Assembly (NCBI RefSeq): GCF_000380645.1
Contig: NZ_AQXZ01000011.1
Coordinates: 124,001 to 188,000 of the forward strand
Direction of reading: 5' to 3'
Length of the DNA: 64,000 nucleotides
Source: Smaragdicoccus niigatensis DSM 44881 = NBRC 103563
Lineage (GTDB): Bacteria > Actinomycetota > Actinomycetes > Mycobacteriales > Mycobacteriaceae
In this document: positions 1 through 64,000 of the stretch, one piece after another
Layout of the letters: the number at the start of each line of letters is the position of its first letter
Numbering within the stretch: position 1 is the first letter of the stretch
Program-made: the position numbers and the translations under genes
The notes under the pieces: model-generated
Told to the model about the DNA's origin: nothing
Seen by the model: the letters and a program-made list of their open reading frames with translations, nothing else
The model's database searches: none

Positions 1-347
1 CGACCCTGATCCTTGGGCACCCGGTACACGGCGGCGACGAACTCGAGAATCTCGCGGGCGGTGAGTGTTTCGTAGGTTCCGAACGAATCCGGCATCCAGC
101 CGAGTTGCTCGCGCACCTTTCGCGGATCCTTCGCGGGGTCGAAACCGCCAACTCTGACGTCACCGGAGTCGGCTTTCAGCAACGTGGCCAGAATGAGAAG
201 GAGCGTGGTCTTGCCCGCGCCGTTCGGACCAACGAGCGCGGTGACCTGGCCCGGAAACGCCGTCAGATCGATCGACTCCAGCGCGGTGAACTTGCCGAAC
301 GTCCGCCGGACGTTGCGACACTGGACGCCGGGTTCGGGCGCGGTCAT
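1..347 (-). CDS. ABC transporter ATP-binding protein (partial, C-terminus outside the window)
   Basis: This is the first 115 codons of an ABC ATPase; the rest lies beyond base 1. Reading from the ATG at 347, the protein begins MTAPEPGVQCRNVRRTFGKF and has a Walker A motif GPNGAGKTT near residue 42, then the Q-loop region (EQLGWMPDSFGTYETLTARE). The sequence from the start through the Q-loop is typical of the single-domain nucleotide-binding subunits of CcmA/DrrA-type exporters, which power a separate membrane subunit at the cytoplasmic face. The substrate cannot be told from this fragment. Walker B and the signature motif are not in view, so the C-terminal half is inferred, not seen. Confidence 0.9.
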   Translation of the reverse strand, partial: MTAPEPGVQCRNVRRTFGKFTALESIDLTAFPGQVTALVGPNGAGKTTLLLILATLLKADSGDVRVGGFDPAKDPRKVREQLGWMPDSFGTYETLTAREILEFVAAVYRVPKDQG

Positions 348-448
348 ATTCGCGACAATACAGACGACTGCTGAGCGAATCCTGAAGCTGGATCATGGAC
401 TTCGCGGTGAGGGCCTCGCAACGGAATGCGACTGTCGGAGGTCGGCCG

Positions 449-454
449 TAGCAT
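449..454 (+). promoter_or_regulatory. Putative -10 box TAGCAT of a leaderless corA transcript
   Basis: TAGCAT lies seven bases before the ATG at 462. This matches the TANNNT -10 of actinobacterial housekeeping promoters placed so that transcription would start at the start codon. No Shine-Dalgarno sequence precedes that ATG, which fits a leaderless mRNA. Confidence 0.45.
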
Positions 455-461
455 CAGACCT

Positions 462-1544
462 ATGCAACCCGGCCCCGGCGAACCTGGTGCGAGCCAGCCG
501 AAGCCCTCGCCGTTGGCGGACACGCGCCGCTTCGCCGCATACGAACGCAAGTCCGTGATCGACTGTGCGGTCTACGTCGACGGCTGTCGCCAGCCCGGTA
601 ACCCGGCGTTCGATGAAGCGCTCGCCGAAGTTCGCGAGAATGGTCAGGGATTCTGCTGGCTCGGCCTGTACGAGCCCAACGCCCGGCTAATGACGAGCGT
701 CGCGAAGACGTTCGGGTTGCACGAGCTGGCCGTGGAAGACGCCGTCCACGCACGTCAGCGACCGAAACTCGAACGCTACGACGACCAGCTCGTGATGGTC
801 CTCCGGACCGTTGCGTACGTCGCCGCCAACGACCTCAGCGCGAGCAGCGAGATCGTCGAAACCGGCGAGATCATGATCTTCGTCGGACCGGACTTCGTCA
901 TCACCGTCCGGCACGGTGCACACGGCACGCTGCGCGGGGTTCGTCGTGCTTTGGAAGCCCGGCCGACACGCCTGGCACAGGGCCCTGGGGCGGTGCTCCA
1001 CGCCATCACCGACCACGTCGTCGACGACTATCTCTCTGTCATCCGCCGCGTCGAAGCGGATGTGGACCACATGGAGGAGCTCGTCTTCACCCCGGGCAAC
1101 CAGAGCATCATCGCCTCCGTTTACCTGCTCAAACGCGAGATCGTCGAGATGCGACGCGCGGTTCATCCGCTCGGAAGCCCGCTGCACACCTTGGTGACGA
1201 ACACGGACCTCGGGATTCCGAAGGAAATCCGACGCTACTTTCGAGATGTCGCAGACCACCACACGCAGGTGACCGAGCGCATCGCGGAATTCGACGGCGC
1301 CTTAACTGCCCTCATCAACGCCGCCCTGGCCAAAGTCACCAATCAACAGAACGATGACATGCGCCGGATCTCGGCGTGGGTCGCGATCATCGTCGCGCCG
1401 ACGCTCATCGCCGGCATCTACGGCATGAATTTCGACCACATGCCCGAACTCCACTGGCGGTACGGCTACGAACTCGCGCTCGGTCTCATGGCCTTCATCG
1501 GGATCGGGCTGTACCTCGGGTTCAAGCGCAAAGACTGGATCTGA
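462..1544 (+). CDS. corA: CorA-family divalent cation (Mg2+/Co2+) transporter
   Basis: A 360-residue protein with the CorA layout: a long soluble N-terminal domain (about residues 1-295) and two membrane helices at the C-terminus. The family-defining YGMN loop follows the first helix (IYGMNFDHMPEL), and the protein ends in a short basic tail (FKRKDWI). CorA proteins form pentameric channels that bring magnesium, and sometimes cobalt or nickel, into the cell. I chose the ATG at 462 because a TAGCAT -10 hexamer sits seven bases upstream; an in-frame ATG at 426 would add 12 residues. The gene is divergent from the ABC ATPase and convergent with the response regulator. Ion selectivity cannot be read from the sequence. 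Confidence 0.88.
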   Translation: MQPGPGEPGASQPKPSPLADTRRFAAYERKSVIDCAVYVDGCRQPGNPAFDEALAEVRENGQGFCWLGLYEPNARLMTSVAKTFGLHELAVEDAVHARQRPKLERYDDQLVMVLRTVAYVAANDLSASSEIVETGEIMIFVGPDFVITVRHGAHGTLRGVRRALEARPTRLAQGPGAVLHAITDHVVDDYLSVIRRVEADVDHMEELVFTPGNQSIIASVYLLKREIVEMRRAVHPLGSPLHTLVTNTDLGIPKEIRRYFRDVADHHTQVTERIAEFDGALTALINAALAKVTNQQNDDMRRISAWVAIIVAPTLIAGIYGMNFDHMPELHWRYGYELALGLMAFIGIGLYLGFKRKDWI

Positions 1545-2174
1545 CTAGGGTGGGCCGAGCCCCGACCGACGTGCCAGCGCGATCGCCTCATCCCGGGAGT
1601 CGACGCCCAGCCTGCTGACCATCGTCGAGATCCGATTGCGGATCGTCTTTGGCGCCAGAAAGAGCCGCGCGGCGACCTGCCCCGTCGTCAGCCCTTGGGC
1701 CAACAGCTCGAGAATCTCCATCTCACGCGCATCCAACGCCCCAAGTACGTCGAGACGAGGTGCTGACGCGGCCGCGGCAACCACCGCGCGACTGGCACCC
1801 GGACCGAGCACCATCGAACCCCGTGCGACCGAATGAATCGCGGCGAGAAGGTCTTCGGGATCGGAGTCCTTGAGAACGTATCCGTCGAGTCCGGCTCCGA
1901 GACTTCGAACAACGGCACTGTCGTCGGCGTGCATGGTCAGAATGAGCACTCGGAGTCCTGGATTCGCTCTCTGCAGCTCGACGCCGAGAGAAATGCCGTC
2001 GCCATCGGGCAACTGGAGATCGACGACGGCGACGTCAGCAAGGGCGCCGATAGATCGCGCTTCGGTCGCCGTTCTCGCTGTCCCGACAACAGCGAAGGCG
2101 GGATCCGACTCCACGAGGGCAACCAAACCGGAGAGGACGATCGGATGGTCGTCGACAAGGATCACTCGAGTCAC
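1545..2174 (-). CDS. NarL/FixJ-family response regulator
   Basis: A 209-residue two-component response regulator. The receiver domain fills about residues 1-120, with the acidic pocket (VDDHP), the phospho-acceptor aspartate in VVDLQLPDGDG, and the conserved lysine in YVLKD. A LuxR/GerE helix-turn-helix follows (LLAQGLTTGQVAARLFLAPK, then TIRNRISTMVSRLG). The GTG start at 2174 overlaps the TGA of the upstream kinase gene (GTGA), a usual translational coupling; the longer in-frame start lies inside the kinase gene. Its partner is clearly the neighbouring kinase. The target genes and signal are unknown. Confidence 0.9.
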   Translation of the reverse strand: MTRVILVDDHPIVLSGLVALVESDPAFAVVGTARTATEARSIGALADVAVVDLQLPDGDGISLGVELQRANPGLRVLILTMHADDSAVVRSLGAGLDGYVLKDSDPEDLLAAIHSVARGSMVLGPGASRAVVAAAASAPRLDVLGALDAREMEILELLAQGLTTGQVAARLFLAPKTIRNRISTMVSRLGVDSRDEAIALARRSGLGPP

Positions 2175-3874
2175 GAACGCTCCCGCAGCGGCACTGTCAG
2201 CCAAAGCGTTGTGCCCTCGTCGCTCGATTCGACGACGAGTCGGCCACCGAGTTCCTCCGCCCGCTTCTGCAGTGACGTGAGCCCGATGCCGGGCGCTATC
2301 GGTCCACCGATCCCGTCGTCGACGACCGTGACGCTGACGTCGGCCCGAGAAGCCTCTACTCGAATCGAAACTGATTGCGCTCGAGCATGTCTCATTGCGT
2401 TCGTGATCCCTTCCGCCGCCGTCCGATAGATCGCGACCGCTGCGTCGGCCGGAACCGGCACGTCAAGAGACACGTCGAGCGACACGGCCGGATCTGCGCC
2501 ATCAAAGGACCCCACGAGCCGATGCAGGGCCGCCTCGAGGTTGCCATCATGCAGGGCTGACGGGGTCAGCCCCGACACAATGCGCCGCAGATCCCCACGA
2601 CACTCCGAGAGATCCGCCGCCAAGGTTCGCAACCACTCTGCCGGATCCGAACGCAACCGTGCCTGCACTTTCATACTCATCCCCGCCAAGACGGGCCCGA
2701 CGCCATCGTGGAGATCTCCGAGAATCCGCGCTCGCTCCGCTTCGCGTTGCCGGACCGCATCTCGCCTCGCATGATCGGCTTCAACGGCCAGCCCGACTGC
2801 CTTCGCGACGAGGGCAACGGTCGGAATCAGCTGGTCGACGGTTCGAATCTGACGGAACTCTGGCCCCTCCGGGTGGACCGGAACGAGCACCAGGTCACCA
2901 ACGTGATCGCCACCGACCACGAGGTGATGGACGACGGTGCCGGAGGGGACCTCGTCCCCTTCTTCCAGAACGATCCGTACATCACGATGCCCGCTGGCGG
3001 TCGCGACCATCGTGGCGGCTTTACCGAGGAGCAACCGTGGATCCGGGTGGCGATGCAGGTCGGCGGTAATGGCCGCGACGTCGTCGGGGGTCAGGGTGCC
3101 CCGCCCATACCGTCTCTCCAAGAACACTTTTCGTGCCGCCAATAGCGCCGGAAGCGACAGCGCTGCGGCCGAAACTGCCGCGAACATGACGGGCACTTCA
3201 CTGTGTCGCATGCCTGCATTGTCGGCGAGGAGCCGAGCCAGCACTCCGACGCCGGCACCGATGACCAGCGGAATAACACCGGCTGCAACGTCGACCAACG
3301 GCTCATCGATCGGACGGAGCTGATCGGCCATCCCGAGAACCGCGATGACTCCCGAAAGAACCCACAGTCCGAACATCGTCGCGTCTGCGGCAAGGGCTGC
3401 GTCACCGACCATCCAGACAACGACGAGAACGGCGACGAATGCGCTATCCCAGACCACGAGCCAGGTAAGTCGGCGAACGGACAAGCGATCCGGCGCGTAT
3501 CCCACGGCCCAACCGATGGCCGCAAGGACTGCGACGATGATCGCAATTCCGAGTGTGCGCCAAGTGGTCTCCAGCTGCGCCCACGAGGGTAGTTCTCCGT
3601 GTCCGATCGCTGTTCCGAAGAAGACGACAACCGGCACCAGCGGAACCATCGCGAGCGTCCAGCCGAGCCGAGTCCGTGGATCGCGATCGAGCAACAACGC
3701 CGCGGGGACCGCGAATCCGAACCACCCCGAGCCGAAGAGCGATGCCGTCGTAAGGCCGTTTCCGCTGGCCGATTGAATGAAGATGAACATGCCAGGGGTC
3801 GCAATCAACGCCGCAATGATGACTCCAGGAGAGATCGCGACGGGCCGGGGCTCGATGTGAGGCACAAACAACAT
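2171..3874 (-). CDS. Membrane-bound NarX/HisKA_3-type sensor histidine kinase
   Basis: A 567-residue sensor kinase. The N-terminal half (about residues 10-240) is strongly hydrophobic and should form several membrane helices with almost no extracellular loop. A linker with a GAF-like character follows, then the HisKA_3 dimerisation box ERARILGDLHDGVGPVLAGM holding the phospho-accepting histidine, and an HATPase_c domain (EGITNAMRHARA and VVDDGIGG). This architecture typifies NarL-partner kinases such as the DesK/LiaS type, often responsive to membrane or envelope state. It overlaps its response regulator by four bases. The signal is not evident. Confidence 0.9.
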   Translation of the reverse strand: MLFVPHIEPRPVAISPGVIIAALIATPGMFIFIQSASGNGLTTASLFGSGWFGFAVPAALLLDRDPRTRLGWTLAMVPLVPVVVFFGTAIGHGELPSWAQLETTWRTLGIAIIVAVLAAIGWAVGYAPDRLSVRRLTWLVVWDSAFVAVLVVVWMVGDAALAADATMFGLWVLSGVIAVLGMADQLRPIDEPLVDVAAGVIPLVIGAGVGVLARLLADNAGMRHSEVPVMFAAVSAAALSLPALLAARKVFLERRYGRGTLTPDDVAAITADLHRHPDPRLLLGKAATMVATASGHRDVRIVLEEGDEVPSGTVVHHLVVGGDHVGDLVLVPVHPEGPEFRQIRTVDQLIPTVALVAKAVGLAVEADHARRDAVRQREAERARILGDLHDGVGPVLAGMSMKVQARLRSDPAEWLRTLAADLSECRGDLRRIVSGLTPSALHDGNLEAALHRLVGSFDGADPAVSLDVSLDVPVPADAAVAIYRTAAEGITNAMRHARAQSVSIRVEASRADVSVTVVDDGIGGPIAPGIGLTSLQKRAEELGGRLVVESSDEGTTLWLTVPLRERS

Positions 3875-3917
3875 CAGATGCGATTCGGGGCGTATGCGCC
3901 AGTGCTCCCCACGTGTG

Positions 3918-3943
3918 CGGGACAGTGCGGGACGGGACGGGAC
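3918..3943. repeat. Short CGGGAC repeat cluster in a divergent promoter region
   Basis: CGGGAC occurs starting at 3918, 3928, 3933 and 3938, the last three at exact 5-base steps, with another copy at 3961. The cluster lies between the start of the histidine kinase gene and the divergent membrane-protein gene, so it could be a regulator binding array or chance GC-rich sequence. Confidence 0.4.
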
Positions 3944-4018
3944 GCCACGGGTCTCGTTGACGGGACACCCGCTATCTCACGATGTGACGAGAAGCAATCA
4001 CCGCCGAAGGAGCACACA

Positions 4019-4488
4019 ATGTCTGCCGCCACCCGTAGCCGCCAGCTGCCCGCACCGATTCTGGTTTGGGAGCGTACTTCCTGAGCACCGCTGTCAGCGT
4101 GCTGATCTTCGTTGCGATCATCCTGATCACGAACGTCGACCCTCACAAACCCGAGGGTCCCATCGAATCGATCACCGGGATCGCCATGTTCGGCTCCTTG
4201 GCGCTGATCGTCGCGCTGGCCATCGGTTTCGCACTGCGCGGGCCGCGCTCGAACATTGCCGCGATCGTGCTGGGCGCTCTGGCCGTCATCACGCTCCCGT
4301 TCTTCTGGTCGGGCGCACCGGCCACCTTCGGTGCAGCCGCAGCCTGGCGAGCCGGCTTCGTCCAAGGCGGTGAGCCTCAGACCGGCGCTGCGCGCGGTTT
4401 CGGCATCGTCGGGATCGTCGTAGCCGTGCTGGTGATCGTCGGCGGATGGGCTGGGTTCGGGGCCTCGATCATCAGCGGAAACTACTGA
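4019..4488 (+). CDS. Small membrane protein of unknown function with an apparent one-base frameshift near its start
   Basis: A well-placed start exists at the ATG of 4019 (AAGGAG eight bases before), but that frame stops at 4082. The hydrophobic body of the protein lies in another frame from TTG 4066 (LGAYFLSTAVSVLIFVAIIL onward) to 4488. Reading ILV|LGAYFL across the join needs one extra T at the GTTTGG of 4064-4069, so one base has probably been lost, either in the genome or in the assembly. The restored product would be about 156 residues with four membrane helices and no domain I recognise. The alternative is a 140-residue protein starting at TTG 4066 without a good ribosome site. I see no function clue from its neighbours. 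Confidence 0.6.
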
Positions 4489-4509
4489 GCGGATTGCTGG
4501 CCGATCGAG

Positions 4510-5574
4510 TCACGGAATCAGGCGGTAGAACCGCCAGAAATCGTGCTCGATCGGCAAGATGTCAACCTGCGAGAACCCGGCTTCCTGCGCATATTTTCGC
4601 ACTGTGCTCGGCCGGATGACCGTGCCCGTCGCCGCGGTGCCGGGCTCCCCCATCGCCGCCGCCAGACAGTGCAATGCACTCCATCCGTAGTTGAAGCGCT
4701 CGAGCTCATCGCCCGGCGCCGCGAACTTCTCGGCGACCTTCTCATCACCGACCAGGACCGCTCCCCCGTCGGTCAGCATTTCGCGGGCCGCGCTCAGTGC
4801 AGCAACCGGATGTGCCATGTCGTGCAGCGTCTCGAAGAAGGTCACCACGTCATACCGGCCGGCGAAGGACGGACCGGCCGCATCTCGACAGATGAATGTC
4901 ACCCGATCTGCGAGATCGGGTTCGGCTGCGAGCGCTGCCGCGGCTTCGGCAATCGACGCTTCGTCGAGGTCAAGGCCGTCGACATGCGCTTGCGGATATC
5001 CGCGGGCGAGGGACAACGTCGAACAACCGGTCCCGCACCCGAGGTCAGCCGCCCACCCACCGTTGCGCAGGCGCTCGTCGATGTCGGGCATCGCCGGAAT
5101 CCATTCCGACACCAGGTGATTGACGAACATCGGCCGGTTCAGCCGGGCGATGCCGACGCGGACGTCCGCGCCATAGTCGGCGTAGGGCACCGCTGCGCCC
5201 GTCCGAAATGCCTCCACGACCTTCGGCAGCGCCGCCGCGACCCCGGCGATCAACTGCGCACCGGCCGCCATCTGAAAGTCGCTGTCCGGGTTGCACAGCA
5301 CCTCCTCCGCTTCTGCAGACAGGGCGTAGCGCCGATCGTCCGAAACGTCGATGACCCCGGAAACCGCTTGTTGCTCAAGCCATTCCCGCGCGTACCGGGG
5401 GTTGATGTTCGCGGCCGCAGCGAACTCGTCGGCGGTCACTTCGCCACTCGCTGCCAGCGTCGAATACAGCCCAAGGCGGTCTCCGACGTACACGTGGAAG
5501 ATCTCGAGGGCGCCCAGCATCGACGTGAAGATCTGCTCGGCGAGTGCGGCCCTGCGGTCGGTCGTGGTGGTCAT
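4510..5574 (-). CDS. Class I SAM-dependent methyltransferase with N-terminal winged helix
   Basis: A 354-residue protein. Residues about 1-100 look like a dimerisation/winged-helix domain (DRLGLYSTLAASGEVTADEF), of the kind found in O-methyltransferase-like proteins such as Rv2258c. The Rossmann methyltransferase domain follows, with motif I ADLGCGTGCSTLSLA, an acidic motif II (VDGLDLDEASI) and a post-motif FFETLHDMAHP. I chose the ATG at 5574 because AAAGGAC lies about ten bases before it; an upstream in-frame start would add 26 residues. It stands alone and divergent from the sigma factor gene. The substrate is unknown. Confidence 0.85.
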   Translation of the reverse strand: MTTTTDRRAALAEQIFTSMLGALEIFHVYVGDRLGLYSTLAASGEVTADEFAAAANINPRYAREWLEQQAVSGVIDVSDDRRYALSAEAEEVLCNPDSDFQMAAGAQLIAGVAAALPKVVEAFRTGAAVPYADYGADVRVGIARLNRPMFVNHLVSEWIPAMPDIDERLRNGGWAADLGCGTGCSTLSLARGYPQAHVDGLDLDEASIAEAAAALAAEPDLADRVTFICRDAAGPSFAGRYDVVTFFETLHDMAHPVAALSAAREMLTDGGAVLVGDEKVAEKFAAPGDELERFNYGWSALHCLAAAMGEPGTAATGTVIRPSTVRKYAQEAGFSQVDILPIEHDFWRFYRLIP

Positions 5575-5813
5575 CGGGGATGTCCTTTCGCGTGCTCTAT
5601 CGCGATTGTCGCGGTCCGCCACAGAATCCGACAGAGGGAACAAAGCGGACATCCCCGAATCGCCGGGATTCTTGGGAAAAGTTGTTTGGCGCGGCCCACG
5701 GGTGTGCGCCCGGCCAAGTCGCTCAGTCGCTCACTGTCGCTCGTACTGGTGGCTGCCGAGGCTTGCGGCCCCGACAACAAGATCGCCTGCCCCGGTGTTC
5801 CCTCGCGGACAGG

Positions 5814-5819
5814 TAGCGT
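5814..5819 (+). promoter_or_regulatory. Putative -10 box TAGCGT for the ECF sigma gene
   Basis: TAGCGT lies 25 bases before the ATG at 5845, and a GGAGG ribosome site lies between them. A conventional short leader of about 20 bases is therefore likely. Confidence 0.35.
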
Positions 5820-5844
5820 TTGGAGTGACTGGAGGTCTTGAAGC

Positions 5845-7008
5845 ATGGTTGGGCGAACTGCGACCGACGCGGAGCTCTGCTCTCGAATTCTCGAGGGCGA
5901 CAAGGCAGCTTTCGCGACGGTTTATGACCGCTACGCCGACCCTCTTTATGACTACGCATATTCGGTGCTTCGTGATCACCGCGAGGCAGCGGATGCCATC
6001 CAAGAGACGTTCCTCGTCGTCGCCAACCGCTTGAATCAACTCGACGACCCGGATTGCCTCCGCCCGTGGCTCTACGCCATCACGCGAAACTGTGCACTGC
6101 ACACGATCCGGGAGCATGAACGGGAAGTTCCCGACGAGGTGGAACGGGAAGCCGAGCTCAACGAGTTGCGGGACCTCGTGTGGGCCGCAGCGGCAGAACT
6201 GAGCGAGAACGAGCAATCGCTCCTCAACCTGCACCTCCGCCACGGCCTCACAGACACCGAACTCGGTGCCGCGCTGGGCATCTCGTCGATTCAGGCGAAC
6301 GTGACGGTGTCCCGCCTCCGGGATGAGGTCGAGAAGTCGATCGGCGCCCTGCTTGTCACGCGCCAGGCCCGAAAGGACTGCGATGGACTCCGGCAGCTGC
6401 TCGGCGACCGGAAGCGCGTGGTCCGACATGTCGAAGCATGTCCGACATGTTCGGACCGACGCAAGGCTCTCGTCTCACCGCTGGTTCTGCTCGGTTCTAT
6501 TCCGTTCTTCGTGGCTCCGCCGTCGTTGCGGGATCGGGTGCTGAGCAACGTCCAATTGGTCGCGCTCTCCACTCCGATCCCTGTCTATCGGCGCCCGAAG
6601 ATCGTCGCGTCTGCGGCGTTGATCGTCATCGTTTCGATCATCCTGGCGATCCTGCTGTGGCCGCGTCCGAAGGCCGAGCCGCGCCCAGTCTCGCTCGCCG
6701 ACGTGACGCCGCCCGAGATCTTCAATCAGTACGCCTCGGCCACCGCGATTTTCGAGGACGGTTGCCAACCCCAGCAGGTCATCGTCAAGGCTGACGTCAC
6801 CGACAACGACAGGCTCGAAACCGTCGAGATCCACTGGGACGGACCGGCTTCAGCTCCCATGGAGTACCAGGACGGCGACTGGTCGGCGACCCTCGGCCCG
6901 TTCGAGAGTGCACAACTCATTCACTGGCAGATCGTCGCGACCGATGTCGCGGGCAACGTCCGGTTCGGCGATGACCAGGTGCTGCGGGTCGAGGCGTGCA
7001 CCGGCTAG
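5845..7008 (+). CDS. ECF sigma factor fused to a zinc-finger anti-sigma-like region, membrane helix and extracytoplasmic tail
   Basis: A 387-residue protein, about twice the length of a plain ECF sigma factor. Residues about 10-90 are sigma region 2 (VYDRYADPLYDYAYSVLRDH; DAIQETFLVVANRL) and about 110-160 are region 4 (LTDTELGAALGISSIQANV). A segment with H-x3-C-x2-C spacing (RHVEACPTC, about residue 195-205) matches the zinc-binding signature of cytoplasmic anti-sigma domains. A single membrane helix follows (about 252-272, ALIVIVSIILAILLW), then an approximately 115-residue outside domain. The sigma factor is therefore predicted to be tethered and self-inhibited, released by proteolysis or a conformational signal. 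Such C-terminally fused ECF groups are known in Actinobacteria. No separate anti-sigma gene is adjacent. Confidence 0.88.
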   Translation: MVGRTATDAELCSRILEGDKAAFATVYDRYADPLYDYAYSVLRDHREAADAIQETFLVVANRLNQLDDPDCLRPWLYAITRNCALHTIREHEREVPDEVEREAELNELRDLVWAAAAELSENEQSLLNLHLRHGLTDTELGAALGISSIQANVTVSRLRDEVEKSIGALLVTRQARKDCDGLRQLLGDRKRVVRHVEACPTCSDRRKALVSPLVLLGSIPFFVAPPSLRDRVLSNVQLVALSTPIPVYRRPKIVASAALIVIVSIILAILLWPRPKAEPRPVSLADVTPPEIFNQYASATAIFEDGCQPQQVIVKADVTDNDRLETVEIHWDGPASAPMEYQDGDWSATLGPFESAQLIHWQIVATDVAGNVRFGDDQVLRVEACTG

Positions 7009-7011
7009 CGC

Positions 7012-7701
7012 CTACTCGCCTTTACCGGCCTTCGGCGGCAGTCCCGCGGCAATGCGCTCCCGGTACTTCTTTGCGGTCTTCTTCCGCCCCGGAACCACAT
7101 ACGGTGCACGACGCCGGATCTCCTCGGTCACCCGCGTAGCGAATTCGGCTGGCGTCTCGTCGGGTCGCTTCTGCCCGCCCTCCGGCTCGAAGAAATCGAT
7201 CCGAATCTTCGGTCGCTTCGGAAAGCGCACGATGTCGACGCTGCCCGTGATCGCACCGAGGACGACACGACACTCCGGCACCGCCTCGGCCAGTCGACCG
7301 GCACCACTACGCGGACGCAGGTAGGCGCCGCGGGAGATCGTGCCTTCCGGGAAGATGCCGATGCACGATCCGTCCGCAAGTTCCCGGATCGCGACGGCGA
7401 GCGCCTCAGCATCGCCCGCGCCCCGCTTCACCGGGATCTGCGCCATGCCGGTGACGACTTTCGCGACGAGCTTGTTCTTCCAGAGCGAGTCCTTGGCGAG
7501 GGCGCGGATCTGTCGGTGTTCCCTGCCGGCCACACCGAAAATCACCGGGTCCCAATAGCTGTCGTGGTTCCCGATGGCCAGCACCGGATCCGGGCCGTCG
7601 AGCAGTTCGAGGCCCGTGGTCTCGAGCCGGCCCCACGTCTTGACGATGGGTGCGGCGAAGGCCATGACGCGGCGGTAGGCCGGGGTGAGTGTCGTAGACA
7701 T
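7012..7701 (-). CDS. 1-acyl-sn-glycerol-3-phosphate acyltransferase family protein (PlsC-like)
   Basis: A 229-residue acyltransferase of the PlsC/AGPAT superfamily, expected to transfer acyl chains to lysophosphatidate or a related acceptor at the inner face of the membrane. The catalytic HX4D motif is NHDSYWD (near residue 48), and the acceptor-binding FPEGTISR motif lies about 70 residues later. The C-terminal tail is lysine/arginine-rich. The start at 7701 is supported by a TAGATT hexamer seven bases upstream; the longer in-frame frame would run into the divergent small gene. It ends three bases from the sigma gene stop, so the two are convergent. Confidence 0.87.
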   Translation of the reverse strand: MSTTLTPAYRRVMAFAAPIVKTWGRLETTGLELLDGPDPVLAIGNHDSYWDPVIFGVAGREHRQIRALAKDSLWKNKLVAKVVTGMAQIPVKRGAGDAEALAVAIRELADGSCIGIFPEGTISRGAYLRPRSGAGRLAEAVPECRVVLGAITGSVDIVRFPKRPKIRIDFFEPEGGQKRPDETPAEFATRVTEEIRRRAPYVVPGRKKTAKKYRERIAAGLPPKAGKGE

Positions 7702-7708
7702 GCTGACC

Positions 7709-7714
7709 AATCTA
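7709..7714 (-). promoter_or_regulatory. Putative -10 box TAGATT of a leaderless plsC-like transcript
   Basis: On the minus strand TAGATT is followed by seven bases and then the ATG at 7701, with no ribosome site. This is the same arrangement seen at many starts in this window. Confidence 0.45.
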
Positions 7715-7743
7715 GTTGCAGCGAACGTGTCAGCCCCCAGTCC

Positions 7744-7749
7744 TACCGT
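7744..7749 (+). promoter_or_regulatory. Putative -10 box TACCGT of a leaderless small-ORF transcript
   Basis: TACCGT plus six bases leads directly to the GTG at 7756. It lies back to back with the plsC-like promoter, only 30 bases away. Confidence 0.4.
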
Positions 7750-7755
7750 CGAAGA

Positions 7756-7965
7756 GTGGATCTGACGAAGACACCTGCTGGTTGGATCGAACCCGCCCCG
7801 GAACGTTGTCCGAATGGTCACCAATTGGTCGGCCAGGCGTTGGTCGGTTGGCAGTGGTGTCTGTGCGGCGGTCATCGCACATTCTTCTGCCGAACGTGCG
7901 AAACGATGAGCTATCTACCGCCCTGGACCGACCAGTGCCATTCCGCGAACTTCGACGGGAGGTGA
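7756..7965 (+). CDS. Small zinc-ribbon-like protein of unknown function
   Basis: A 69-residue protein rich in cysteine, histidine and tryptophan. It has a CPNGH knuckle near residue 17 and CLCGGHRTFFCRTCE near residue 35-50, so two CxC/CxxC-type knuckles could hold one zinc ion. The GTG start is chosen because it follows a TACCGT -10 hexamer by six bases; longer in-frame starts lie inside the divergent plsC-like gene. It ends one base from the convergent PIG-L gene. I recognise no family and the function is unknown. Confidence 0.6.
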   Translation: MDLTKTPAGWIEPAPERCPNGHQLVGQALVGWQWCLCGGHRTFFCRTCETMSYLPPWTDQCHSANFDGR

Positions 7966-7966
7966 G

Positions 7967-8677
7967 TCAGGCCCGTACGTACGCCTCGATGGCGTTCGAA
8001 CGTTGGTAGTCGTCCATGCCCATCAGCGCGATCGCCGGCGAGACCTGCGAGTACATCGAGGCCAACGCCGCGATCTTCTGATCGAGAACCTCACCCGACA
8101 GCTTGACGCACAGATCGACCTCGGCCTCGGGGACCCCGATCGGCCGCTCGTCGGTCATGAACACGCCCCACTCTTCATACCGCTGCTGCCACACCGCGTA
8201 GTGCTCACTCGTCCCCACACAGTGCAGAAGTCGAGCCGTCGGCCGGTACGTGTGCACGGCTTCGGTAACCCACTTCGACACTGTCTGATGGTCGGGGTGG
8301 TACGTCATGCCATCGGGACCGAACGTCAGGACCGTGTCCGGTCGGACATCCTCGAGGAGGGCACGAAGCTTGCCGATCGGTTCGGACGGGTCAAGGGCGG
8401 CAAGCCCGCCGTCTGGATAGCCGAGAAAGCGATGCTCCGCGACACCGAGGACAGCCATCGCGGCCGCGGCCTCCCACCGTCGTAGCCGACCCAAACGATC
8501 GGGAGGCCAGACGTCGGGATCCGGCGTGCCGAGCTCACCCGCAGTCGCGCTGACGCACACCACCCGCTGACCGTTCCGCCGCGCGAGGGCCATGATGCCG
8601 CCGGACAGATACGTCTCGTCGTCGGGGTGAGCCCACACCGACAGAATCGTGCCGAGTTCGGCGACTTGGGTACTCAT
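7967..8677 (-). CDS. PIG-L/LmbE-family deacetylase
   Basis: A 236-residue zinc-dependent N-acetyl-sugar deacetylase-like protein. The metal-binding AHPDDE motif is near residue 15 (WAHPDDETYLSGG), and a second histidine pair is in TYHPDHQTVS. The family includes MshB (mycothiol synthesis) and Mca (mycothiol conjugate amidase), but the length and sequence do not let me assign either. The ATG at 8677 overlaps the TGA of the upstream gene (ATGA), so the two are probably translated together. Confidence 0.85.
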   Translation of the reverse strand: MSTQVAELGTILSVWAHPDDETYLSGGIMALARRNGQRVVCVSATAGELGTPDPDVWPPDRLGRLRRWEAAAAMAVLGVAEHRFLGYPDGGLAALDPSEPIGKLRALLEDVRPDTVLTFGPDGMTYHPDHQTVSKWVTEAVHTYRPTARLLHCVGTSEHYAVWQQRYEEWGVFMTDERPIGVPEAEVDLCVKLSGEVLDQKIAALASMYSQVSPAIALMGMDDYQRSNAIEAYVRA

Positions 8678-9051
8678 GACGGAATCCGAAGCTGCAGGTA
8701 ATAGCCTGATCCGACCTTCTTGAGGACCCGGCGTGCAACCGGCGAAGCCCAGCTGACCTCGGGGTCGTGAATGACTTCGGGCCGGTCGAGCGTGATCGTC
8801 TGGCCGCGGTCCACGAGCGAACATCCTCCCTGAGCCACGACGTTTCGCACCCAGTCGACGCCCGGACCGTAGTCGAGCGAGATCCGGTAGCCGCCGTCAA
8901 AGCGGTGCAGGTTCACCGGGGTGCGAAATTCCTTGCCGGACTTGCGGCCGCGATGGATCACCGCACCCATCCACGGTGCACGTCCAGCGAGACGGCCGTA
9001 CGTCTTGTTGAGGGCAACTCTGTTTACCCTCGCCAGCCACATGGGAAGCAC
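8674..9051 (-). CDS. Deazaflavin-dependent oxidoreductase-family protein (DUF385/F420-binding fold)
   Basis: A 125-residue protein of the nitroreductase/deazaflavin-dependent (Ddn-like) family. The diagnostic segment is GAVIHRGRKSGKEFRTPVNL followed by GPGVDWVRNVVAQGGCSLVD; in this family the corresponding split-barrel region binds F420. The start is GTG 9051, with ATG 9042 as a near alternative. It overlaps the PIG-L deacetylase by four bases. A second family member lies at 21751-22215. Substrate unknown. Confidence 0.82.
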   Translation of the reverse strand: MLPMWLARVNRVALNKTYGRLAGRAPWMGAVIHRGRKSGKEFRTPVNLHRFDGGYRISLDYGPGVDWVRNVVAQGGCSLVDRGQTITLDRPEVIHDPEVSWASPVARRVLKKVGSGYYLQLRIPS

Positions 9052-9103
9052 AGAGACAGGATCGCACCCGATGTACTCCCGTGCGCGCTAACGGATCAGA
9101 GGG

Positions 9104-9757
9104 CTATGTCGGCATCCAGGCGGGTGTTCGCTCCGCGAGCTCTTCGGTGAGCGCCTTGGTCTCCGCGGACGCCTTACTCATGTGCCCACTGTCGAATGGC
9201 GGATGCGGGTCGTACTCGATGACGAGCTGAATCGCTTCGGCGTGGGCACGGTCTTCGAGTTCGGCGGCCAGCCACAGTGCAAAGTCCAATCCCGCCGACA
9301 CTCCTGCCGCGGTGACGATCTTTCCGGACCGCACGATTCGCTGGTCGGCCTGCGGAATTGCACCCAGTTCCGCGAGAACCGAAAGGGCTTCCCAATGGCT
9401 CGTCGCAGGTACGCCGTCCAGAATTCCGGCGGTCGCGAGGACCACGGACCCGCTGCACACCGAGGTCGTCCACGTGCTCGTCTCGTTGACCTTGCGCAGC
9501 CAATCGAGCAGTTTGTCGTCCCGGGCAGCCGTCATCCGCACCACGGGTGATCCACCAATGAGCACGATGTCCGGCGCTGGCGTCTCGTCGAACGTATGCG
9601 TCGCACTCAGCTCCAGAATCCCGCTGTCGGTCATGACCGGACCTGGCTCGTGCCATACGAATCGGATGTTCACGTCCTTCACCAGACGGAGAACTTCGTA
9701 CGGTCCGACGACGTCGAGAGCAGTCATGCCTGGGTAGAGCACGATCGCGATTTGCAT
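9104..9757 (-). CDS. DJ-1/PfpI-family protein (isonitrile hydratase-like)
   Basis: A 217-residue protein of the class I glutamine amidotransferase-like superfamily. The nucleophile elbow is TSVCSGSVVLATAGIL, with the cysteine near residue 99, and an upstream acidic residue lies in the GPYEVL segment. That pattern matches the ThiJ/PfpI group containing isonitrile hydratase and the N-terminal domain of GlxA-type regulators; there is no C-terminal AraC domain here. The enzyme activity is therefore only suggested. It is divergent from the HExxH membrane protein gene. Confidence 0.82.
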   Translation of the reverse strand: MQIAIVLYPGMTALDVVGPYEVLRLVKDVNIRFVWHEPGPVMTDSGILELSATHTFDETPAPDIVLIGGSPVVRMTAARDDKLLDWLRKVNETSTWTTSVCSGSVVLATAGILDGVPATSHWEALSVLAELGAIPQADQRIVRSGKIVTAAGVSAGLDFALWLAAELEDRAHAEAIQLVIEYDPHPPFDSGHMSKASAETKALTEELAERTPAWMPT

Positions 9758-9800
9758 ACCTTCATCGTGCCGAACTATCCGCTTCGTCCCAATAGCTCGC

Positions 9801-9806
9801 TAGCAT
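9801..9806 (+). promoter_or_regulatory. Putative -10 box TAGCAT for the HExxH membrane-protein operon
   Basis: TAGCAT lies 35 bases before the ATG at 9842, with a GAGGAG ribosome site in between. A leader of about 28 bases is expected, unlike the leaderless genes nearby. Confidence 0.35.
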
Positions 9807-9841
9807 TTGATTTGGCGCCCAATGGAATTTGAGGAGTCGCC

Positions 9842-10609
9842 ATGGCGAGGGTTTCCGGCAGTCGAATCGGGGCCTGGTGGCTGCTCGCCGCGACCCCGGT
9901 AATCCTCATCCTCACGCATTACGCCGCGGTCCTCCCGCACGAGTTCGGGCACTCGTTCATGGCGTGGGCCTTGGGCCTCAAGCCCGATCCGCTGAACATT
10001 CACTGGGGCGGCAGCAGCATCGCGAACGTCCTCCTGCTGATCAATATCGACGAGCATGTCGACTACTCGGCCGCGTTCGACGCGGGAAAGAACTGGCAGG
10101 TCGCGGCCGTCGCCTTCGCCGGTCCCGGACTCGCCAACGGCGGGATGCTGCTCCTGTCCCGATGGGGGCTGACGAGGCGCTGGCTCCGGTCTCATTCCAT
10201 CGCGGGTTATGTGCTGTTCTGGTTCTACTTCTTCAACGTGGTGAACCTGTACTGCTACATCCCGCTGCGGGTTTTCACGACAGGTGATGTCCACAACTTC
10301 ATTCGGGGCACGGGGATTTCGCCCTGGGCGGTCTACATCGTCGGCACCTACGTGGTGGCGTGGGCAATGGTCGATCTGTACCGCAACGCTCTGCCTTGGG
10401 TGCTGGCTACCTGCGGATTCCGGAAGGCACCCCAACGGGCCATCATGCTCGTCCTTGTCACCCTGATCGCATTCGTTTACTACGACGTACCGGCACTTAT
10501 GAAGGACGACGTGGCGACGACGCTGCTGGCCCGTACCTCGTTGGCGCTCGTACCCGTCGTATTGCTGTTCAACTGGAGACAGATCGTGGGATCGAGGAGC
10601 CGACATTGA
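9842..10609 (+). CDS. Multi-pass membrane protein with HExxH zinc-protease-like motif
   Basis: A 255-residue integral membrane protein with about six hydrophobic helices. HEFGH (near residue 37) sits at the end of the first helix, the place where intramembrane M50 (site-2) metalloproteases carry their zinc-binding HExxH. I see no clear LDG/NxxPxxxxDG partner motif of classical M50 enzymes, so a protease role is a suggestion. The start has a strong GAGGAG site. The stop overlaps the TTG start of the next gene, so the two form a coupled operon. Confidence 0.7.
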   Translation: MARVSGSRIGAWWLLAATPVILILTHYAAVLPHEFGHSFMAWALGLKPDPLNIHWGGSSIANVLLLINIDEHVDYSAAFDAGKNWQVAAVAFAGPGLANGGMLLLSRWGLTRRWLRSHSIAGYVLFWFYFFNVVNLYCYIPLRVFTTGDVHNFIRGTGISPWAVYIVGTYVVAWAMVDLYRNALPWVLATCGFRKAPQRAIMLVLVTLIAFVYYDVPALMKDDVATTLLARTSLALVPVVLLFNWRQIVGSRSRH

Positions 10610-11169
10610 CAGACCTGGCGAACGACCGACTCGAACTCCTCGCCCGTTTCCGAACCATGTACGAGCAGTGCCATTTCGACCTCGACCTCTTCGACGTCGA
10701 CGGCGGACATCTCCAGACCACCCTTTCCGATGACGCGAAGATGCCGCTGCGCTTCTTCGTCGAGTACAACAACGTCTGGTGGTTCGCCATCATCACGGGC
10801 GTCACCGTGCCGTCCATCGGATACGACGCCGAAACCGACACCGGCTCAATCGTTCTCGATATCCACTACGAGGGCGATCTGCTCCGGGCGATGCAGCACG
10901 TGCACTTCGGCGACGGCGTGATCGACAAGATCCGAACGTACGCGTCGTCGAGTTTCTTCGCCGGACACAGCCCCCTCGTGCGGCTCGATGCGCGCGGAAA
11001 TTCGATCTGGTTAGAGACGGGATACGACCTCGAGTCGTCGAGGCGGACTGCGGAGATCTTCCTGGAGACGCCGCTGGGGAAGTACTTCGCGGAGCTGCCG
11101 GCGACGGCTGCCGCGGTCGAGCGGATCAAGGTGAATCTCGCTGATCTTCGGGAGCGTTCAGCCCGCTGA
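10606..11169 (+). CDS. Conserved hypothetical protein coupled to the HExxH membrane protein
   Basis: A 187-residue soluble protein with no signal peptide or membrane helix and no family I recognise. It starts at a TTG inside the upstream stop (TTGA overlap), with GAGGAG seven bases before; this is more convincing than in-frame starts further inside the upstream gene. It contains aromatic-rich beta-strand-like segments (RFFVEYNNVWWFAIITGVTV). The tight coupling suggests it works with, or regulates, the membrane protein before it. Function unknown. Confidence 0.65.
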   Translation: MTDLANDRLELLARFRTMYEQCHFDLDLFDVDGGHLQTTLSDDAKMPLRFFVEYNNVWWFAIITGVTVPSIGYDAETDTGSIVLDIHYEGDLLRAMQHVHFGDGVIDKIRTYASSSFFAGHSPLVRLDARGNSIWLETGYDLESSRRTAEIFLETPLGKYFAELPATAAAVERIKVNLADLRERSAR

Positions 11170-11213
11170 TCCTGATACTTGGGCGGGGCCTGGACCCCGT
11201 TTATGTATCAGGA
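11170..11213. terminator. Bidirectional hairpin between convergent genes
   Basis: TCCTGATAC pairs with GTATCAGGA, and CGGGG/CCCCG form a second stem inside the loop. It lies between the convergent ends at 11169 and 11229, so it can end transcription from both sides. Confidence 0.55.
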
Positions 11214-11228
11214 TTCCGCGGCAAGGGC

Positions 11229-11636
11229 TTACCGCCAGACAAGCCCCACGAACATGATCGCGACCGCGATCATGTCGGTGATCCCCACCAGGATGAGCAT
11301 CGTGGTGACGATTCCCTCGTGAACGGGCTTGCCGGTCCGTCCACCGGAGCCGATCGGCGAGATCTTGCCGGTTCCCCAAATCGCCGCGAGGAGGGTCGCG
11401 CCCCAGTTCGCCCAGGTGCCGTAGAGAAGGCACCAGAAAGCGATCTGAAGCCACACATCGGACAGATCGATCCGATCCCAGATCAGGCCGGCGAGGATGA
11501 GGAACATCCCGTTGCTGGTGCCCTCGAGGTGGCTCGTGAGACCCATGCGGGGGATGGCGAGCTTGGGGATGACGAGGCCGCTGACCAGGCCTGCGAAGAA
11601 CAGGGCGAGGCCAGAAGCGAGGAGAGCATCGACCAT
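11229..11636 (-). CDS. Hydroxylaminobenzene mutase (HabB)-like membrane protein
   Basis: A 135-residue protein with four predicted membrane helices. The segments MGLTSHLEGTSNGMFLILAG and LLYGTWANWGATLLAAIWGT resemble the Hab family, in which HabB converts hydroxylaminobenzene to 2-aminophenol during nitrobenzene breakdown. That biochemical role is known only for the Pseudomonas enzymes; no other nitroarene genes are next to this one, so the substrate here is open. The ATG is preceded by a TATCGT hexamer at six bases, fitting a leaderless transcript. Confidence 0.6.
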   Translation of the reverse strand: MVDALLASGLALFFAGLVSGLVIPKLAIPRMGLTSHLEGTSNGMFLILAGLIWDRIDLSDVWLQIAFWCLLYGTWANWGATLLAAIWGTGKISPIGSGGRTGKPVHEGIVTTMLILVGITDMIAVAIMFVGLVWR

Positions 11637-11642
11637 GGCGTC

Positions 11643-11648
11643 ACGATA
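11643..11648 (-). promoter_or_regulatory. Putative -10 box TATCGT of a leaderless hab-like transcript
   Basis: TATCGT is followed by six bases and the ATG at 11636 on the minus strand, with no ribosome site between. Confidence 0.42.
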
Positions 11649-11672
11649 ACTGCGGGCCCGGGCAAATATCAG

Positions 11673-11710
11673 AAAAAGGCCCCGCTACCGAACTGGTAAC
11701 GAGGCCTTTT
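11673..11710 (-). terminator. Rho-independent terminator downstream of tRNA-Arg
   Basis: On the minus strand AAAAGGCCTCG pairs with the GGGGCCTTTTT that follows, ending in a T run. It lies five bases after the 3' end of the tRNA and would end its transcript. Confidence 0.65.
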
Positions 11711-11714
11711 GAAG

Positions 11715-11787
11715 TGCGCCCGAAGAGATTCGAACTCCTAACCTTCTGATCCGTAGTCAGATGCTCTATCCGTTGAGCTACGGGCGC
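11715..11787 (-). tRNA. tRNA-Arg (anticodon ACG)
   Basis: The minus strand folds into a cloverleaf: a 7-bp acceptor stem GCGCCCG/CGGGCGC with discriminator A, D arm GCTCAACGGATAGAGC, anticodon stem TCTGA/TCAGA with loop CTACGGA (anticodon ACG), and a T arm with GGAGTTCGAATCTC. CCA is not encoded. ACG is read as ICG for CGU/CGC/CGA arginine codons. Confidence 0.93.
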
Positions 11788-11807
11788 GTGTGTATTCAGT
11801 TATGTGG

Positions 11808-11896
11808 CGGAGGCGAGAGGATTTGAACCTCCGGTTCCCTTTGGGGGGAACAACTCATTAGCAGTGAGCCCCATTCGGCCGCTCTGGCACGCCTCC
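11808..11896 (-). tRNA. tRNA-Ser (anticodon GCT)
   Basis: A type II tRNA with a long variable arm (TTCCC...GGGAA). The acceptor stem is GGAGGCG/CGCCTCC with discriminator G, and the anticodon loop CTGCTAA holds GCT for AGC/AGU serine codons. It lies just upstream of tRNA-Arg on the same strand, so the two are probably cotranscribed. Confidence 0.92.
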
Positions 11897-11992
11897 TCGC
11901 ACTCGACCTTACGGTCTAGTGCGTGGTGGTCCTCGTTGAACCGCCGGACTGGAACGTTACATGGTCCCGCAGCGGCAACGCAAAACGCCTGG

Positions 11993-12625
11993 TCAGCGTA
12001 GGTAACTGTCGAACCAGTCGAGAATTCGGTTCTGCGACTCGATCAACGCATCGGCCGAAGCAACGACATTCGACGCCACTCCCGAACGCCCGGCGGCCTC
12101 ACGCAGGAGACTGAGATGTTCAGCCGGGATATCGGGATCGTCGGTGGCGTACAGCCCGAGCCACGGCACTCGGATATTGGCGGCCGCGTCGACGAGCGTC
12201 GGCGCATCCTCCGCAACCGGTGTCAGGATTCCGCGTGCGGCAATGCTGATCGCGGCCCCCAGGGGGCGGTTCGTCGCCACGACCAGCGCCGCAACTCCGG
12301 CGTCATTGAATCCCAGAACGCCGACCGTGTCTTCGAACACTCCCCGACCGACGAGCCAGTCGTGGCAGGCATCGAAATCGGCGAACAGGTCCGCACCGAA
12401 AACCTCACCGTCTGTCTTGCCGCGATGAAACAGGTTCGGCGACACTACGATCCAGCCTTCGCCCGCGAGCAACGCCATGACCTCGAGAAGGCCCGCAGGC
12501 AGGGTGTTGGCTTCGTGCAGCAAAATGATGCCACCGCGTGGCGGCCGATCCGGCTCAATGGCCGTCAGCGGCACAGAACCCGCGGCATCTCGCAGCGGCG
12601 CCTCGTCTTCGTAAAAGCCGGGCAT
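11993..12625 (-). CDS. Dienelactone hydrolase-like protein lacking the usual nucleophile
   Basis: A 210-residue alpha/beta-hydrolase of the dienelactone hydrolase type (GGIILLHEANTLPAGLLEVM; a late VPWLGLYATDDPDIPAEHL strand-loop). At the nucleophile elbow, where the family has GFCxGG, this protein reads GFNDAG, so the catalytic cysteine is replaced by asparagine. It may be a non-catalytic binding protein or use another chemistry. The ATG at 12625 is supported by TACCCT seven bases upstream; an in-frame start at 12682 would overlap the divergent hisC2 start. It faces hisC2 back to back. Confidence 0.72.
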   Translation of the reverse strand: MPGFYEDEAPLRDAAGSVPLTAIEPDRPPRGGIILLHEANTLPAGLLEVMALLAGEGWIVVSPNLFHRGKTDGEVFGADLFADFDACHDWLVGRGVFEDTVGVLGFNDAGVAALVVATNRPLGAAISIAARGILTPVAEDAPTLVDAAANIRVPWLGLYATDDPDIPAEHLSLLREAAGRSGVASNVVASADALIESQNRILDWFDSYLR

Positions 12626-12632
12626 ATTTCCA

Positions 12633-12638
12633 AGGGTA
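12633..12638 (-). promoter_or_regulatory. Putative -10 box TACCCT of a leaderless dienelactone-hydrolase-like transcript
   Basis: TACCCT plus seven bases leads to the ATG at 12625 on the minus strand. It decides between two possible starts for that gene. Confidence 0.42.
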
Positions 12639-12680
12639 GGACGCTGTGAGTCGTTCGCCCAGGACTGATTTACTACCACC

Positions 12681-13745
12681 ATGACTGTGCGCCTCCGCGG
12701 AGATCTGAGCTCATTGCCTAGCTATATCCCGGGCGTCAGCAGGCCAAACGCAATCAAGCTCGCGAGTAACGAATCCACCGCTTCGTCGCATTCGAAAGTG
12801 GTCGACGCGATCACTCAAGCGGCACAGGGCATCAACCGCTACCCGGACAACGGGGCAGCCGCGCTGACCGATGCGCTCGCGGATTTCCTCGGGGTCGACC
12901 CGGCGAACCTCGTGACCGGCTGCGGCAGCGTGGCGTTGTGCCAGGAACTGATCCAGATCACGTGCGAGTCACCCGAAGACGAAGTCGTGTTCGCGTGGCG
13001 ATCCTTCGAGGCCTATCCGATCGTCACTAAGGTCGCCGGCGCGACTGGAGTTCCGGTTCCGCTCCGGCCGGATCACAGTCACGACCTCGGTGCCATGCTC
13101 GCCGCGATCAACGACCGCACGCGATTGATTCTGGTCTGCAACCCGAACAACCCGACCGGCACCGTCGTCACGACGGAGGATCTGACCCACTTCCTCGACG
13201 CCGTTCCGTCGGACATCCTCGTCGTGCTCGACGAGGCCTATGCCGAATACGTTCGCGACCCCGACAGCCCGAACGGGATCGAACTGTTCCGCACGCGACC
13301 GAATGTGCTTGTCCTGCGCACGTTCTCGAAGGCTTACGGCCTCGCCGGAATTCGCGTCGGCTACGGCATCGGCGCACCGGAGATCGTCGATGCACTACGG
13401 AAGGTCCACCTCCCGTTCAGCGTCAACGCCATCGCCCAAGCCGCGGCTCTTGCCGCGCTCGAAGTTCGCGACGAACTTCTCGAGCGCACGAATGACGTTG
13501 TCGCCGAACGCGAACGCGTGAGCGCCGCACTCACCGATATGGGCTACCCGGTGGCGGCGACCCAGGCGAACTTCGTGTACCTGCCGCTCGGCGAAGCATC
13601 CGTCGACTTCGCGCGCCGGAGCGCGGAAGCCGGCGTCATCATCCGGCCCTACGGGACAGACGGCGTGCGGATTACCATCGGCGACCCGCACGAGAACGAC
13701 GCTTTCCTGTCGTTTGCGACAACCGTCAGCCGAGAGTTCGCTTGA
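12681..13745 (+). CDS. hisC2: Histidinol-phosphate/aromatic aminotransferase (HisC2/Pat)
   Basis: A 354-residue fold-type I PLP aminotransferase. Visible motifs are the substrate-side KLASNES (near residue 25), NPNNPTG (near 155), the DEAYAEYV aspartate and the Schiff-base lysine in TFSKAYGLAGIRVGYG (near residue 215), and the terminal arginine motif GVRITIG. The length and order match the aromatic aminotransferase Pat/HisC2 of Actinobacteria, which makes phenylalanine, tyrosine or histidinol phosphate from 2-oxo acids. In M. tuberculosis the equivalent gene (Rv3772) lies upstream of the same arabinogalactan region. Its 3' end overlaps the convergent crotonase gene by 20 bases. Confidence 0.9.
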   Translation: MTVRLRGDLSSLPSYIPGVSRPNAIKLASNESTASSHSKVVDAITQAAQGINRYPDNGAAALTDALADFLGVDPANLVTGCGSVALCQELIQITCESPEDEVVFAWRSFEAYPIVTKVAGATGVPVPLRPDHSHDLGAMLAAINDRTRLILVCNPNNPTGTVVTTEDLTHFLDAVPSDILVVLDEAYAEYVRDPDSPNGIELFRTRPNVLVLRTFSKAYGLAGIRVGYGIGAPEIVDALRKVHLPFSVNAIAQAAALAALEVRDELLERTNDVVAERERVSAALTDMGYPVAATQANFVYLPLGEASVDFARRSAEAGVIIRPYGTDGVRITIGDPHENDAFLSFATTVSREFA

Positions 13746-14523
13746 CCCACTTCGGGAGTTCCTTCTTCGCCCCGGCGGACCGCGCGATGCGGTGGTTCTT
13801 GCCGGTGAGAAGTCGGGCCTGAAGAACACTCTCGGTCCAGAAAGCTGACCGCGGGGACTCGGTCCACGTCTCGTGGAACAGCTTCTTCGTCGCGGCAAGG
13901 GCGTCCGGCGAACGCTGGATGAGTTCCTTCGCGAGCGCTTCCGCCGCCGCCATCGGGTCCTCGGACACCTCAGTGGCCAGACCGTATTCCTTGGCCTTCG
14001 CGCCGTTGAAGATCTCCGCGGTCATCGTGAGGCGCTTGGCGAGATCCATCGGCAGGAGTTCGCGGAGGGTTACCGAACCGGTCATGTCCGGGATGAGGCC
14101 CCAGCGGCCTTCCATCACCGAGTAGTTGCAATCCGGGGTGGTGAACCGGAAGTCGGCCGCGAGGGCGAGCTGAAGACCGCCGCCGTAGCAGTGACCGTGC
14201 GTCACGGCGATGACCGGAACCGGCAGCTCGCGCCACTCCCAGCAGCACTTCTGGAACAGGTTCGTCGACTGGACCGGGAGCTTCGCGAAGCTCGTCAGGA
14301 CCTTTTTCGTGTCCTTGAAGGACGCGAAATCGATGCCCGCACAGAACGCCTTTCCTGCGCCCTTGAGGATGACAACCCGAATCGACTTGTCCGCCGCGAT
14401 CTTTGCTGGAACCGAAGCCATCGCTTCGATCATCGGGAAGTCGAGCGAGTTCAGCTTGTCCGGGCGGTTGAGGGTCGCGTAGGCGATGCCGTCAACAACT
14501 TCTACGGTGATGCGTTCGGTCAC
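13726..14523 (-). CDS. Enoyl-CoA hydratase/isomerase family protein (crotonase; EchA21-like)
   Basis: A 265-residue crotonase-fold protein. The oxyanion-hole segments are CAGIDFASFKDT (near residue 62) and HGHCYGGGLQLALAADFRF (near 108-125), and the acidic loop VMEGRWGLIPDMTGSVTLRE resembles dienoyl-CoA isomerase-type members. It should act on acyl-CoA thioesters in the cytoplasm. The GTG start at 14523 follows TAGGCT by six bases. The position beside hisC2 parallels echA21 in mycobacteria. The exact substrate is unknown. Confidence 0.87.
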   Translation of the reverse strand: MTERITVEVVDGIAYATLNRPDKLNSLDFPMIEAMASVPAKIAADKSIRVVILKGAGKAFCAGIDFASFKDTKKVLTSFAKLPVQSTNLFQKCCWEWRELPVPVIAVTHGHCYGGGLQLALAADFRFTTPDCNYSVMEGRWGLIPDMTGSVTLRELLPMDLAKRLTMTAEIFNGAKAKEYGLATEVSEDPMAAAEALAKELIQRSPDALAATKKLFHETWTESPRSAFWTESVLQARLLTGKNHRIARSAGAKKELPKWVKRTLG

Positions 14524-14529
14524 CCGGCG

Positions 14530-14535
14530 AGCCTA
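14530..14535 (-). promoter_or_regulatory. Putative -10 box TAGGCT of a leaderless crotonase transcript
   Basis: TAGGCT is followed by six bases and the GTG at 14523 on the minus strand, without a ribosome site. Confidence 0.42.
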
Positions 14536-14572
14536 ACCCGTGGCATTCCTATGCAACAAGTGGCATATGCGC

Positions 14573-15316
14573 TTACCGCAATCGGCGGTGGAAAAGATCC
14601 GTCGCAAGGCCGAACACCTGGCGCGCCAACTCAGCGTCGTAGCGGGCGCCTTCGTCGCGGACAAACGCGTGCTGACCATTCACTTCGTGCCAGCTGTATT
14701 CGACGCCGGCGTCGTCGAGCGCGGCGTGAATGAGTTCACGGCCTTCGCGCGGAATGTGCGGATCCTGACGTCCCCACACCGCCAGCAGTTCGCCGGAAAT
14801 GTCTCCGAACCGAGTGATGGTGTCGTCGTTCGTGCCCTTGCCCAACGTGCGCGAATGAACATCGGTCGCGTAGAAGCAGACCGTGGCCTTCACATCCGGC
14901 TGGAAAGCCGTGCGCCATGCGAGGTGACCGCCGATGCAGATACCCATGGCACCGAGGGCGCCGTTGCAGGCGGGGTGCGCCGCCAGCAGGTCGAGCGCGG
15001 CGCGAGCGTCGGCGTCGTACGACGACAATTCCTTGGTGATCTTGTGGTCATTTCCGCGGTCGGCACCAGCCTGGTCGTACTCGAGGACGACCCCATGCTC
15101 GCCCTCGAGTTCGTGGAAGATCTCCGGCACCGCGACCACGTAGCCGTGCCCCGCGAGGTACTGCGCGACGCGACGAATCGGGCCCGTGACCTGGAAGATC
15201 TCCGAATAGAAGACGATTCCCGGATAGGTGCCTTCCGCCAGCGGGCGCAGCACATAAGTCCGCATCGGACCGGTCGGCGTGGCTACGTCAACGTACTGTT
15301 CCGGGGCGAGAATCAT
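14573..15316 (-). CDS. Dienelactone hydrolase family protein
   Basis: A 247-residue alpha/beta-hydrolase. Unlike its relative at 11993-12625 it keeps the cysteine nucleophile in GAMGICIGGHLAWRTAF (near residue 118), with an acid residue in VWGRQDPHIPREG and the histidine in EVNGQHAFVRDEG. The family hydrolyses lactones such as dienelactone in aromatic degradation, but many members act on other esters. The ATG at 15316 is supported by TAGGGT seven bases upstream; the 82-residue longer reading overlaps the divergent exported-protein gene. Confidence 0.87.
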   Translation of the reverse strand: MILAPEQYVDVATPTGPMRTYVLRPLAEGTYPGIVFYSEIFQVTGPIRRVAQYLAGHGYVVAVPEIFHELEGEHGVVLEYDQAGADRGNDHKITKELSSYDADARAALDLLAAHPACNGALGAMGICIGGHLAWRTAFQPDVKATVCFYATDVHSRTLGKGTNDDTITRFGDISGELLAVWGRQDPHIPREGRELIHAALDDAGVEYSWHEVNGQHAFVRDEGARYDAELARQVFGLATDLFHRRLR

Positions 15317-15323
15317 GAGCCGA

Positions 15324-15329
15324 ACCCTA
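15324..15329 (-). promoter_or_regulatory. Putative -10 box TAGGGT of a leaderless dienelactone hydrolase transcript
   Basis: TAGGGT plus seven bases leads to the ATG at 15316 on the minus strand. Confidence 0.42.
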
Positions 15330-15440
15330 TCGCTGGAGACCCTCCTAACTCGTGCAACCCAGGATCCCCAAAAGCACAATCTCGCAACAATTGTCTCGAT
15401 AGACTTGCGCCATTCCCCCGCCAGGACCTCGAGGTAACCA

Positions 15441-15827
15441 ATGATCAAGCGACCATTCGCGAAAATCCCAGTAGCCCTTGCGGTCGCCGCTGCGGGTCTC
15501 ACCATCGCCGCACCGGCGTCGTTTGCTGCCGGCCCGAACGACGGTCCGCCGCCCGGCGGCATCCTCGGTCAGATCTTCGGGTTCCTGCTGTTCCCGCCGC
15601 CGCCGCAGGTCGAAAGCCCCCACCTGTTCCCGCCGGTTCCGGTCGAGGCAATCCCCTACGTCGACGTTCCGGACAGCTGGTTCGGCACGGCCAACAACAT
15701 CGGCCAGCAGTCGAACGACTTCATCCTCAACAACCAACAGCCGATCGAGCAGGGTGCGGGCGCTGTCGGGGGCGCAATCTGCACGATCACGCCGATCCTC
15801 GGCGCTCCGTGCTCGCCCATCCCGTAA
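15441..15827 (+). CDS. Small exported proline-rich protein of unknown function
   Basis: A 128-residue protein with a clear Sec signal peptide: basic start MIKRPFAK, a hydrophobic core and a cleavage site near ASFAAGP (residue 30). The mature part is rich in proline and glycine, including PPPGG and FPPPPQ stretches, and has one Cys pair near the C-terminus (AICTITPILGAPCSP). There is no lipobox, membrane anchor or domain I recognise. A TAGACT hexamer at 15400 and a GAGG ribosome site precede the ATG. It is probably a secreted or cell-wall protein. Confidence 0.7.
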   Translation: MIKRPFAKIPVALAVAAAGLTIAAPASFAAGPNDGPPPGGILGQIFGFLLFPPPPQVESPHLFPPVPVEAIPYVDVPDSWFGTANNIGQQSNDFILNNQQPIEQGAGAVGGAICTITPILGAPCSPIP

Positions 15828-15857
15828 GCCGGTTCCGTACGAGGACGAACTACTGAA

Positions 15858-15890
15858 TGATCCGCCGGGCGCCAATGCACCGGCGGATCA
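15858..15890. terminator. Bidirectional hairpin between convergent genes
   Basis: TGATCCGCCGG pairs perfectly with CCGGCGGATCA across an 11-base loop. The right arm includes the TGA stop codon of the minus-strand gene at 15888, and short T-rich tracts flank it. Confidence 0.65.
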
Positions 15891-17894
15891 TTCGTTTGCG
15901 TCCGGCTTGTCCGTCGGCTTGACGATGTCGTTGATCGCCTTGCCCGCCGCCCGTGCGCGGCCGATCAACGACGCGGCGATTCCCGATGCGACATCTGCCG
16001 CCGACGTCACCGCATCCGTGACGTTTCCCGACTGAAGATGCCCGGCCAGAATTTTGAGCGAGTTCGCGTTGTCCTCGACGAGACCCATCGAGATCTCGAC
16101 CGCGCTGCCGGCCACCCCCCGAATCACTTCGGAGGTCACGATCGCCGCGTCATCGAGCGCCGCGGCCACCGCCGGATCGTGTGCGAATGTCGAGAGAACC
16201 TCACGCGCAAACCAGAACCGCTCCGCGAACTCCTCGTTCTCCGCGGCGCGCGCAGCCGCGCTCTGCAGGAGTCTCAGCGGGATACGGAACTCGACGGGAA
16301 CGCCCTCACGGCGAGCGCGGTCGTGTATTCCGCTGACGATCGCGAAGCTGGCGGACCAGGCGTTCGTCAACTCTCCCGCCTTGAGCACCGACGGCAGCAG
16401 GCTCTCGAGCGGGAGGAACGCCGCCTTGTGAGACAGCTTCTCCAGCAACGGAAGTGGCACATCCGCGGCCACCCGCAACAGCTGGTTCCAAACGGCCTGC
16501 TGCTCTTCCGGCTCGAGCGCCGCACCGAGGAGGTCGTCGTCCGAGGCGCTCTCGGTGATGATCGAAATCGCTTTCTCCCGGGCCGCGATCGGCATGCCCG
16601 CCATGATTTCGAACAGTTCCGGAAGTGTGCCCTGCTCGCTGGCCTGAACCAGGGCGGTCCGCATCGCCTTCGGTGAATACTCGGCGACGATCGCGGACAT
16701 GTCCACGATCGTCTCCGGCGGAAGCATCGGCACCACAGCGAGGAGGTCCGGCAAGCGGCCAGCGACGAACGATTCCTCGAAGGCGATCTCGAGCTTCTCC
16801 GCATCAAGTTCAGCCACCGCATCGGCGAAGGTCTGCCGGACGTCCTCCCCCGCGCGACGGAACAGCACGAGCGTCTCCGGGAACGCCTTCTCCACGAGGG
16901 AATCCGACACGATCTTGCCGATGACGCGGTGGTCCTGAAGTCGCGGCGCGGCAGCCAGCGCGGTCAGCGCCCGCTCGGACAGGCGGGGCAGGATCGGCAG
17001 GAGTGCGGCCACCATGTCCTCGCGGATCGCCGCGTCCATGAGCGCCGCGATGACCTCTTGCTTACGGAACGCGCGGGCCTGCGCGAATCGGTGCAGGTTG
17101 CCCGGGTTCACTTCGAGCAGAGCCGGCAGAAGCAGGCCGAGGTGGTTGCTTCGGTAGACCGCCTCGATGAAGCCATCCAGCACCGCATCCGATTGCTGCG
17201 CAACGATATTCGTCATACGGATGCGTGGTTTCGCGCCGATCGCGGCGTACATCTCGACCGCGACGTCGAGCAGATCTGCCTCGCGGGCGGTCTGCAGAAT
17301 TCGGCCCAGCCGCGAATCCGACAGCAGGCTGAATATCGTCTCGAACGGTTTCGTACCCTCGGCGACCTCGAGCACGCGGAGAACCGAACGATCGTCGAAG
17401 TCCGGCAGGACGCCCTTGAGCGCCCCTGGCGTCAGATACTGGAGGATCTGGCCGACGGTGATGTACTCGCCACGCTCGAGCAGGATCGGCATGAAACGCC
17501 GCGTCGTCTCCACGGGCGTTTTCGCGATGAGGTTGGCCGCACGTCGCGCGTCGACGTAGGTGTAGGCCTCGGCGAGGAACGCCGGCGGCAGCTTCGGAAT
17601 GAGCTTGAGAGCCTTTTCCGAGTCAACGACGCCCGACAGCGCCGCGGCCATCCGCGGATCGATGTGCTTCGGTGCGAGTTTGAGGATCACCGGATTCGGC
17701 ACGAACTTCGTCGCCTCGGCAAGCCTGTTGAGTCGATCCTCCGCGGCCTCGAAGAACTGATCCATCACCAGATGGCGGAACTTGCGCAGGTCAGCCCAGC
17801 CGATGGGTTCCAGAAAGCGCAGCGCGTTGACGTCCTCGCCGAGTACCCGTGCGAGCTTGAGCAACTCGGACTGGGTATCGGTCGCCTCGCTCAC
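15888..17894 (-). CDS. Large helical-repeat protein of unknown function
   Basis: A 668-residue protein with no signal peptide, membrane helix or catalytic motif that I recognise. Most of it is made of alternating alpha-helices of similar length with alanine, leucine and glutamate, for example LPELFEIMAGMPIAAREKAI and LLPILPRLSERALTALAAA, suggesting a HEAT- or MgtE-N-like solenoid. The GTG start overlaps the TGA of the small upstream gene (GTGA), so the two are coupled. The C-terminus carries a region predicted to be amphipathic (VTSAADVASGIAASLIGRAR). Function unknown. Confidence 0.75.
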   Translation of the reverse strand: MSEATDTQSELLKLARVLGEDVNALRFLEPIGWADLRKFRHLVMDQFFEAAEDRLNRLAEATKFVPNPVILKLAPKHIDPRMAAALSGVVDSEKALKLIPKLPPAFLAEAYTYVDARRAANLIAKTPVETTRRFMPILLERGEYITVGQILQYLTPGALKGVLPDFDDRSVLRVLEVAEGTKPFETIFSLLSDSRLGRILQTAREADLLDVAVEMYAAIGAKPRIRMTNIVAQQSDAVLDGFIEAVYRSNHLGLLLPALLEVNPGNLHRFAQARAFRKQEVIAALMDAAIREDMVAALLPILPRLSERALTALAAAPRLQDHRVIGKIVSDSLVEKAFPETLVLFRRAGEDVRQTFADAVAELDAEKLEIAFEESFVAGRLPDLLAVVPMLPPETIVDMSAIVAEYSPKAMRTALVQASEQGTLPELFEIMAGMPIAAREKAISIITESASDDDLLGAALEPEEQQAVWNQLLRVAADVPLPLLEKLSHKAAFLPLESLLPSVLKAGELTNAWSASFAIVSGIHDRARREGVPVEFRIPLRLLQSAAARAAENEEFAERFWFAREVLSTFAHDPAVAAALDDAAIVTSEVIRGVAGSAVEISMGLVEDNANSLKILAGHLQSGNVTDAVTSAADVASGIAASLIGRARAAGKAINDIVKPTDKPDANE

Positions 17895-18112
17895 TTCGTG
17901 CCCCCGAGGATTCCCCGTACCGGGCCTCGCAGCATCAACGGCAGGCGCGCGACCGCACGTTCGGTGCTGGCGTCGAGTTCATCGAGGTGCGCTTGTTTCG
18001 CATGACTGAGAGTCGTTGCGAGCCAACGCAACTTCTCCTCACTCAGCGCACGGAAGCCAGATGGCATCGGTCCGCCGAGTTCGTGTGCGACTTCCGAAGC
18101 CGCATCGGTCAT
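17891..18112 (-). CDS. Small hypothetical protein coupled to the helical-repeat protein
   Basis: A 73-residue, mainly helical protein (SEEKLRWLATTLSHAKQAHL) ending in a basic tail. The ATG at 18112 has a GGGGAG ribosome site seven bases upstream; a GTG five codons earlier is possible. Its stop overlaps the start of the 668-residue protein by four bases, so it probably forms a complex with, or regulates, that protein. No family recognised. Confidence 0.6.
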   Translation of the reverse strand: MTDAASEVAHELGGPMPSGFRALSEEKLRWLATTLSHAKQAHLDELDASTERAVARLPLMLRGPVRGILGGTK

Positions 18113-18214
18113 GTCAAATCTCCCCACGCCTGGTCATTCGACCAAACTCGTATCGATTTCCTGCTCCGTTGCAGGTGGGCCCACTGGCGCCGACCGTTGT
18201 GGTTGGCTGGGGCC

Positions 18215-18667
18215 ATGACGGGAATCAGTCTCCAAGACCACCTGTTTCCGACCATGAACTGCTTCGGCTGCGGCCCCGCGAATCCCCGTGGCTTACAGCT
18301 TAAGAGTTACCCCACAGAAGGATTCACATACGCCCTGTTTTCGCCGTGGCGCGAGCACGACAACGGGATGGGCTTTCTCAACGGTGGCATCATCTCGACG
18401 ATCCTGGACTGCCACAGCGGAGCGACCGTTCTCTACGAAGCAGACCGGCAGGGCTGGCATGCGCCCGAAGGAGCGCCGCTCGCGTTCGTGACCGCAGGAC
18501 TCGATGTTCGATTCCTGCGGCCGAGCCCGCTGAACTCGCCAGTGGAACTGCGCGGATACATCACCAGCGCAAGCGAATCCGAAATCGTGTGTGAGGCCGA
18601 GCTGGTGCACGACGGAAAGACCCGGGCAGCCGCGACCGCGTTGTGGAAGCGATGGCGGGCCCGGTAG
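18215..18667 (+). CDS. PaaI-like hotdog thioesterase family protein
   Basis: A 150-residue hotdog-fold protein. The N-terminus has a CFGCGPANPRGL segment typical of a PaaI/4HBT-related group, followed by HDNGMGFLNGGIISTILDCH, the helix that carries the active-site region of acyl-CoA thioesterases. It is expected to hydrolyse an acyl-CoA thioester in the cytoplasm; the substrate is not evident. I chose the ATG at 18215 because the frame upstream overlaps the divergent small gene at 17891-18112. Confidence 0.8.
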   Translation: MTGISLQDHLFPTMNCFGCGPANPRGLQLKSYPTEGFTYALFSPWREHDNGMGFLNGGIISTILDCHSGATVLYEADRQGWHAPEGAPLAFVTAGLDVRFLRPSPLNSPVELRGYITSASESEIVCEAELVHDGKTRAAATALWKRWRAR

Positions 18668-19258
18668 CTATCTGACGCCCTCGAAGAACACCCGGTCTTC
18701 ATCACCGAAACCGAGATCGATCAGGACGCTGCCCCCGACCGTGCTGTCGATCGGGACGGACCAGCAGACGTTTCCCTCGACCGTCGAATTCGGGAATTGT
18801 TCGCCCTTGTCGGTGAGGCTGTCCGGGATGACCCCGCAGTAGTCCTCCATCGAATTACCGAACGTCACGCGATTCGAACCGAGATAGCTGTCGCTCAGGT
18901 CGACCCAGGCCTCGCCGGATTTCTTTCCGAGGTATTCCGCCCGAATCCGGGCCATGACAAACTGCCGGCCCGCCGCGGGCGGATCGTTGAACTCGTTCTC
19001 CGCTTTGATGACGTCCCAGGCATCGGGATCGATCGACACCACGGTCACGTTCCACTCGTCGCCCACGGCATGCGCCGTCCCGATCGGAACCGGATGGTCG
19101 CGCGTTCCCAGGGCGGCATCGGCGGAACGGGTGGTCACCGAGATCGACGGCTTCTGTAGCCCGGACTTCGGAGCCACACCGCTTCCCGTGATCGTGTTGG
19201 CGCCACACCCCGCCAGCACCAGCAATCCCGCCGCCAAGAGAACCGCGCGGAGCTTCAT
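18668..19258 (-). CDS. DUF4352-type lipoprotein
   Basis: A 196-residue lipoprotein precursor with the lipobox LAGC (residues about 16-19, after MKLRAVLLAAGLLVLAGC). The mature domain resembles the immunoglobulin-like DUF4352 fold: HPVPIGTAHAVGDEWNVTV, then a strand with AAGRQFVMARIRAEYLGKKS. Such lipoproteins are anchored on the outer face of the membrane and their function is mostly unknown. It starts ten bases after the diiron fusion gene on the same strand, so it may be cotranscribed. It ends one base from the thioesterase stop. Confidence 0.8.
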   Translation of the reverse strand: MKLRAVLLAAGLLVLAGCGANTITGSGVAPKSGLQKPSISVTTRSADAALGTRDHPVPIGTAHAVGDEWNVTVVSIDPDAWDVIKAENEFNDPPAAGRQFVMARIRAEYLGKKSGEAWVDLSDSYLGSNRVTFGNSMEDYCGVIPDSLTDKGEQFPNSTVEGNVCWSVPIDSTVGGSVLIDLGFGDEDRVFFEGVR

Positions 19259-19268
19259 GGCCGACGTG

Positions 19269-21566
19269 TCAGACGTCGAAGTCGAGCTCCACTTCCGAAC
19301 TCGCACACTTGGATTGGCACGTCAGGATGATTCCGTCGGAGACCTCGTCGTCGGTCAGCGAGTGGTTCTCGACCATCGGAGTGGTCTCGCCGGAGACCTT
19401 CTTCGCCCGGCACATTCCGCACACTGCCTCGCGGCACGACCACGGGATGTCCTGGCCCGTGCGAAGCGCGGCGTCGAGAAGCAGTTCGTTCTCTTCGACC
19501 GCGATCGTCTCCTCGGACCCTTCGAAGCTGAACTTCAGCGTGGCAGTGCCAACGCCGACCACTTCGGCCGCCGCAGCCGCCGCCGGTGCCGGCTTGACGC
19601 CGATCGTGTTGAACAGCTCGATGTGAACCTTTTGCTTCTCCACGCCGAGGTCGGCGAGCGCCGCCTGAATACCCTCGGTCATGGGGCCGGGGCCACACAT
19701 GAACCAGTTGCCGACGTCACCCTTGGTCGCCAGATCCGACAGTTTCTCGGCGTCGATTCGACCGACGGCGAATCCTGGTCCGGAATCGCCGCCCTGCTCG
19801 AGGACGTGAATGACCTTCAGACGGTCGGGATACCGGAACTGGTAGTCCGTGATCTCGCCGAAGAACATGATCGACTCTGGGTCGCGGTTGGCATAGACCA
19901 GCGTGAACCTGCTGTTCGGCTCCTCTTCGAGAACACTCGTCATGATCGAGAGGATCGGGGTGATACCGCTACCGCCGGCGATTCCGCAGTAGTGGATGAA
20001 GTTGTCCGCCGACAGCTCCGTGAAGAAGCGTCCGGCAGGTGGCACGACGTCGACCGCGTCGCCAACCTGGAGTTCGTCGACGACGTAGCTCGAGAACACA
20101 CCTCCCGGCACTTTCTTGACGCCGATCCGCAGCTCCTGCTTGCCTACCGACGAGCAGATCGAGTAGTTGCGACGAACCTTTTCATCGTTGAGGAGCGCCT
20201 CGATGGTGACGTGCTGACCCTGCTTGTAGCGATACAGCTCAGCAACTTCCTCGGGAACCCCGAAGGTGACCGCGACGGAGTCCTCGGTAAGTGGTTCGAT
20301 GTCGATGACCGCCAACCGGTGCACACTCTTGGAGGTCTGTGGCTTCTTGCGGGGGCGCTTTGCCGGGGCGAGCGGGTCGCCCAAGAGTCCCCAGGGCAGG
20401 AATCCGGTGGCCTTGCGGATGGCCTGCACGGGCGTGAAGTCCGCGATCGCCCGGATCGGGTTTCCGAAGCCCATGTGGTGGGTGTCGAAGTCGGCCGGCT
20501 TGGGCTGCTTGCCGGGTCCCTTACCGATGCCGGCGAGAGTGCCGCTGACGAGCCGGTTCAGGCCCGGAATCTGGGTCAACACGGACTGCGCGGCATGCAT
20601 CGCGGCCGACGTGCCCAGGTCCACACCCTTGCCGAGAATGCCGCGTTCGACGTCAGCGTCCGTAATCAGGTGACACGCGCGCCACAGGCCGGCCGCCGGG
20701 CCGCCGATGAGATCGTTCTCCGCGAGGAACTCGACGACGCCCTTGCCCCAGTCCGCGCGAGCCTGGTGCATGTGCGGGTTATTGCGCACCTGACGAAGGG
20801 CTTCCTTCTGGTCGAGTCCGACCGCCGGGTAAACACCGGGGCTGATGAGCGACTCGACGATCGCGAAACCGACGACAGCGCAAATGGTCTGCTGGGCGAG
20901 CTTGTCCGCCGGGTCTAAACCGGCACGCACCATGTCCGCGATCTCTTCGCGAGCGAAACGCATGTGCCGCGCTTCTTCGGTGACGTGGATTTGATTGACG
21001 CGGCGAACGAGCGGCTCGACGCTTTCGTCGATCATTCCCTCGCGCTGCGCTTCATCGAGAATTTCTTCAGCCACCAGAATTCCGGCGTAGGCCATTGGTC
21101 CCCAGGCAATGGTCTTGAAGATCCGGCCCAGTTCGTTGAACATCTTCGAATGCCGGTGCGGCGGCATGCCGGTCTTCTCGAGGGCCTTGCCGAACATGAT
21201 CGAGTGGTGGCACTCGTCGGCGATCTCGGTGAGTGCCCAGTGGACGTGCGCGGTCCGCGGGTCCATGTCGTAGATCGTTCGCAGAATCATCTGCATGAGG
21301 ATCATCTCGAACCAGATGCCGGAACTGGCGATACTGCCGGCCTCGTGGCGAGTGAGCAGAATTCGCTGCTCCTGAGACATCGACTCCCACATCTCGGTGC
21401 CGTAGAGCGTGGACCGGTGCAGAGGGAGGAACGGCTTGTCGGTACTGATCGGCTGGTCCCAGTCGATGTCCGTCCACGGGTCGTAGGACTGCTTCAACGA
21501 CGACTTGATCAGTCGCGACGAGATCTTCTCGGAAGCTTCGAACCGTTCGTCCATAACGCCAGTCAC
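19269..21566 (-). CDS. AurF-like diiron oxygenase fused to ferredoxin-NAD(P) reductase and [2Fe-2S] ferredoxin
   Basis: A 765-residue three-part enzyme. The N-terminal ~310 residues resemble the AurF p-aminobenzoate N-oxygenase family, with ligand-type motifs in GIWFEMIL, EIADECHH, VAEEILDE and HVTEEARHMRF. A ~100-residue linker follows, then an FNR-type reductase with FAD motif RRNYS and NAD(P)-binding GGSGITPI. The C-terminus is a plant-type ferredoxin with CREAVCGMC and a final CQSKC. Together this is a self-sufficient oxygenase with its own electron chain. The GTG at 21566 follows GGGAG by five bases; an ATG at 21554 is an alternative. A CRP/GlxR-type site lies about 45 bases upstream. 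The substrate is unknown. Confidence 0.88.
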   Translation of the reverse strand: MTGVMDERFEASEKISSRLIKSSLKQSYDPWTDIDWDQPISTDKPFLPLHRSTLYGTEMWESMSQEQRILLTRHEAGSIASSGIWFEMILMQMILRTIYDMDPRTAHVHWALTEIADECHHSIMFGKALEKTGMPPHRHSKMFNELGRIFKTIAWGPMAYAGILVAEEILDEAQREGMIDESVEPLVRRVNQIHVTEEARHMRFAREEIADMVRAGLDPADKLAQQTICAVVGFAIVESLISPGVYPAVGLDQKEALRQVRNNPHMHQARADWGKGVVEFLAENDLIGGPAAGLWRACHLITDADVERGILGKGVDLGTSAAMHAAQSVLTQIPGLNRLVSGTLAGIGKGPGKQPKPADFDTHHMGFGNPIRAIADFTPVQAIRKATGFLPWGLLGDPLAPAKRPRKKPQTSKSVHRLAVIDIEPLTEDSVAVTFGVPEEVAELYRYKQGQHVTIEALLNDEKVRRNYSICSSVGKQELRIGVKKVPGGVFSSYVVDELQVGDAVDVVPPAGRFFTELSADNFIHYCGIAGGSGITPILSIMTSVLEEEPNSRFTLVYANRDPESIMFFGEITDYQFRYPDRLKVIHVLEQGGDSGPGFAVGRIDAEKLSDLATKGDVGNWFMCGPGPMTEGIQAALADLGVEKQKVHIELFNTIGVKPAPAAAAAAEVVGVGTATLKFSFEGSEETIAVEENELLLDAALRTGQDIPWSCREAVCGMCRAKKVSGETTPMVENHSLTDDEVSDGIILTCQSKCASSEVELDFDV

Positions 21567-21605
21567 GGGTTCTCCCAACACGTTTCAGTGCGACGCAGCA
21601 CGGCC

Positions 21606-21618
21606 TAGATGTGATCTA
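21606..21618. repeat. TAGAT-GTG-ATCTA palindrome before the diiron fusion gene
   Basis: A 13-base perfect palindrome that partly overlaps the CRP/GlxR-type site at 21610-21625. It may be a second operator or part of the same regulatory region. Confidence 0.4.
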
Positions 21619-21625
21619 ACTCACT
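21610..21625 (-). promoter_or_regulatory. Candidate CRP/GlxR-type operator (TGTGA-N6-TCACT)
   Basis: The top strand reads TGTGATCTAACTCACT, which differs at one base from the corynebacterial GlxR consensus TGTGANNTANNTCACA. It lies 44-59 bases before the start of the diiron fusion gene, a position suited to cAMP-dependent regulation. Confidence 0.55.
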
Positions 21626-21750
21626 GTTTCGGAGACTACACCTGAGAATGGGCGTGTCACGGCGGTTCGCGTACGGGAAATGACGCCGCCTCGCATTTCG
21701 ACATTTGCTACGTGAATGTCGAATTCGGTGGGCGCGCAGCAGAAATCGAA

Positions 21751-22215
21751 TTAGCGACGCTCTAGAACCGCGACCGGAATTTCGCGAGTTGACCGCTCCT
21801 GGTACGTGGCGAAGGACGGATAGGTCGCATTGACGAGGCGCCAGCACTCGGCACGCTCGGGGCCTTCGACGACGCGGAACGTCACCGGCCAGGTCTCGCC
21901 CGCCACTTTGACGGTCGCTTCACCGGCCGCGCGCAGATTGCGGAACCAGTTGGGCTCCGCCTCGTTTCCGGCGTTCGATCCGGCGACCACGATGTCGTCG
22001 CCGCGCTTGGTGAGGATCAACATGACGGTCCGGAGTTCGCCCGTCTTTCGACCACGGACGGTCATCTCGAACACCGGCGCGCCGAAGTACCGGTCGAAGA
22101 GCCTGCCGACTGGAGTTCCGTGCACCTTGACGTGCAGCCTCGCGAAGGCCCGTGCCACGGGGTCGAGACGAGTCGAGGCGAAGTTGTTGAACACACCTTG
22201 CAGGTCGAACTTCAT
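21751..22215 (-). CDS. Nitroreductase/deazaflavin-dependent oxidoreductase family protein
   Basis: A 154-residue Ddn-like protein. It carries the family segment VFEMTVRGRKTGELRTVMLI and IVVAGSNAGNEAEPNWFRNL, which match the F420-binding split barrel. Proteins of this family reduce F420-dependent substrates, and in mycobacteria one activates nitroimidazoles, but the natural substrate here is unknown. The ATG at 22215 overlaps the TGA of the upstream DUF429 gene, so the pair is coupled. Confidence 0.83.
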   Translation of the reverse strand: MKFDLQGVFNNFASTRLDPVARAFARLHVKVHGTPVGRLFDRYFGAPVFEMTVRGRKTGELRTVMLILTKRGDDIVVAGSNAGNEAEPNWFRNLRAAGEATVKVAGETWPVTFRVVEGPERAECWRLVNATYPSFATYQERSTREIPVAVLERR

Positions 22216-22964
22216 GGTTGGAAGGTACCGGTCAGGAGTGCGTCGAGAGTGCCAGTCGGAACGTGAATCCACCCTTCCCGAGCGGCAAGACGCTCATTGT
22301 CGGCCGTCGGCATCGCGGTTCGGCCCAGCGCGACGGCCCGGGCGATGAGTGCGGACACGACTGCGTCAAAGGCGTCGTCATTCGAAGCGAAGAGGGGCCG
22401 GAACTCGCCGAGCGCCAACCATGGGGCGGCACCCTCGATCGCAGAGACAAGTGCGTCGAATCCGACGGAGCCACTCCCTTTGTAGCCCTTCGATGCCATG
22501 TGCCACGTTCGCAGGGCAGCCGCGGGATAGACCTCGCAGACCGCGCCGCGGACCCGGTCGACGTCGACGCCTATTGCACGGAACTCAGCCAACAGTCCGG
22601 CACAGCGCAGGGCCACATGCGCGATGCGGTCGGCCGAGACACTGAGCGGAACGGCACCCGTGGTGGCCTGGACAACGACGTCCGTGTGCCGCTTCGTCAT
22701 CGGTCGGCGGTCGTCACGCGTGGCCAGTTTGGTGGCCGGCGCCTGGTGATCATGGTGAGCGGCCACGAATTTCACGAAGGCGTCAGGCCAACCAAACGGC
22801 GCGTCGATCCCGACACGTTCGGCCCCGGACGCCATTCGAAGAATCTGTTCGTCGCCGGCGCCGATCGTCAGCGACATGACCGTCGCCCCGCCCGCCGCCC
22901 AATCGAGAACGGCGACCGCGGTCTTCGCAGGTTCAGCGGCCAGGTCGACGCCAACGGTTCGCAC
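22212..22964 (-). CDS. DUF429 (RNase H-like fold) protein
   Basis: A 250-residue protein of the DUF429 family, which has a predicted RNase H-like nuclease fold. The N-terminus reads GVDLAAEPAKTAVAVL, typical of the first strand with an acidic catalytic position, and later segments include GIDAPFGWPDAF, RRPMTKRHTDVVV and a C-terminal NDDAFDAVVSALIARAV. The activity has not been established. The GTG at 22964 follows TAGCGT by six bases. Confidence 0.8.
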   Translation of the reverse strand: MRTVGVDLAAEPAKTAVAVLDWAAGGATVMSLTIGAGDEQILRMASGAERVGIDAPFGWPDAFVKFVAAHHDHQAPATKLATRDDRRPMTKRHTDVVVQATTGAVPLSVSADRIAHVALRCAGLLAEFRAIGVDVDRVRGAVCEVYPAAALRTWHMASKGYKGSGSVGFDALVSAIEGAAPWLALGEFRPLFASNDDAFDAVVSALIARAVALGRTAMPTADNERLAAREGWIHVPTGTLDALLTGTFQP

Positions 22965-22970
22965 ACTCGG

Positions 22971-22976
22971 ACGCTA
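22971..22976 (-). promoter_or_regulatory. Putative -10 box TAGCGT of a leaderless DUF429 transcript
   Basis: TAGCGT plus six bases leads directly to GTG 22964 on the minus strand. Confidence 0.42.
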
Positions 22977-22988
22977 TCGGATGGCACG

Positions 22989-24278
22989 TCACCAGGTGAA
23001 CGGGCGAACCCCCGCCAACTTCTTCGCGGCGAGCGCGGTCAACAGTGCCGCGGCCATGACGGCGAGACTTCGGCCGATCGCCGCGAAGAGCAGGCCGCCG
23101 GTCCAAGCACCGACCAGCGCACCCAGCCCCACGGCGATGGCACCGATAAGAGTGCACAGGACCGCGATGTGTTCCCGGTCCTGGTACACCAGCACCGTGC
23201 CACCTTGCCCGAAGGCGAGAACCGCGACCTGGCCGAGCGCCATGATCACGAGTTCCGGCCAGCCGACGGTGAATTCAGGACCGAAGGCGGACAGCACGAG
23301 AACCGGGGTCAGGATGAACGGTGCGGCGACGAGAGTCCCGACGAGCAGAACCCGCCGGCCCGCGGTGCGAACGAGAGCACCCATTTCCTCCCGCTGACCG
23401 TCGCTCGCGGACGCGACCTTGGGTGCCAAAACGGTGTTGATCGCGACCGACGCGATGGCGACCGCCAACGCCAACTTCGAGACCGCGGCATAGATGCCAG
23501 CCTCGTGGGGAGGGAGCACCGCCACCACGACGAGCAGGTCGATCTGGGTGGCGATGAGCCCGAGCGCGGAGAAGAGCAGCCACATCGGTGCCCGACGTGC
23601 CCAGGCACCGGTTGGGACACGCGGGACAACCGCCGCGACCCCGATCGCGCTGCTCAGCGAAACAAGCTGTACGACAACGACTATCAACGCAGCAGCGACC
23701 GAAAGGGCCAGTGCTCGCGGAACGTCCGCAACCCAGCCGGCAAGGCCCGCGACGGTCACCGCGGCAATCAGCACGGCCGGTCGCAACGTGATCGAGGCGC
23801 CATAGGTCGAGATGTTCCGACCCGCTGCGCGCCCGACGTCGCTGCCGAAGTTCACGACCGCGATCGCGATGACGAGCAGCGCGAGAAGAACCGCCGTGGG
23901 GATCGACGTCCGATAGATGACGAGCGTCGCGCAACCGGTGATCGTCCCAACGACCGCTCCCCCGACGATGCAGCCGAACAACGCGGCACCCGAATACCGG
24001 CGCGCGGCCGCGAGGTCGTCATCTCGCAGAGCGACCGGGACGAAACGCGAAGCAGCGCCGGTGAGCCCGAACGTGGCGATGAGGCCACTGATCGTCGCAA
24101 TGGCGAATAACGCACTGAACGTTCCGAATTGGGCAACACCGAGCCAGCGGGCGAGAACGATCTGACTCCCGTAGGCCGCAACCGCTCCGGTGAATTGCAC
24201 GATGATCGCGGGCCCGAAGGTGAACCGGCCGACCTTGAGGTCGAGGTGGCCAGCAGTCACTGTGGCACCACCATTCAT
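22989..24278 (-). CDS. Polysaccharide flippase (MATE/MVF-type, Wzx-like)
   Basis: A 429-residue integral membrane protein with about 12-14 helices and no soluble domain. The N-terminus (AAYGSQIVLARWLGVAQFGT FSALFAIAT) has the charged/aromatic pattern of polysaccharide_synt-type flippases, which move lipid-linked glycan units across the membrane. It is the left edge of the glycan locus, next to a GT2 and a Wzy-like gene. The start at ATG 24278 is the best of several; the region upstream is not obviously coding. Substrate unknown. Confidence 0.85.
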   Translation of the reverse strand: MNGGATVTAGHLDLKVGRFTFGPAIIVQFTGAVAAYGSQIVLARWLGVAQFGTFSALFAIATISGLIATFGLTGAASRFVPVALRDDDLAAARRYSGAALFGCIVGGAVVGTITGCATLVIYRTSIPTAVLLALLVIAIAVVNFGSDVGRAAGRNISTYGASITLRPAVLIAAVTVAGLAGWVADVPRALALSVAAALIVVVVQLVSLSSAIGVAAVVPRVPTGAWARRAPMWLLFSALGLIATQIDLLVVVAVLPPHEAGIYAAVSKLALAVAIASVAINTVLAPKVASASDGQREEMGALVRTAGRRVLLVGTLVAAPFILTPVLVLSAFGPEFTVGWPELVIMALGQVAVLAFGQGGTVLVYQDREHIAVLCTLIGAIAVGLGALVGAWTGGLLFAAIGRSLAVMAAALLTALAAKKLAGVRPFTW

Positions 24279-24385
24279 CAGCGAGAGGATCGGGTCGCAG
24301 TTTACAAGGCGGCGTTCCTTCGGGAGGTTTTCGAAGACGCGGCGATAATCAACTTCTGAACTGAATTGACGACGAAGGGACGCGG

Positions 24386-25288
24386 GTGACCGTCGCGATC
24401 GGACTCGTCGTTGCGTCGATCCGCCCCGACGAAGCGGCCGCGCAATTCGAGTCAGTGCTCGCCCAAATGCCACTCCCGGCATATGTCAGCATCGCGTTCC
24501 AGGGGTCCGACCAAGACTTCAGGCAGTTGCGGGACGCCGTCCGGATCACCGCTGACAACGCGGGATTCACCGACTACTCAGTGGTTCACGATCGAGGCCA
24601 GGGCGCGAGCCGCGCACGCAACATCGCACTCGCGAACGTTCCCGAAACCGTCACCTGGGTGTGGACCCCGAACGACACCACACGACCCACTGAACAGTTT
24701 CTGCAGAACCTTTCGCACAGTCTCACAACGGCGACCGAGGACGTCGGCGTTGTCGGGCTGAACTATCGCGTTGGCGACCGATTCCGCCGGCACGTCTCCA
24801 CGAACAAAGAGCTCACTGGGTGGCAGGTATGGCACGTCATCGAGCCCGCGACCGTGTGGCGGCGGGACCACCTGGTCCGCGCCGGAGGCTTCGACGAGCG
24901 CATCGGACCGGGGAGCGACGGCTGGACGCAGGCGGGCGAGGGCACCGATGCGATCTACCGCGTCACCGCTCGAGGCCTGACCGTGTCGTCCGCACCGCTT
25001 GCCGTGATGGGACGCGAGCAGCACCTCGATCCACGCTCGAAGTTCCAGCGGCGCAAGGAGTTCTACTACGCCGTCGGCGTCGGCTGCGTGATCCGACGGC
25101 ACTACCTGACGCTGCGCGGCCTCCTCGCGATCGTGACTCCGCTCGTCAACTGGGCTATCGGACGCTCGACGCCCGGCGAATCTCGCACACTCAGCCTCGC
25201 ACTCGCCGCGTCATCGGGCCGGTTCCTCGGCATCGTTCTGGGCGACCGCGCCTGCCGCATCGACCGACGCACGGAACACTGGCACTGA
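24386..25288 (+). CDS. Glycosyltransferase family 2 protein
   Basis: A 300-residue glycosyltransferase. The GT-A fold begins at the N-terminus (AIGLVVASIRPDEAAAQFES), with an RGQGASRARNIALANV donor-site segment, the nucleotide/metal-type TWVWTPNDTTRP, and an acceptor loop RAGGFDERIGPGSDGWTQAG. Metal-binding here is NDT rather than a classical DxD, so I am less sure about catalysis. The GTG at 24386 follows an AAGGGA site. It points right, while most of the locus points left, and its 3' end overlaps the Wzy-like gene by 78 bases. Confidence 0.82.
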   Translation: MTVAIGLVVASIRPDEAAAQFESVLAQMPLPAYVSIAFQGSDQDFRQLRDAVRITADNAGFTDYSVVHDRGQGASRARNIALANVPETVTWVWTPNDTTRPTEQFLQNLSHSLTTATEDVGVVGLNYRVGDRFRRHVSTNKELTGWQVWHVIEPATVWRRDHLVRAGGFDERIGPGSDGWTQAGEGTDAIYRVTARGLTVSSAPLAVMGREQHLDPRSKFQRRKEFYYAVGVGCVIRRHYLTLRGLLAIVTPLVNWAIGRSTPGESRTLSLALAASSGRFLGIVLGDRACRIDRRTEHWH

Positions 25289-26479
25289 CGACAACGCCGC
25301 GAACGTGAAGAAGAAGATGTCGAGCGGGAACACCCGATGCGGCGGCAGGTTGATCATGGCGAGCAGGAACGCGATCTGGAACGTCATGGCGGCGACGTAC
25401 ACCGAGCGAACGGTCCCATCCGAGGCGAGCACATGCCGGCGCAAGCGGACGACCGAGCCGATCCCCACGATGAGAAAAAGCACGAAACCGACCGCACCGA
25501 GATGTGCGATCAAGCTGACGTATCCCGACTCCGGCGGCTCGATGCCGGTGTTCGTGCCATGCAACAACGCACGCCAGCCGAGTCCGAACAGCACGTCGAG
25601 TGACTCGCCGTGGTACTCGATGCTGCCCTGCTTCTGCTGGAGAAGTCGCTGGAATTGGTGCGTCGGCACGATGAGCGCGGCGGCGGCGAGACCACAGGCA
25701 ATCAGTCCGCCACCGACTGCGAGTACCGTGCGGCGATGGCTACTCCAATAGGCCGCAACCGCGACGATCGACACCGCCACACACGTTGCCACGGCCCCGG
25801 TAAACGACTGCGTCAGTAGCAAACTCACGAACACCGACACCGTCAGGCCGATGCGAGCCCACGGGCGGCGAGGCCAGACCCATGCCACGACGATCAGCAG
25901 AGCGCAAAGGATCGCGTACCCATTCGGGTCGTCGAGCAGCGATCCGAACCGGACCGACAGGCTGTGGGCGTAACCCAGCGCCGGCAGACGCCCGGTCGTG
26001 AAAAAGAGCAGAACCTGGATCGCGTCAACGATCACCGCGACGATCGCGAACACGCCGAAAATGGGCAGCAAAGCCGAGACGTCGCTTCGATAGAACTCAC
26101 GCAGCGTGACGATCGTGGCCGCTACGAATACAGCGAACGCGAAGGTCAGCACATCGTCGCGGGACACCAGCCAGGCGAATACCGCCCACGCGGAGAGCAC
26201 CGGGAACCAGACCACTCCGCCGGACCAGTCGCGCGGCAAGCGCCGTTGGTGGCGCCAAATGTCAAGCAGCGCAAGGCAGGCGAGCCCGCACACGGCGAGA
26301 AGTACGACGTATTTTCCGTACTGGAGCACGACCGGTGTATCCGAATACGTCGAACTCGTTCTCTTCGAATTGATCCGGAACGGATAGCGATAGGCCAGGT
26401 AGTACAGGCCCACGAGCGTGATGCCCGTGATCAGCCACGTCGCGAATCTGGAGTCGCGGAGCAGGGTCGTCACCGGCAC
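25211..26479 (-). CDS. O-antigen polymerase/ligase-like membrane protein (Wzy/WaaL family)
   Basis: A 422-residue protein with about 11 membrane helices and one larger extracellular loop near the middle-to-C-terminal part (the stretch with QKQGSIEYHGESLDVLFGLG). That loop position and RFGSLLDDPNGYAI before it fit the O-antigen ligase/polymerase family, which joins or attaches glycan units outside the membrane. With the adjacent flippase it forms a Wzx/Wzy-like pair. Its 3' end overlaps the convergent GT2 gene by 78 bases, and it starts right after the neighbouring glycosyltransferase. Confidence 0.82.
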   Translation of the reverse strand: MPVTTLLRDSRFATWLITGITLVGLYYLAYRYPFRINSKRTSSTYSDTPVVLQYGKYVVLLAVCGLACLALLDIWRHQRRLPRDWSGGVVWFPVLSAWAVFAWLVSRDDVLTFAFAVFVAATIVTLREFYRSDVSALLPIFGVFAIVAVIVDAIQVLLFFTTGRLPALGYAHSLSVRFGSLLDDPNGYAILCALLIVVAWVWPRRPWARIGLTVSVFVSLLLTQSFTGAVATCVAVSIVAVAAYWSSHRRTVLAVGGGLIACGLAAAALIVPTHQFQRLLQQKQGSIEYHGESLDVLFGLGWRALLHGTNTGIEPPESGYVSLIAHLGAVGFVLFLIVGIGSVVRLRRHVLASDGTVRSVYVAAMTFQIAFLLAMINLPPHRVFPLDIFFFTFAALSSVPVFRASVDAAGAVAQNDAEEPAR

Positions 26480-27457
26480 CTAGGAAGCCTCCAACCGTTC
26501 CCGAATCACGGCCTCGACTTTGCGCGCAATCGTGGGCCAATCGAAATCATCGAGACGTGCCGGGGCGACGAAAGGATCATCGAGCGCGGCGGACATCGCC
26601 GCGGAGAATGCACCGGGATCTCTGCTGTCCTCGACCGCGAACTGACTTCCCGAACAAATGTCCGCGACCGACGTTGCTTGCACGCAATAGACGACCTTGG
26701 TGTTGGACCGCATCGCTTCGAGAACCGGCAATCCGAACCCTTCCCAACGCGAGGGGAACAGCAACGCCGAAGCGCCCCGGTAGAGCTCCGCCAGGTGTTC
26801 GTCGTCGACATCGGACAGGATTCGGGTTCGGTCGGCGATGTCGTGTCGATCCGCCAGTTCCGCGGCGTGTTCACGATCTGCGGTGACAACCACGAACAGA
26901 TGGTCGCCGAAGTCGCGCATCGCGGCGAACGCGAGCTCGGGATTCTTGTGCTCTTTCAGATTGCCGACGTACAAGAAAAAATCGCGGCCAATGTCCGCAG
27001 CCGGACCGTGTGGTGTGAAGGCATCCGAACATCCGGCGCCGCAATTGATGATCGCGATCCGATCGTCGTCGAGCCACTCGCGCAGCCATTCGACGCTGTT
27101 CCTCGAGACAGTGAGCACCGCACCCGTTCGACGAATGACGGGCGCGACCAGGCGGTCGTAGTAGAGCCGATTCGCCCGTCGCCGACGCGGATCCTCGACC
27201 TCGAGGTGGGTCAGATCGTGCACCGTCAGCAACTGGCGGCACCGCGACGGGCCCGTGCTGTACCCCGGCGAGTAGAGCAATGCGTTGCGCGGCAACCGCA
27301 TTCGTGAAACGTTCAGGCCGTCCCGAGCCGATCCCGGTCGCACGCCGGACACGAACGATCGACCCTCGAGATTCAAGCGCGGCAGCACCTCACGCGAGTA
27401 CCGTCCGATACCGAAATTGCCGACATATCGGCGATCGACGATCAGCGGGACCGTCAC
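26480..27457 (-). CDS. Glycosyltransferase family 4-type (GT-B) enzyme
   Basis: A 325-residue GT-B glycosyltransferase. The C-terminal Rossmann domain carries YVGNLKEHKNPELAFAAMRD and the donor-binding ALLFPSRWEGFGLPVLEAMR, with the EX7E-type glutamates. The N-terminus is short (VPLIVDRRYVGNFGIGRYSR). The GTG start at 27457 is one base after the stop of the upstream glycosyltransferase gene, which fixes the start and shows operon coupling. The sugar and acceptor are unknown. Confidence 0.87.
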   Translation of the reverse strand: MTVPLIVDRRYVGNFGIGRYSREVLPRLNLEGRSFVSGVRPGSARDGLNVSRMRLPRNALLYSPGYSTGPSRCRQLLTVHDLTHLEVEDPRRRRANRLYYDRLVAPVIRRTGAVLTVSRNSVEWLREWLDDDRIAIINCGAGCSDAFTPHGPAADIGRDFFLYVGNLKEHKNPELAFAAMRDFGDHLFVVVTADREHAAELADRHDIADRTRILSDVDDEHLAELYRGASALLFPSRWEGFGLPVLEAMRSNTKVVYCVQATSVADICSGSQFAVEDSRDPGAFSAAMSAALDDPFVAPARLDDFDWPTIARKVEAVIRERLEAS

Positions 27458-27458
27458 C

Positions 27459-28541
27459 TCAGTGCGACCCGGTCCACTCGAGGATCTGGTTCTGGAACGT
27501 CGACACCGAGAACATGTCCAGCCGGGAACGGGCAGCAGCCATATCGCATGCCATCGCCAACTCGGCCGCCTCGACGAGCCCGCCGGCACCCGCCTTCGGA
27601 TCGAATTCCACGCCACCGCCGAGCGCGAGAACACTCTCCCGAGCGCCCCCCTGCGCGTTGATGAGGACGGGTGTGCCCGCCGCGATCGACTCGACGGGCA
27701 TGATTCCGAAATCCTCGATGCCCAGGAAAACGAACAACGACGCAGCTTGGTACAGCGCATAGAGCATCTCGTCGGAGACGCGTCCGGTGAAGTAGACCGG
27801 CACCTTCGCGTAGGTGGCGCGAGTTCGAAGATCGGACATAGCCGGACCGCCACCGGCGATCACCACCGGAAGACCAAGAGCGTCGCCAAGCTCGATCGCG
27901 CGATCGACGCGCTTGTACTTGACGAGCCGGGAGGCCCCGAGAATGAAGCCGTCGGTCGGCAGGGAGTGGAAGACCGCATCCTCGGCCGGATCGAGCTCGT
28001 GGTGCCAATTCTTCACCGAGGCAATGCGTTCCACATTGACCGGTGGGTAGATGACAGTTGCTTCGACACCCCAGCAACGTTCGATTCGGCGCTGGATGTA
28101 CTGACTGTTTGCTGCGTAGCTGACACGCGGTTCGACCCCACGACGATCGAGCACACGCAGGGGTCCAGCCCCGATGCGAGCAAGCGGCCGTCGGCCGCGC
28201 GGATCGACGTCCGGCGCCCAGATGTAGCGCGCCGGCGTGTGCACATAACTGAATGCGCGTCGTCCGGATCGCGCCGCGCGGGCCGCGAGGTGATGCGCGA
28301 ACGCATGCGACAGCGCGACCACGGTGTCGTAGCCATGGAGCGGTACCTGCTTCCACGCCACCGGCATCGCGGGTAGCGCCAAGTTCTTGCGGCCCCGCAG
28401 CCACGACTGCGCCAGACGCGTCTCGGTGACCGGGGCTCGGCGGTCTCCGTCCGTTTCATCCCACAGGCACACCGCGTCGGCCGCGGGCAGGCACGCGCGG
28501 ATATTGCTGAAGACCTTGTCGGCGCCGCCGGTGTCGGACAT
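27459..28541 (-). CDS. Glycosyltransferase family 4 enzyme with uncertain N-terminus
   Basis: A GT-B enzyme of at least 360 residues. The donor site is clear (GASRLVKYKRVDRAIELGDA, then FVFLGIEDFGIMPVESIAAG). The ATG at 28541 begins MSDTGGADKVF, but in-frame codons upstream give TLIAEEW, the expected first beta-strand of GT4 enzymes. The open frame runs back to about 28605 without any ATG, GTG or TTG; GAGGAG at 28611-28617 precedes an ATC/CTG pair. The true start is therefore probably upstream and non-canonical, or an initiator codon has been changed. It is in the same run as the genes at 26480 and 28712. Confidence 0.8.
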   Translation of the reverse strand: MSDTGGADKVFSNIRACLPAADAVCLWDETDGDRRAPVTETRLAQSWLRGRKNLALPAMPVAWKQVPLHGYDTVVALSHAFAHHLAARAARSGRRAFSYVHTPARYIWAPDVDPRGRRPLARIGAGPLRVLDRRGVEPRVSYAANSQYIQRRIERCWGVEATVIYPPVNVERIASVKNWHHELDPAEDAVFHSLPTDGFILGASRLVKYKRVDRAIELGDALGLPVVIAGGGPAMSDLRTRATYAKVPVYFTGRVSDEMLYALYQAASLFVFLGIEDFGIMPVESIAAGTPVLINAQGGARESVLALGGGVEFDPKAGAGGLVEAAELAMACDMAAARSRLDMFSVSTFQNQILEWTGSH

Positions 28542-28711
28542 CCACTCTTCAGCGATCAGCGTTGCGGCACCGCGGGTTTGGGTAGGAGGCAGGGCGGGGA
28601 CCAGGATCGGAGCTCCTCAGCTGGTTGCGTCCAGGTTGCTGGAGAACCGCGCGTCCATGGACGATTCCTCAGAAACCATAACGAATGTCCGAGTTCGAGT
28701 CATTCACTGGA

Positions 28712-29551
28712 TTATCGAAACTGCCGATTGTTCACCGAATCGGGAAGAGCGATCCCCAGCTGAGCCGCCCTGGCGAGGTACGACTCGATTCGCTCCTGGC
28801 AGTATTCGACGGTCGTCCAGTTCGCGAGACGCGCCTTCATCTCGTGCTTCTGATTCTGGGGTCGGCCCAGGACTTTGCTGGTCGCACGCGTCGTCTCGAT
28901 CCGAAGGTTCTCGAACATCCGGCTGACCGACGGCCACGAGTTCAACTCGGCGAGAGTCACCTCGTGCAGCCGGGCGTGCGGATGTTCGATCCGGAATCGT
29001 TCCGTTCGGGCCTCGATGTCGACCAGGTACGCAATGCAGATGTCGAATTGATCGAGGTCCGCATCGGGAGCGATGCAACGGATTGCTGACGTCGCTGCGT
29101 TTGGACTACTCATCCAGTCGGGCCACGCCTCGCTCGACCCGAAATACGAGAGTTCGACAAAGCTCTTGAGCACTTCGGCGAGCGGTCGTCGAAGGACGAT
29201 CACGTCGACCTCGTCGAGTTCAGCCATCACGACATCGCTGAAGGTCTTGAGGAACATGTGCGACGTTTCAGCGTAGACATGCGGGAACGTCCACGGCGCG
29301 AGCCTTTTTCGCCACCGTGCCCGACCAGTTGGCGAATCGAAGTAGGCGCGCAGCGTATCGGCCTTGAATCGGCGCAGCTCGTACGTGTCGGTGTACGCGC
29401 GATCATTGATCATTTTCAGGTAGTCACCGGTCATGCGCGGCTCGGCCTCATGGAACGCTCGCACCCGACGACCGGTGTTCAGCAACCGCGCGAGGTACTG
29501 CGAACCGGCTCGCCCCGAGTTGATGCTGAAGATGAACCGTTGGTCAGACAC
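28712..29551 (-). CDS. Sulfotransferase-like protein
   Basis: A 279-residue protein with a sulfotransferase-type P-loop near the N-terminus (FIFSINSGRAGSQYLARLL), the 5'-phosphosulfate-binding loop, and a 3'-phosphate-binding-like segment IVLRRPLAEVLKSFVELSY. These would bind PAPS and transfer sulfate to a hydroxyl of a glycan or lipid. The catalytic histidine cannot be identified with confidence. The GTG start at 29551 lies eight bases inside the preceding gene's end, giving an overlap. Location in the glycan locus suggests a sulfated saccharide. Confidence 0.65.
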   Translation of the reverse strand: MSDQRFIFSINSGRAGSQYLARLLNTGRRVRAFHEAEPRMTGDYLKMINDRAYTDTYELRRFKADTLRAYFDSPTGRARWRKRLAPWTFPHVYAETSHMFLKTFSDVVMAELDEVDVIVLRRPLAEVLKSFVELSYFGSSEAWPDWMSSPNAATSAIRCIAPDADLDQFDICIAYLVDIEARTERFRIEHPHARLHEVTLAELNSWPSVSRMFENLRIETTRATSKVLGRPQNQKHEMKARLANWTTVEYCQERIESYLARAAQLGIALPDSVNNRQFR

Positions 29552-30260
29552 GGCGCAGCCTCGACCACAGGTCCCGACGCGGCGGGAAGTACTGCCACAA
29601 CGCCGAGCGGCCATAACCGTCCGGCAGCGCGATGCCGTATCGCAGTCCGTCGATCACGCCATTCGCCGTGATGTCCGGCCCGATCGTCGGCTCGCCGAAT
29701 CGGACCAGACTCCTCGTCGTCGAGAACGCTCGGTGCACATGATCGCCGGCTAACAGCGCGCGATGAGGTTCGAAAATCGGGTAGTCGTCGGCATCGACGT
29801 CGACGAAGATCTCGCGCAGGATGCCGGCCCGAATGAACTGGTGGTGCCAGAATCCGCGGGCGAGGATGGCCCGATGCTCGTGGATGCGTTTCCTTCGGCC
29901 CAGCGTCCGAGGCGTGTGGTTGACCAGCCGGAGCGAATCGAATTCCGTTGCGCCGTCGACAATCTGGACGAAGCTGCGGAGTTCAGCCAGGTCGTGCACC
30001 TCGGCGAGGTAGCGGTCGTCGGTGCACCAATAAACGAACTCGTCGTCCGCGATTCTCGCGAGCAATGCGGACATCGTGTGCTTGATCTGCGGCCGAGTCT
30101 CGATGTATTCGACCGGGTGACCCGAGCGAAGCAGCGGCCGTTCGGTGTTGAACGGAATGCGAAAGACGAGCCCGCTGTCGGGCCAGTGCTCGTCGTACGA
30201 CGAGAGAACCAACTGGGCGAACGGCAGTCGGGCCTGGTGAGTCAGAACGATGGCGTACAT
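29544..30260 (-). CDS. Putative glycosyltransferase-like protein of the glycan locus
   Basis: A 238-residue protein with a GT-A-like start (MYAIVLTHQARLPFAQLVLS) and an acidic patch EFVYWCTDDRYLAEVHDL that could be the metal-binding DxD-like motif. No strong family match is apparent to me. It overlaps the next gene upstream by 19 bases and the downstream sulfotransferase-like gene by eight, so it is part of one translationally linked run. Substrate unknown. Confidence 0.55.
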   Translation of the reverse strand: MYAIVLTHQARLPFAQLVLSSYDEHWPDSGLVFRIPFNTERPLLRSGHPVEYIETRPQIKHTMSALLARIADDEFVYWCTDDRYLAEVHDLAELRSFVQIVDGATEFDSLRLVNHTPRTLGRRKRIHEHRAILARGFWHHQFIRAGILREIFVDVDADDYPIFEPHRALLAGDHVHRAFSTTRSLVRFGEPTIGPDITANGVIDGLRYGIALPDGYGRSALWQYFPPRRDLWSRLRRV

Positions 30261-31333
30261 GTCACCCGATTCCGCAACACGTCATCGACCTTCTGCGCGG
30301 CAACCGGCGTGCTCAACCGATCGATGAAGTCGGACCGCCCGTTCTCGACAAGCGACTGACGCAGGTCGCGATCGTCGAGCAACTGCCCGACAGCATCGAC
30401 GAAGCCTTCGACGCTGTTCGGGGTCATCCCATTGACCCCGTGCCGGAAGAATTGCGCATGGTCGAGAACGTCGTGGGTCACGACCGCGACATCACTCGCC
30501 AGGTACGACAGTGCCTTCCCGAACGACTTTCCGTGGCTGTACGGGTTCGCGAGGCATACCGGGTGCAGTCCGACCGCCACATGCTGCAAGGACCGGAGAT
30601 ACGAACGGTAGGACCGCCGGAAGTCCAGCACGCGAACCGTCACTCCCGCTTTGCGCAGCGGCTCCACATACGAGTCCCACTCCCCTGCGAATCGACTTCC
30701 GTAGAGCCAGAATTCGAACGATCGTCGCTGGGCGACCCCGAGCACGACGTCGTGCACGAACTGTGCCTCGATCGGATACCGCCACGGTGCCGCGTGCGCC
30801 CACGCCACGACGTCCCGGCGCTCACGGTTCGCCGTCCGCACCGGCCGATTCGGCACCGGGTGACTAACCCACACGACCTCGACATTCGCGTTGTGCTGCC
30901 GCGCCCAATCGGCCGTGACCCGATTTCCGGCCAGAACCGCCACACTCTCCCGACAGCAATCGACCGTCTGCTGCGCCTCATCGGGCAGAAGGTAATCGGC
31001 GTCGTCGAGCACGAACACGGTCGGCACGTCCGGATACAGGCTGGGGCGGTTGAGCGGGTGGCGACCCTTGATCATCAGAATCGCGTGCGGTTTCTCCGCC
31101 GCGATGACGCGGCGCCGCTGGACCAGGTCGAGTTCGGGCGGAATGACGATCACTCGCCATCCGATTCGCCGGAGTTCGATGGCGAGTTCGCGTCCCCACA
31201 GCAGATTCGAACCCGTCGCCGGACCGTTCGGCAGGATCACCAGACGCTTGTCTGACGACGGGCCCAGCCGGCGAAGATGAACTCCACCTTCGATGACCCG
31301 CCGCGCGGCGAACTTGAGTAGCTGCGCGTTCAC
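30242..31333 (-). CDS. Glycosyltransferase-like protein (GT-B type)
   Basis: A 363-residue protein with two Rossmann-like halves. The N-terminal part has VILPNGPATGSNLLWGRELA, and the C-terminal part has the donor-site type SYLRSLQHVAVGLHPVCLAN followed by YSHGKSFGKALSYLASDVAV. It lacks the strongest GT4 signature, so family assignment is tentative. The GTG at 31333 follows GGGAG by nine bases; an upstream start would overlap the divergent ABC gene. It is the first gene of the leftward run ending at 25211. Confidence 0.65.
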   Translation of the reverse strand: MNAQLLKFAARRVIEGGVHLRRLGPSSDKRLVILPNGPATGSNLLWGRELAIELRRIGWRVIVIPPELDLVQRRRVIAAEKPHAILMIKGRHPLNRPSLYPDVPTVFVLDDADYLLPDEAQQTVDCCRESVAVLAGNRVTADWARQHNANVEVVWVSHPVPNRPVRTANRERRDVVAWAHAAPWRYPIEAQFVHDVVLGVAQRRSFEFWLYGSRFAGEWDSYVEPLRKAGVTVRVLDFRRSYRSYLRSLQHVAVGLHPVCLANPYSHGKSFGKALSYLASDVAVVTHDVLDHAQFFRHGVNGMTPNSVEGFVDAVGQLLDDRDLRQSLVENGRSDFIDRLSTPVAAQKVDDVLRNRVTCTPSF

Positions 31334-31370
31334 CGGTCCTGGCTCCCAGTGTCGAGTGTCAGTTGTCTGA

Positions 31371-33200
31371 ATGACTGTGACGATAATGCAGACCATGACG
31401 TCGGAACTTCGCCGACTCGCGTCCACTGGGCGGTGGGTCCTGCACCGAACCTGGATCGCAAACCGGCCGGTGGCGATCGGGCTCATCGCGATCGTCGTTT
31501 CCCGGGGCGTCCTGCCAGCGGGTATCGCACTCTCGATTCGCGGCCTCATCAACGCGGCATCGGCCGGCAAACCGATGCTCGGCTGGCTTCTTGTCGGCTT
31601 CGCGGTGGCACTTTTCGAGGCCCTCACGCCGCTCGCCAACCGCTACCTCCTGCAACGCGCCTTCGACGACCTCAACCTCGACATCACCGCCGACGTCCTG
31701 CGCCACAGCTCGACGCTCGACGTCGCCACGTTGGAAGATCCCCGGCATCGAGATGCGTTCGACCGCATCGAACAGGACGCGACGGGCCCGGTTTCCCAGT
31801 TCCTCGCGAACTTTCAGGCTGCCTGCATCGCCACGACCGAGTCCGTTGTGATGCTGGCCGTCCTCACATTCCTCGAACCGTGGACGCTCGTCATCGCCGG
31901 TCCGGTCGCGGTCCCGTACCTCTATTTCCGCTGGCGGGGTGCCCGGCTGCGCTACCGCGACGATGTCTCCTGGACGACGAAACGTCGATGGTCGCGCTAT
32001 TTCGTCTCGCACGTCATGGGCCACGAGCACGCCGCCGAAACCCGCATGCTCGGGCTTGGCCCGCTCTTTCAGGCCAAGTTCAACGGGGTCATGGGAGACG
32101 TCCACGCCGCTGCCGGCCGACACTATTTGCGCGATTTCGTCGGTGCTGTGGCCTTCGCTGCCATCACCACGGCATGCATCTATCTCCTGTTCACGCGCGT
32201 TGCCGGCCACGTTTCGAGCGGCGAACTCACCCTGGGTGACATCGCGGTCTTCGCCGGTGTGAGCGCACGATTGCGGTCGACGCTCGAACAACTGGTGAGC
32301 GCGGCCAGCGTGTTGGTCGAGCAATCGCTGCACGTCGACGGCCTGCTCGGCTTCTTGGGGCTCGCCCCGCGACAGGCAATCGGCGGCGGTACGACAGAAG
32401 GGTTCAGTCGCGGCGAGGTCGCGCTCGACGACGTCGTGTTCACGCATATCGGTGCGAGCGAGCCGACTCTCGATGGCGTCTCACTCCGGATCGCCGAAGG
32501 CGAAGTCGTCGCGCTCGTCGGCGAGAACGGGGAGGGGAAGTCGACGCTAGTCAAGCTCATCTCGGGGCTGTACCAGCCAGATTCGGGAACGATCCGCGTC
32601 GACGGCGTCGACGTCCGCGACTGGTCGACGGAGCACCTCCACCGCCGAATTGCGTTCCTGTCCCAGGACTTCGCGCGCTACGAGGCTTCCGCCGCCGACA
32701 ACGTGGCGTACGGCGATTGGTCTCGACTGCTCGACGACGAAGACCAAATCACTCGCGAAGCAACGAAGGCCGGAGTCCACGACCTCATCGGCACGCTGCC
32801 GCAGGGCTACGCCACGAAACTCGGACCGCTGTTCGGTGACCACGAACTGTCCGGCGGCCAATGGCAGGCGATCGCCGCCGCCCGAGCGCTCGTGCGGGAC
32901 GCCGCGATCGTCATCCTGGACGAGCCGACCGCGCACCTCGATGCTCGCTCGGAGTTCGCACTGTATTCACGGTTCCGAGAGTTGGCGGCTGGGCGAACGG
33001 CGATCGTCGTGACGCACCGGTTGTCGACTCTCGCGATGGCTGACCGCATTCTCGTCCTCGCCGACGGCCGCGTCGCCGAAGACGGGACGCACTCCGAACT
33101 ACTCGCGCTCGATGGGATCTACGCGGAGTTGTCGCGGCTGCACCATCGGCAGCTCACGGCAGAACCCCCAGCGCGCGGCCATACGCGGCCGACTGTGTGA
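31371..33200 (+). CDS. ABC transporter (fused permease and ATPase), glycan exporter type
   Basis: A 609-residue ABC exporter half. The N-terminal ~330 residues hold six membrane helices. The ATPase domain follows, with Walker [11 protein letters not shown], signature LSGGQWQ (Q where R is usual), Walker [12 protein letters not shown] and the switch histidine VVTHRLST. It would work as a homodimer, moving lipid-linked glycan, lipid or peptide. Its placement between glycosyltransferase genes suggests a role in surface-glycan export. Start codons 31371 and 31386 are both possible. Its 3' end overlaps the convergent GT by 47 bases. Confidence 0.87.
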
Positions 33201-34188
33201 GGACGTCATAGCGCTCCTGCGCGAACCGTCGGGCATCCGCCGCGATTCGGGAGCGTACGGCCGGGTCGACGAGCGTATCGATGCAGGTCGCGGCTGATTG
33301 TGGATCGTTCGCCGCGAACACGAGTCCGGTCACGCCGTGCGTCACGAACTGCGGTGCGCCGCCGGCATCCGGAACGATCGGGACGACACCGCTGGACTGC
33401 GCCTCCGCGACGACTCTCCCGCTCGGCTCGCCGTCATTGCAGTGCAGAAGGCCATGGAGGCCGTTGAGGGCGCTGGTCTGTGGAACCCGGCCGTCGAACC
33501 GGAATCGGTCGCCGAGGAGACGCCCGCCGAGTTCCAGCACCGCGGAAACGTAGTCGTCGCCGCCGGCGAATGGCCCGCCGCGAAGCACAATCTGCGGTCG
33601 TGACTCCGCAGCCGCTGCCGCTTCAAGCGCGAGTTCGATCTTCTTGACGGGGTCGATCCGGCCGACGATGCCGATCGTGAAGTTCGAGGGCGGATTCGGG
33701 TCCGCGATGACCGGCGACATCGGCCGCCACACCACCGTCTTCCGAACCCGCGGACTCAGCTGGTCGGCCATGAACTGACTGACGCACAACGACATGTCGA
33801 CTCCGCGAGCGGCGAGCGCGATCCCCCGCCGCCTTCCACCCAGCCCCTGATCGACATGGAAGTCGAGAGCGGTCCGAATCCGGTGCCGCTGCAGGTACGG
33901 CCGCATCACCGCGAGCGTCGGAGCGAGCGAGACGTCGAAGCTGACGACCGTGGAGTCGTTGGGCAGGTCGCCGATCATTCGAAGCAGGCGGCGGTTCTTC
34001 GTATACGCGCGAATTCCAAGGTCGATCAGGCGCCCGCGGCCTTCCCATCTCTCGATCAGTTCGTCCGACTGTGCCCAGACCTCGACGTCGACGCCGAGTT
34101 TGTCGAGGCCATGGGCGATATGAAGGAGGCTGTGCTCAGCTCCCCACATCGCTTCCGACGTGCTGAGGAAGACGACCCTAGGACCCAT
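33154..34188 (-). CDS. Glycosyltransferase family 4 protein
   Basis: A 344-residue GT-B glycosyltransferase. The N-terminal domain starts [20 protein letters not shown]; the donor-binding half has [40 protein letters not shown] and [17 protein letters not shown]. These are standard GT4 features. The ATG at 34188 overlaps the upstream epimerase stop by 11 bases, so the genes are coupled. The sugar is unknown. Confidence 0.87.
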
Positions 34189-35125
34189 CGGTCGCTTCGA
34201 ACTGACTCTTGAGGCCGGTTTCGATCGATACCAGCGGGAACCAGCCGAGCAATTCGGCCGCCCGAGCGGTCGATGCATTCGTTCGTCGCGCATCACCGCG
34301 GGAGTGTGGGTGCGTAATCCGCTCGACTGCCTCACCGTGAAGGCCCGCCAGAACGTCGATGCAGTCGTTGAGCGAGACCGCCGAGCCGCCGGCGATGTTG
34401 ATGATCGAAGCCGTCGGGGTCGGGCGTTGCCAGGCCAGGATTGTCGCCCGGACGACGTCGTCGATGTAGGTGAAGTCACGCACTTGATCACCCGTTCCGA
34501 AGACCTCGATCGGGAGGCCCTGGTGAATCCGTGTGCACATTCGCGCAAAGGCCATGTCCGGCCGCTGGCTGGGTCCGTACACGGTGAAGTAGCGAAGCGA
34601 TACCGCATCAATCCCGTGACCGTGCGCATAGGCCGAAACAAGTTGCTCGGCGGCAAGCTTCGTCACGCCATACGGACTGAGAGGGTTGGTCGCTCGATCC
34701 TCGGTGACCGGCGATTCTCCGACGTCGCCGTAGACCGACGACGACGAGGCGTTGACGATCTTCGCGCGGTTTCCGCTGGCGACGACGGCTTCCAAGAGGC
34801 GCCGCGTCGCGCGGATGTTGTCATCGACGTACGTGTCGAAGGCGCGTCCCCACGCCGGCTGAACCCCGGCCTGTGCCGCCTCATGGAAGACGACGTCGAC
34901 GCCGTCCAGAAGCCGGACCAGGTCGAGAACAAGCAGGTCGCCCTCGACGAATTCAAAGGCAGCACAATCAATTCGGGCAAGATTCCGGCGCTTGATCGCC
35001 ACGTCGTAGTAGTCCGACAGGCGATCGACGCCGACCACTCGGTCCACACCGGACTCGAGCAACGACGCTGCGAGACGGGAACCGATGAACCCAGCGGCAC
35101 CCGTCACCAGCGCGGTCGTCGTCAC
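34178..35125 (-). CDS. NAD-dependent sugar nucleotide epimerase/dehydratase
   Basis: A 315-residue short-chain extended-type (SDR) enzyme acting on a nucleotide sugar. It has the dinucleotide motif TGAAGFIGSRLAASLL near the N-terminus, the catalytic YGVTK (YxxxK), and RDFTYIDDVVRATILAW, the substrate-side motif of GalE/UDP-glucuronate-epimerase-like proteins. Which sugar it epimerises cannot be told. GTG 35125 is the start closest to the fold; the frame upstream adds 12 residues without a ribosome site. It supplies the glycan locus and is followed directly by a glycosyltransferase. Confidence 0.85.
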   Translation of the reverse strand: MTTTALVTGAAGFIGSRLAASLLESGVDRVVGVDRLSDYYDVAIKRRNLARIDCAAFEFVEGDLLVLDLVRLLDGVDVVFHEAAQAGVQPAWGRAFDTYVDDNIRATRRLLEAVVASGNRAKIVNASSSSVYGDVGESPVTEDRATNPLSPYGVTKLAAEQLVSAYAHGHGIDAVSLRYFTVYGPSQRPDMAFARMCTRIHQGLPIEVFGTGDQVRDFTYIDDVVRATILAWQRPTPTASIINIAGGSAVSLNDCIDVLAGLHGEAVERITHPHSRGDARRTNASTARAAELLGWFPLVSIETGLKSQFEATDGS

Positions 35126-35164
35126 CCGAAGCACCCTATTAGGACAAATCCGCCGACACAACGA

Positions 35165-36652
35165 TCATGGGTTGCAGTTCGTCACCCCTGGTCCGCCCGA
35201 CGGGTTGGTGCACAAATCCGAGCCAGTGCCTCCGTCGCTCGTGTTGGTGCCGGCACCGCCGTTGAGGACGTCGCTGTCGGCATTTCCGAACAGAGCGTCG
35301 TTTCCGCCCTCCCCGGAAAGCCGATCGTTGCCCGCTCCGCCCTCGAGGCGATCGTTGCCGTCGCCGCCGTAAAGCGTGTCCGAGCCGTCACCGCCGCACA
35401 GGAGGTCGTCGCCGCCCAGTCCCCTGAGGACGTCGTTCCCGCCCAGACCGAAAATGGCGTCCTTACCCGGCGTTCCGGTGACGATGTCCGGACGGCTGGT
35501 CCCGTTGAGGACGTTGTATCCGGCGGCTGCGAGGTCCGAAGGAGAAGTCGCACACGTCGGGTTCACCGCGTACGTGATGGTCACTTTCCCGTTGCCCGAC
35601 TGCACCCCGCGCTGCGCGGAAGCGTTGCTGGCAGTCGTGGCGATGAAGCTGCTGCCGCCGCCTCCGGCCGCACCACCTGCGCCGCCACCGGCGTAGCCGC
35701 CGCCGCCACCGCCACCGGCTTCGGCACCGCCGCCACCACCGAAACCGCCGGCACCTCCAACGGCTTGACCGGCTCCGCCGGCACCACCGAGTCCACCGCC
35801 GCCACCACCGGAGCTACCCGCGCGCGGCGTACCTCCGCTCGTTGCTTGGCCGCCGAAGCCGCCTTGGCCGTTGCCGCCAGCGCTGCCGTCACTGCCGGCA
35901 CCGCCACCGCCACCACTGCTGCCCGCTCCGGTAGCCCCGCCCCCGCCACCGGAGCCGCTTCCACCGAGACCAGGGTCGCCGGCCGCACCGGCCGAACCGC
36001 CACCGCCGCCGAGTCCGCCACCGCCGGCACCGCCGGAGGGGCCCGCGCCGCCGTTTCCGCCGCCGCTGGTGGTGCCAGCAGTGCCCGCGGTTCCGCCGTC
36101 GGCGCCACCTCCCGCGCCGCCAAAGACACCCGTTCCGGTTCCGCTACCTCCGCCGGCTCCACCGGCCGCCGCCCCCGAAGCACCACCGCCGCCGCCCGCA
36201 GACAGAACCCGATCAGCAAGAGTGAATGCGCCGGTTCGCACGTCGCTGACACCACCGCCGCCACCCCCGGCGCCGGGGTTCGCGGAGTTGCCGGCGAGTC
36301 CGCTGCCGCCGACGTTGATCTGGAGCGTCCCGCTCACCGGCAGGGTCGCCGTGACGAGTCCGCCCAGTCCACCGCTCGTGCTGGAACCGCTCGCGCCGCC
36401 GGCCCCGCCCGAAACACTGAACGTCGCCGACGTGACGCCCGGAGGCACCACCCACGTCTGAGCGGCACCGGTGCTGTCGAACGTGCAGACCGTCAGGTTT
36501 GGGCCGGATGGAGAGCAGGAACCGTCTGCCGCGGCGGGGATCGCCAGCGCGGTGAGACCGGCGGAAGCGAGCAGCGCGCCTGCCAAGACATGTCCGAGCC
36601 GTGCTCGGTGATTGATGAGAACTCGCGGGACTGAAGTGGTCTGCGGTGTCAT
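35165..36652 (-). CDS. Secreted glycine-rich protein with C-terminal RTX calcium-binding repeats
   Basis: A 495-residue exported protein. The signal peptide has an arginine-rich start and hydrophobic core ending near IPAAADG (residue ~43). A short beta-rich domain follows (TWVVPPGVTSATFSVSGG), then a glycine-rich stretch of over 200 residues, then four to five RTX-like nonapeptide repeats (for example GGDGSDTLYGGDGNDRLEGG), which bind calcium in Gram-negative RTX proteins. It ends with a Cys pair (DLC...VTNC). RTX-type repeats in an actinobacterial surface protein are uncommon. TACCGT six bases before the ATG suggests a leaderless transcript. It lies beside the epimerase, so it may be a matrix or adhesion protein. 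Confidence 0.82.
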   Translation of the reverse strand: MTPQTTSVPRVLINHRARLGHVLAGALLASAGLTALAIPAAADGSCSPSGPNLTVCTFDSTGAAQTWVVPPGVTSATFSVSGGAGGASGSSTSGGLGGLVTATLPVSGTLQINVGGSGLAGNSANPGAGGGGGGVSDVRTGAFTLADRVLSAGGGGGASGAAAGGAGGGSGTGTGVFGGAGGGADGGTAGTAGTTSGGGNGGAGPSGGAGGGGLGGGGGSAGAAGDPGLGGSGSGGGGGATGAGSSGGGGGAGSDGSAGGNGQGGFGGQATSGGTPRAGSSGGGGGGLGGAGGAGQAVGGAGGFGGGGGAEAGGGGGGGYAGGGAGGAAGGGGSSFIATTASNASAQRGVQSGNGKVTITYAVNPTCATSPSDLAAAGYNVLNGTSRPDIVTGTPGKDAIFGLGGNDVLRGLGGDDLLCGGDGSDTLYGGDGNDRLEGGAGNDRLSGEGGNDALFGNADSDVLNGGAGTNTSDGGTGSDLCTNPSGGPGVTNCNP

Positions 36653-36658
36653 AGAGAA

Positions 36659-36664
36659 ACGGTA
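36659..36664 (-). promoter_or_regulatory. Putative -10 box TACCGT of a leaderless glycine-rich/RTX gene transcript
   Basis: TACCGT plus six bases leads to the ATG at 36652 on the minus strand; no ribosome site is present. Confidence 0.42.
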
Positions 36665-36767
36665 GGCCTGGCTCCGCTTAGCCGCAGCGGTCCGAGTCAC
36701 GGTTCGGCGTCTCTCTGCGGTCTTCCCCACAGTGCGCGAACCACCCGAAATCAGGACACTGGTGATC

Positions 36768-36992
36768 ATGCTGACGCACGGGCTCTTGGTCGCCATCATC
36801 GCCATCTTCATCATCGGATGGCTCATTCGTCATGCCATCACGATCATCCTGGCCGGAATCGCGATCGCAGTGCTGCTGTCGATCACGGGGGCGCACACGT
36901 TGACGGATCTCGTGCCGGACCCGCATGTGGTTGCCCAACAGATCAGCTCGCTGATCGACGAGGTGTCCGGAAATTCTGCTCCGGCTCAGTAG
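36768..36992 (+). CDS. Small membrane protein of unknown function
   Basis: A 74-residue protein with one long or two short hydrophobic helices (LLVAIIAIFIIGWLIRHA, then IAIAVLLSITGAH) and a charged C-terminal tail. The start is ATG 36768; a GTG two codons earlier with AGGAC before it is also possible. It is divergent from the glycine-rich/RTX gene and upstream of a small secreted protein. No family recognised. Confidence 0.55.
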   Translation: MLTHGLLVAIIAIFIIGWLIRHAITIILAGIAIAVLLSITGAHTLTDLVPDPHVVAQQISSLIDEVSGNSAPAQ

Positions 36993-37048
36993 TCGGGCGT
37001 TTCGTCCGGATCTGATGTTTCGAGATCTCTTGGAGTGATAGACCACTT

Positions 37049-37070
37049 CTGGTGGCTCGCGCGCCACCAG
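37049..37070. repeat. Perfect 8-bp inverted repeat (hairpin) upstream of a secreted protein gene
   Basis: CTGGTGGC and GCCACCAG flank a six-base loop, about 50 bases before the ATG at 37122. It could end transcription from the small membrane gene or fold in the leader of the downstream gene. No T-run follows, so it is not a classic terminator. Confidence 0.45.
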
Positions 37071-37121
37071 GCACTGCGCGGGGGTGGCAGCGCCTCACCC
37101 CTTCGATCGAGGAGATCTGTG

Positions 37122-37583
37122 ATGCACGTCGTCACCCGCACACTCGTTCACGCAGTACTCGCCACTGCCGCCACCGCGGGAGCCATCTCCGTCATCGGAA
37201 GTGGTACGGCAAATGCTGCTCCAAGTGCCTGTTGGGCGAGCAGTGGAAGCCAGTTCGTCGATCCCTACAACAAATCGATTGGCACTGGCAGCTCCTGCGT
37301 CGTCACCGGTACCGACACGAACAACCGGGCCATCGCGCTGAACGGCGGTTACGCGCAGGCGGGGAATGCCGACTCGAACGTCGACAATTACGCGTTCGCG
37401 AACGGCGGAACGGCGCAGACCGGCTTCGGCAGCAACAACACCGCGATCAATGTCGGCTCCGGCAACGCCGTGGCGACCGGCAGTCACAGCTTCGCGTACA
37501 ACGCGGGGTCCGGCAACGCCTTTGCGTTCGTGTCTGGCTGCCGCACCATCAACCGCGGCAGCGGAACCACGACCTGCCCCTAA
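37122..37583 (+). CDS. Small secreted Gly/Asn/Ala-rich protein
   Basis: A 153-residue exported protein. The signal peptide (residues 1-32) ends at TANAAPSA, a typical AxA-like cleavage site. The mature part is rich in Gly, Asn, Ala and Ser in short repeats (for example FGSNNTAINVGSGNAVATGS), suggesting a beta-solenoid or an adhesive surface layer, and has a few cysteines that could form disulphides (CWASS, SCVV, GCRTIN, TTCP). GAGGAG precedes the ATG. Function unknown. Confidence 0.65.
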   Translation: MHVVTRTLVHAVLATAATAGAISVIGSGTANAAPSACWASSGSQFVDPYNKSIGTGSSCVVTGTDTNNRAIALNGGYAQAGNADSNVDNYAFANGGTAQTGFGSNNTAINVGSGNAVATGSHSFAYNAGSGNAFAFVSGCRTINRGSGTTTCP

Positions 37584-37603
37584 GGCTGAGGCGAAAAAAT
37601 TTA

Positions 37604-37633
37604 GCCCTGACCTGCACACAAACAGGTCAGGGC
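37604..37633 (-). terminator. Rho-independent terminator of tRNA-Ser(TGA)
   Basis: On the minus strand GCCCTGACCTG pairs perfectly with CAGGTCAGGGC, followed by TAAATTTTTT. It lies six bases past the 3' end of the tRNA. Confidence 0.72.
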
Positions 37634-37638
37634 TTGAG

Positions 37639-37723
37639 CGGAAGCGGAGGGATTTGAACCCCCGGTCGCTCTCACGACGCACGCTTTCAAGGCGTGTGCA
37701 TTCGGCCGCTCTGCCACGCTTCC
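37639..37723 (-). tRNA. tRNA-Ser (anticodon TGA)
   Basis: An 85-base type II tRNA with acceptor stem GGAAGCG/CGCTTCC, discriminator G, anticodon loop CTTGAAA holding TGA (UCA/UCN serine codons) and a long variable arm. CCA is not encoded. A strong terminator follows. Confidence 0.92.
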
Positions 37724-37745
37724 AGTGGTGGCAATAGTAACCGGT

Positions 37746-38258
37746 TCAGCTGGCGAGCTGACGCACCGCGTGTACTGCAGGGCGTTCGAGTGCTCCGGTC
37801 ACCTGCTCAAAGATCGATTCGAGGATCTTCAGCTGGTCGCCGCTCAGTGCCTCAATGAAGTGCCGGCGAATGGCGTCCGCGTAGGTGACCTGGGCTTTCT
37901 CGAACCAGCGAGCGCCGCGGTCGGTGAGGTGCGCGATGACCCCGCGGGCATCGGAGTCGCACGCGGACCGATGAACGAGGCCAAGTTGCTCCATGCGCCC
38001 GACCTGATGCGTGAGCTTGCTGCGCGACGACAGAACGCCGTCTGCCAGGTCGCTCATGCGCAGGCAGTTGTCGGGTGCCGCGATGAGGAGCTCGAGCACG
38101 CGAAACTGCGAGAGCGACAAGTCGTGTCGCGCCTGCAATTCGCGGTTGAGCACCTCCGTGAGGACTGTGCCACTGTCGAGAAATCCACGCCAGGCTCGGT
38201 CCTGCGATGAGGTGAGGGTACGGTCCGGAGAAATCATCCCGTTCGGTATGTTTTGCAC
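37746..38258 (-). CDS. MarR-family transcriptional regulator
   Basis: A 170-residue winged-helix regulator with the MarR pattern: a helical dimer region (TVLTEVLNRELQARHDLSLS), a recognition helix region (LRMSDLADGVLSSRSKLTHQV) and a DxRG wing (SACDSDARGVIAHLTDRG). MarR proteins usually repress their own and nearby genes and respond to phenolic or oxidant ligands; the target is not clear. The GTG at 38258 is preferred because TATGCT lies six bases before it; GTG 38294 and ATG 38237 are alternatives. Confidence 0.82.
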   Translation of the reverse strand: MQNIPNGMISPDRTLTSSQDRAWRGFLDSGTVLTEVLNRELQARHDLSLSQFRVLELLIAAPDNCLRMSDLADGVLSSRSKLTHQVGRMEQLGLVHRSACDSDARGVIAHLTDRGARWFEKAQVTYADAIRRHFIEALSGDQLKILESIFEQVTGALERPAVHAVRQLAS

Positions 38259-38264
38259 GAACTG

Positions 38265-38284
38265 AGCATAACCGACCAAGTGGT
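38265..38284 (-). promoter_or_regulatory. Putative leaderless promoter and palindromic operator of the marR gene
   Basis: TATGCT (38265-38270) plus six bases leads to GTG 38258. Just upstream lies the palindrome ACCAAGTGGT (38275-38284), within the region a repressor would cover, which suggests autoregulation. Confidence 0.4.
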
Positions 38285-38374
38285 ATTTAAACACTGTGAA
38301 TCGTCAACTAGTGTCCTCGAGTCGCAATTCGGCTTCAAGATCGGGCAATTCGGACCGATCTCGTCGCACATGAA

Positions 38375-38409
38375 GAAACCCCAGGCGATGGTACTCTACC
38401 TGGGGTTTC
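38375..38409 (-). terminator. Terminator hairpin after the GH15 trehalase gene
   Basis: GAAACCCCAGG pairs with CCTGGGGTTTC across a 13-base loop, 60 bases after the trehalase stop on the minus strand, followed by a short T-containing stretch. Confidence 0.6.
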
Positions 38410-38467
38410 CCCTACCAACTGAAACCTAAACCACGAATCTTTCGGCAGGACTTCCGAATCCGCGACA

Positions 38468-40480
38468 CTAACGGGCTGGAACGAATTCCCCGCCCTCCAT
38501 TTCCTCTTCCGCGCGGATGACGTGCATGACCGCGTTGATCTGGGCGAGGTGCGTGAACGCCTGCGGGAAGTTGCCGAGGTGCCGGCCGGTCTTCGTGTCG
38601 ATCTCCTCGGCGTACAGCTTGAGGGGGCTGGCGAATGAGAGCAGTCGTTCGCACAACTGCTTCGCCCTCCGGAGCTCGCCGATTTCGACCAATGCAGACA
38701 CCAGCCAGAAGGAACAGATGGTGAACGTTCCCTCTTCGCCCTCGAGTCCGTCGTCGGTCTCTTCGACCTTGTAGCGCAGGACCAGGCCATCGACGGTGAG
38801 TTCGTCGGCGATCGCGAGGACCGTCGCACGCACTCGCGGATCGGTGGGTGGCAGGAAGCGAACCATCGGGATCATGAGGTTCGCCGCATCGAGCGCCTCG
38901 GTGTCGTAGTGCTGCGTGAAGACACCGCGCTTGTCGACACCGTTCTCGAGAATGTCGGCCTTGATCTCTTCCGCGATCTTGGCCCACTCGAGGGCGATCG
39001 CCTTCTCACCGTGCATCACCGCGAGCCGCGACCCGCGGTCGAGGGCGACCCAGCACATCATCTTGGAGTTGACGAAGTGCTTGGGTTCGCCACGGACTTC
39101 CCAGATGCCGCGGTCCGGGAGACGCCAATGCTTGATCGCCTGCTCGACCTGCAGTTTCAGGATCGGCCACAGGTTCTCCGGCACGTGCTCGCGGGACTTC
39201 ACGTGCAGGTACACGGAGTCGAGCATCGCGCCCCACACGTCGTGCTGCTGCTGATCGAACGCGCCATTTCCGATGCGCACGGGACGAGCATCGTCATAGC
39301 CCGACATATGGTCGAGCGTGCCCTCGGTCAGCTGCGTTTCACCACCGAGGCCGTACATGATCTGCAGCGGTCGCGGCGTTCCGTCCGGGTTCTGGGTGAC
39401 GTCCTCGATGAAGTGGAAGAAGTTGTTCGCTTCCCGGTCCAACCCCAGCGTGTACAGACCCCACAGCGCGAACGTGGAGTCGCGGATCCACGCATACCGA
39501 TAGTCCCAGTTCCGAACGCCGCCTGGAGTTTCTGGGAGCGACGTGGTCGAAGCGGCCATCAGAGCGCCGGTCGGGGCGTACGTCAGACCCTTCAACGCGA
39601 GCGCGCTCTGCTGCAGGTAGCCACGCCACGGGTGGTCCGGGAACTTGCCCACGGTGATCCACTGCCGCCAGAACTCGGAGGTGTTGTTGAGGCGCTCCCA
39701 CGCCTCTGCCTGGTCGCGCGGACCTGCGGCGGGAGACCATGACATCGCGACGAACTTCTCGTCGCCCTCCTGCATCCGGGTACGCGACTGCGCTTCCCGG
39801 CCCTCGAGCCCCAGGCGCATGTTCGTGTTGAGCCGCAGAGTCGGCTGCACCGAACCAAGGGGGGTCTCGGCGTTGACCCGAACGCGGTCGACACTGCCCT
39901 CGGTGGTCGCCGTCGCCTCCTCGTAGCACGAGCCCGTGTACTCCCACCGCGCGTGCTTGCGGCTGTAATCGAACGACGGTTCGCACGTCACCTCGACCTC
40001 GACGACACCGCTGACGCACTTGATGATGCGGAGCAGGCAGTGCTCGGCATCCCAGTCCGTCGGCGTGCGGCGATGGGTCTTCGATCGACGATCGGCGTTG
40101 TGCCACGGGCCGATGAGCAGTGCGTCATAGACCTTGAGCCAGCCGGTTTCGGTCTGCCACGTGGTCTCGACGATCAGTCCACCCGGGCGGTAATGACGCG
40201 CGGCGGGCACGTACTGCCCGTACGGACCGACCCGGAAGTGTCCGGCGCCACGGTCGAGAATCGCACCGAAGACACTCGGCGCATCGGGACGCGGAAGGCA
40301 CATCCACTCGACCGCGCCGCTCGGCGCGATGAGGCACGTGGTCTCGCAGTCGGAGAGGAATGCGTAGTCATCGATCGGCGGGAACGGGCTGCGTTTCGCC
40401 TTCGGAACACCTTGAAATGCCGGCTCGGGACTGGGAGTCGGGGTCTCTACGGGTGATTCACCGTTGACCGTCGTCGTCAT
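38468..40480 (-). CDS. Glycoside hydrolase family 15 protein (trehalase-type)
   Basis: A 670-residue GH15 protein. The N-terminal ~270 residues form the beta-sandwich (SDCETTCLIAPSGAVEWMCL, PRPDAPSVFGAILDRGAGHF) and the (alpha/alpha)6 barrel follows, with WDYRYAWIRDSTFALWGLYT and the closing EEGTFTICSFWLVSALVEIG containing the catalytic glutamates. The sequence fits the mycobacterial GH15 trehalases, which split trehalose to glucose in the cytoplasm. The open frame continues far past the start, but only the ATG at 40480 opens the fold. It ends near a terminator. Confidence 0.88.
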   Translation of the reverse strand: MTTTVNGESPVETPTPSPEPAFQGVPKAKRSPFPPIDDYAFLSDCETTCLIAPSGAVEWMCLPRPDAPSVFGAILDRGAGHFRVGPYGQYVPAARHYRPGGLIVETTWQTETGWLKVYDALLIGPWHNADRRSKTHRRTPTDWDAEHCLLRIIKCVSGVVEVEVTCEPSFDYSRKHARWEYTGSCYEEATATTEGSVDRVRVNAETPLGSVQPTLRLNTNMRLGLEGREAQSRTRMQEGDEKFVAMSWSPAAGPRDQAEAWERLNNTSEFWRQWITVGKFPDHPWRGYLQQSALALKGLTYAPTGALMAASTTSLPETPGGVRNWDYRYAWIRDSTFALWGLYTLGLDREANNFFHFIEDVTQNPDGTPRPLQIMYGLGGETQLTEGTLDHMSGYDDARPVRIGNGAFDQQQHDVWGAMLDSVYLHVKSREHVPENLWPILKLQVEQAIKHWRLPDRGIWEVRGEPKHFVNSKMMCWVALDRGSRLAVMHGEKAIALEWAKIAEEIKADILENGVDKRGVFTQHYDTEALDAANLMIPMVRFLPPTDPRVRATVLAIADELTVDGLVLRYKVEETDDGLEGEEGTFTICSFWLVSALVEIGELRRAKQLCERLLSFASPLKLYAEEIDTKTGRHLGNFPQAFTHLAQINAVMHVIRAEEEMEGGEFVPAR

Positions 40481-40627
40481 GTCAGCCACTACACTGTCGG
40501 CCACTTTGACGCTCCTTCTCTTGACTCGAGACTTGCCCTCAGCAGGTCGCTTCTCAGCGCGCACCATCTGGCAATCATCCCGTCGAGGCCTCGTGATCGA
40601 AGCCGATTCAGACAGAAATACTTGCAT

Positions 40628-40633
40628 TAGCCT
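40628..40633 (+). promoter_or_regulatory. Putative -10 box TAGCCT of a leaderless quinone oxidoreductase transcript
   Basis: TAGCCT plus six bases leads to the GTG at 40640, with no ribosome site. Confidence 0.42.
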
Positions 40634-40639
40634 GCAGGT

Positions 40640-41623
40640 GTGCGAGCGATGACGATGAGCGCACCGGGCGGTCCCGAAGTCCTCCAGTGGACTGAGGTGA
40701 GCACACCGACGGTGGGCGACGGACAGGTTCGAATCGACGTGGCAGCGACCGCGGTGAACCGCGCTGACCTGCTGCAACGTCAAGGTTTCTACCCTCCGCC
40801 GCCGGGCGCGAGCGACATCATCGGTCTCGAATGCTCCGGTACGGTCAGCGAAATCGGGCCCGGTGTCGACCAGTGGCGCATCGGCGACGAAGTTTGCGCA
40901 CTGCTCGCTGGCGGCGGTTATGCCGAACAAGTCGTCGTCGATGCGCGGCATGTTCTCCCCAAACCCGCCGGCATCAGCCTGGTTTCCGCCGCGAGCCTGC
41001 CCGAGACCGCGTGCACCGTTTGGTCGAACCTCCTGATGCGAGCGGGCCTCCATGCCGGACAGCACGTCCTCATTCACGGCGGCTCGAGTGGAATCGGCAC
41101 GCATGCGATTCAGATCTGCCGGGCACTCGGCGCCACCGTCGCGGTGACGGCCGGCAGCACCGAAAAGCTCGATGCCTGCGCGGAACTCGGTGCAGAGATC
41201 CTCGTCAACTACCGCACCGAAGACTTCGCCGAACTCGTTCGCGCCGACCTCATCCTCGACATCATGGGCGCGAAGTACCTCGCACAGAACATCCGGGCGC
41301 TCCAGCCGGACGGTCAGCTCGTCATCATCGGAATGCAAGGCGGCATCTCGGCCGAACTCCCGATCGCCGAACTTCTCGGCAAACGTGGCACCGTCCACGC
41401 GACGAATCTCCGCGGACGCCCTGCTGACAACAAAGCCGCGATCGTCGCCGCGGTCCGGGAACACGTGTGGCCGCTCATCGCGGACGGGACGGTCAGACCC
41501 GTTGTGTACGCCGAACTCCCGATCACCGAGGCGCCCGAGGCCCACCGGATGCTCGATTCGGGCTCGGTCATCGGGAAGGTGGTGCTGGTTGTCGGCGCAG
41601 AAGCGGGCGAGCCCGTTCGGTAG
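40640..41623 (+). CDS. NAD(P)H quinone oxidoreductase (zeta-crystallin/MDR family)
   Basis: A 327-residue medium-chain reductase without zinc ligands. The N-terminal GroES-like domain carries AVNRADLLQRQGFYPPPPGA, and the Rossmann part holds HVLIHGGSSGIGTHAIQICR for NADPH. This family reduces quinones to semiquinones or enones. The place before bpa and the arabinogalactan genes matches Rv3777 in M. tuberculosis. The start GTG 40640 is supported by a TAGCCT hexamer; ATG 40649 is near. The stop TAG coincides with the -10 box of the next gene. Confidence 0.88.
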   Translation: MRAMTMSAPGGPEVLQWTEVSTPTVGDGQVRIDVAATAVNRADLLQRQGFYPPPPGASDIIGLECSGTVSEIGPGVDQWRIGDEVCALLAGGGYAEQVVVDARHVLPKPAGISLVSAASLPETACTVWSNLLMRAGLHAGQHVLIHGGSSGIGTHAIQICRALGATVAVTAGSTEKLDACAELGAEILVNYRTEDFAELVRADLILDIMGAKYLAQNIRALQPDGQLVIIGMQGGISAELPIAELLGKRGTVHATNLRGRPADNKAAIVAAVREHVWPLIADGTVRPVVYAELPITEAPEAHRMLDSGSVIGKVVLVVGAEAGEPVR

Positions 41624-41626
41624 CGT
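41621..41626 (+). promoter_or_regulatory. Putative -10 box TAGCGT of a leaderless bpa transcript, overlapping an upstream stop codon
   Basis: TAGCGT plus six bases leads to the ATG at 41633, and its first three bases are the stop codon of the quinone oxidoreductase gene. GGAGG between them is too close to the ATG to be a good ribosome site. Confidence 0.45.
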
Positions 41627-41632
41627 GGAGGC

Positions 41633-42160
41633 ATGACACATCCAGATGGAGAGAACCCCGTGGTCATCGGCCCGGACGGACAACCTCTGGAAGTGAACGC
41701 AGACGCGATCGAGGATTCCGGGGATCCCGTAACCGACCTCACGGACATGGTCGAGCAGCCGGCGAAGGTCATGCGCATCGGCACGATGATCAAGCAACTG
41801 CTCGAGGAAGTCCGCCAGGCACCGCTCGACGACGCGAGCCGGACCCGGTTGCGCCAGATCCACAAGTCCTCGGTAAGAGAACTCGAACAGGGACTCGCAC
41901 CCGAGCTCCGCGAAGAGCTCGAACGCCTGGCCCTCCCGTTCAGTGAAGATTCGATCCCGTCGGATGCCGAGCTCCGGATCGCCCAGGCACAGCTCGTCGG
42001 ATGGCTCGAAGGACTGTTCCACGGCATTCAAACCGCACTCTTCGCCCAGCAGATGTCGGCCCGCGCGCAGCTGGAGCAGATGCGTCAGGGCGCACTCCCG
42101 CCCGGCCAGCATGCCCGCGACCCGCGCGCCCATCACCCCGGTACCGGTCAATATCTGTAG
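41633..42160 (+). CDS. bpa: Bacterial proteasome activator (Bpa/PafE)
   Basis: A 175-residue protein of the DUF2587/Bpa family, as long as the M. tuberculosis protein. It is mostly helical (IGTMIKQLLEEVRQAPLDDA, then REELERLALPF and a LEGLFHGIQTALFAQQMSAR helix) and ends in GTGQYL, a C-terminal HbYX-like motif that docks into the 20S proteasome alpha ring and opens its gate without ATP. It helps degrade unfolded or heat-damaged proteins. Synteny with Rv3780 also supports this. Confidence 0.92.
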   Translation: MTHPDGENPVVIGPDGQPLEVNADAIEDSGDPVTDLTDMVEQPAKVMRIGTMIKQLLEEVRQAPLDDASRTRLRQIHKSSVRELEQGLAPELREELERLALPFSEDSIPSDAELRIAQAQLVGWLEGLFHGIQTALFAQQMSARAQLEQMRQGALPPGQHARDPRAHHPGTGQYL

Positions 42161-42184
42161 GCCGGAATCGGGCCAGTCCGACTC

Positions 42185-42247
42185 ACCTTTCAGCGACCTT
42201 TCAGCGGTCGGGTGCCACCTTGTGGCGTAACTCGAATGCTGAAAGGT
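42185..42247 (+). promoter_or_regulatory. Possible ribosome-site-sequestering hairpin before the DUF2231 gene
   Basis: ACCTTTCAGCG occurs twice in tandem (42185-42206), and GCTGAAAGGT at 42238-42247 is complementary to both copies. GAAAGG is the ribosome site of the GTG at 42254, so either copy could pair with it and hide it. Confidence 0.45.
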
Positions 42248-42253
42248 TCCGCT

Positions 42254-42760
42254 GTGGATATCTCCAAGATCAATGGGCTGCCGGCTCACCCCCTGCTCAT
42301 TCACGTCGTCGTCGTGATGGTGCCGCTGGCCGCAGTGCTTCTGTTGCTGTCTGTCGTGTGGCCGGCTGCGCGTCGAAAGCTCGGCATCATCACCCCGATC
42401 GCCGCGCTGATCGGACTGGCCTTTGTACCCGTCGCCCAGGAAGCCGGCGACGCCCTCGAACACAGCTTGCCGCACTCGGCTGTGATCGAACGTCACGCCG
42501 AGTACGGCGATCAGGTGCTCGTCGGCGCCTCGCTGTTGTTCGTATTCGCCGTGGCGTGGTGGACGATCCATCTTCCGGTCATCGCCGACCGCCTGCCCGG
42601 CGCAGCGGGCCGTCGTCCCACGTGGGTTCGATTGGCCGTCACCGTGCTCGCGGTGCTGTCGATCGGATCGGCGACGCTGGCGACTGTGCAGGTCTACCAA
42701 GCCGGCGACACCGGTGCCCAATCCGCTTGGGGAGACGTTCAGATGACCAACGGAAAGTGA
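42254..42760 (+). CDS. DUF2231-type small membrane protein
   Basis: A 168-residue protein with four membrane helices (for example HPLLIHVVVVMVPLAAVLLL and VLVGASLLFVFAVAW). The LPAHPLLIHVVVVMVPLAA motif is the DUF2231 signature. Function unknown, but the family is often tied to redox or heme-handling genes. GTG 42254 follows GAAAGG by seven bases; ATG 42236 is possible. The upstream repeat may control it. Confidence 0.78.
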   Translation: MDISKINGLPAHPLLIHVVVVMVPLAAVLLLLSVVWPAARRKLGIITPIAALIGLAFVPVAQEAGDALEHSLPHSAVIERHAEYGDQVLVGASLLFVFAVAWWTIHLPVIADRLPGAAGRRPTWVRLAVTVLAVLSIGSATLATVQVYQAGDTGAQSAWGDVQMTNGK

Positions 42761-42837
42761 TCAGAAGCGGGTCGCAGCACGCTGATTCGATGCTGTGTCG
42801 CAGCTCAGTGCGCATGCGACCCGCTCCGACTACCGAG

Positions 42838-42843
42838 TAGGCT
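42838..42843 (+). promoter_or_regulatory. Putative -10 box TAGGCT of a leaderless wzm transcript
   Basis: TAGGCT plus eight bases leads to the GTG at 42852. Confidence 0.4.
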
Positions 42844-42851
42844 CGCTTTTC

Positions 42852-43718
42852 GTGCCGGTAGCCTCCGCCTCGAACGCTGAACCCGACGAGATCGTCAACG
42901 ACTCGTTCACGTTCAAGCGTGCTTTCAAAGATCTTCGAGATGGCTTTGGCCAACGCGAATTGTGGTTGTCGCTGGGCTGGCAGGACATCAAGCAGAAGTA
43001 CCGCCGATCCGTCCTCGGGCCGTTCTGGATCACGCTGGCGACCGGTGTTCAGGCCGCCGCGATGGGGTTCCTGTACTCGGCGCTCTTCAAGCTCGACGTC
43101 GTCGACTTCCTGCCGTACGTCACCGTCGGCCTGATCGTCTGGAATCTGATCTCCGCGGCGATCACCGACGGCTCCGAGGTGTTCATCGCAAACGAGGGCC
43201 TCATCAAGCAGCTCCCCTCGGCGTTGAGCGTGCATGTCTACCGGCTGGTGTGGCGACAACTCCTGCTGTTCGCGCACAACTTCGTCATCTACTTCGTGCT
43301 GCTCATCGTTCTCGGAACGTGGCGCAATCTGCACTTCTCCGTGCTGCTTGCGGTCCCGGCGATGGCGCTGATCGCACTCAACGTCATCTGGGCGTCCCTG
43401 GTGATCGGCATCTTCTCCACACGCTTCCGCGATATCGCGCCCATTATGCAGAGCCTGACGCTGCTGCTGTTCGTCCTGACTCCGATCTTCTGGACGACGA
43501 AGAGCCTGCACAACCAGGGCGGTTCGATGTCCGAGCGCGCCAAGCTCGCCGAACTGAACCCGCTGTTCCACTACCTCGAGATCATCCGCGGGCCGCTCAT
43601 CGGCGAGCATGTGGCCGCGTACCACTGGTACATCGTCATCGTGATCACGGTGGTGGGGTGGCTGCTGGCTCTCTTGTCCATGAAGAAGTTCCGCTCACGC
43701 GTTCCGTACTGGGTCTAG
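42852..43718 (+). CDS. wzm: Galactan ABC exporter permease Wzm
   Basis: A 288-residue ABC-2-type permease with six membrane helices. The start SFTFKRAFKDLRDGFGQREL and SLGWQDIKQKYRRSVLGPFW are the conserved cytoplasmic N-terminal motif of Wzm exporters. In mycobacteria Wzm/Wzt (Rv3783/Rv3781) moves the lipid-linked galactan of arabinogalactan to the outside. It is followed by wzt after 24 bases. GTG 42852 is supported by TAGGCT eight bases upstream; an earlier GTG at 42795 would add 19 residues. Confidence 0.9.
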   Translation: MPVASASNAEPDEIVNDSFTFKRAFKDLRDGFGQRELWLSLGWQDIKQKYRRSVLGPFWITLATGVQAAAMGFLYSALFKLDVVDFLPYVTVGLIVWNLISAAITDGSEVFIANEGLIKQLPSALSVHVYRLVWRQLLLFAHNFVIYFVLLIVLGTWRNLHFSVLLAVPAMALIALNVIWASLVIGIFSTRFRDIAPIMQSLTLLLFVLTPIFWTTKSLHNQGGSMSERAKLAELNPLFHYLEIIRGPLIGEHVAAYHWYIVIVITVVGWLLALLSMKKFRSRVPYWV

Positions 43719-43742
43719 GGCACAGGGTTTAAGGGTCACTAC

Positions 43743-44531
43743 ATGGTCAGCATCGAAACCCGCGACGCGTGGGTCGAATTCCCGATCTTCGACGCCAAGG
43801 CGCGGTCGCTGAAGAAGGCCTTCCTCGGAAAGGCGGGCGGCGCGATCGGCCGCAACTCCTCCGACGTCGTCGTCGTGGAAGCGCTGCGCGAAATCAACCT
43901 CGACCTCAAGACCGGCGACCGCATCGGCCTCGTCGGACACAACGGCGCGGGTAAGTCGACGCTGTTGCGTCTACTCAGCGGAATCTACGAGCCCTCCCGC
44001 GGAAGCGCCAAGATCGAGGGCCGCGTCGCCCCCGTGTTCGACCTCGGTGTCGGCATGGACCCCGAGATCTCCGGCTTCGAGAACATCGTCATCCGCGGTC
44101 TGTTCCTTGGCCAGACACGCAAGCAGATGATGGCGAAGATCGACGAGATCGCCGACTTCACCGAACTCGGCGAGTACCTCAACATGCCGTTGCGCACGTA
44201 TTCGACCGGTATGCGGATCCGCCTCGCCATGGGTGTCGTGACCAGCATCGACCCCGAGATCCTGCTGCTCGACGAGGGACTCGGCGCCGTCGACGCGGAA
44301 TTCATGAAGAAGGCCCGCACCCGGCTCGAATCCCTGGTCGAACGTTCCGGCATGCTCGTGTTCGCATCGCACTCGAACGAGTTCCTCGCCCAACTGTGTG
44401 ACACCGCGATCTGGATCGACCACGGCCGCATCCGGATGACCGACCGGGTCGACAAGGTCGTCGAAGCCTACGAAGGTCATGACGCGGGCGAGCACGTGCG
44501 CACGATCATGCGAGAACTGGGCAAGCTCTGA
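43743..44531 (+). CDS. wzt: Galactan ABC exporter ATPase Wzt
   Basis: A 262-residue ABC ATPase. It has Walker A GLVGHNGAGKSTLLR, signature YSTGMRIRLAMG (STG in place of LSGG, as in Wzt-type ATPases), Walker B ILLLDEGLGAVDAEF and switch histidine SHSNE. With Wzm it exports lipid-linked galactan. It lacks the C-terminal glycan-recognition domain of O9a-type Wzt, as in mycobacterial Rv3781. Its stop overlaps the next start (TGATG). Confidence 0.9.
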   Translation: MVSIETRDAWVEFPIFDAKARSLKKAFLGKAGGAIGRNSSDVVVVEALREINLDLKTGDRIGLVGHNGAGKSTLLRLLSGIYEPSRGSAKIEGRVAPVFDLGVGMDPEISGFENIVIRGLFLGQTRKQMMAKIDEIADFTELGEYLNMPLRTYSTGMRIRLAMGVVTSIDPEILLLDEGLGAVDAEFMKKARTRLESLVERSGMLVFASHSNEFLAQLCDTAIWIDHGRIRMTDRVDKVVEAYEGHDAGEHVRTIMRELGKL

Positions 44532-45418
44532 TGCCGGACACCGTTATTGCCGTCGTCGTCACGCACAAGCGGATCGACTATCTGCGCAATTCGCTCGAGG
44601 TTCTGACGACGCAGTCACGTCCGATCGACCACCTGATCGTCGTCGACAACGCCTCCGAGGACGACGTCAAGGAGCTCGTCGAATCGCAGCCGGGCGCGGT
44701 CACCTACCTCGGTTCGAAGCACAATCTCGGCGGTGGCGGCGGTTTCGCGCTGGGCATGCTGCACGCGTTGGCGCTCGGCGCGGACTGGGTCTGGCTCGCC
44801 GACGACGATGGCCGTCCCGAAGGCCCCGAGGTGCTCGCGACGCTGTTGGCCTGCGCCGAGAAGTATTCGCTCGACGAGGTCTCCCCGGTCGTGTGCGACA
44901 TCGACGAACCGGACCGACTCGCCTTCCCGCTACGCCGTGGCGTCGTGTGGCGCCGCTTCCGGTCCGAACTCGGCGAGGAGGACTTCCTGCCGGGGATCGC
45001 CTCGCTCTTCAACGGAGCGGTGTTCTCGGCATCGGCGATCGACTCGGTCGGCGTCCCGGATCTGCGCCTGTTCATCCGCGGCGACGAGGTCGAGGTTCAC
45101 CGCCGTTTGGTTCGGTCCGGGCTCGAATTCGGCACCTGTCTGCAGACCGCCTACCTCCACCCGAACGGCGCGGACGAGTTCAAACCGATCCTCGGTGGCC
45201 GCATGCACGCGCAGTATCCGGACAACGAGACGAAGCGGTTCTTCACGTACCGCAACCGCGGCTACATCATGAGCCAGCCCGGCATGCGCACGCTCTACCT
45301 GCAGGAATGGCTCCGCTTCGGGTGGTTCTTCCTCTTCACCAAGCGCGACATCAAGGGTCTGCGCGAGTGGCTGACGCTGCGCAAGCAGGGTCGTTTGGAA
45401 CGCTTCCGCCGACCCTGA
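44531..45418 (+). CDS. glfT1: Galactofuranosyltransferase GlfT1
   Basis: A 295-residue GT2 enzyme that adds the first galactofuranose units to the decaprenyl-linked rhamnosyl linker of arabinogalactan. GT-A motifs: VVVTHKRIDYLRNSLEVLTT start, VWLADDDGRPEGPE with the metal-binding DDD, and LFIRGDEVEVHRRL. Its overlap with wzt (TGATG) and the next wzm/wzt place it in the galactan operon, as in M. tuberculosis Rv3782. It ends directly against the convergent glfT2 stop. Confidence 0.9.
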   Translation: MPDTVIAVVVTHKRIDYLRNSLEVLTTQSRPIDHLIVVDNASEDDVKELVESQPGAVTYLGSKHNLGGGGGFALGMLHALALGADWVWLADDDGRPEGPEVLATLLACAEKYSLDEVSPVVCDIDEPDRLAFPLRRGVVWRRFRSELGEEDFLPGIASLFNGAVFSASAIDSVGVPDLRLFIRGDEVEVHRRLVRSGLEFGTCLQTAYLHPNGADEFKPILGGRMHAQYPDNETKRFFTYRNRGYIMSQPGMRTLYLQEWLRFGWFFLFTKRDIKGLREWLTLRKQGRLERFRRP

Positions 45419-47254
45419 TTACTCGCCGGGGTGGAAAAGGTGCGTCCACGCATCTGCGCTGGTCAGCTGGGGCAAGGCGTCGCGGTATTGCTGCTTGACC
45501 TCGCCTGCCCGACGCCGAAGCTGCCAGCTGACCTTCGCCGTCCGCTTGAAGAGCCGAGCCGCCGTCTCCTTGTCGCGGCGGAGAACGCGCACGCCCTTCT
45601 GCGAAGCGTCGGTCACGATGGCGTTGTCGAAGTTCGCGACGTACCACCAGCGAGCGTCGTGCGCAGGAATCGAGACCGGTCTCCGTTGCGCCCGGCCGAG
45701 GTACTGGTAGACGATCCGCTTCGCGCGAACGAGGCCGATCTTGTCCGGGTTCGGAGCGGCAGGCATTCGCGTGATCTCGGTATGCGGGTTGCTGTCCGCA
45801 CCCGCCTGATCGGCCGGCACGATTTTCGTGTCCGAGTACGGTTCCCGCAGCTCACGCAGCACTTTCAGCTTTGAGGTTCCGCCGTCGACCAGCACGGACG
45901 GGCCGGCGAGGAAATCCTCGACCGCGAGAAGCAGCGTTTCTGCCAAGCCGTACTGCATCGACGAAACGAACTCTGCGATCCGGTTGAACACCCAGCCGGA
46001 CCAGTACTTCGCGTCGAACTCGGTGTACAGCGACTGCACGATGAGCCCGTTCCGCCAGGCGAAATATCGGCTCCAGTCGTTGTAGTCCTTGAGGTGGAAG
46101 TCGGCGTGCCAGACTCCCGCGTTCGGCAGGGTGACCGTCGGGAAGCCGGCGCGACGAGCGCGGATGCCGTATTCGATGTCGTCCCACTGGAAGAACATCG
46201 GCATCGAATAGCCCAGCTGCAGCACGGCCTCGGGTGGGAGCAGGCACGACCACCAGCCGTTCCAGCCCGCATCCACGCGCAGGTCCTGATGCTTGGTCAG
46301 TGCGTTGAGCCCCGCCTTGCCGCCGGGCGACAGGCGACCGCCCTCGATCGTTCCGACGTCCTCCCACTCTCCGGTGATGTGGACGCGGTACGTCTCGGAC
46401 AGCAGCAACATCTGCGCGCCGACCAGCATGGGCCGCGTCGTGAAGTTCGCGAAGGAGTTGATCCGGAAGATCGACTCGGGGTCGCACAGGATGTCGTCGT
46501 CCATGACGATGATGTTGGTGTTGCACTCACCCGACGCCGTGAGCTCGTACATCCCGCGCGTGAAGCCGCCGGCACCGCCGAGGTTTGGCTGCGTGATGTA
46601 GTGCAGCTTCGATCCGAGGCGCGCCACGAGGTCGCTGAACCCGGCCTCGCCCTTGACCTGCTCGGTGCCCTGATCGACGACGTACACCGCATCGATCTGG
46701 CTCGTCACATAGGAATCGCTCGACAGTGCACTCGTGGTGACGACACAGTCCGCCGGGCGGTTATGCGTACAGATGACGACGCTCGCATTGCGCTCAACTC
46801 GCGCCGGTTGGGTCGCGAACCACTGGACGCCGCCGACGGTGACCGCCGCCGAATGCGCGGTGATGTCGAACCACAGGCCACCGCCATCGACGAAACGGTC
46901 GACGGCGAGTTCAAGTTCGTGCGTTCCGGACCCGGTGAGTCGCACTTCGCGGATCGGACGACCGCGCCCATTGGCGTCCGACGCGTTGACCTGGAGGAGG
47001 AGTTCGCCGCCCTCCGCGCACTCGTAGGCAAAGGACAGGACTACCGCGTTCAAACCCGTGTAGCGCTGCCAGTAGGACGCCGCGAATCTGCCGAAATAGG
47101 TATTGAGAGAAGCGGTTGCCCCGCGGCCGACGGTGATTTCGGTCCGGGAATTACGAATGTCGGCGTCGTCGGCTTTCACGTACATCGCCGTCACGACAGG
47201 TGGGCTACTCGGCGCGAAGTGCGTGCGCTGGATCAGCGTTCTGGCGTTATCCAT
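45419..47254 (-). CDS. glfT2: Galactofuranosyltransferase GlfT2
   Basis: A 611-residue bifunctional GT2 polymerase that extends the galactan chain with alternating beta-(1,5) and beta-(1,6) galactofuranose. The N-terminal beta-sandwich is about residues 1-155. The GT-A core carries SVVICTHNRPADC, IIVMDDDILCDPESI (DxD), FFQWDDIEYGIRARRAGF with the catalytic acids, and AGVWHADFHLKDY. The C-terminal helical domain ends the protein. It is on the opposite strand to glfT1 with no gap between stops. The ATG at 47254 has GAAGAG before it. Confidence 0.92.
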   Translation of the reverse strand: MDNARTLIQRTHFAPSSPPVVTAMYVKADDADIRNSRTEITVGRGATASLNTYFGRFAASYWQRYTGLNAVVLSFAYECAEGGELLLQVNASDANGRGRPIREVRLTGSGTHELELAVDRFVDGGGLWFDITAHSAAVTVGGVQWFATQPARVERNASVVICTHNRPADCVVTTSALSSDSYVTSQIDAVYVVDQGTEQVKGEAGFSDLVARLGSKLHYITQPNLGGAGGFTRGMYELTASGECNTNIIVMDDDILCDPESIFRINSFANFTTRPMLVGAQMLLLSETYRVHITGEWEDVGTIEGGRLSPGGKAGLNALTKHQDLRVDAGWNGWWSCLLPPEAVLQLGYSMPMFFQWDDIEYGIRARRAGFPTVTLPNAGVWHADFHLKDYNDWSRYFAWRNGLIVQSLYTEFDAKYWSGWVFNRIAEFVSSMQYGLAETLLLAVEDFLAGPSVLVDGGTSKLKVLRELREPYSDTKIVPADQAGADSNPHTEITRMPAAPNPDKIGLVRAKRIVYQYLGRAQRRPVSIPAHDARWWYVANFDNAIVTDASQKGVRVLRRDKETAARLFKRTAKVSWQLRRRAGEVKQQYRDALPQLTSADAWTHLFHPGE

Positions 47255-47285
47255 CGGCTCTTCTCCAGATCGATTCAAAGACTTC

Positions 47286-48353
<1,068 letters not shown>

Positions 48354-48362
48354 CTACCCCGC

Positions 48363-49226
48363 GTGCGCGGCATCATTCTGGCTGGCGGAACGGGATCTCG
48401 TCTGCACCCCGTGACCCGGGGCGTCAGCAAGCAACTCGTCCCCGTCTACGACAAGCCGATGATCTACTACCCGCTCTCGACCCTCATGCTGGCCGGCATC
48501 CGCGACACGCTCATCATCACCACTCCGGAGGATGCCCCGGCGTTCCAGCGACTGCTCGGTGACGGCTCGCAGTTCGGCGTCCGCCTCACCTATGCCGTTC
48601 AGGAGAAGCCGAACGGACTGGCGCAGGCGTTCGTCCTCGGCGCCGATCACATCGGTGCCGACTCGGTCGCACTCATCCTGGGCGACAACATCTTCTACGG
48701 TGCAGGCCTCGGAACTCGCCTGCACCGGTTCAGCGAGCTGCATGGCGCACGCATCTTCGCCTACCGGGTCAAGGACCCGACGGCCTACGGTGTCGTCGAG
48801 TTCGACAGTCAACAGCGGGTCCTGTCGGTCGAAGAGAAGCCGACCGATCCGAAGTCCCAGTACGCCGTGCCCGGCCTGTACTTCTATGACAACGACGTCC
48901 TGGAGATCGCGCACCGCCTGAAGCCATCGGCGCGTGGCGAGTACGAGATCACCGACGTCAACAAGGCCTACCTGGAGGCCGGCTCGCTCTATGTAGAGGT
49001 GCTGCCGCGTGGTACGGCCTGGCTCGACACCGGAACGTTCGATCAGCTGCTCGACGCGTCCAACTATGTGCGCACCATCGAACAGCGCGTCGGCCTGCGC
49101 ATCGGAGCGCCGGAGGAAGTCGCGTGGCGCTGTGGCTACATCGATGACGACCAATTGCGGGCGCTCGCCGAACCGCAGGTGAAGTCCGGCTACGGGACGT
49201 ATCTGCTCGACCTATTGGATCAGTGA
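48363..49226 (+). CDS. rmlA: Glucose-1-phosphate thymidylyltransferase RmlA
   Basis: A 287-residue nucleotidyltransferase that makes dTDP-glucose. Motifs: [20 protein letters not shown] with the G-x-G-T/S-R signature, [35 protein letters not shown] with metal aspartates, and [23 protein letters not shown] 48363 begins the first strand. It is followed after eight bases by rmlC, so the two are cotranscribed, divergent from rmlB. Confidence 0.93.
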
Positions 49227-49234
49227 GGAGACCG

Positions 49235-49822
49235 GTGGAGGTTCGACCGCTTGCGATCGACGGTGCCTGGGAGTTCACGCCGCGACAGTTCGGCGATGCC
49301 CGCGGGCTCTTCCTCGAATGGTTCAAGTCGACCGCCTTTCGCGAGGCGACCGGACGCGACCTCGACCTTCGCCAGGCGAACTGCTCGGTCTCGACTGCCG
49401 GCACACTCCGCGGCATCCACTACACGCAGAACCCGCCCGGGCAGGCCAAGTACGTGACCTGCGTGCGCGGGGCCGTGCTCGACGTGATCGTCGACCTCCG
49501 CGTCGGCTCTCCCACGTTCGGTCGGTGGGACACCGTCCTCCTCGACGACCGCGACCGCCGCGTCGCCTTCCTGAGTGAAGGACTCGGACACGGATTCCTC
49601 GCGCTCGAAGACCATGCGACCGTCATCTACCTGTGCGACCTGGAGTACACCCCCGCGCTCGATGGTGAGGTGAACCCGCTCGACCCCGCGATCGGAATCG
49701 AGTGGCCGACGGTCGGGACCGACGGCTCGGCATTGCAATTCACGTTGTCGGCGAAGGACACCGCCGCCCCGACTCTCGAAGAGGCCCAGGCGGCGGGGAA
49801 GCTGCCGGCCCACCTCCCTTAA
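49235..49822 (+). CDS. rmlC: dTDP-4-dehydrorhamnose 3,5-epimerase RmlC
   Basis: A 195-residue cupin-fold epimerase for the third step of dTDP-rhamnose synthesis. The catalytic histidine lies in STAGTLRGIHYTQNPPGQAK, and the partner region is SEGLGHGFLALEDHATVIY. GTG 49235 follows GAGGAG by five bases. A strong hairpin lies right after the stop. rmlD is not present in the window. Confidence 0.92.
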   Translation: MEVRPLAIDGAWEFTPRQFGDARGLFLEWFKSTAFREATGRDLDLRQANCSVSTAGTLRGIHYTQNPPGQAKYVTCVRGAVLDVIVDLRVGSPTFGRWDTVLLDDRDRRVAFLSEGLGHGFLALEDHATVIYLCDLEYTPALDGEVNPLDPAIGIEWPTVGTDGSALQFTLSAKDTAAPTLEEAQAAGKLPAHLP

Positions 49823-49826
49823 CGGA

Positions 49827-49867
49827 AAGGCAGGATTCTCCGCGATGTGCGCGGAAAATCCTGCCTT
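49827..49867. terminator. Hairpin terminator after rmlC
   Basis: AAGGCAGGATTCTCCGCG pairs with CGCGGAAAATCCTGCCTT across a short loop, then a short T-rich tract. It lies between rmlC and the convergent DUF4282 gene and can serve both. Confidence 0.65.
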
Positions 49868-49886
49868 CTCGTACGTCTTGGCGGGG

Positions 49887-50447
49887 TCAGCGCCGCGCGC
49901 GACTCCGCGCCGCCTGCTTCTGCGGCTTCCAGAACGTCACGGCCCGCATGCCCGCGGCCATCGTGTTGACCGGTGTGACGACGTCTTCCAAGGTGTTGTG
50001 CAGTCCGTCCGCGATCCGCAACACGTGGGTGATGTTCTGGCCGATGAGCGACAGCATCAACAGGAATTCGAGGAAAACGCGGATCGTCGCGACGCCCGCC
50101 AGCACGATGAACGGCACACACGGGACGTAGACGAGGCCCCACATCACGGAGTAGTTGAAGATCAGCACTCCGATAGCCAACGGTACGCCGACCGCCGCAC
50201 CCGCTCCCATGAGATAGACGGCCGGCAGGATCCGGCGCGTTGCGATCTGCCGAAAGTGCACGTCCATCAGCGACTCGATACCCGCGGCGACGAGCGCGCG
50301 GTTGTTCGCACGGCGACGGCGTGGCAAGTCGGGAACAGGGGCCGGGTACCTCTGCCAACCGCCGTGATCGCAAGGCGTATCGGCGAATACAGAGTCGAGG
50401 TCGTCGGGCGCGCTGGCAACGGACATAAGCGAAATCTTCTGGCACAT
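49887..50447 (-). CDS. Putative DUF4282-like membrane protein
   Basis: A 186-residue protein. The N-terminal ~60 residues are soluble and contain HGGWQRYPAPVPDLPRRRR; the rest holds two membrane helices (ILPAVYLMGAGAAVGVPLAI and VPFIVLAGVATIRVFLEFLL) and LSLIGQNITHVLRIAD, which fit a DUF4282-like membrane protein. The ATG has GAGGAA with a six-base gap. A 419-base regulatory region separates it from the divergent gene at 50866. Function unknown. Confidence 0.7.
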   Translation of the reverse strand: MCQKISLMSVASAPDDLDSVFADTPCDHGGWQRYPAPVPDLPRRRRANNRALVAAGIESLMDVHFRQIATRRILPAVYLMGAGAAVGVPLAIGVLIFNYSVMWGLVYVPCVPFIVLAGVATIRVFLEFLLMLSLIGQNITHVLRIADGLHNTLEDVVTPVNTMAAGMRAVTFWKPQKQAARSRARR

Positions 50448-50563
50448 GTGGGATTCCTCACGCGCGTGACGCTCCCAACGTCTCAAGGCGTTATCCGGCC
50501 GAGTCCGGATCTCGATCTTGAAGATTCGCCGGTCAGCACCCGCCTGTCGGCTTGGCTTCCACG

Positions 50564-50580
50564 TAACGGTCTCGTAACCT
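50564..50580. promoter_or_regulatory. Candidate direct-repeat operator GTAACG-N5-GTAACC
   Basis: Two six-base half-sites are spaced 11 bases apart, one helix turn. The layout resembles boxes described for the actinobacterial response regulator MtrA. It lies 117 bases upstream of the DUF4282 gene. Confidence 0.35.
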
Positions 50581-50788
50581 TCCGTAGGCCTGCCTGTCAT
50601 CCCAATCTGGCCCGCAAACATCAAGATTCGGCAACAATGATCTTGTCGGCCAGCGGGTCGGGATGGCAGGTTACCCCTCCAATCTCGACGCGCTCTTCGC
50701 GATGTCTGGGGTTTTCCTGGCAACTGGCTACCCGATGGCAACATCACACCAGTCCGGAAAAAAGGAAGATCATTTTTCCAACGAGGCT

Positions 50789-50806
50789 GTAACGGTCTCG
50801 TAGCAT
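50789..50806 (+). promoter_or_regulatory. Second direct-repeat copy fused to a -10 box TAGCAT
   Basis: GTAACGGTCTCGTA recurs here and runs into TAGCAT (50801-50806), which is six bases before the ATG of the mini-ORF at 50813. A protein on this repeat would block or activate that promoter. Confidence 0.42.
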
Positions 50807-50812
50807 CGTGCG

Positions 50813-50848
50813 ATGTGTCAGGTGGAATACCCCACCGAGACCCAGTAA
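50813..50848 (+). CDS. Leaderless 11-residue upstream mini-ORF (MCQVEYPTETQ)
   Basis: An ATG six bases after TAGCAT opens an 11-codon ORF that ends at TAA 50846-50848. The AAGGGAGA ribosome site of the next gene starts 5 bases after it. It could work as an attenuating leader peptide; a cysteine and a tyrosine are present, as in cysteine-sensing leader peptides. This is inference from layout only. Confidence 0.4.
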   Translation: MCQVEYPTETQ

Positions 50849-50865
50849 GACGAAGGGAGACTCAA

Positions 50866-51342
50866 GTGCGCACGACGCCAGTAACCCCCTCGGCCAGCGT
50901 CCTTGCAGCATCTGCGCAGGCCTACGCCCAGAAGGGCTGGTTGGTGTCGGAAACCTCGAACGGGATCTCGCTGGTTACGGACAACAATGTCTGCGGCATC
51001 GAGGTTGACGAGACGGTTGCCGATCAGGTTTCTGTTTACCTTCGCGCAAACAAGCTCACCGGCCCGGTCATCGAACTGCCAGGTGCTGAGCGGCGCATCG
51101 TATTCCTCGCAACCGGAGTCAGCAAGGCGAGTCGCGCTCTTGACGCTCTTCGCGAGTTCGGAGCCACGATCCACGCTGAAGGCGCAAGCCTTCCCCTCCC
51201 GCCGACCAAGATGATCGCTGGATGCGCTCGCTGGGTCGTCGCACCGGAGGAGTGCAGCTGGGTACCGCCAGTCGTAGCAATCTCGGCCGCATTGCGCGCC
51301 GTCCGCGTTCAGCCGGGCAAGCTCGCCCGCGTCGCGTCCTAA
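50866..51342 (+). CDS. Conserved hypothetical protein (prim-pol-like N-terminal motif)
   Basis: A 158-residue protein with no membrane helix. The N-terminus AASAQAYAQKGWLVSETSNG resembles the first helix-strand of primase-polymerase-type domains, but the catalytic residues are not evident, so the relation is weak. Other segments include NVCGIEVDETVADQVSVYL. GTG 50866 follows AAGGGAGA by five bases. It is preceded by a leaderless mini-ORF. Function unknown. Confidence 0.65.
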   Translation: MRTTPVTPSASVLAASAQAYAQKGWLVSETSNGISLVTDNNVCGIEVDETVADQVSVYLRANKLTGPVIELPGAERRIVFLATGVSKASRALDALREFGATIHAEGASLPLPPTKMIAGCARWVVAPEECSWVPPVVAISAALRAVRVQPGKLARVAS

Positions 51343-51390
51343 GTTTATTTTTTTGACCTGATCAACCGGATCACAACTCAACGCTCCACG

Positions 51391-51416
51391 GGCGGAACCC
51401 ACAAGGTTCCGCCTTT
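51391..51416 (+). terminator. Hairpin terminator after the gene at 50866
   Basis: GGCGGAACC pairs with GGTTCCGCC across a five-base loop, followed by TTT. It lies between convergent genes. Confidence 0.65.
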
Positions 51417-51446
51417 GGCGTATCCGGGGTCAGAAGCCCCCCGAAG

Positions 51447-51896
51447 TCATGAAATCCGGAAGATCACCGTCCTCTGCACGATGAAGTTGATGACCGTCGC
51501 CGTTCCCTGCGCAATCACGAAGGCGAACGGGATGCGCCACCACTGATCCGGCAGGGTCTGGTACATGATCCAGTTGAGCCCGACCTGCACCGCGAAGGTC
51601 AGCGCGTAGAGAACGATGACCGCGATGAAGCGGGATCGGCTCGGTTCGGCCTGGAACGTCCACCGGCGATTGATCACGTACGCCGTCGTGGTGCCGGCGA
51701 TGAAGCTCAACGACTTGGCGACGTTGACGTGCAGGCCGGCGGAATAGAGCGCGACATACAGACCGAAGTCGACGATCGCGGACAGTCCACCCGTGAGCGT
51801 GAACCGGATGATCTGGGTCTTCAGATCGACGTCGGTTCCACCAGGTTCGTCGACAAGCGGCAACTCCGCAGGTAGCGGCAGGTGCGGCTGTGTCAC
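51447..51896 (-). CDS. GtrA-family protein (Rv3789-like)
   Basis: A 149-residue protein with four membrane helices and the GtrA pattern (IRFTLTGGLSAIVDFGLYVA; INRRWTFQAEPSRSRF). GtrA-like proteins help move or anchor lipid-linked sugars; the M. tuberculosis homologue Rv3789 is linked to arabinan synthesis and lies beside dprE1. The GTG at 51896 is supported by TACATT seven bases upstream; TTG 51905 is an alternative. Confidence 0.85.
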   Translation of the reverse strand: MTQPHLPLPAELPLVDEPGGTDVDLKTQIIRFTLTGGLSAIVDFGLYVALYSAGLHVNVAKSLSFIAGTTTAYVINRRWTFQAEPSRSRFIAVIVLYALTFAVQVGLNWIMYQTLPDQWWRIPFAFVIAQGTATVINFIVQRTVIFRIS

Positions 51897-51903
51897 AACA
51901 CCC

Positions 51904-51923
51904 AATGTAACCGTTTCGTTATC
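51904..51923. promoter_or_regulatory. gtrA -10 box TACATT overlapping GTAACC-N5-GTTATC
   Basis: On the minus strand TACATT precedes GTG 51896 by seven bases. The top strand reads GTAACC-GTTTC-GTTATC in the same place, like the repeats before the genes at 50447 and 50866, so one regulator could cover this divergent gtrA-dprE1 region. Confidence 0.4.
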
Positions 51924-51982
51924 AAACGACGCGCAGGCGCGCCGTAGTGTTTCTCACCTGCTGCAACAGCGTTGTGTCGCGG

Positions 51983-51988
51983 TAGCCT
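51983..51988 (+). promoter_or_regulatory. Putative -10 box TAGCCT of a leaderless dprE1 transcript
   Basis: TAGCCT plus eight bases leads to the ATG at 51997, with no ribosome site. Confidence 0.42.
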
Positions 51989-51996
51989 GACAGGCG

Positions 51997-53397
51997 ATGT
52001 CTAGCTCACTCGATACCGAATCAGCGCGGCTGACTGGATGGGGACGCACTGCGCCCACCGTCGCCGAAGTTCTCCGGACACCCGATCCGGAAGTAATCGC
52101 GAAAGCCGTTGCGGCCGTCGCCGATCACAACGAGAGCAGCCCGCCACACCTGCGCCGCGGAGTCATCGCGCGCGGTCTCGGCCGCTCCTACGGTGACAAC
52201 GCCCAGAACGGTGGTGGCTTGGTCATCGACATGACCGAGCTCAATACGATCCACAGCATCGACGAGACGACCCACATGGTCACCGTCGACGCGGGCGTCA
52301 GCCTCGACACCCTGATGCAGTCGTGTCTGCCGTACGGCCTGTGGGTTCCGGTCCTGCCAGGTACCCGTCAGGTGACCGTCGGCGGTGCGATCGGTTCAGA
52401 TATTCACGGCAAGAACCACCACTCGGCGGGCAGCTTCGGCAACCATGTTCGATCGATGGATCTGCTGACGTCGGACGGCCAGATCCGCACGATCACCCCC
52501 GACGGTCCGACGAGCGACCTGTTCTGGGCGACCGTCGGCGGCTGCGGCCTCACCGGCATTATCCTGCGCGCCACGATCGAGATGACCCCGACCGAAACCG
52601 CGTACTTCATCGCCGACGGTGACGTCACCTCCGGCATCGACGAGACGATCGCCTTCCACAGCGACGGTTCCGAGGACAACTACACGTACTCGAGCGCGTG
52701 GTTCGACGCGATGACCCCGCTGCCGAAGCTCGGTCGCGCCGTCATCTCCCGCGGATCTCTGGCCAAGCTCGATCAGCTGCCGCCGAAGCTCGCGAAGGAC
52801 CCGCTGAACTTCACCGGCAAGACGTTCCTGACGTTCCCGGACCTGTTCCCGAACGGAATGCTCAACAAGGCGACGTTCACGCTGGCGACCAATCTCTGGG
52901 TCAAGATGGGCAAGTCCTATCGCGACAAGCCGCAGAACCTCACCGCGTTCTACCACCCGCTCGACATGCTCGGCGAGTGGAACCGCGCCTACGGATCTCG
53001 CGGCTTCCTGCAGTACCAGTTCGTCGTCCCGCCCGAGGCCGTCGACGAGTTCAAGCGCATCATCATCGATATCCAGAAGTCGGGCCACTACTCGTTCCTG
53101 AACGTGTTCAAGGTGTTCGGCCCGGGCAACCAGGCGCCGCTGAGCTTCCCGATCCCGGGTTGGAACATCTGCGTCGACTTCCCGATCAAGGCCGGGCTGA
53201 GCGAGTTCGTGACGTCGCTCGACAAGCGCGTCCTCGAGTTCGGCGGCCGTCTCTACACGGCCAAGGACTCGCGCACGGACGCCGCGACCTTCCATGCGAT
53301 GTACCCGCGAATCGACGAGTGGATCAAGGTGCGCCGCGCCGCCGACCCCGCAGGTGTGTTCGCCTCGGACATGGCCCGCCGCCTCGAACTTCTCTGA
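51997..53397 (+). CDS. dprE1: Decaprenylphosphoryl-beta-D-ribose oxidase DprE1
   Basis: A 466-residue FAD flavoenzyme that oxidises decaprenyl-phospho-ribose at C2, the first step to decaprenyl-phospho-arabinose. The FAD-binding region is [20 protein letters not shown] and [20 protein letters not shown]. The C-terminal motif NICVDFPIK keeps the cysteine equivalent to Cys387 of M. tuberculosis, the target of benzothiazinones. The end matches the family ([20 protein letters not shown]). It is followed by dprE2 after 30 bases. Confidence 0.95.
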
Positions 53398-53427
53398 CCT
53401 GACTCCATTAATAAGGACAAAACACCC

Positions 53428-54183
53428 ATGATCGACGCTGTCGGCAACCCGCAGACCATCCTGCTTCTCGGCGGAACCTCCGAGATCGGGCTCGCCATCA
53501 CCGCTGAATACCTCAAGCGCACGGCCGCCCGAGTCGTCCTCGCCGCGCTCCCCGGTGACCCGCTGCGCGACTCCGCGGTTCGGGAGATGACCCTCGCGGG
53601 CGCAAGCGCGGTCGACGTCATCGACTTCGATGCTCTCGACACCGCCAGCCACCCCAAGGTCATCGATTCGGTCGGAGCGGACATCGACGTCGCGATCGTC
53701 GCGTTCGCGCTCGACGACGACCCGGAAGTCCTGTGGCAGAACCAGTCCAAGGCCGTTCGTGTCGCCGAGGTCAACTACACGGCATCCGTCTCGGTCGGCG
53801 TGCTGCTCGCCGAGAAAATGCGCAACCAGGGCTTCGGCAAGATCATCGTCATGTCTTCGGTCGCCGGGGAGCGCGTGCGTCGCACGAACTTCGTCTACGG
53901 CTCGACCAAGGCGGGCCTCGACGGCTTCTACCTGAACCTCGGCGAAGCGCTGCGTGAGTACGGCGCCCAGGTTCTCGTCGTCCGTCCGGGCATGGTGCGT
54001 ACCAAGTTCAGCGCGCACGTCAAGGAAGCCCCGATGACGATCGACAAGGACCAGCTCGCGGCGAAGGTCGTCAAGGCTGCGGACAAGGGCAAGTCCCTGA
54101 TCTGGGTTCCGGGTGCGTGGCGGTTCGTGATGTCGGGCCTGCGCCACGTGCCGCGCCCGATTTTCCGCAAGCTCCCGATCTGA
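53428..54183 (+). CDS. dprE2: Decaprenylphosphoryl-2-keto-ribose reductase DprE2
   Basis: A 251-residue SDR reductase that completes the epimerisation started by DprE1. It has [20 protein letters not shown], a catalytic [16 protein letters not shown], and [20 protein letters not shown]. An AAGGAC site precedes the ATG, and the stop overlaps the aftA start (TGATG). Its place is the same as Rv3791. Confidence 0.93.
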
Positions 54184-56045
54184 TGCGTTCGGCCGTTCGC
54201 GCTGTCGGTACGGCCGTCGGCGAGATGCTGGCCGCGTCGGTCGTCGCTGCGATCGTCGCCGGTGTGGGTCTGTACGCCTTCGGCAAGGTGGAATGGCCGG
54301 CGTACAACTCGTCCAATGTGTTGCATGCCGTCACCACCGTCGGACAGGTCGGAACACTTGTCGCGCTCGGTATCTCGGTGCTGCTGTACCGCGCCGGGCG
54401 GTGGCCGTGGATTGCCCGCCTGCTGTCGTGGGCGGGCCTGTCCGGGTACGTGACCGTCACCCTCGGCGTTCCGCTGGCCGCGACGAAGCTCTACCTGCAC
54501 GGCATCACCGCAGACCAGGAGTTCCGCACCGAGTTTCTGACGCGGCTCACGGACAGCCCGGCGTTGCGCGACATGACCTATCCGGACATGGCGCCGTATT
54601 ACCCGGCCGGGTGGTTCTGGATCGGTGGTCGCGTCGCCAACCTCTTCGGCCTGTCGGGCTGGGCAGCCTTCAAACCGTTTGCCGTCGCGTCGATCGCGGT
54701 CGCAGCGGTTGTGGCGTTGGTGCTGTGGAGTCGCCTGATCCGGTCCGACTGGGCGGTCATGGTGTCGGTCGCAGTGACCGCCATGGTCCTCGCCTACAAC
54801 TCTCCCGAGCCGTATGGTGCCGTCCTCACGGTTCTCATCCCGCCGGTGCTGGTGTTGGCGTGGGGGGCGCTTAATCGGGATGGTAGGAGCGGTGGCTGGG
54901 GCGCGGCGATCGGAACCGGAGCCTTCGTCGGCCTCGCCGGCTCGTTCTACACCCTGTACTTCGGCGTGACCGTGCTGATGGTGTGCGCGATGGCGCTCGT
55001 CGCGGCCTACCTCACGCGCCAGTACCTCACGATCTTCCTCAAGCTCGTCGTCATCGGCACGCTGGCCGCGATGGGCACCGGCTTGGTGTGGGCGCCGTAT
55101 CTCATCGAATCCTTTGGTGCGATCACGCCGGAGACGGGCAGCGCGACCCACTACCTGCCTGACGCCGGTGCTCGACTGTCGCTGCCCATGCTGTCGTTCT
55201 CGCTCGTCGGCATCCTGTGCATGTTCGGAACCGTCTGGCTTTTCCTGCGGGTCCGAACCTCGCGCCGCGCGCAGTCGCTCGCGATCGGCATCGTGGTCAT
55301 CTATCTGTGGACGCTCGCCTCGATGACGGTGACGGTCATCGGCCGGACGCTGCTGTCGTTCCGGCTCGAACCCGTCCTCATCGCTCTGCTCGCGGCCGCC
55401 GGAGTGTTCGGATTCCTCGAGTTCAGCCGCTCCTGGGCGGCCAAGTACGAGAAGAGGTCCGCGTGCCGCATGGTGGCGGCCGGTCTCGCCGGACTCGCGT
55501 GCCTGAGCTTCACGCAGAACATCCCCGGCATCCTCGATCGGGAGATCACGCTGGCCTACACCGACACCGACGGAGCCGGACACCGCGCCGACCGTCGTGC
55601 CGCATCCGCCACGACGTACTACGCACAGATTGACTCCGAGTTGCAAAAGCTCCGGCCCGGACTCCGGCGCGACACCGTGGTGCTCACCGCCGACACGAGC
55701 TTCCTGAGCTACTACCCGTACCTCGGATTCCAGGCGCTGACCTCGCACTATGCGAATCCGCTATCGGAATTCGCACAGCGCGCGAAAGCCATCGAGTCGT
55801 GGAGCAAACTCACGACGCCCGCCGAAGTCGAGCAGGCCTGGGCGAAGCTGCCGTGGCGCGCACCCGATGCGATCCTCTTCCGGTACGACCCGAACGGGTA
55901 CACGCTGCGGCTTGCCGAGGACGTTTACCCGAACAACCCGAACGTGAAGCGCTACACGGTGAGCTTCGACCCGAAGTTGTTCGAATCCTCGGACTTCACT
56001 GTGCAGCGGATCGGACCGTTCGTTTTGGTTGTCAGGAACCGCTGA
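54183..56045 (+). CDS. aftA: Galactan 5-O-arabinofuranosyltransferase AftA
   Basis: A 620-residue membrane glycosyltransferase of the GT-C type, which adds the first arabinose to galactan from decaprenyl-phospho-arabinose. It has about 11 helices in the N-terminal two thirds and a soluble C-terminal domain of about 180 residues (AFLSY-like strands: VVLTADTSFLSYYPYLGF). The first loop has the acidic patch after the first helices (LTDSPALRDMTYPDMAPYYP). The ATG overlaps dprE2. Synteny matches Rv3792. Confidence 0.92.
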   Translation: MRSAVRAVGTAVGEMLAASVVAAIVAGVGLYAFGKVEWPAYNSSNVLHAVTTVGQVGTLVALGISVLLYRAGRWPWIARLLSWAGLSGYVTVTLGVPLAATKLYLHGITADQEFRTEFLTRLTDSPALRDMTYPDMAPYYPAGWFWIGGRVANLFGLSGWAAFKPFAVASIAVAAVVALVLWSRLIRSDWAVMVSVAVTAMVLAYNSPEPYGAVLTVLIPPVLVLAWGALNRDGRSGGWGAAIGTGAFVGLAGSFYTLYFGVTVLMVCAMALVAAYLTRQYLTIFLKLVVIGTLAAMGTGLVWAPYLIESFGAITPETGSATHYLPDAGARLSLPMLSFSLVGILCMFGTVWLFLRVRTSRRAQSLAIGIVVIYLWTLASMTVTVIGRTLLSFRLEPVLIALLAAAGVFGFLEFSRSWAAKYEKRSACRMVAAGLAGLACLSFTQNIPGILDREITLAYTDTDGAGHRADRRAASATTYYAQIDSELQKLRPGLRRDTVVLTADTSFLSYYPYLGFQALTSHYANPLSEFAQRAKAIESWSKLTTPAEVEQAWAKLPWRAPDAILFRYDPNGYTLRLAEDVYPNNPNVKRYTVSFDPKLFESSDFTVQRIGPFVLVVRNR

Positions 56046-56063
56046 GCCGTCCGTTTCGTCCAA

Positions 56064-56085
56064 CTGTCTGGGAACCCTCAGACAG
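56064..56085. repeat. Inverted repeat CTGTCTG/CAGACAG before a coiled-coil gene
   Basis: CTGTCTG and CAGACAG flank eight bases, and the right arm ends just before the -10 TAGGAT at 56087. It could be an operator over the spacer or a hairpin after aftA. Confidence 0.45.
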
Positions 56086-56086
56086 A

Positions 56087-56092
56087 TAGGAT
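56087..56092 (+). promoter_or_regulatory. Putative -10 box TAGGAT of a leaderless coiled-coil gene transcript
   Basis: TAGGAT plus six bases leads to the ATG at 56099. Confidence 0.45.
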
Positions 56093-56098
56093 GTACAG

Positions 56099-56326
56099 AT
56101 GACCGCGACCCTCAAGGCAGTGCTTGCGGCCGTCAACGTGCTGGGTCTGCAAACGCGCGAGCGTTTTGACCTTCACGATCGCAGATTCGATCAGGTTGAT
56201 CGCAGATTCGACCAGGTCGAGCGCCGCATCGATGACATCCGCGAGGGTCTGGGTGCCCGCCTGCGCTCAGTCGAGGAAGGCCAGGCCGAGATCAAGGATC
56301 TCTTGATTCGAGCCCTCGAACGCTGA
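56099..56326 (+). CDS. Small coiled-coil protein of unknown function
   Basis: A 75-residue, highly charged protein. The heptad-like repeat DRRFDQVDRRFDQVERRIDD (residues about 27-46) plus LRSVEEGQAEIKDLL predicts a long coiled coil. The matching DNA has a 21-base near-tandem repeat (about 56182-56222), so the protein grew by internal duplication. It lies between aftA and a convergent monooxygenase, with a terminator after it. No family recognised. Confidence 0.65.
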   Translation: MTATLKAVLAAVNVLGLQTRERFDLHDRRFDQVDRRFDQVERRIDDIREGLGARLRSVEEGQAEIKDLLIRALER

Positions 56327-56340
56327 GCTCTACTCAGATG

Positions 56341-56381
56341 AATGCAGCCTGACCCGCGGTAATCGCGGTTCAGGCTGCATT
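56341..56381. terminator. Bidirectional hairpin between convergent genes
   Basis: AATGCAGCCTGACCCGCG pairs with CGCGGTTCAGGCTGCATT across a five-base loop (one mismatch). It separates the coiled-coil gene from the monooxygenase gene. Confidence 0.7.
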
Positions 56382-56414
56382 CTTCGTTCGGGCTGGCTGC
56401 GTGCCTAGCCGGCG

Positions 56415-57914
56415 TCAGCTCACCTTGGCCAGGTTGCGCTGCTGACGACGAGACGGGCTCGAGAAGCTGAGGTGCTCGTCGACTGTCGGCGCGTTCTGCA
56501 TCTTCTTGTCATCGAAGTAGCTCATCGACATCTTCCACGGCTTGGCCGTCCCCTGCTTGGGCAGCTTCTCCAGGGCACGCATGACGTAGCCGGCCTCGAA
56601 GTCGAGCAGCGGGCGGGTCTCCATGTCCGGATCAGCGACGGGCCAGACGGTGTCGTATCCGTTCTTGTCCATGTGCTCGAGCAGGTCGCAGAAGTACTCG
56701 CACAGCATGCCGATCTTCAGCGTCCACGACGAGTTCGTGTACCCGATCGCCATCGCGAGGTTCGGAACGCCCGAGAGCAGCGTGCCGCGGTAGGCCACCA
56801 GGTCCGGATTGTTGACCTTGCGGCCGTCGACGTGCAGCTCGATGCCGCCGAGGATCTGGATGTTCAAGCCGGTCGCCGTGACGATGATGTCGGCCTCGAG
56901 CTCGCGGCCCGACTCGAGCAGGATGCCCTTCTCGGTGAACGTCTTGATGCGATCGGTGACCATCGACGCCGAGCCGTTCGACAGTGCCTTGAAGAGGTCG
57001 CCGCTCGGAACCGCACACAGGCGCTGGTCCCACGGGTTGTACGGCGGGTTGAAGTGCTCGTCGACCGGGAAGTCCGAGGGCAGCATCGACGCGTTGACTG
57101 TGCGGATGATCTTCCGGGCCAGGCCGGGGAACGTCTGCGCGAAGTCATAGACGTACTTCTGCTGCAGGATGTTCTTCCGGCGGGCGACCGCGTATCCGAG
57201 CTTGTCGCCGAGGAGTCGGTTCGCGATGTTCGCAAACGGGTCCTGGCGGGGAACCGGCATGACGTAGGTCGGCGTGCGCTGCAGCATCGTGACGTGTGCG
57301 GCGGTCGGAGCCATCGACGGCACCAGGGTCACCGCGGTCGCACCACTGCCGATCACAACCACACGCTTGCCGGTGTAGTCGAGGTCCTCGGGCCAGTGCT
57401 GCGGGTGGACGATCGTGCCCTCGAAGCGCTCGCGACCCTCGAAGTTCGGGGTGAAGCCTTCGTCGTAGTTGTAGTAGCCGGCGCCACTGAAGATCCACGA
57501 CGACGTGATGAAGGTGCGCTCACCGGTGTCGGTGCGCTCAATCTCAACGGTCCACCGCGCGGTTGCCGACGACCACTCCGCACGCACGACCTTGTGGTGG
57601 TAGCGGATGTGCGACGCGAGGCCGTTCTCGTCGAGCGTCTCGCCCAGGTAGGACATGATCTTCGACGCCGAAGCGATCGCGTCCTTGTCCTTCCACGGCT
57701 TGAACTCGTAGCCGAACGTGTGCAGATCCGAGTCCGAGCGAAGGCCCGGGTACTTGAACATGTCCCACGTTCCACCGAAGTTCGCACGCCCCTCCAAAAT
57801 CGCGAACGACTTGTTCGGCTGCTTCGTCTTCAGGTAGCGCGCGGCTCCGATGCCGGAGATCCCGGCGCCGACGATGAGTACGTCGAAGTGGTCAGTTGCG
57901 GTGTTGGCGGTCAT
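56415..57914 (-). CDS. Flavin monooxygenase of the Baeyer-Villiger type (EthA-like)
   Basis: A 499-residue FAD/NADPH enzyme. FAD motif VGAGISGIGAARYLK, the Baeyer-Villiger fingerprint FEGTIVHPQHW (FxGxxxHxxxW), NADPH motif VVIGSGATAVTLVPSM and a C-terminal ATG-type motif VTATGLNIQ. The sequence is close to EthA of M. tuberculosis, which oxygenates ketones and activates thioamide drugs; the true substrate is unknown. The ATG has a GAGGAGGAA site. It is divergent from a PucR gene, 110 bases away. Confidence 0.9.
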   Translation of the reverse strand: MTANTATDHFDVLIVGAGISGIGAARYLKTKQPNKSFAILEGRANFGGTWDMFKYPGLRSDSDLHTFGYEFKPWKDKDAIASASKIMSYLGETLDENGLASHIRYHHKVVRAEWSSATARWTVEIERTDTGERTFITSSWIFSGAGYYNYDEGFTPNFEGRERFEGTIVHPQHWPEDLDYTGKRVVVIGSGATAVTLVPSMAPTAAHVTMLQRTPTYVMPVPRQDPFANIANRLLGDKLGYAVARRKNILQQKYVYDFAQTFPGLARKIIRTVNASMLPSDFPVDEHFNPPYNPWDQRLCAVPSGDLFKALSNGSASMVTDRIKTFTEKGILLESGRELEADIIVTATGLNIQILGGIELHVDGRKVNNPDLVAYRGTLLSGVPNLAMAIGYTNSSWTLKIGMLCEYFCDLLEHMDKNGYDTVWPVADPDMETRPLLDFEAGYVMRALEKLPKQGTAKPWKMSMSYFDDKKMQNAPTVDEHLSFSSPSRRQQRNLAKVS

Positions 57915-58013
57915 GCCATTCCTCCTCGTTGAGGTTCGTTGCATCAAGAATGCGGGACACCGCGACCCACTTACTATGTCAATGTGCCTCAGATCGACCA
58001 TCGGACTGGGGCA

Positions 58014-58019
58014 TAGTGT
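58014..58019 (+). promoter_or_regulatory. Putative -10 box TAGTGT of a leaderless pucR-like transcript
   Basis: TAGTGT plus five bases leads to the ATG at 58025; the spacing is one short of the others, so support is weaker. CATAGT with seven bases is an alternative reading. Confidence 0.35.
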
Positions 58020-58024
58020 GCAGA

Positions 58025-59251
58025 ATGACCGCTCCCTGGCCGGAACCGAGCGAACAAGTAGCCGCACTCTTTCGCCGCTGCGCCGAATTGGCGCTGTCCC
58101 AGACTCAGATGATCGAAGAGGTCAACGCGGCGACACTCGGCGGTCCCGGCATGGCCACGGTGTCCGCGGACCCGGTCCTGGCGGCGAGCATCACGCGCAG
58201 CAATCTCGCGAATCTTCTCCACTGGATCACCAACAATGTGCGCAGTCCGGGGCGCCGTGTGCCGCCGAACGTTGGCATCGAGGTGCTCGAGGTCTCGCGG
58301 GACATCGCTCGTCGCGGGTTGGACTCAACGGCACTCGACACGTACCGAACCGGGCAGACCGTCGCGTGGCGATTGTGGATGGAAATCTGCTTCGCGGAAA
58401 CGCGTGACCCCGATCTTCTTCGCGAACTGCTGACGATCTCGTCGTTGTCCATCAGCACATTCATCGACGACACGATCAAGGCGGTCGGCGAACAGATCGG
58501 GGTGGAGATCCATCAGCTGACCCGCGGCAGCAACGCCGAGAAACTCGCTGCGGTATCGCTCATCGTGGAGGGAGCTCCGATCGCGCGGGCGCAGGCCGAG
58601 GTGCAGCTCGGGCACCCGCTGACCGGGCCACACGTCGCCGCGATCGTGTGGGCGGCACCCGGATCGAAGGCAGAACACCTCGAAGCGGTCGCCGATGCGT
58701 TCACGCACTCGTGCGGGGCAGTCCGCCGGCTGACCGTGGTCGCGAGTGCGACGACGCTGTGGATCTGGGTGCCGAGCGCGCGGGTTCCCGATACCGACGA
58801 ACTCAGCGGGCAGATGACGACGCATCCGGACGTGAACATCGCGATCGGCCGCGGCGGTCACGACCTCGACGGATTCCGGCGCAGCTATCTCGACGCGTCG
58901 AAAACACAACAGATGATGGCTCGACTGCGATCCGTGCAGCGGGTCGTGCAGTTCGACGACGTCGCGCTCGTCGCGCTGCTCACCCACGATCAAGCCGGTG
59001 CCGACGAGTTCGTCGTCGACACTCTCGGTGACTTCCTCACGGCCGACGAGGAAACCCAGCACACCGTCGTCGCCTACATCCGCGAGCAGTGCAACACCTC
59101 ACGAACCGCCGAGCGGCTCTACACCCACCGCAACACCATCATCCGCCGGCTCGCGCGCGCCGATGAGTTGCTGCCGCGACCACTCGCCGACAACCTCGTC
59201 GGAGTCGCCGCGGCCCTCGACATCGTCCATTGGCGCGGACGGCCTGCCTGA
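58025..59251 (+). CDS. PucR/CdaR-family transcriptional regulator
   Basis: A 408-residue regulator. The C-terminal ~70 residues are the PucR helix-turn-helix (VVAYIREQCNTSRTAERLYT, then HRNTIIRRLARADELL). The N-terminal ~250 residues form a ligand-sensing part with a GGDEF-like middle domain (HVAAIVWAAPGSKAEHLEAV). It is divergent from the monooxygenase gene and probably controls it or itself. The signal is unknown; in M. tuberculosis ethA is instead under a TetR regulator. Confidence 0.85.
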   Translation: MTAPWPEPSEQVAALFRRCAELALSQTQMIEEVNAATLGGPGMATVSADPVLAASITRSNLANLLHWITNNVRSPGRRVPPNVGIEVLEVSRDIARRGLDSTALDTYRTGQTVAWRLWMEICFAETRDPDLLRELLTISSLSISTFIDDTIKAVGEQIGVEIHQLTRGSNAEKLAAVSLIVEGAPIARAQAEVQLGHPLTGPHVAAIVWAAPGSKAEHLEAVADAFTHSCGAVRRLTVVASATTLWIWVPSARVPDTDELSGQMTTHPDVNIAIGRGGHDLDGFRRSYLDASKTQQMMARLRSVQRVVQFDDVALVALLTHDQAGADEFVVDTLGDFLTADEETQHTVVAYIREQCNTSRTAERLYTHRNTIIRRLARADELLPRPLADNLVGVAAALDIVHWRGRPA

Positions 59252-59313
59252 TAAATAGCTGACCAACTCGCCGGATCCCACCCGGCTGGGCCGATCCGGG
59301 CATGGAACTGAAA

Positions 59314-59319
59314 TACGAT
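59314..59319 (+). promoter_or_regulatory. Putative -10 box TACGAT of a leaderless emb transcript
   Basis: TACGAT plus six bases leads to GTG 59326. It lies inside the reading frame of the ATG at 59302, which argues that translation starts at 59326. Confidence 0.42.
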
Positions 59320-59325
59320 CACCGC

Positions 59326-62300
59326 GTGCAGAAAGCGTCGCCGAATACGGCCCGGATCATCGCGATCGTCACTGGCCTGATTGGCTTCCTGTGCGCGATC
59401 GCCCTGCCCGTCATGCCGGTCAAGGCGACGGTGGCAAGTCTCGACTGGCCGCAGCGCGGTGCCGGCAGTGTGACCGCACCACTCGTTTCCTATACGCCGG
59501 TTCGAGCCGACTTCACCGTGCCGTGCTCGGTGCTGACCGCGCCCGGCGCGCTGAAGCAGACGATCGTCGCGACGATTCCGGACAAATCCGACGGCCAGAG
59601 CTCCAAGGGCCTCGTCATCACGGTCGAACCGGCTCTCGACGGCGCTCCGGTGTCGGTTCGGGCGATCCTCCGCGACAAGACCCTGATCAACGCACCGCTG
59701 TCGGACTTCGCTGGTTGTCAACAGATTTCGATCGCGTCGGACGTCAACAAGACGGTCACGAAGGTCGGCGGTGTCTCGCGCCTCGATAACACCAAGAGCG
59801 AAGACCTCCGGCCGCAGGTCGTCGGCCTGTTCACCGATCTCCCGCAGGCGACGCTGCAGTCGTCGGGCATCAAGGTTCACATCGACATCGACTCGCGGTT
59901 CACGACGTCGACGACTCTGATCAAGACCTTTGCCATGATCGTCGCGGTCCTGACCACGATCATTTCGTTGGCGGCCCTGCACCGACTGGACTGCTCCGAT
60001 GGCCGCCGCGCCCGTCGCTTCCTGCCGGCGCACTGGTACCGGATCTCGCTGGCCGACGTCTTCATGATCGGCACGCTCGGCGTCTGGTACGTCATCGGCG
60101 CCAACACCTCTGACGACGGCTATCTGCTCACGATGGGGCGCGCCGCCGGACCGACCGGCTACATGTCGAACTACTACCGGTGGTTCGGTGTTCCGGAAGC
60201 CCCGTTCGGCTGGGCGTACGACCTCCTCACCGTTTTCGCGCACATCTCGACGACCAGCATGTTCATGCGTCTGCCCACCCTCGCGGCCTCGATCATCGGC
60301 TGGCTCGTCATCAGTCGTGAGGTGCTTCCCCGGCTCGGCGCCCGCGTCCGCCGCGACCGCCTGGTGCTCTGGACCTCGGGCCTGGTCTACCTCGCGTTCT
60401 GGCTGCCCTACGACAACGGTCTGCGACCCGAGCCGATCATCGCGCTCGGCGCCCTGCTGACCTGGTGTTCGGCCGAGCGCGCGATCGCCACCGGACGCCT
60501 CATGCCGGCCGCGATCGCCGTGATGATCGCGGCGTTCTCGCTGGCTGCGGGCCCGACCGGCCTCATCTGTATCGCCGCACTCGCCGCATCGTCGAGGCCA
60601 CTCCTGCAGATCCTCATCAAGCGCGCCAAGACTCACGGCTTCGCGGCCCTGCTGGCACCGATCGCCGCGGCCGGAACTCTGATCCTCGTTCCGGTGTTCC
60701 GCGACCAGACGCTCGCCGCGGTCAAGGAAGCGTCCCGCGTCCGGATGGCGGTCGGACCGAACGTGGCCTGGTTCGACGAGCGCCTGCGCTGGGATGCCCT
60801 GCTGACCTTCGGGCCGGACGGCTCCCTCGCCCGTCGGTTCGGCGTCCTGATCATGCTGGTCTGCCTCGCGACCTGCGTGATGCAGATGCTGCGCAAGGGT
60901 GGGCAGATCCCCGGCACCTCGCGCGGCCCGTCGATCCGCATCCTCGGCATCGTCTTCGGTGCGCTGCTCATGATGATGTGGACACCGACCAAGTGGACGC
61001 ACCACTTCGGTGTCTACGCCGGGCTGGCTGGCTCGGTCGCCGCACTGGCTGCGGTCGCGGTCGGCCGGACCGCGATGACCTCACCGCGAAACCGCACCCT
61101 GTTCGCCGCCTTCATCTCCTTCTTCACCGCAATTGCCTTCACCGGCCCGAACGGCTGGTGGTACGTGTCGAGCTACGGCATCCCGTGGTGGGACAAGCCG
61201 GTCATGATCGCCGGTCACGGCATCTCGACCCTGTTCCTCGCGGGCACGGTCCTGCTTCTGCTGATCGCCGCCTACCAGCACTATCGCGCGCCCTACATCG
61301 CGGACGGATCGACACATCGGGTGTTCCGTGACCTCGCGGCCGCGCCGCTGACGGTCATCGTCGCATTCATGGTGATGTTCGAAGTCCTCTCGTTCGTCAA
61401 GGGCGCGGTGTCGCAGTACCCCGCGTACTCGATCGCGAAGTCGAACCTCGAAGCGCTTGCGGGACACCCGTGTTCGCTCGCGGACAATGTGCTCGTCGAG
61501 CCCGACCCGACTCGCTCGATTCTCAAGCCGCTCAAGGGCAAACTCTCGGAGTCGCTGCAGGCGGACAACGTGGGATTCACCCCGGACGGCGTCCCCATTG
61601 ACATCTCCGCCGAAACCGAATGGGTCGGTAAGGGCGGTGCGAACTCCACGAGCACCGACGGCAAGAGCAAGAACAACACTCCGTCGTCGACCGGCGGTGG
61701 CTACCGGGACACCGTGAGCGTCAACGGCAGCAAGGTCGAACTCCCCTACGGGCTTGACCCGGCCGAGGTTCCTTCGCTGGGCAGTTGGACCGATGGCGAT
61801 CAGCGCATCTCGAACCTGACCACGCAGTGGTTCGGCCTCAATCGACAGGGACCGCTTCTCACCGTCGCCGCCGCCGGCTGGATCCACTCGGTCGACAAGG
61901 ACGGCGTGGTCACCGAGGGCCAGGACGTCATGGTCGAGTACGGAATCGCCGGCGCGGACGGCAACGTCCAGAAGCTCGGCGAGATCCGGCCGATCGACAT
62001 CGGTCCGCAGCCGTCATGGCGCGACCTCCGCGTGCCGCTGTCGCAGATTCCCGAGAAGGCCAACGCGGTGCGCATCGTCGTCACCGACGATGACATCTCC
62101 CCTGGCGAATGGGTTGCGATCACCCCGCCGCGCGTGCCGGTCGTCAAGACGCTGCAGGAATATGTCGGTAGCGAGGTTCCGGTGCTTCTGGACTGGTCCG
62201 TTGGTCTCGCCTTCCCGTGCCAGCGACCGTTTGAGCACGTCGACGGCGTCGCCGAGGTGCCGGAGTTCCGCATCATGCCGGACCGCAAGGGCGCCGAGGC

Positions 62301-62529
62301 GACCAACGGCTGGCAGGACTCGATCGGTGGCGGACCGCTCGGCTGGACGGGCCTGCTGCTGAAGGCACAGTCGATCCCGAGCTTCGCGAACAACGACTGG
62401 GCGCGCGACTGGGGCAACCTCGAACGGCTGGTGCCGTACGACGGATCGGAAACGACCGGGCGCATCGAGACGACCGAAAAGACCCGTACCGGGCTCTACA
62501 GCGATGGGCGGATCAAGGAATCGTCGTAG
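59326..62529 (+). CDS. Emb-family arabinosyltransferase (first copy; EmbC/EmbA-like)
   Basis: A 1067-residue GT-C arabinosyltransferase. The N-terminal ~180 residues after the first helix form an extracellular domain (LDWPQRGAGSVTAPLVSYTP), followed by about 14 more helices. The conserved GANTSDDGYLLTMGRAAGPT holds the acidic active-site motif, then NYYRWFGVPEAPFGWAYDLL, FTPTKWTHHFG-like PTKWTHHFGVYAGLAGS and a C-terminal carbohydrate-binding domain (GSWTDGDQRI, PCQRPF). It transfers arabinofuranose from decaprenyl-phospho-arabinose in arabinogalactan (or lipoarabinomannan) synthesis. Features mix EmbA (IDIGPQPSWRDLRVPL) and EmbC, so I do not assign a letter. GTG 59326 is preferred over ATG 59302 because of the TACGAT box. 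Confidence 0.92.
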   Translation: MQKASPNTARIIAIVTGLIGFLCAIALPVMPVKATVASLDWPQRGAGSVTAPLVSYTPVRADFTVPCSVLTAPGALKQTIVATIPDKSDGQSSKGLVITVEPALDGAPVSVRAILRDKTLINAPLSDFAGCQQISIASDVNKTVTKVGGVSRLDNTKSEDLRPQVVGLFTDLPQATLQSSGIKVHIDIDSRFTTSTTLIKTFAMIVAVLTTIISLAALHRLDCSDGRRARRFLPAHWYRISLADVFMIGTLGVWYVIGANTSDDGYLLTMGRAAGPTGYMSNYYRWFGVPEAPFGWAYDLLTVFAHISTTSMFMRLPTLAASIIGWLVISREVLPRLGARVRRDRLVLWTSGLVYLAFWLPYDNGLRPEPIIALGALLTWCSAERAIATGRLMPAAIAVMIAAFSLAAGPTGLICIAALAASSRPLLQILIKRAKTHGFAALLAPIAAAGTLILVPVFRDQTLAAVKEASRVRMAVGPNVAWFDERLRWDALLTFGPDGSLARRFGVLIMLVCLATCVMQMLRKGGQIPGTSRGPSIRILGIVFGALLMMMWTPTKWTHHFGVYAGLAGSVAALAAVAVGRTAMTSPRNRTLFAAFISFFTAIAFTGPNGWWYVSSYGIPWWDKPVMIAGHGISTLFLAGTVLLLLIAAYQHYRAPYIADGSTHRVFRDLAAAPLTVIVAFMVMFEVLSFVKGAVSQYPAYSIAKSNLEALAGHPCSLADNVLVEPDPTRSILKPLKGKLSESLQADNVGFTPDGVPIDISAETEWVGKGGANSTSTDGKSKNNTPSSTGGGYRDTVSVNGSKVELPYGLDPAEVPSLGSWTDGDQRISNLTTQWFGLNRQGPLLTVAAAGWIHSVDKDGVVTEGQDVMVEYGIAGADGNVQKLGEIRPIDIGPQPSWRDLRVPLSQIPEKANAVRIVVTDDDISPGEWVAITPPRVPVVKTLQEYVGSEVPVLLDWSVGLAFPCQRPFEHVDGVAEVPEFRIMPDRKGAEATNGWQDSIGGGPLGWTGLLLKAQSIPSFANNDWARDWGNLERLVPYDGSETTGRIETTEKTRTGLYSDGRIKESS

Positions 62530-62531
62530 TC

Positions 62532-62592
62532 GGTGCATGGCTTACCGTCCCGAGCACCTGATGAGGGGCTCTCCGGCGGCAGGCTATGCACC
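62532..62592. repeat. GGTGCAT/ATGCACC inverted repeat between the emb genes
   Basis: Seven-base arms are 47 bases apart in the 184-base gap between the two emb genes. A short hairpin lies within. It could be a weak terminator; no T-run follows. Confidence 0.3.
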
Positions 62593-62700
62593 TCGGCCCG
62601 GCAATCGATGGGCGATCCGGCATTCCATGCATTCATATTCTTGTTGAACCATTAAGTGCCACCGCCGGTTTGCCTCACCGGAAACCGACCGGCTGCTCGG

Positions 62701-62706
62701 TAGCAT
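62701..62706 (+). promoter_or_regulatory. Putative -10 box TAGCAT of a leaderless second emb transcript
   Basis: TAGCAT plus seven bases leads to the GTG at 62714. The second emb gene may thus have its own promoter. Confidence 0.45.
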
Positions 62707-62713
62707 CTCAGCC

Positions 62714-64000
62714 GTGTCGAACGCTCTGCTCGTAGTGCCTGACCTCCCCGAATCGTCTTTCGGGGAACCGCCCGAGCGGGGTTCGGACCGCAAGCGACCG
62801 AGTTTGCGGGTTAGTGCGGCGACGGTCGCGGCGATCGCCGGTCTTCTTGGTGCCCTCCTCGCGATGGCAACGCCGTTCCTGCCGGTGAAGCAGACGACCG
62901 CCGCACTCAACTGGCCGCAGTCCGCGACCTACACCGACGTGGACGCACCGTTGATGTCGCAGGTTCCGCTGACGTTCCACGCGGTCATTCCGTGCTCGGT
63001 GCTCAGCGGACTCAAGAGCGGCACGCAGGTCATCGGAACCGCTCCGGCGCAAGGCGACAATGCGCCGATCAATGCACTCTTCGTACGGACCACCGACACC
63101 AACGTCGAGGTCGTCAACCGCAACGTCGTCGTGGTGGCGGCACCGATCGCGGATATCTCACAGTGCAGCCAGGTGACGATCGATTCGACCCAGGAGAAGA
63201 CGTCGGCGTCGTTCGCCGGACTCCGGGACGACGACGGAAATCCGCTCGACGGTGCCATGGTCGGCGACTTCCGTCCGCAGGTCGTCGGCCTGTACACGGA
63301 CCTGACCGGCCGCGTGGCCAGCGGATTCAAGGTCACGTCCGACGTCGATTCGCGATTCACGACGAGCCCCACGCTGCTCAAACTGTCCGCGATCATCGGC
63401 GCCGCGTTGTGCACGATCATCGCGATCGGCGCGCTCGCCCGCCTCGACATGTGCGACGGCCGGAGTCACCGCCGGTTCTTCCCGGCGCACTGGCTGCGCC
63501 CGACGGTCGCCGACGGGCTCATCGGTGGAACCCTCATCGTGTGGCACTTCATCGGCGCCAACACCTCCGACGACGGCTACATCCTGACGATGGCCCGGGT
63601 CGCCGACAAAGCCGGCTACATGGCGAACTACTTCCGCTGGTTCGGCGTTCCGGAGGCCCCGTTCGGTTGGTATTACTACGTCCTCCAGTGGTTCAGCGAG
63701 ATCTCGACCGCGAGCGCCTGGGTCCGGGTGCCGGCACTGGTGTGCGGTATCGGTTGCTGGTTGCTCATCAGTCGTGAGGTCATCCCCCGTCTCGGCCGGA
63801 CGGTGCGCAACGACAAGGTCGCGCTCTACACGGCCGGTCTGGTCTTCCTCGCCTTCTGGCTGCCCTACGACAACGGCCTCCGTCCCGAGCCGGTCGTCGC
63901 ATTCGGCGCGCTGCTGACCTGGTGCTCGGTCGAGCGCGCGATCGCCACCGGTCGCCTCGCACCGGCCGCGATCGCCTGCCTCGTCGGCGCATTCACCCTG
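62714..64000 (+). CDS. Emb-family arabinosyltransferase (second copy, partial; EmbB/EmbC-like)
   Basis: The first 429 codons of a second arabinosyltransferase; the rest is beyond the window. It keeps the family order: LNWPQSATYTDVDAPL, RPQVVGLYTDLTG, the GANTSDDGYILTMARVADKA active-site loop and NYFRWFGVPEAPFGWYYYVL. The N-terminal part VIGTAPAQGDNAPINALFV looks like EmbB, but other parts look like EmbC, so the letter is left open. GTG 62714 is supported by a TAGCAT box seven bases before. Confidence 0.9.
   Translation, partial: MSNALLVVPDLPESSFGEPPERGSDRKRPSLRVSAATVAAIAGLLGALLAMATPFLPVKQTTAALNWPQSATYTDVDAPLMSQVPLTFHAVIPCSVLSGLKSGTQVIGTAPAQGDNAPINALFVRTTDTNVEVVNRNVVVVAAPIADISQCSQVTIDSTQEKTSASFAGLRDDDGNPLDGAMVGDFRPQVVGLYTDLTGRVASGFKVTSDVDSRFTTSPTLLKLSAIIGAALCTIIAIGALARLDMCDGRSHRRFFPAHWLRPTVADGLIGGTLIVWHFIGANTSDDGYILTMARVADKAGYMANYFRWFGVPEAPFGWYYYVLQWFSEISTASAWVRVPALVCGIGCWLLISREVIPRLGRTVRNDKVALYTAGLVFLAFWLPYDNGLRPEPVVAFGALLTWCSVERAIATGRLAPAAIACLVGAFTL

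Follow-up and report, generated by a model that had tools for sequence, protein, structure and literature searches.

A single-chain AurF-type diiron oxygenase with a fused PaaE-like reductase and ferredoxin in a few actinobacteria

In the protein described here, an AurF-type diiron oxygenase domain, an FNR-type reductase, and a [2Fe-2S] ferredoxin are joined in a single chain. We consider it probable that this protein of Smaragdicoccus niigatensis is a self-contained soluble diiron oxygenase with an internal electron chain, most likely oxidizing nitrogen, and that it arose once by fusion. Its gene lies in the window, that is, the whole stretch of 64,000 nucleotides analyzed (64 kb, contig NZ_AQXZ01000011.1). 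The open frame spans 19269–21581 on the minus strand and encodes 770 amino acids when counted from the first GTG (21581). We prefer GTG 21566, the start given in the original prediction, because GGGAG ends five bases ahead of it and because the proteins of Antrihabitans and Skermania have MTG aligned with the first residues from it. Residue numbers are counted from GTG 21581; subtracting 5 gives the numbering of the likely protein. The features of the gene are as follows.

19269–21566, minus strand: fusion gene (AurF, linker, FNR, ferredoxin), likely start GTG 21566, 765 aa
21572–21576, minus strand: likely ribosome-binding site GGGAG preceding GTG 21566, by sequence
20718–21536, minus strand: AurF-type ferritin-like diiron oxygenase domain, residues 16–288 (Pfam, alignment, fold)
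20499–20663, minus strand: C-terminal extension, approximately residues 307–361, common to the fusion and the stand-alone paralog of the same genus
20313–20402, minus strand: conserved linker end, residues 394–423, FLPWGL.GDPLAP..RPR..P..SKSVHRL
20025–20312, minus strand: FAD-binding domain, residues 424–519 (PF00970, fold)
19665–19982, minus strand: NAD(P)-binding domain, residues 534–639, with GGSGITP and CGPGPM (PF00175, conserved columns, fold)
19308–19523, minus strand: [2Fe-2S] plant-type ferredoxin domain, residues 687–758 (PF00111)

The three parts that the original prediction had read in one chain were all recovered by a Pfam profile search, in the order AurF (PF11583, residues 16–288, E 6.8e-91, 304.8 bits against a cut-off of 29.6), FAD_binding_6 (424–519), NAD_binding_1 (534–639), and Fer2 (687–758), each above its cut-off. 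The same continuous frame occurs in five further genomes at 67–98% identity. Comparison with the congener gave a dN/dS of 0.041 overall, which indicates purifying selection, with values of 0.021 for the AurF domain, 0.016 for the tail and linker, 0.06 for the FNR part, and 0.09 for the ferredoxin. The continuous frames in five more genomes and the low dN/dS rule out chance or an assembly artefact. With the same continuous frame in six genomes and such constraint against the congener, a non-functional, fortuitous read-through of two genes is scarcely credible. We judge the fusion to be real, rare, and likely functional.

Full-length fusions were found in S. niigatensis itself, Nocardiaceae MAG bin.485, Antrihabitans stalactiti, A. 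stalagmiti, Antrihabitans sp. YC2-6, and Skermania sp. ID1734; the occurrence in other genera that the original prediction had suggested looking for thus extends to Antrihabitans and Skermania. Both genomes of the genus (2/2) carry the full fusion, as do 6 of 151 and 6 of 201 genomes sampled at the family level, in 3 of 31 genera. Among the 394 genomes sampled from the class and the 396 from the phylum, it was found in the own genome only (E 1e-120 or better). PF11583 itself matched in 55 of 296 phylum genomes. We took 80 of 525 relatives from a search seeded by AurF peptides, which divergent fusions could escape; 75 of the 80 were stand-alone AurF proteins, 40–51% identical. No other AurF–reductase fusion was seen. 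Besides the own one, PF11583 frames longer than 600 aa were read in G005, G784 (contig 3), and G572 and carry no reductase, while the one in G219 was compared by BLAST only; two more frames of this length class lie in G784 (630 aa) and in G613 (1331 aa, matched in part). None of the 38 loci L095–L132, most with about 1.5 kb on each side, contained a PaaE-like reductase, and none of 965 matching plasmid records covered 80% of the query. Searches of open-access texts turned up no account of an AurF-type fusion.

The oxygenase half belongs to the AurF family by three kinds of evidence. We picked 35 PF11583 rows from the AurF proteins collected, and the proposed ligands E92, E123, H126, E172, H199, E203, and H206 are invariant in all of them, E92 being assigned from invariance only; E119, D176, and E202 are likewise invariant. 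Missing diiron ligands had been named beforehand as grounds for abandoning the assignment, and the alignment instead offers these seven candidates. In PDB searches, the N-terminal half found no relative as a single sequence and gave weak matches only with a small profile. With the 35-protein profile, E172, H199, E203, and H206 align with positions 196, 223, 227, and 230 of AurF (3chh), a weak alignment (E 0.12), and E123xxH126 with the E..H of a VlmB homolog (E 0.0019). We take these 3chh chain positions to correspond to the named ligands of AurF, including H223 as its third His. On that alignment (E 0.12), H199 lies opposite the third His of N-oxygenases and is invariant in the 35 rows.

The AlphaFold model of the whole protein (mean pLDDT 66.8) is good over the AurF half and weak in the remainder. 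Its closest folds are CmlI (5hyh, Z 21.3, r.m.s.d. 3.4 for 264 aligned residues) and AurF (2jcd, Z 20.3); the first other protein follows at Z 18.1, and R2-like oxidases are among the next folds. Since profile, fold, and ligand pattern agree, membership in the AurF family is sound. The protein thus shares with AurF and CmlI the fold, the Pfam family, and a candidate ligand pattern with the third His, but differs from them by its fused reductase and by an identity of just 14–15% in the fold alignment. We know of no fused reductase in AurF or CmlI themselves. The spacings E172–H199 (27), H199–E203–H206, and E123–H126 equal those reported for DnfA, whereas the E92–E123 spacing is 31 here and 35 in DnfA (PMC9478400).

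In the C-terminal half, all 23 reductase rows keep the cluster cysteines C716, C721, C724, and C755. Among NCBIfam profiles, PaaE (TIGR02160, residues 421–769, E 1.2e-99) matches best, and because the score of 333.5 bits stays below the curated cut-off of 420.8, we describe this half as PaaE-like rather than filing it as PaaE. It resembles PaaE, the phenylacetyl-CoA epoxidase reductase, in the order of reductase and 2Fe-2S domain; PaaE, by contrast, is a subunit of its own within a multicomponent diiron enzyme. When residues 334–770 were modeled separately, the mean pLDDT was 76.2, with values mostly above 85 across the FNR part and a large portion of the ferredoxin and low confidence in the linker. 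The fold of this model is matched best by the self-sufficient P450 6kbh (Z 28.8), with 320 residues aligned across both reductase and ferredoxin; the FAD/NAD domain of a flavohaemoprotein (4eh1) ties at Z 28.6 on the FNR part alone, followed by phthalate dioxygenase reductase (Z 26.9, 312 aligned), and another CYP116B-type structure, 6laa, is matched at Z 26.8.

In a tree of 29 reductase rows, the fused reductases form one clade (support 99/97). Nearest to it stands a stand-alone reductase of the sister genome (L153), 44–46% identical, on a long branch whose place is unsure; next out are 12 reductases fused to FA_desaturase-like proteins (80/68), and then PaaE. These FA_desaturase-like proteins with fused FNR and 2Fe-2S domains occur in several genera (L019:15175–17193, L139–L141, L143–L148, L150, and L152), the call resting on Pfam for one row (L019) and on His motifs for eleven. 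Six stand-alone reductase loci were inspected. Five (L154–L158) resemble paa operons by eye, and the plasmid relatives carry the annotation paaE; the sixth (L153) adjoins a flavin monooxygenase gene and, by eye, one for a ferritin-like protein. This ferritin-like protein (L153:7360–8289, 309 aa) has a similar-looking counterpart, likewise read by eye, in L018:181–1104 (307 aa); neither has a Pfam match, and each lies beside a flavin monooxygenase-like gene, the L018 one about 9 kb from the fusion. Taken together, the comparisons indicate that the fused reductase is PaaE-like and that its kin appear to serve other diiron enzymes or oxygenases.

The history of the joint can be read from the stand-alone relatives. 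A tree of 87 AurF domains groups the six fusions in a single clade (98/96), the sister of which is a stand-alone paralog of this genus (92/82, below the strong mark of the tree program). This pre-fusion sister is 75% identical to the fusion, and the identity is 78% over 80 aligned residues that include the C-terminal extension. Most of the 75 other stand-alone relatives stop near residue 306, whereas the paralog and the fusion continue to about residue 361; the joint therefore lies just after residue 361. Beyond it, the stretch of approximately residues 362–383 varies in length and sequence between genera, and the linker-end pattern of residues 394–423 is kept in all six fusions; both stretches have low confidence in the structure models. 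We rejected the idea that the paralog is a decayed fusion: one copy aligned past the stop, yet no downstream reductase remnant exists in either genome. No reductase gene directly follows the paralog, and Antrihabitans and Skermania have no such paralog at the cut-off used. The Skermania fusion nests among the Antrihabitans rows (98/85), and transfer between genera is therefore possible.

The premise of the original prediction, that AurF enzymes work with separate electron donors, fits the relatives examined. In 40 of 74 stand-alone loci (drawn from the 80 of 525 relatives, L036 left out), a ferredoxin-reductase gene follows directly on the same strand with a gap of -57 to 135 bases; three more have one within four genes, and the other 31, Rhodococcus loci included, have none. 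The neighboring enzyme is an FdxA-like ferredoxin joined to a pyridine-nucleotide reductase, a type different from the fused one and absent from all fusion loci. This type goes by the name FprB. The apparent two-gene redox operon of AurF-like and FdxA-ferredoxin/reductase genes was seen in L029, L034, L038–L040, L044, and L045 as well as 33 further loci; Streptomyces and Saccharopolyspora are among the genera that have it. Tandem AurF-like genes occur in Saccharopolyspora endophytica (L038), with matches of similar span in L039 and L042. In the own genome, two more distant AurF paralogs flank a ferredoxin-reductase gene (L130:6573–8111), followed by a flavin monooxygenase gene, the cluster spanning L130:5376–10605. 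From gene order, we infer that a separate electron supply came earlier and was swapped here for another type of reductase.

A palindrome lies upstream of the gene, with the following position.

21611–21624, no strand assigned: CRP/GlxR-like palindrome GTGANNTANNTCAC, 45–58 bases before the start

GTGANNTANNTCAC has a single match in the 64-kb window and none in 100 shuffles. Its core, GTGANNNNNNTCAC, is perfect before five of the six fusion genes (one mismatch in Skermania) and before both stand-alone paralogs, counts in which congeners are not independent. Before the other stand-alone relatives, the core is perfect in 0 and present with one mismatch in 6 of the 74 loci (of 75) that had enough upstream sequence, L009 counted once and the starts being uncertain. 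Random 150-base pieces of the window contain GTGANNNNNNTCAC in 0.54% of cases. The core matches that of the GlxR consensus as given in PMC4254451. Against TGTGANNTANNTCACA, the 14-base core is perfect; the window copy starts with AGTGA and so departs from the 16-base consensus at one outer position. A stricter spaced pattern of the palindrome gave no match. Genome-wide, GTGANNTANNTCAC has five perfect sites against two for the reversed pattern: two before the two AurF paralogs, one near a sensor-kinase-like gene (by eye), and two near other genes. We rejected a small dedicated regulon on these counts, as the three non-AurF sites could be chance. The genome also encodes a cNMP-binding protein whose sequence looks CRP-like by eye (L168). 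The palindrome core, its match to the core of the GlxR consensus, and the CRP-like protein therefore make CRP/GlxR control of the fusion gene plausible.

The neighborhood gives little guidance on substrate. The 24 window proteins profiled, the fusion included, contain no PABA or nitro-group synthesis enzymes, as had been noted originally. Immediately downstream lies one further feature.

18668–19258, minus strand: putative lipoprotein gene (by eye), likely ATG 11 bases past the fusion stop

This gene has no Pfam or NCBIfam match, neighbors the fusion also in the congener (L015), and is perhaps co-transcribed with it in this genus. Just upstream, and in the same direction, 21751–22272 encodes a member of the deazaflavin-dependent "nitroreductase"/quinone reductase family, which adjoins the fusion in the congener too and has no match among the called genes of the four fusion loci of other genera. 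No neighbor is common to all fusion loci, and none shared between genera points to an amine substrate or pathway. Fusion and reductase kin aside, the called genes of this genus matched those of the Antrihabitans and Skermania loci as follows. An aminotransferase of L016 (16867–17970) is 60% identical to one of the window (12681–13745); the two lie 4.5 and 5.5 kb from the fusion in differing relative orientation. An enoyl-CoA hydratase family match (29%) adjoins the fusion in L017, with a further 28% match in L018. A pirin-family gene directly precedes the fusion in A. stalactiti (L016:8990–9943) and Skermania (L019:9116–9976), co-directional in one and divergent in the other, and has no match in the remaining fusion loci. 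The FMN reductase and flavin oxidoreductase genes beside the L016 pirin gene were not found in the window, L015, or L017–L019. Elsewhere in the window, a segment of about 14.5 kb (22228–36715) encodes glycosyltransferases, a polysaccharide-synthesis membrane protein, and an ABC transporter; the congener MAG (L015) lacks it at the corresponding place, and a tRNA-Ser(tga) gene (37638–37723) lies close to it. Positions 15888–17894 encode a 668-aa protein without a Pfam or NCBIfam match.

By analogy with the AurF/CmlI and FNR families, NAD(P)H would pass a hydride to the FAD of the FNR part, and electrons would move singly through the C-terminal [2Fe-2S] domain, mobile on flexible linkers, to the diiron site in the AurF domain of its own chain or of a dimer partner. 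The reduced diiron site might then bind O2 to give a peroxo-diferric species and oxidize a small substrate, most likely at nitrogen, from an amine to a hydroxylamine, nitroso, or nitro product. N-oxygenation by the fusion protein is plausible on the same analogy. As in a fused monooxygenase, an oxygenase, a flavin reductase, and an iron-sulfur donor lie in one chain; with its redox helpers so attached, the enzyme therefore probably needs nothing beyond NAD(P)H and oxygen. Profiles, alignments, folds, and evolution bear out the parts, the candidate ligands, and the idea of an internal electron chain in the original reading as a self-contained monooxygenase, whereas "self-sufficient" is read from the anatomy of the protein. 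As to origin, an AurF-like enzyme with a longer C-terminus would have been joined a single time to a PaaE-like reductase, either in an ancestor that these genera share or with transfer among them afterwards.

The same electron chain might instead drive oxidation at carbon, hydroxylating, epoxidizing, or desaturating an acyl or aromatic substrate. Such chemistry would suit the nearest reductases, which go with phenylacetyl-CoA epoxidase operons and FA_desaturase fusions, and the R2-like oxidases that come next after AurF and CmlI among the folds; against it stand the invariant third His of N-oxygenases and the placing of the AurF and CmlI rows (Z 19.2–21.3) above all R2 rows (≤18.1), and we hold a reaction at carbon to be unlikely, with an appreciable chance nonetheless. 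The aryl amines named in the original prediction are no more than candidate substrates at 14–15% identity to CmlI and AurF, and AurF relatives also include the hydroxylamine oxidase DnfA (PMC9478400) and the hydrazone oxidase Dob3 (PMC13061610). DnfA, a diiron enzyme of PF11583, has its FNR/2Fe-2S partner encoded by a gene of its own, DnfB (PMC9478400, PMC11160463), and is reported to be active in vitro without DnfB when given FAD and NADH (PMC9478400). Like DnfA and DnfB of Dirammox in Alcaligenes, the present protein combines an AurF-like diiron enzyme with an FNR/2Fe-2S reductase, although there two proteins do what one chain does here. A hydroxylamine- or ammonia-level N-oxidase for detoxification or redox balance would then equal DnfA plus DnfB in one chain. 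No DnfC-like glutamine amidotransferase was seen among the profiled neighbors, which include a DJ-1/PfpI gene 9.5 kb from the fusion, and similarity to characterized members is low, so that a DnfA-like role seems to us distinctly unlikely. We take the DJ-1/PfpI gene to be the only profiled neighbor of the wider glutamine amidotransferase fold.

It is also conceivable that the covalent link is incidental and that the reductase half chiefly supplies other oxygenases in trans, such as the stand-alone AurF paralog. The paralog of this genus, which lacks a reductase directly downstream and shares the palindrome with the fusion gene, could be such a client, but Antrihabitans and Skermania have the fusion without such a paralog at the cut-off used, and the linker-end motif is kept in all six fusions, which makes a role in trans improbable. 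A self-contained oxygenase that most likely acts on nitrogen remains our preferred reading.

Joining an oxygenase to its own redox chain has precedents outside the AurF family. Self-sufficient P450s are well known, and CYP116B is a heme P450 with an FMN-type reductase. The present protein resembles CYP116B in carrying oxygenase, reductase, and 2Fe-2S domain in one chain, and the best structural match of its C-terminal half is to such an enzyme, yet the oxygenase there is unrelated. For AlkB, a three-domain form that carries ferredoxin reductase and ferredoxin in the same chain has been expressed, and its activity is reported (PMC8918992). It likewise unites a diiron hydroxylase, FNR, and ferredoxin; AlkB, however, is an integral membrane protein with N-terminal redox parts, whereas the redox parts here are C-terminal to a ferritin-like oxygenase. 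AlkB fusions of the same plan are thus already known, and the AurF-type version is new here. Also new are the fusion clade and its stand-alone sister with a shared linker start, the kin beside a different ferredoxin-reductase, the PaaE-like nature of the reductase, and the palindrome.

As we read the literature, little is settled about what reduces AurF-type oxygenases in the cell, and assays make do with stand-in reductants: PMS, ascorbate, or spinach proteins were tried for Dob3 (PMC13061610), and FAD plus NADH served for DnfA (PMC9478400). A natural fusion would name the donor, fix the stoichiometry, and offer a one-protein tool. The pre-fusion paralog in the same genome, together with the gene pairs of stand-alone kin with the other reductase type, makes the evolution of redox-partner choice testable. 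We tentatively put forward, as a possibility somewhat short of an even chance, that this is the first natural one-chain N-oxygenase, in which a separate ferredoxin-reductase was exchanged for an attached PaaE-like donor, needing only NAD(P)H and O2 and serving a cAMP-controlled, carbon-source-dependent pathway in a few actinobacteria.
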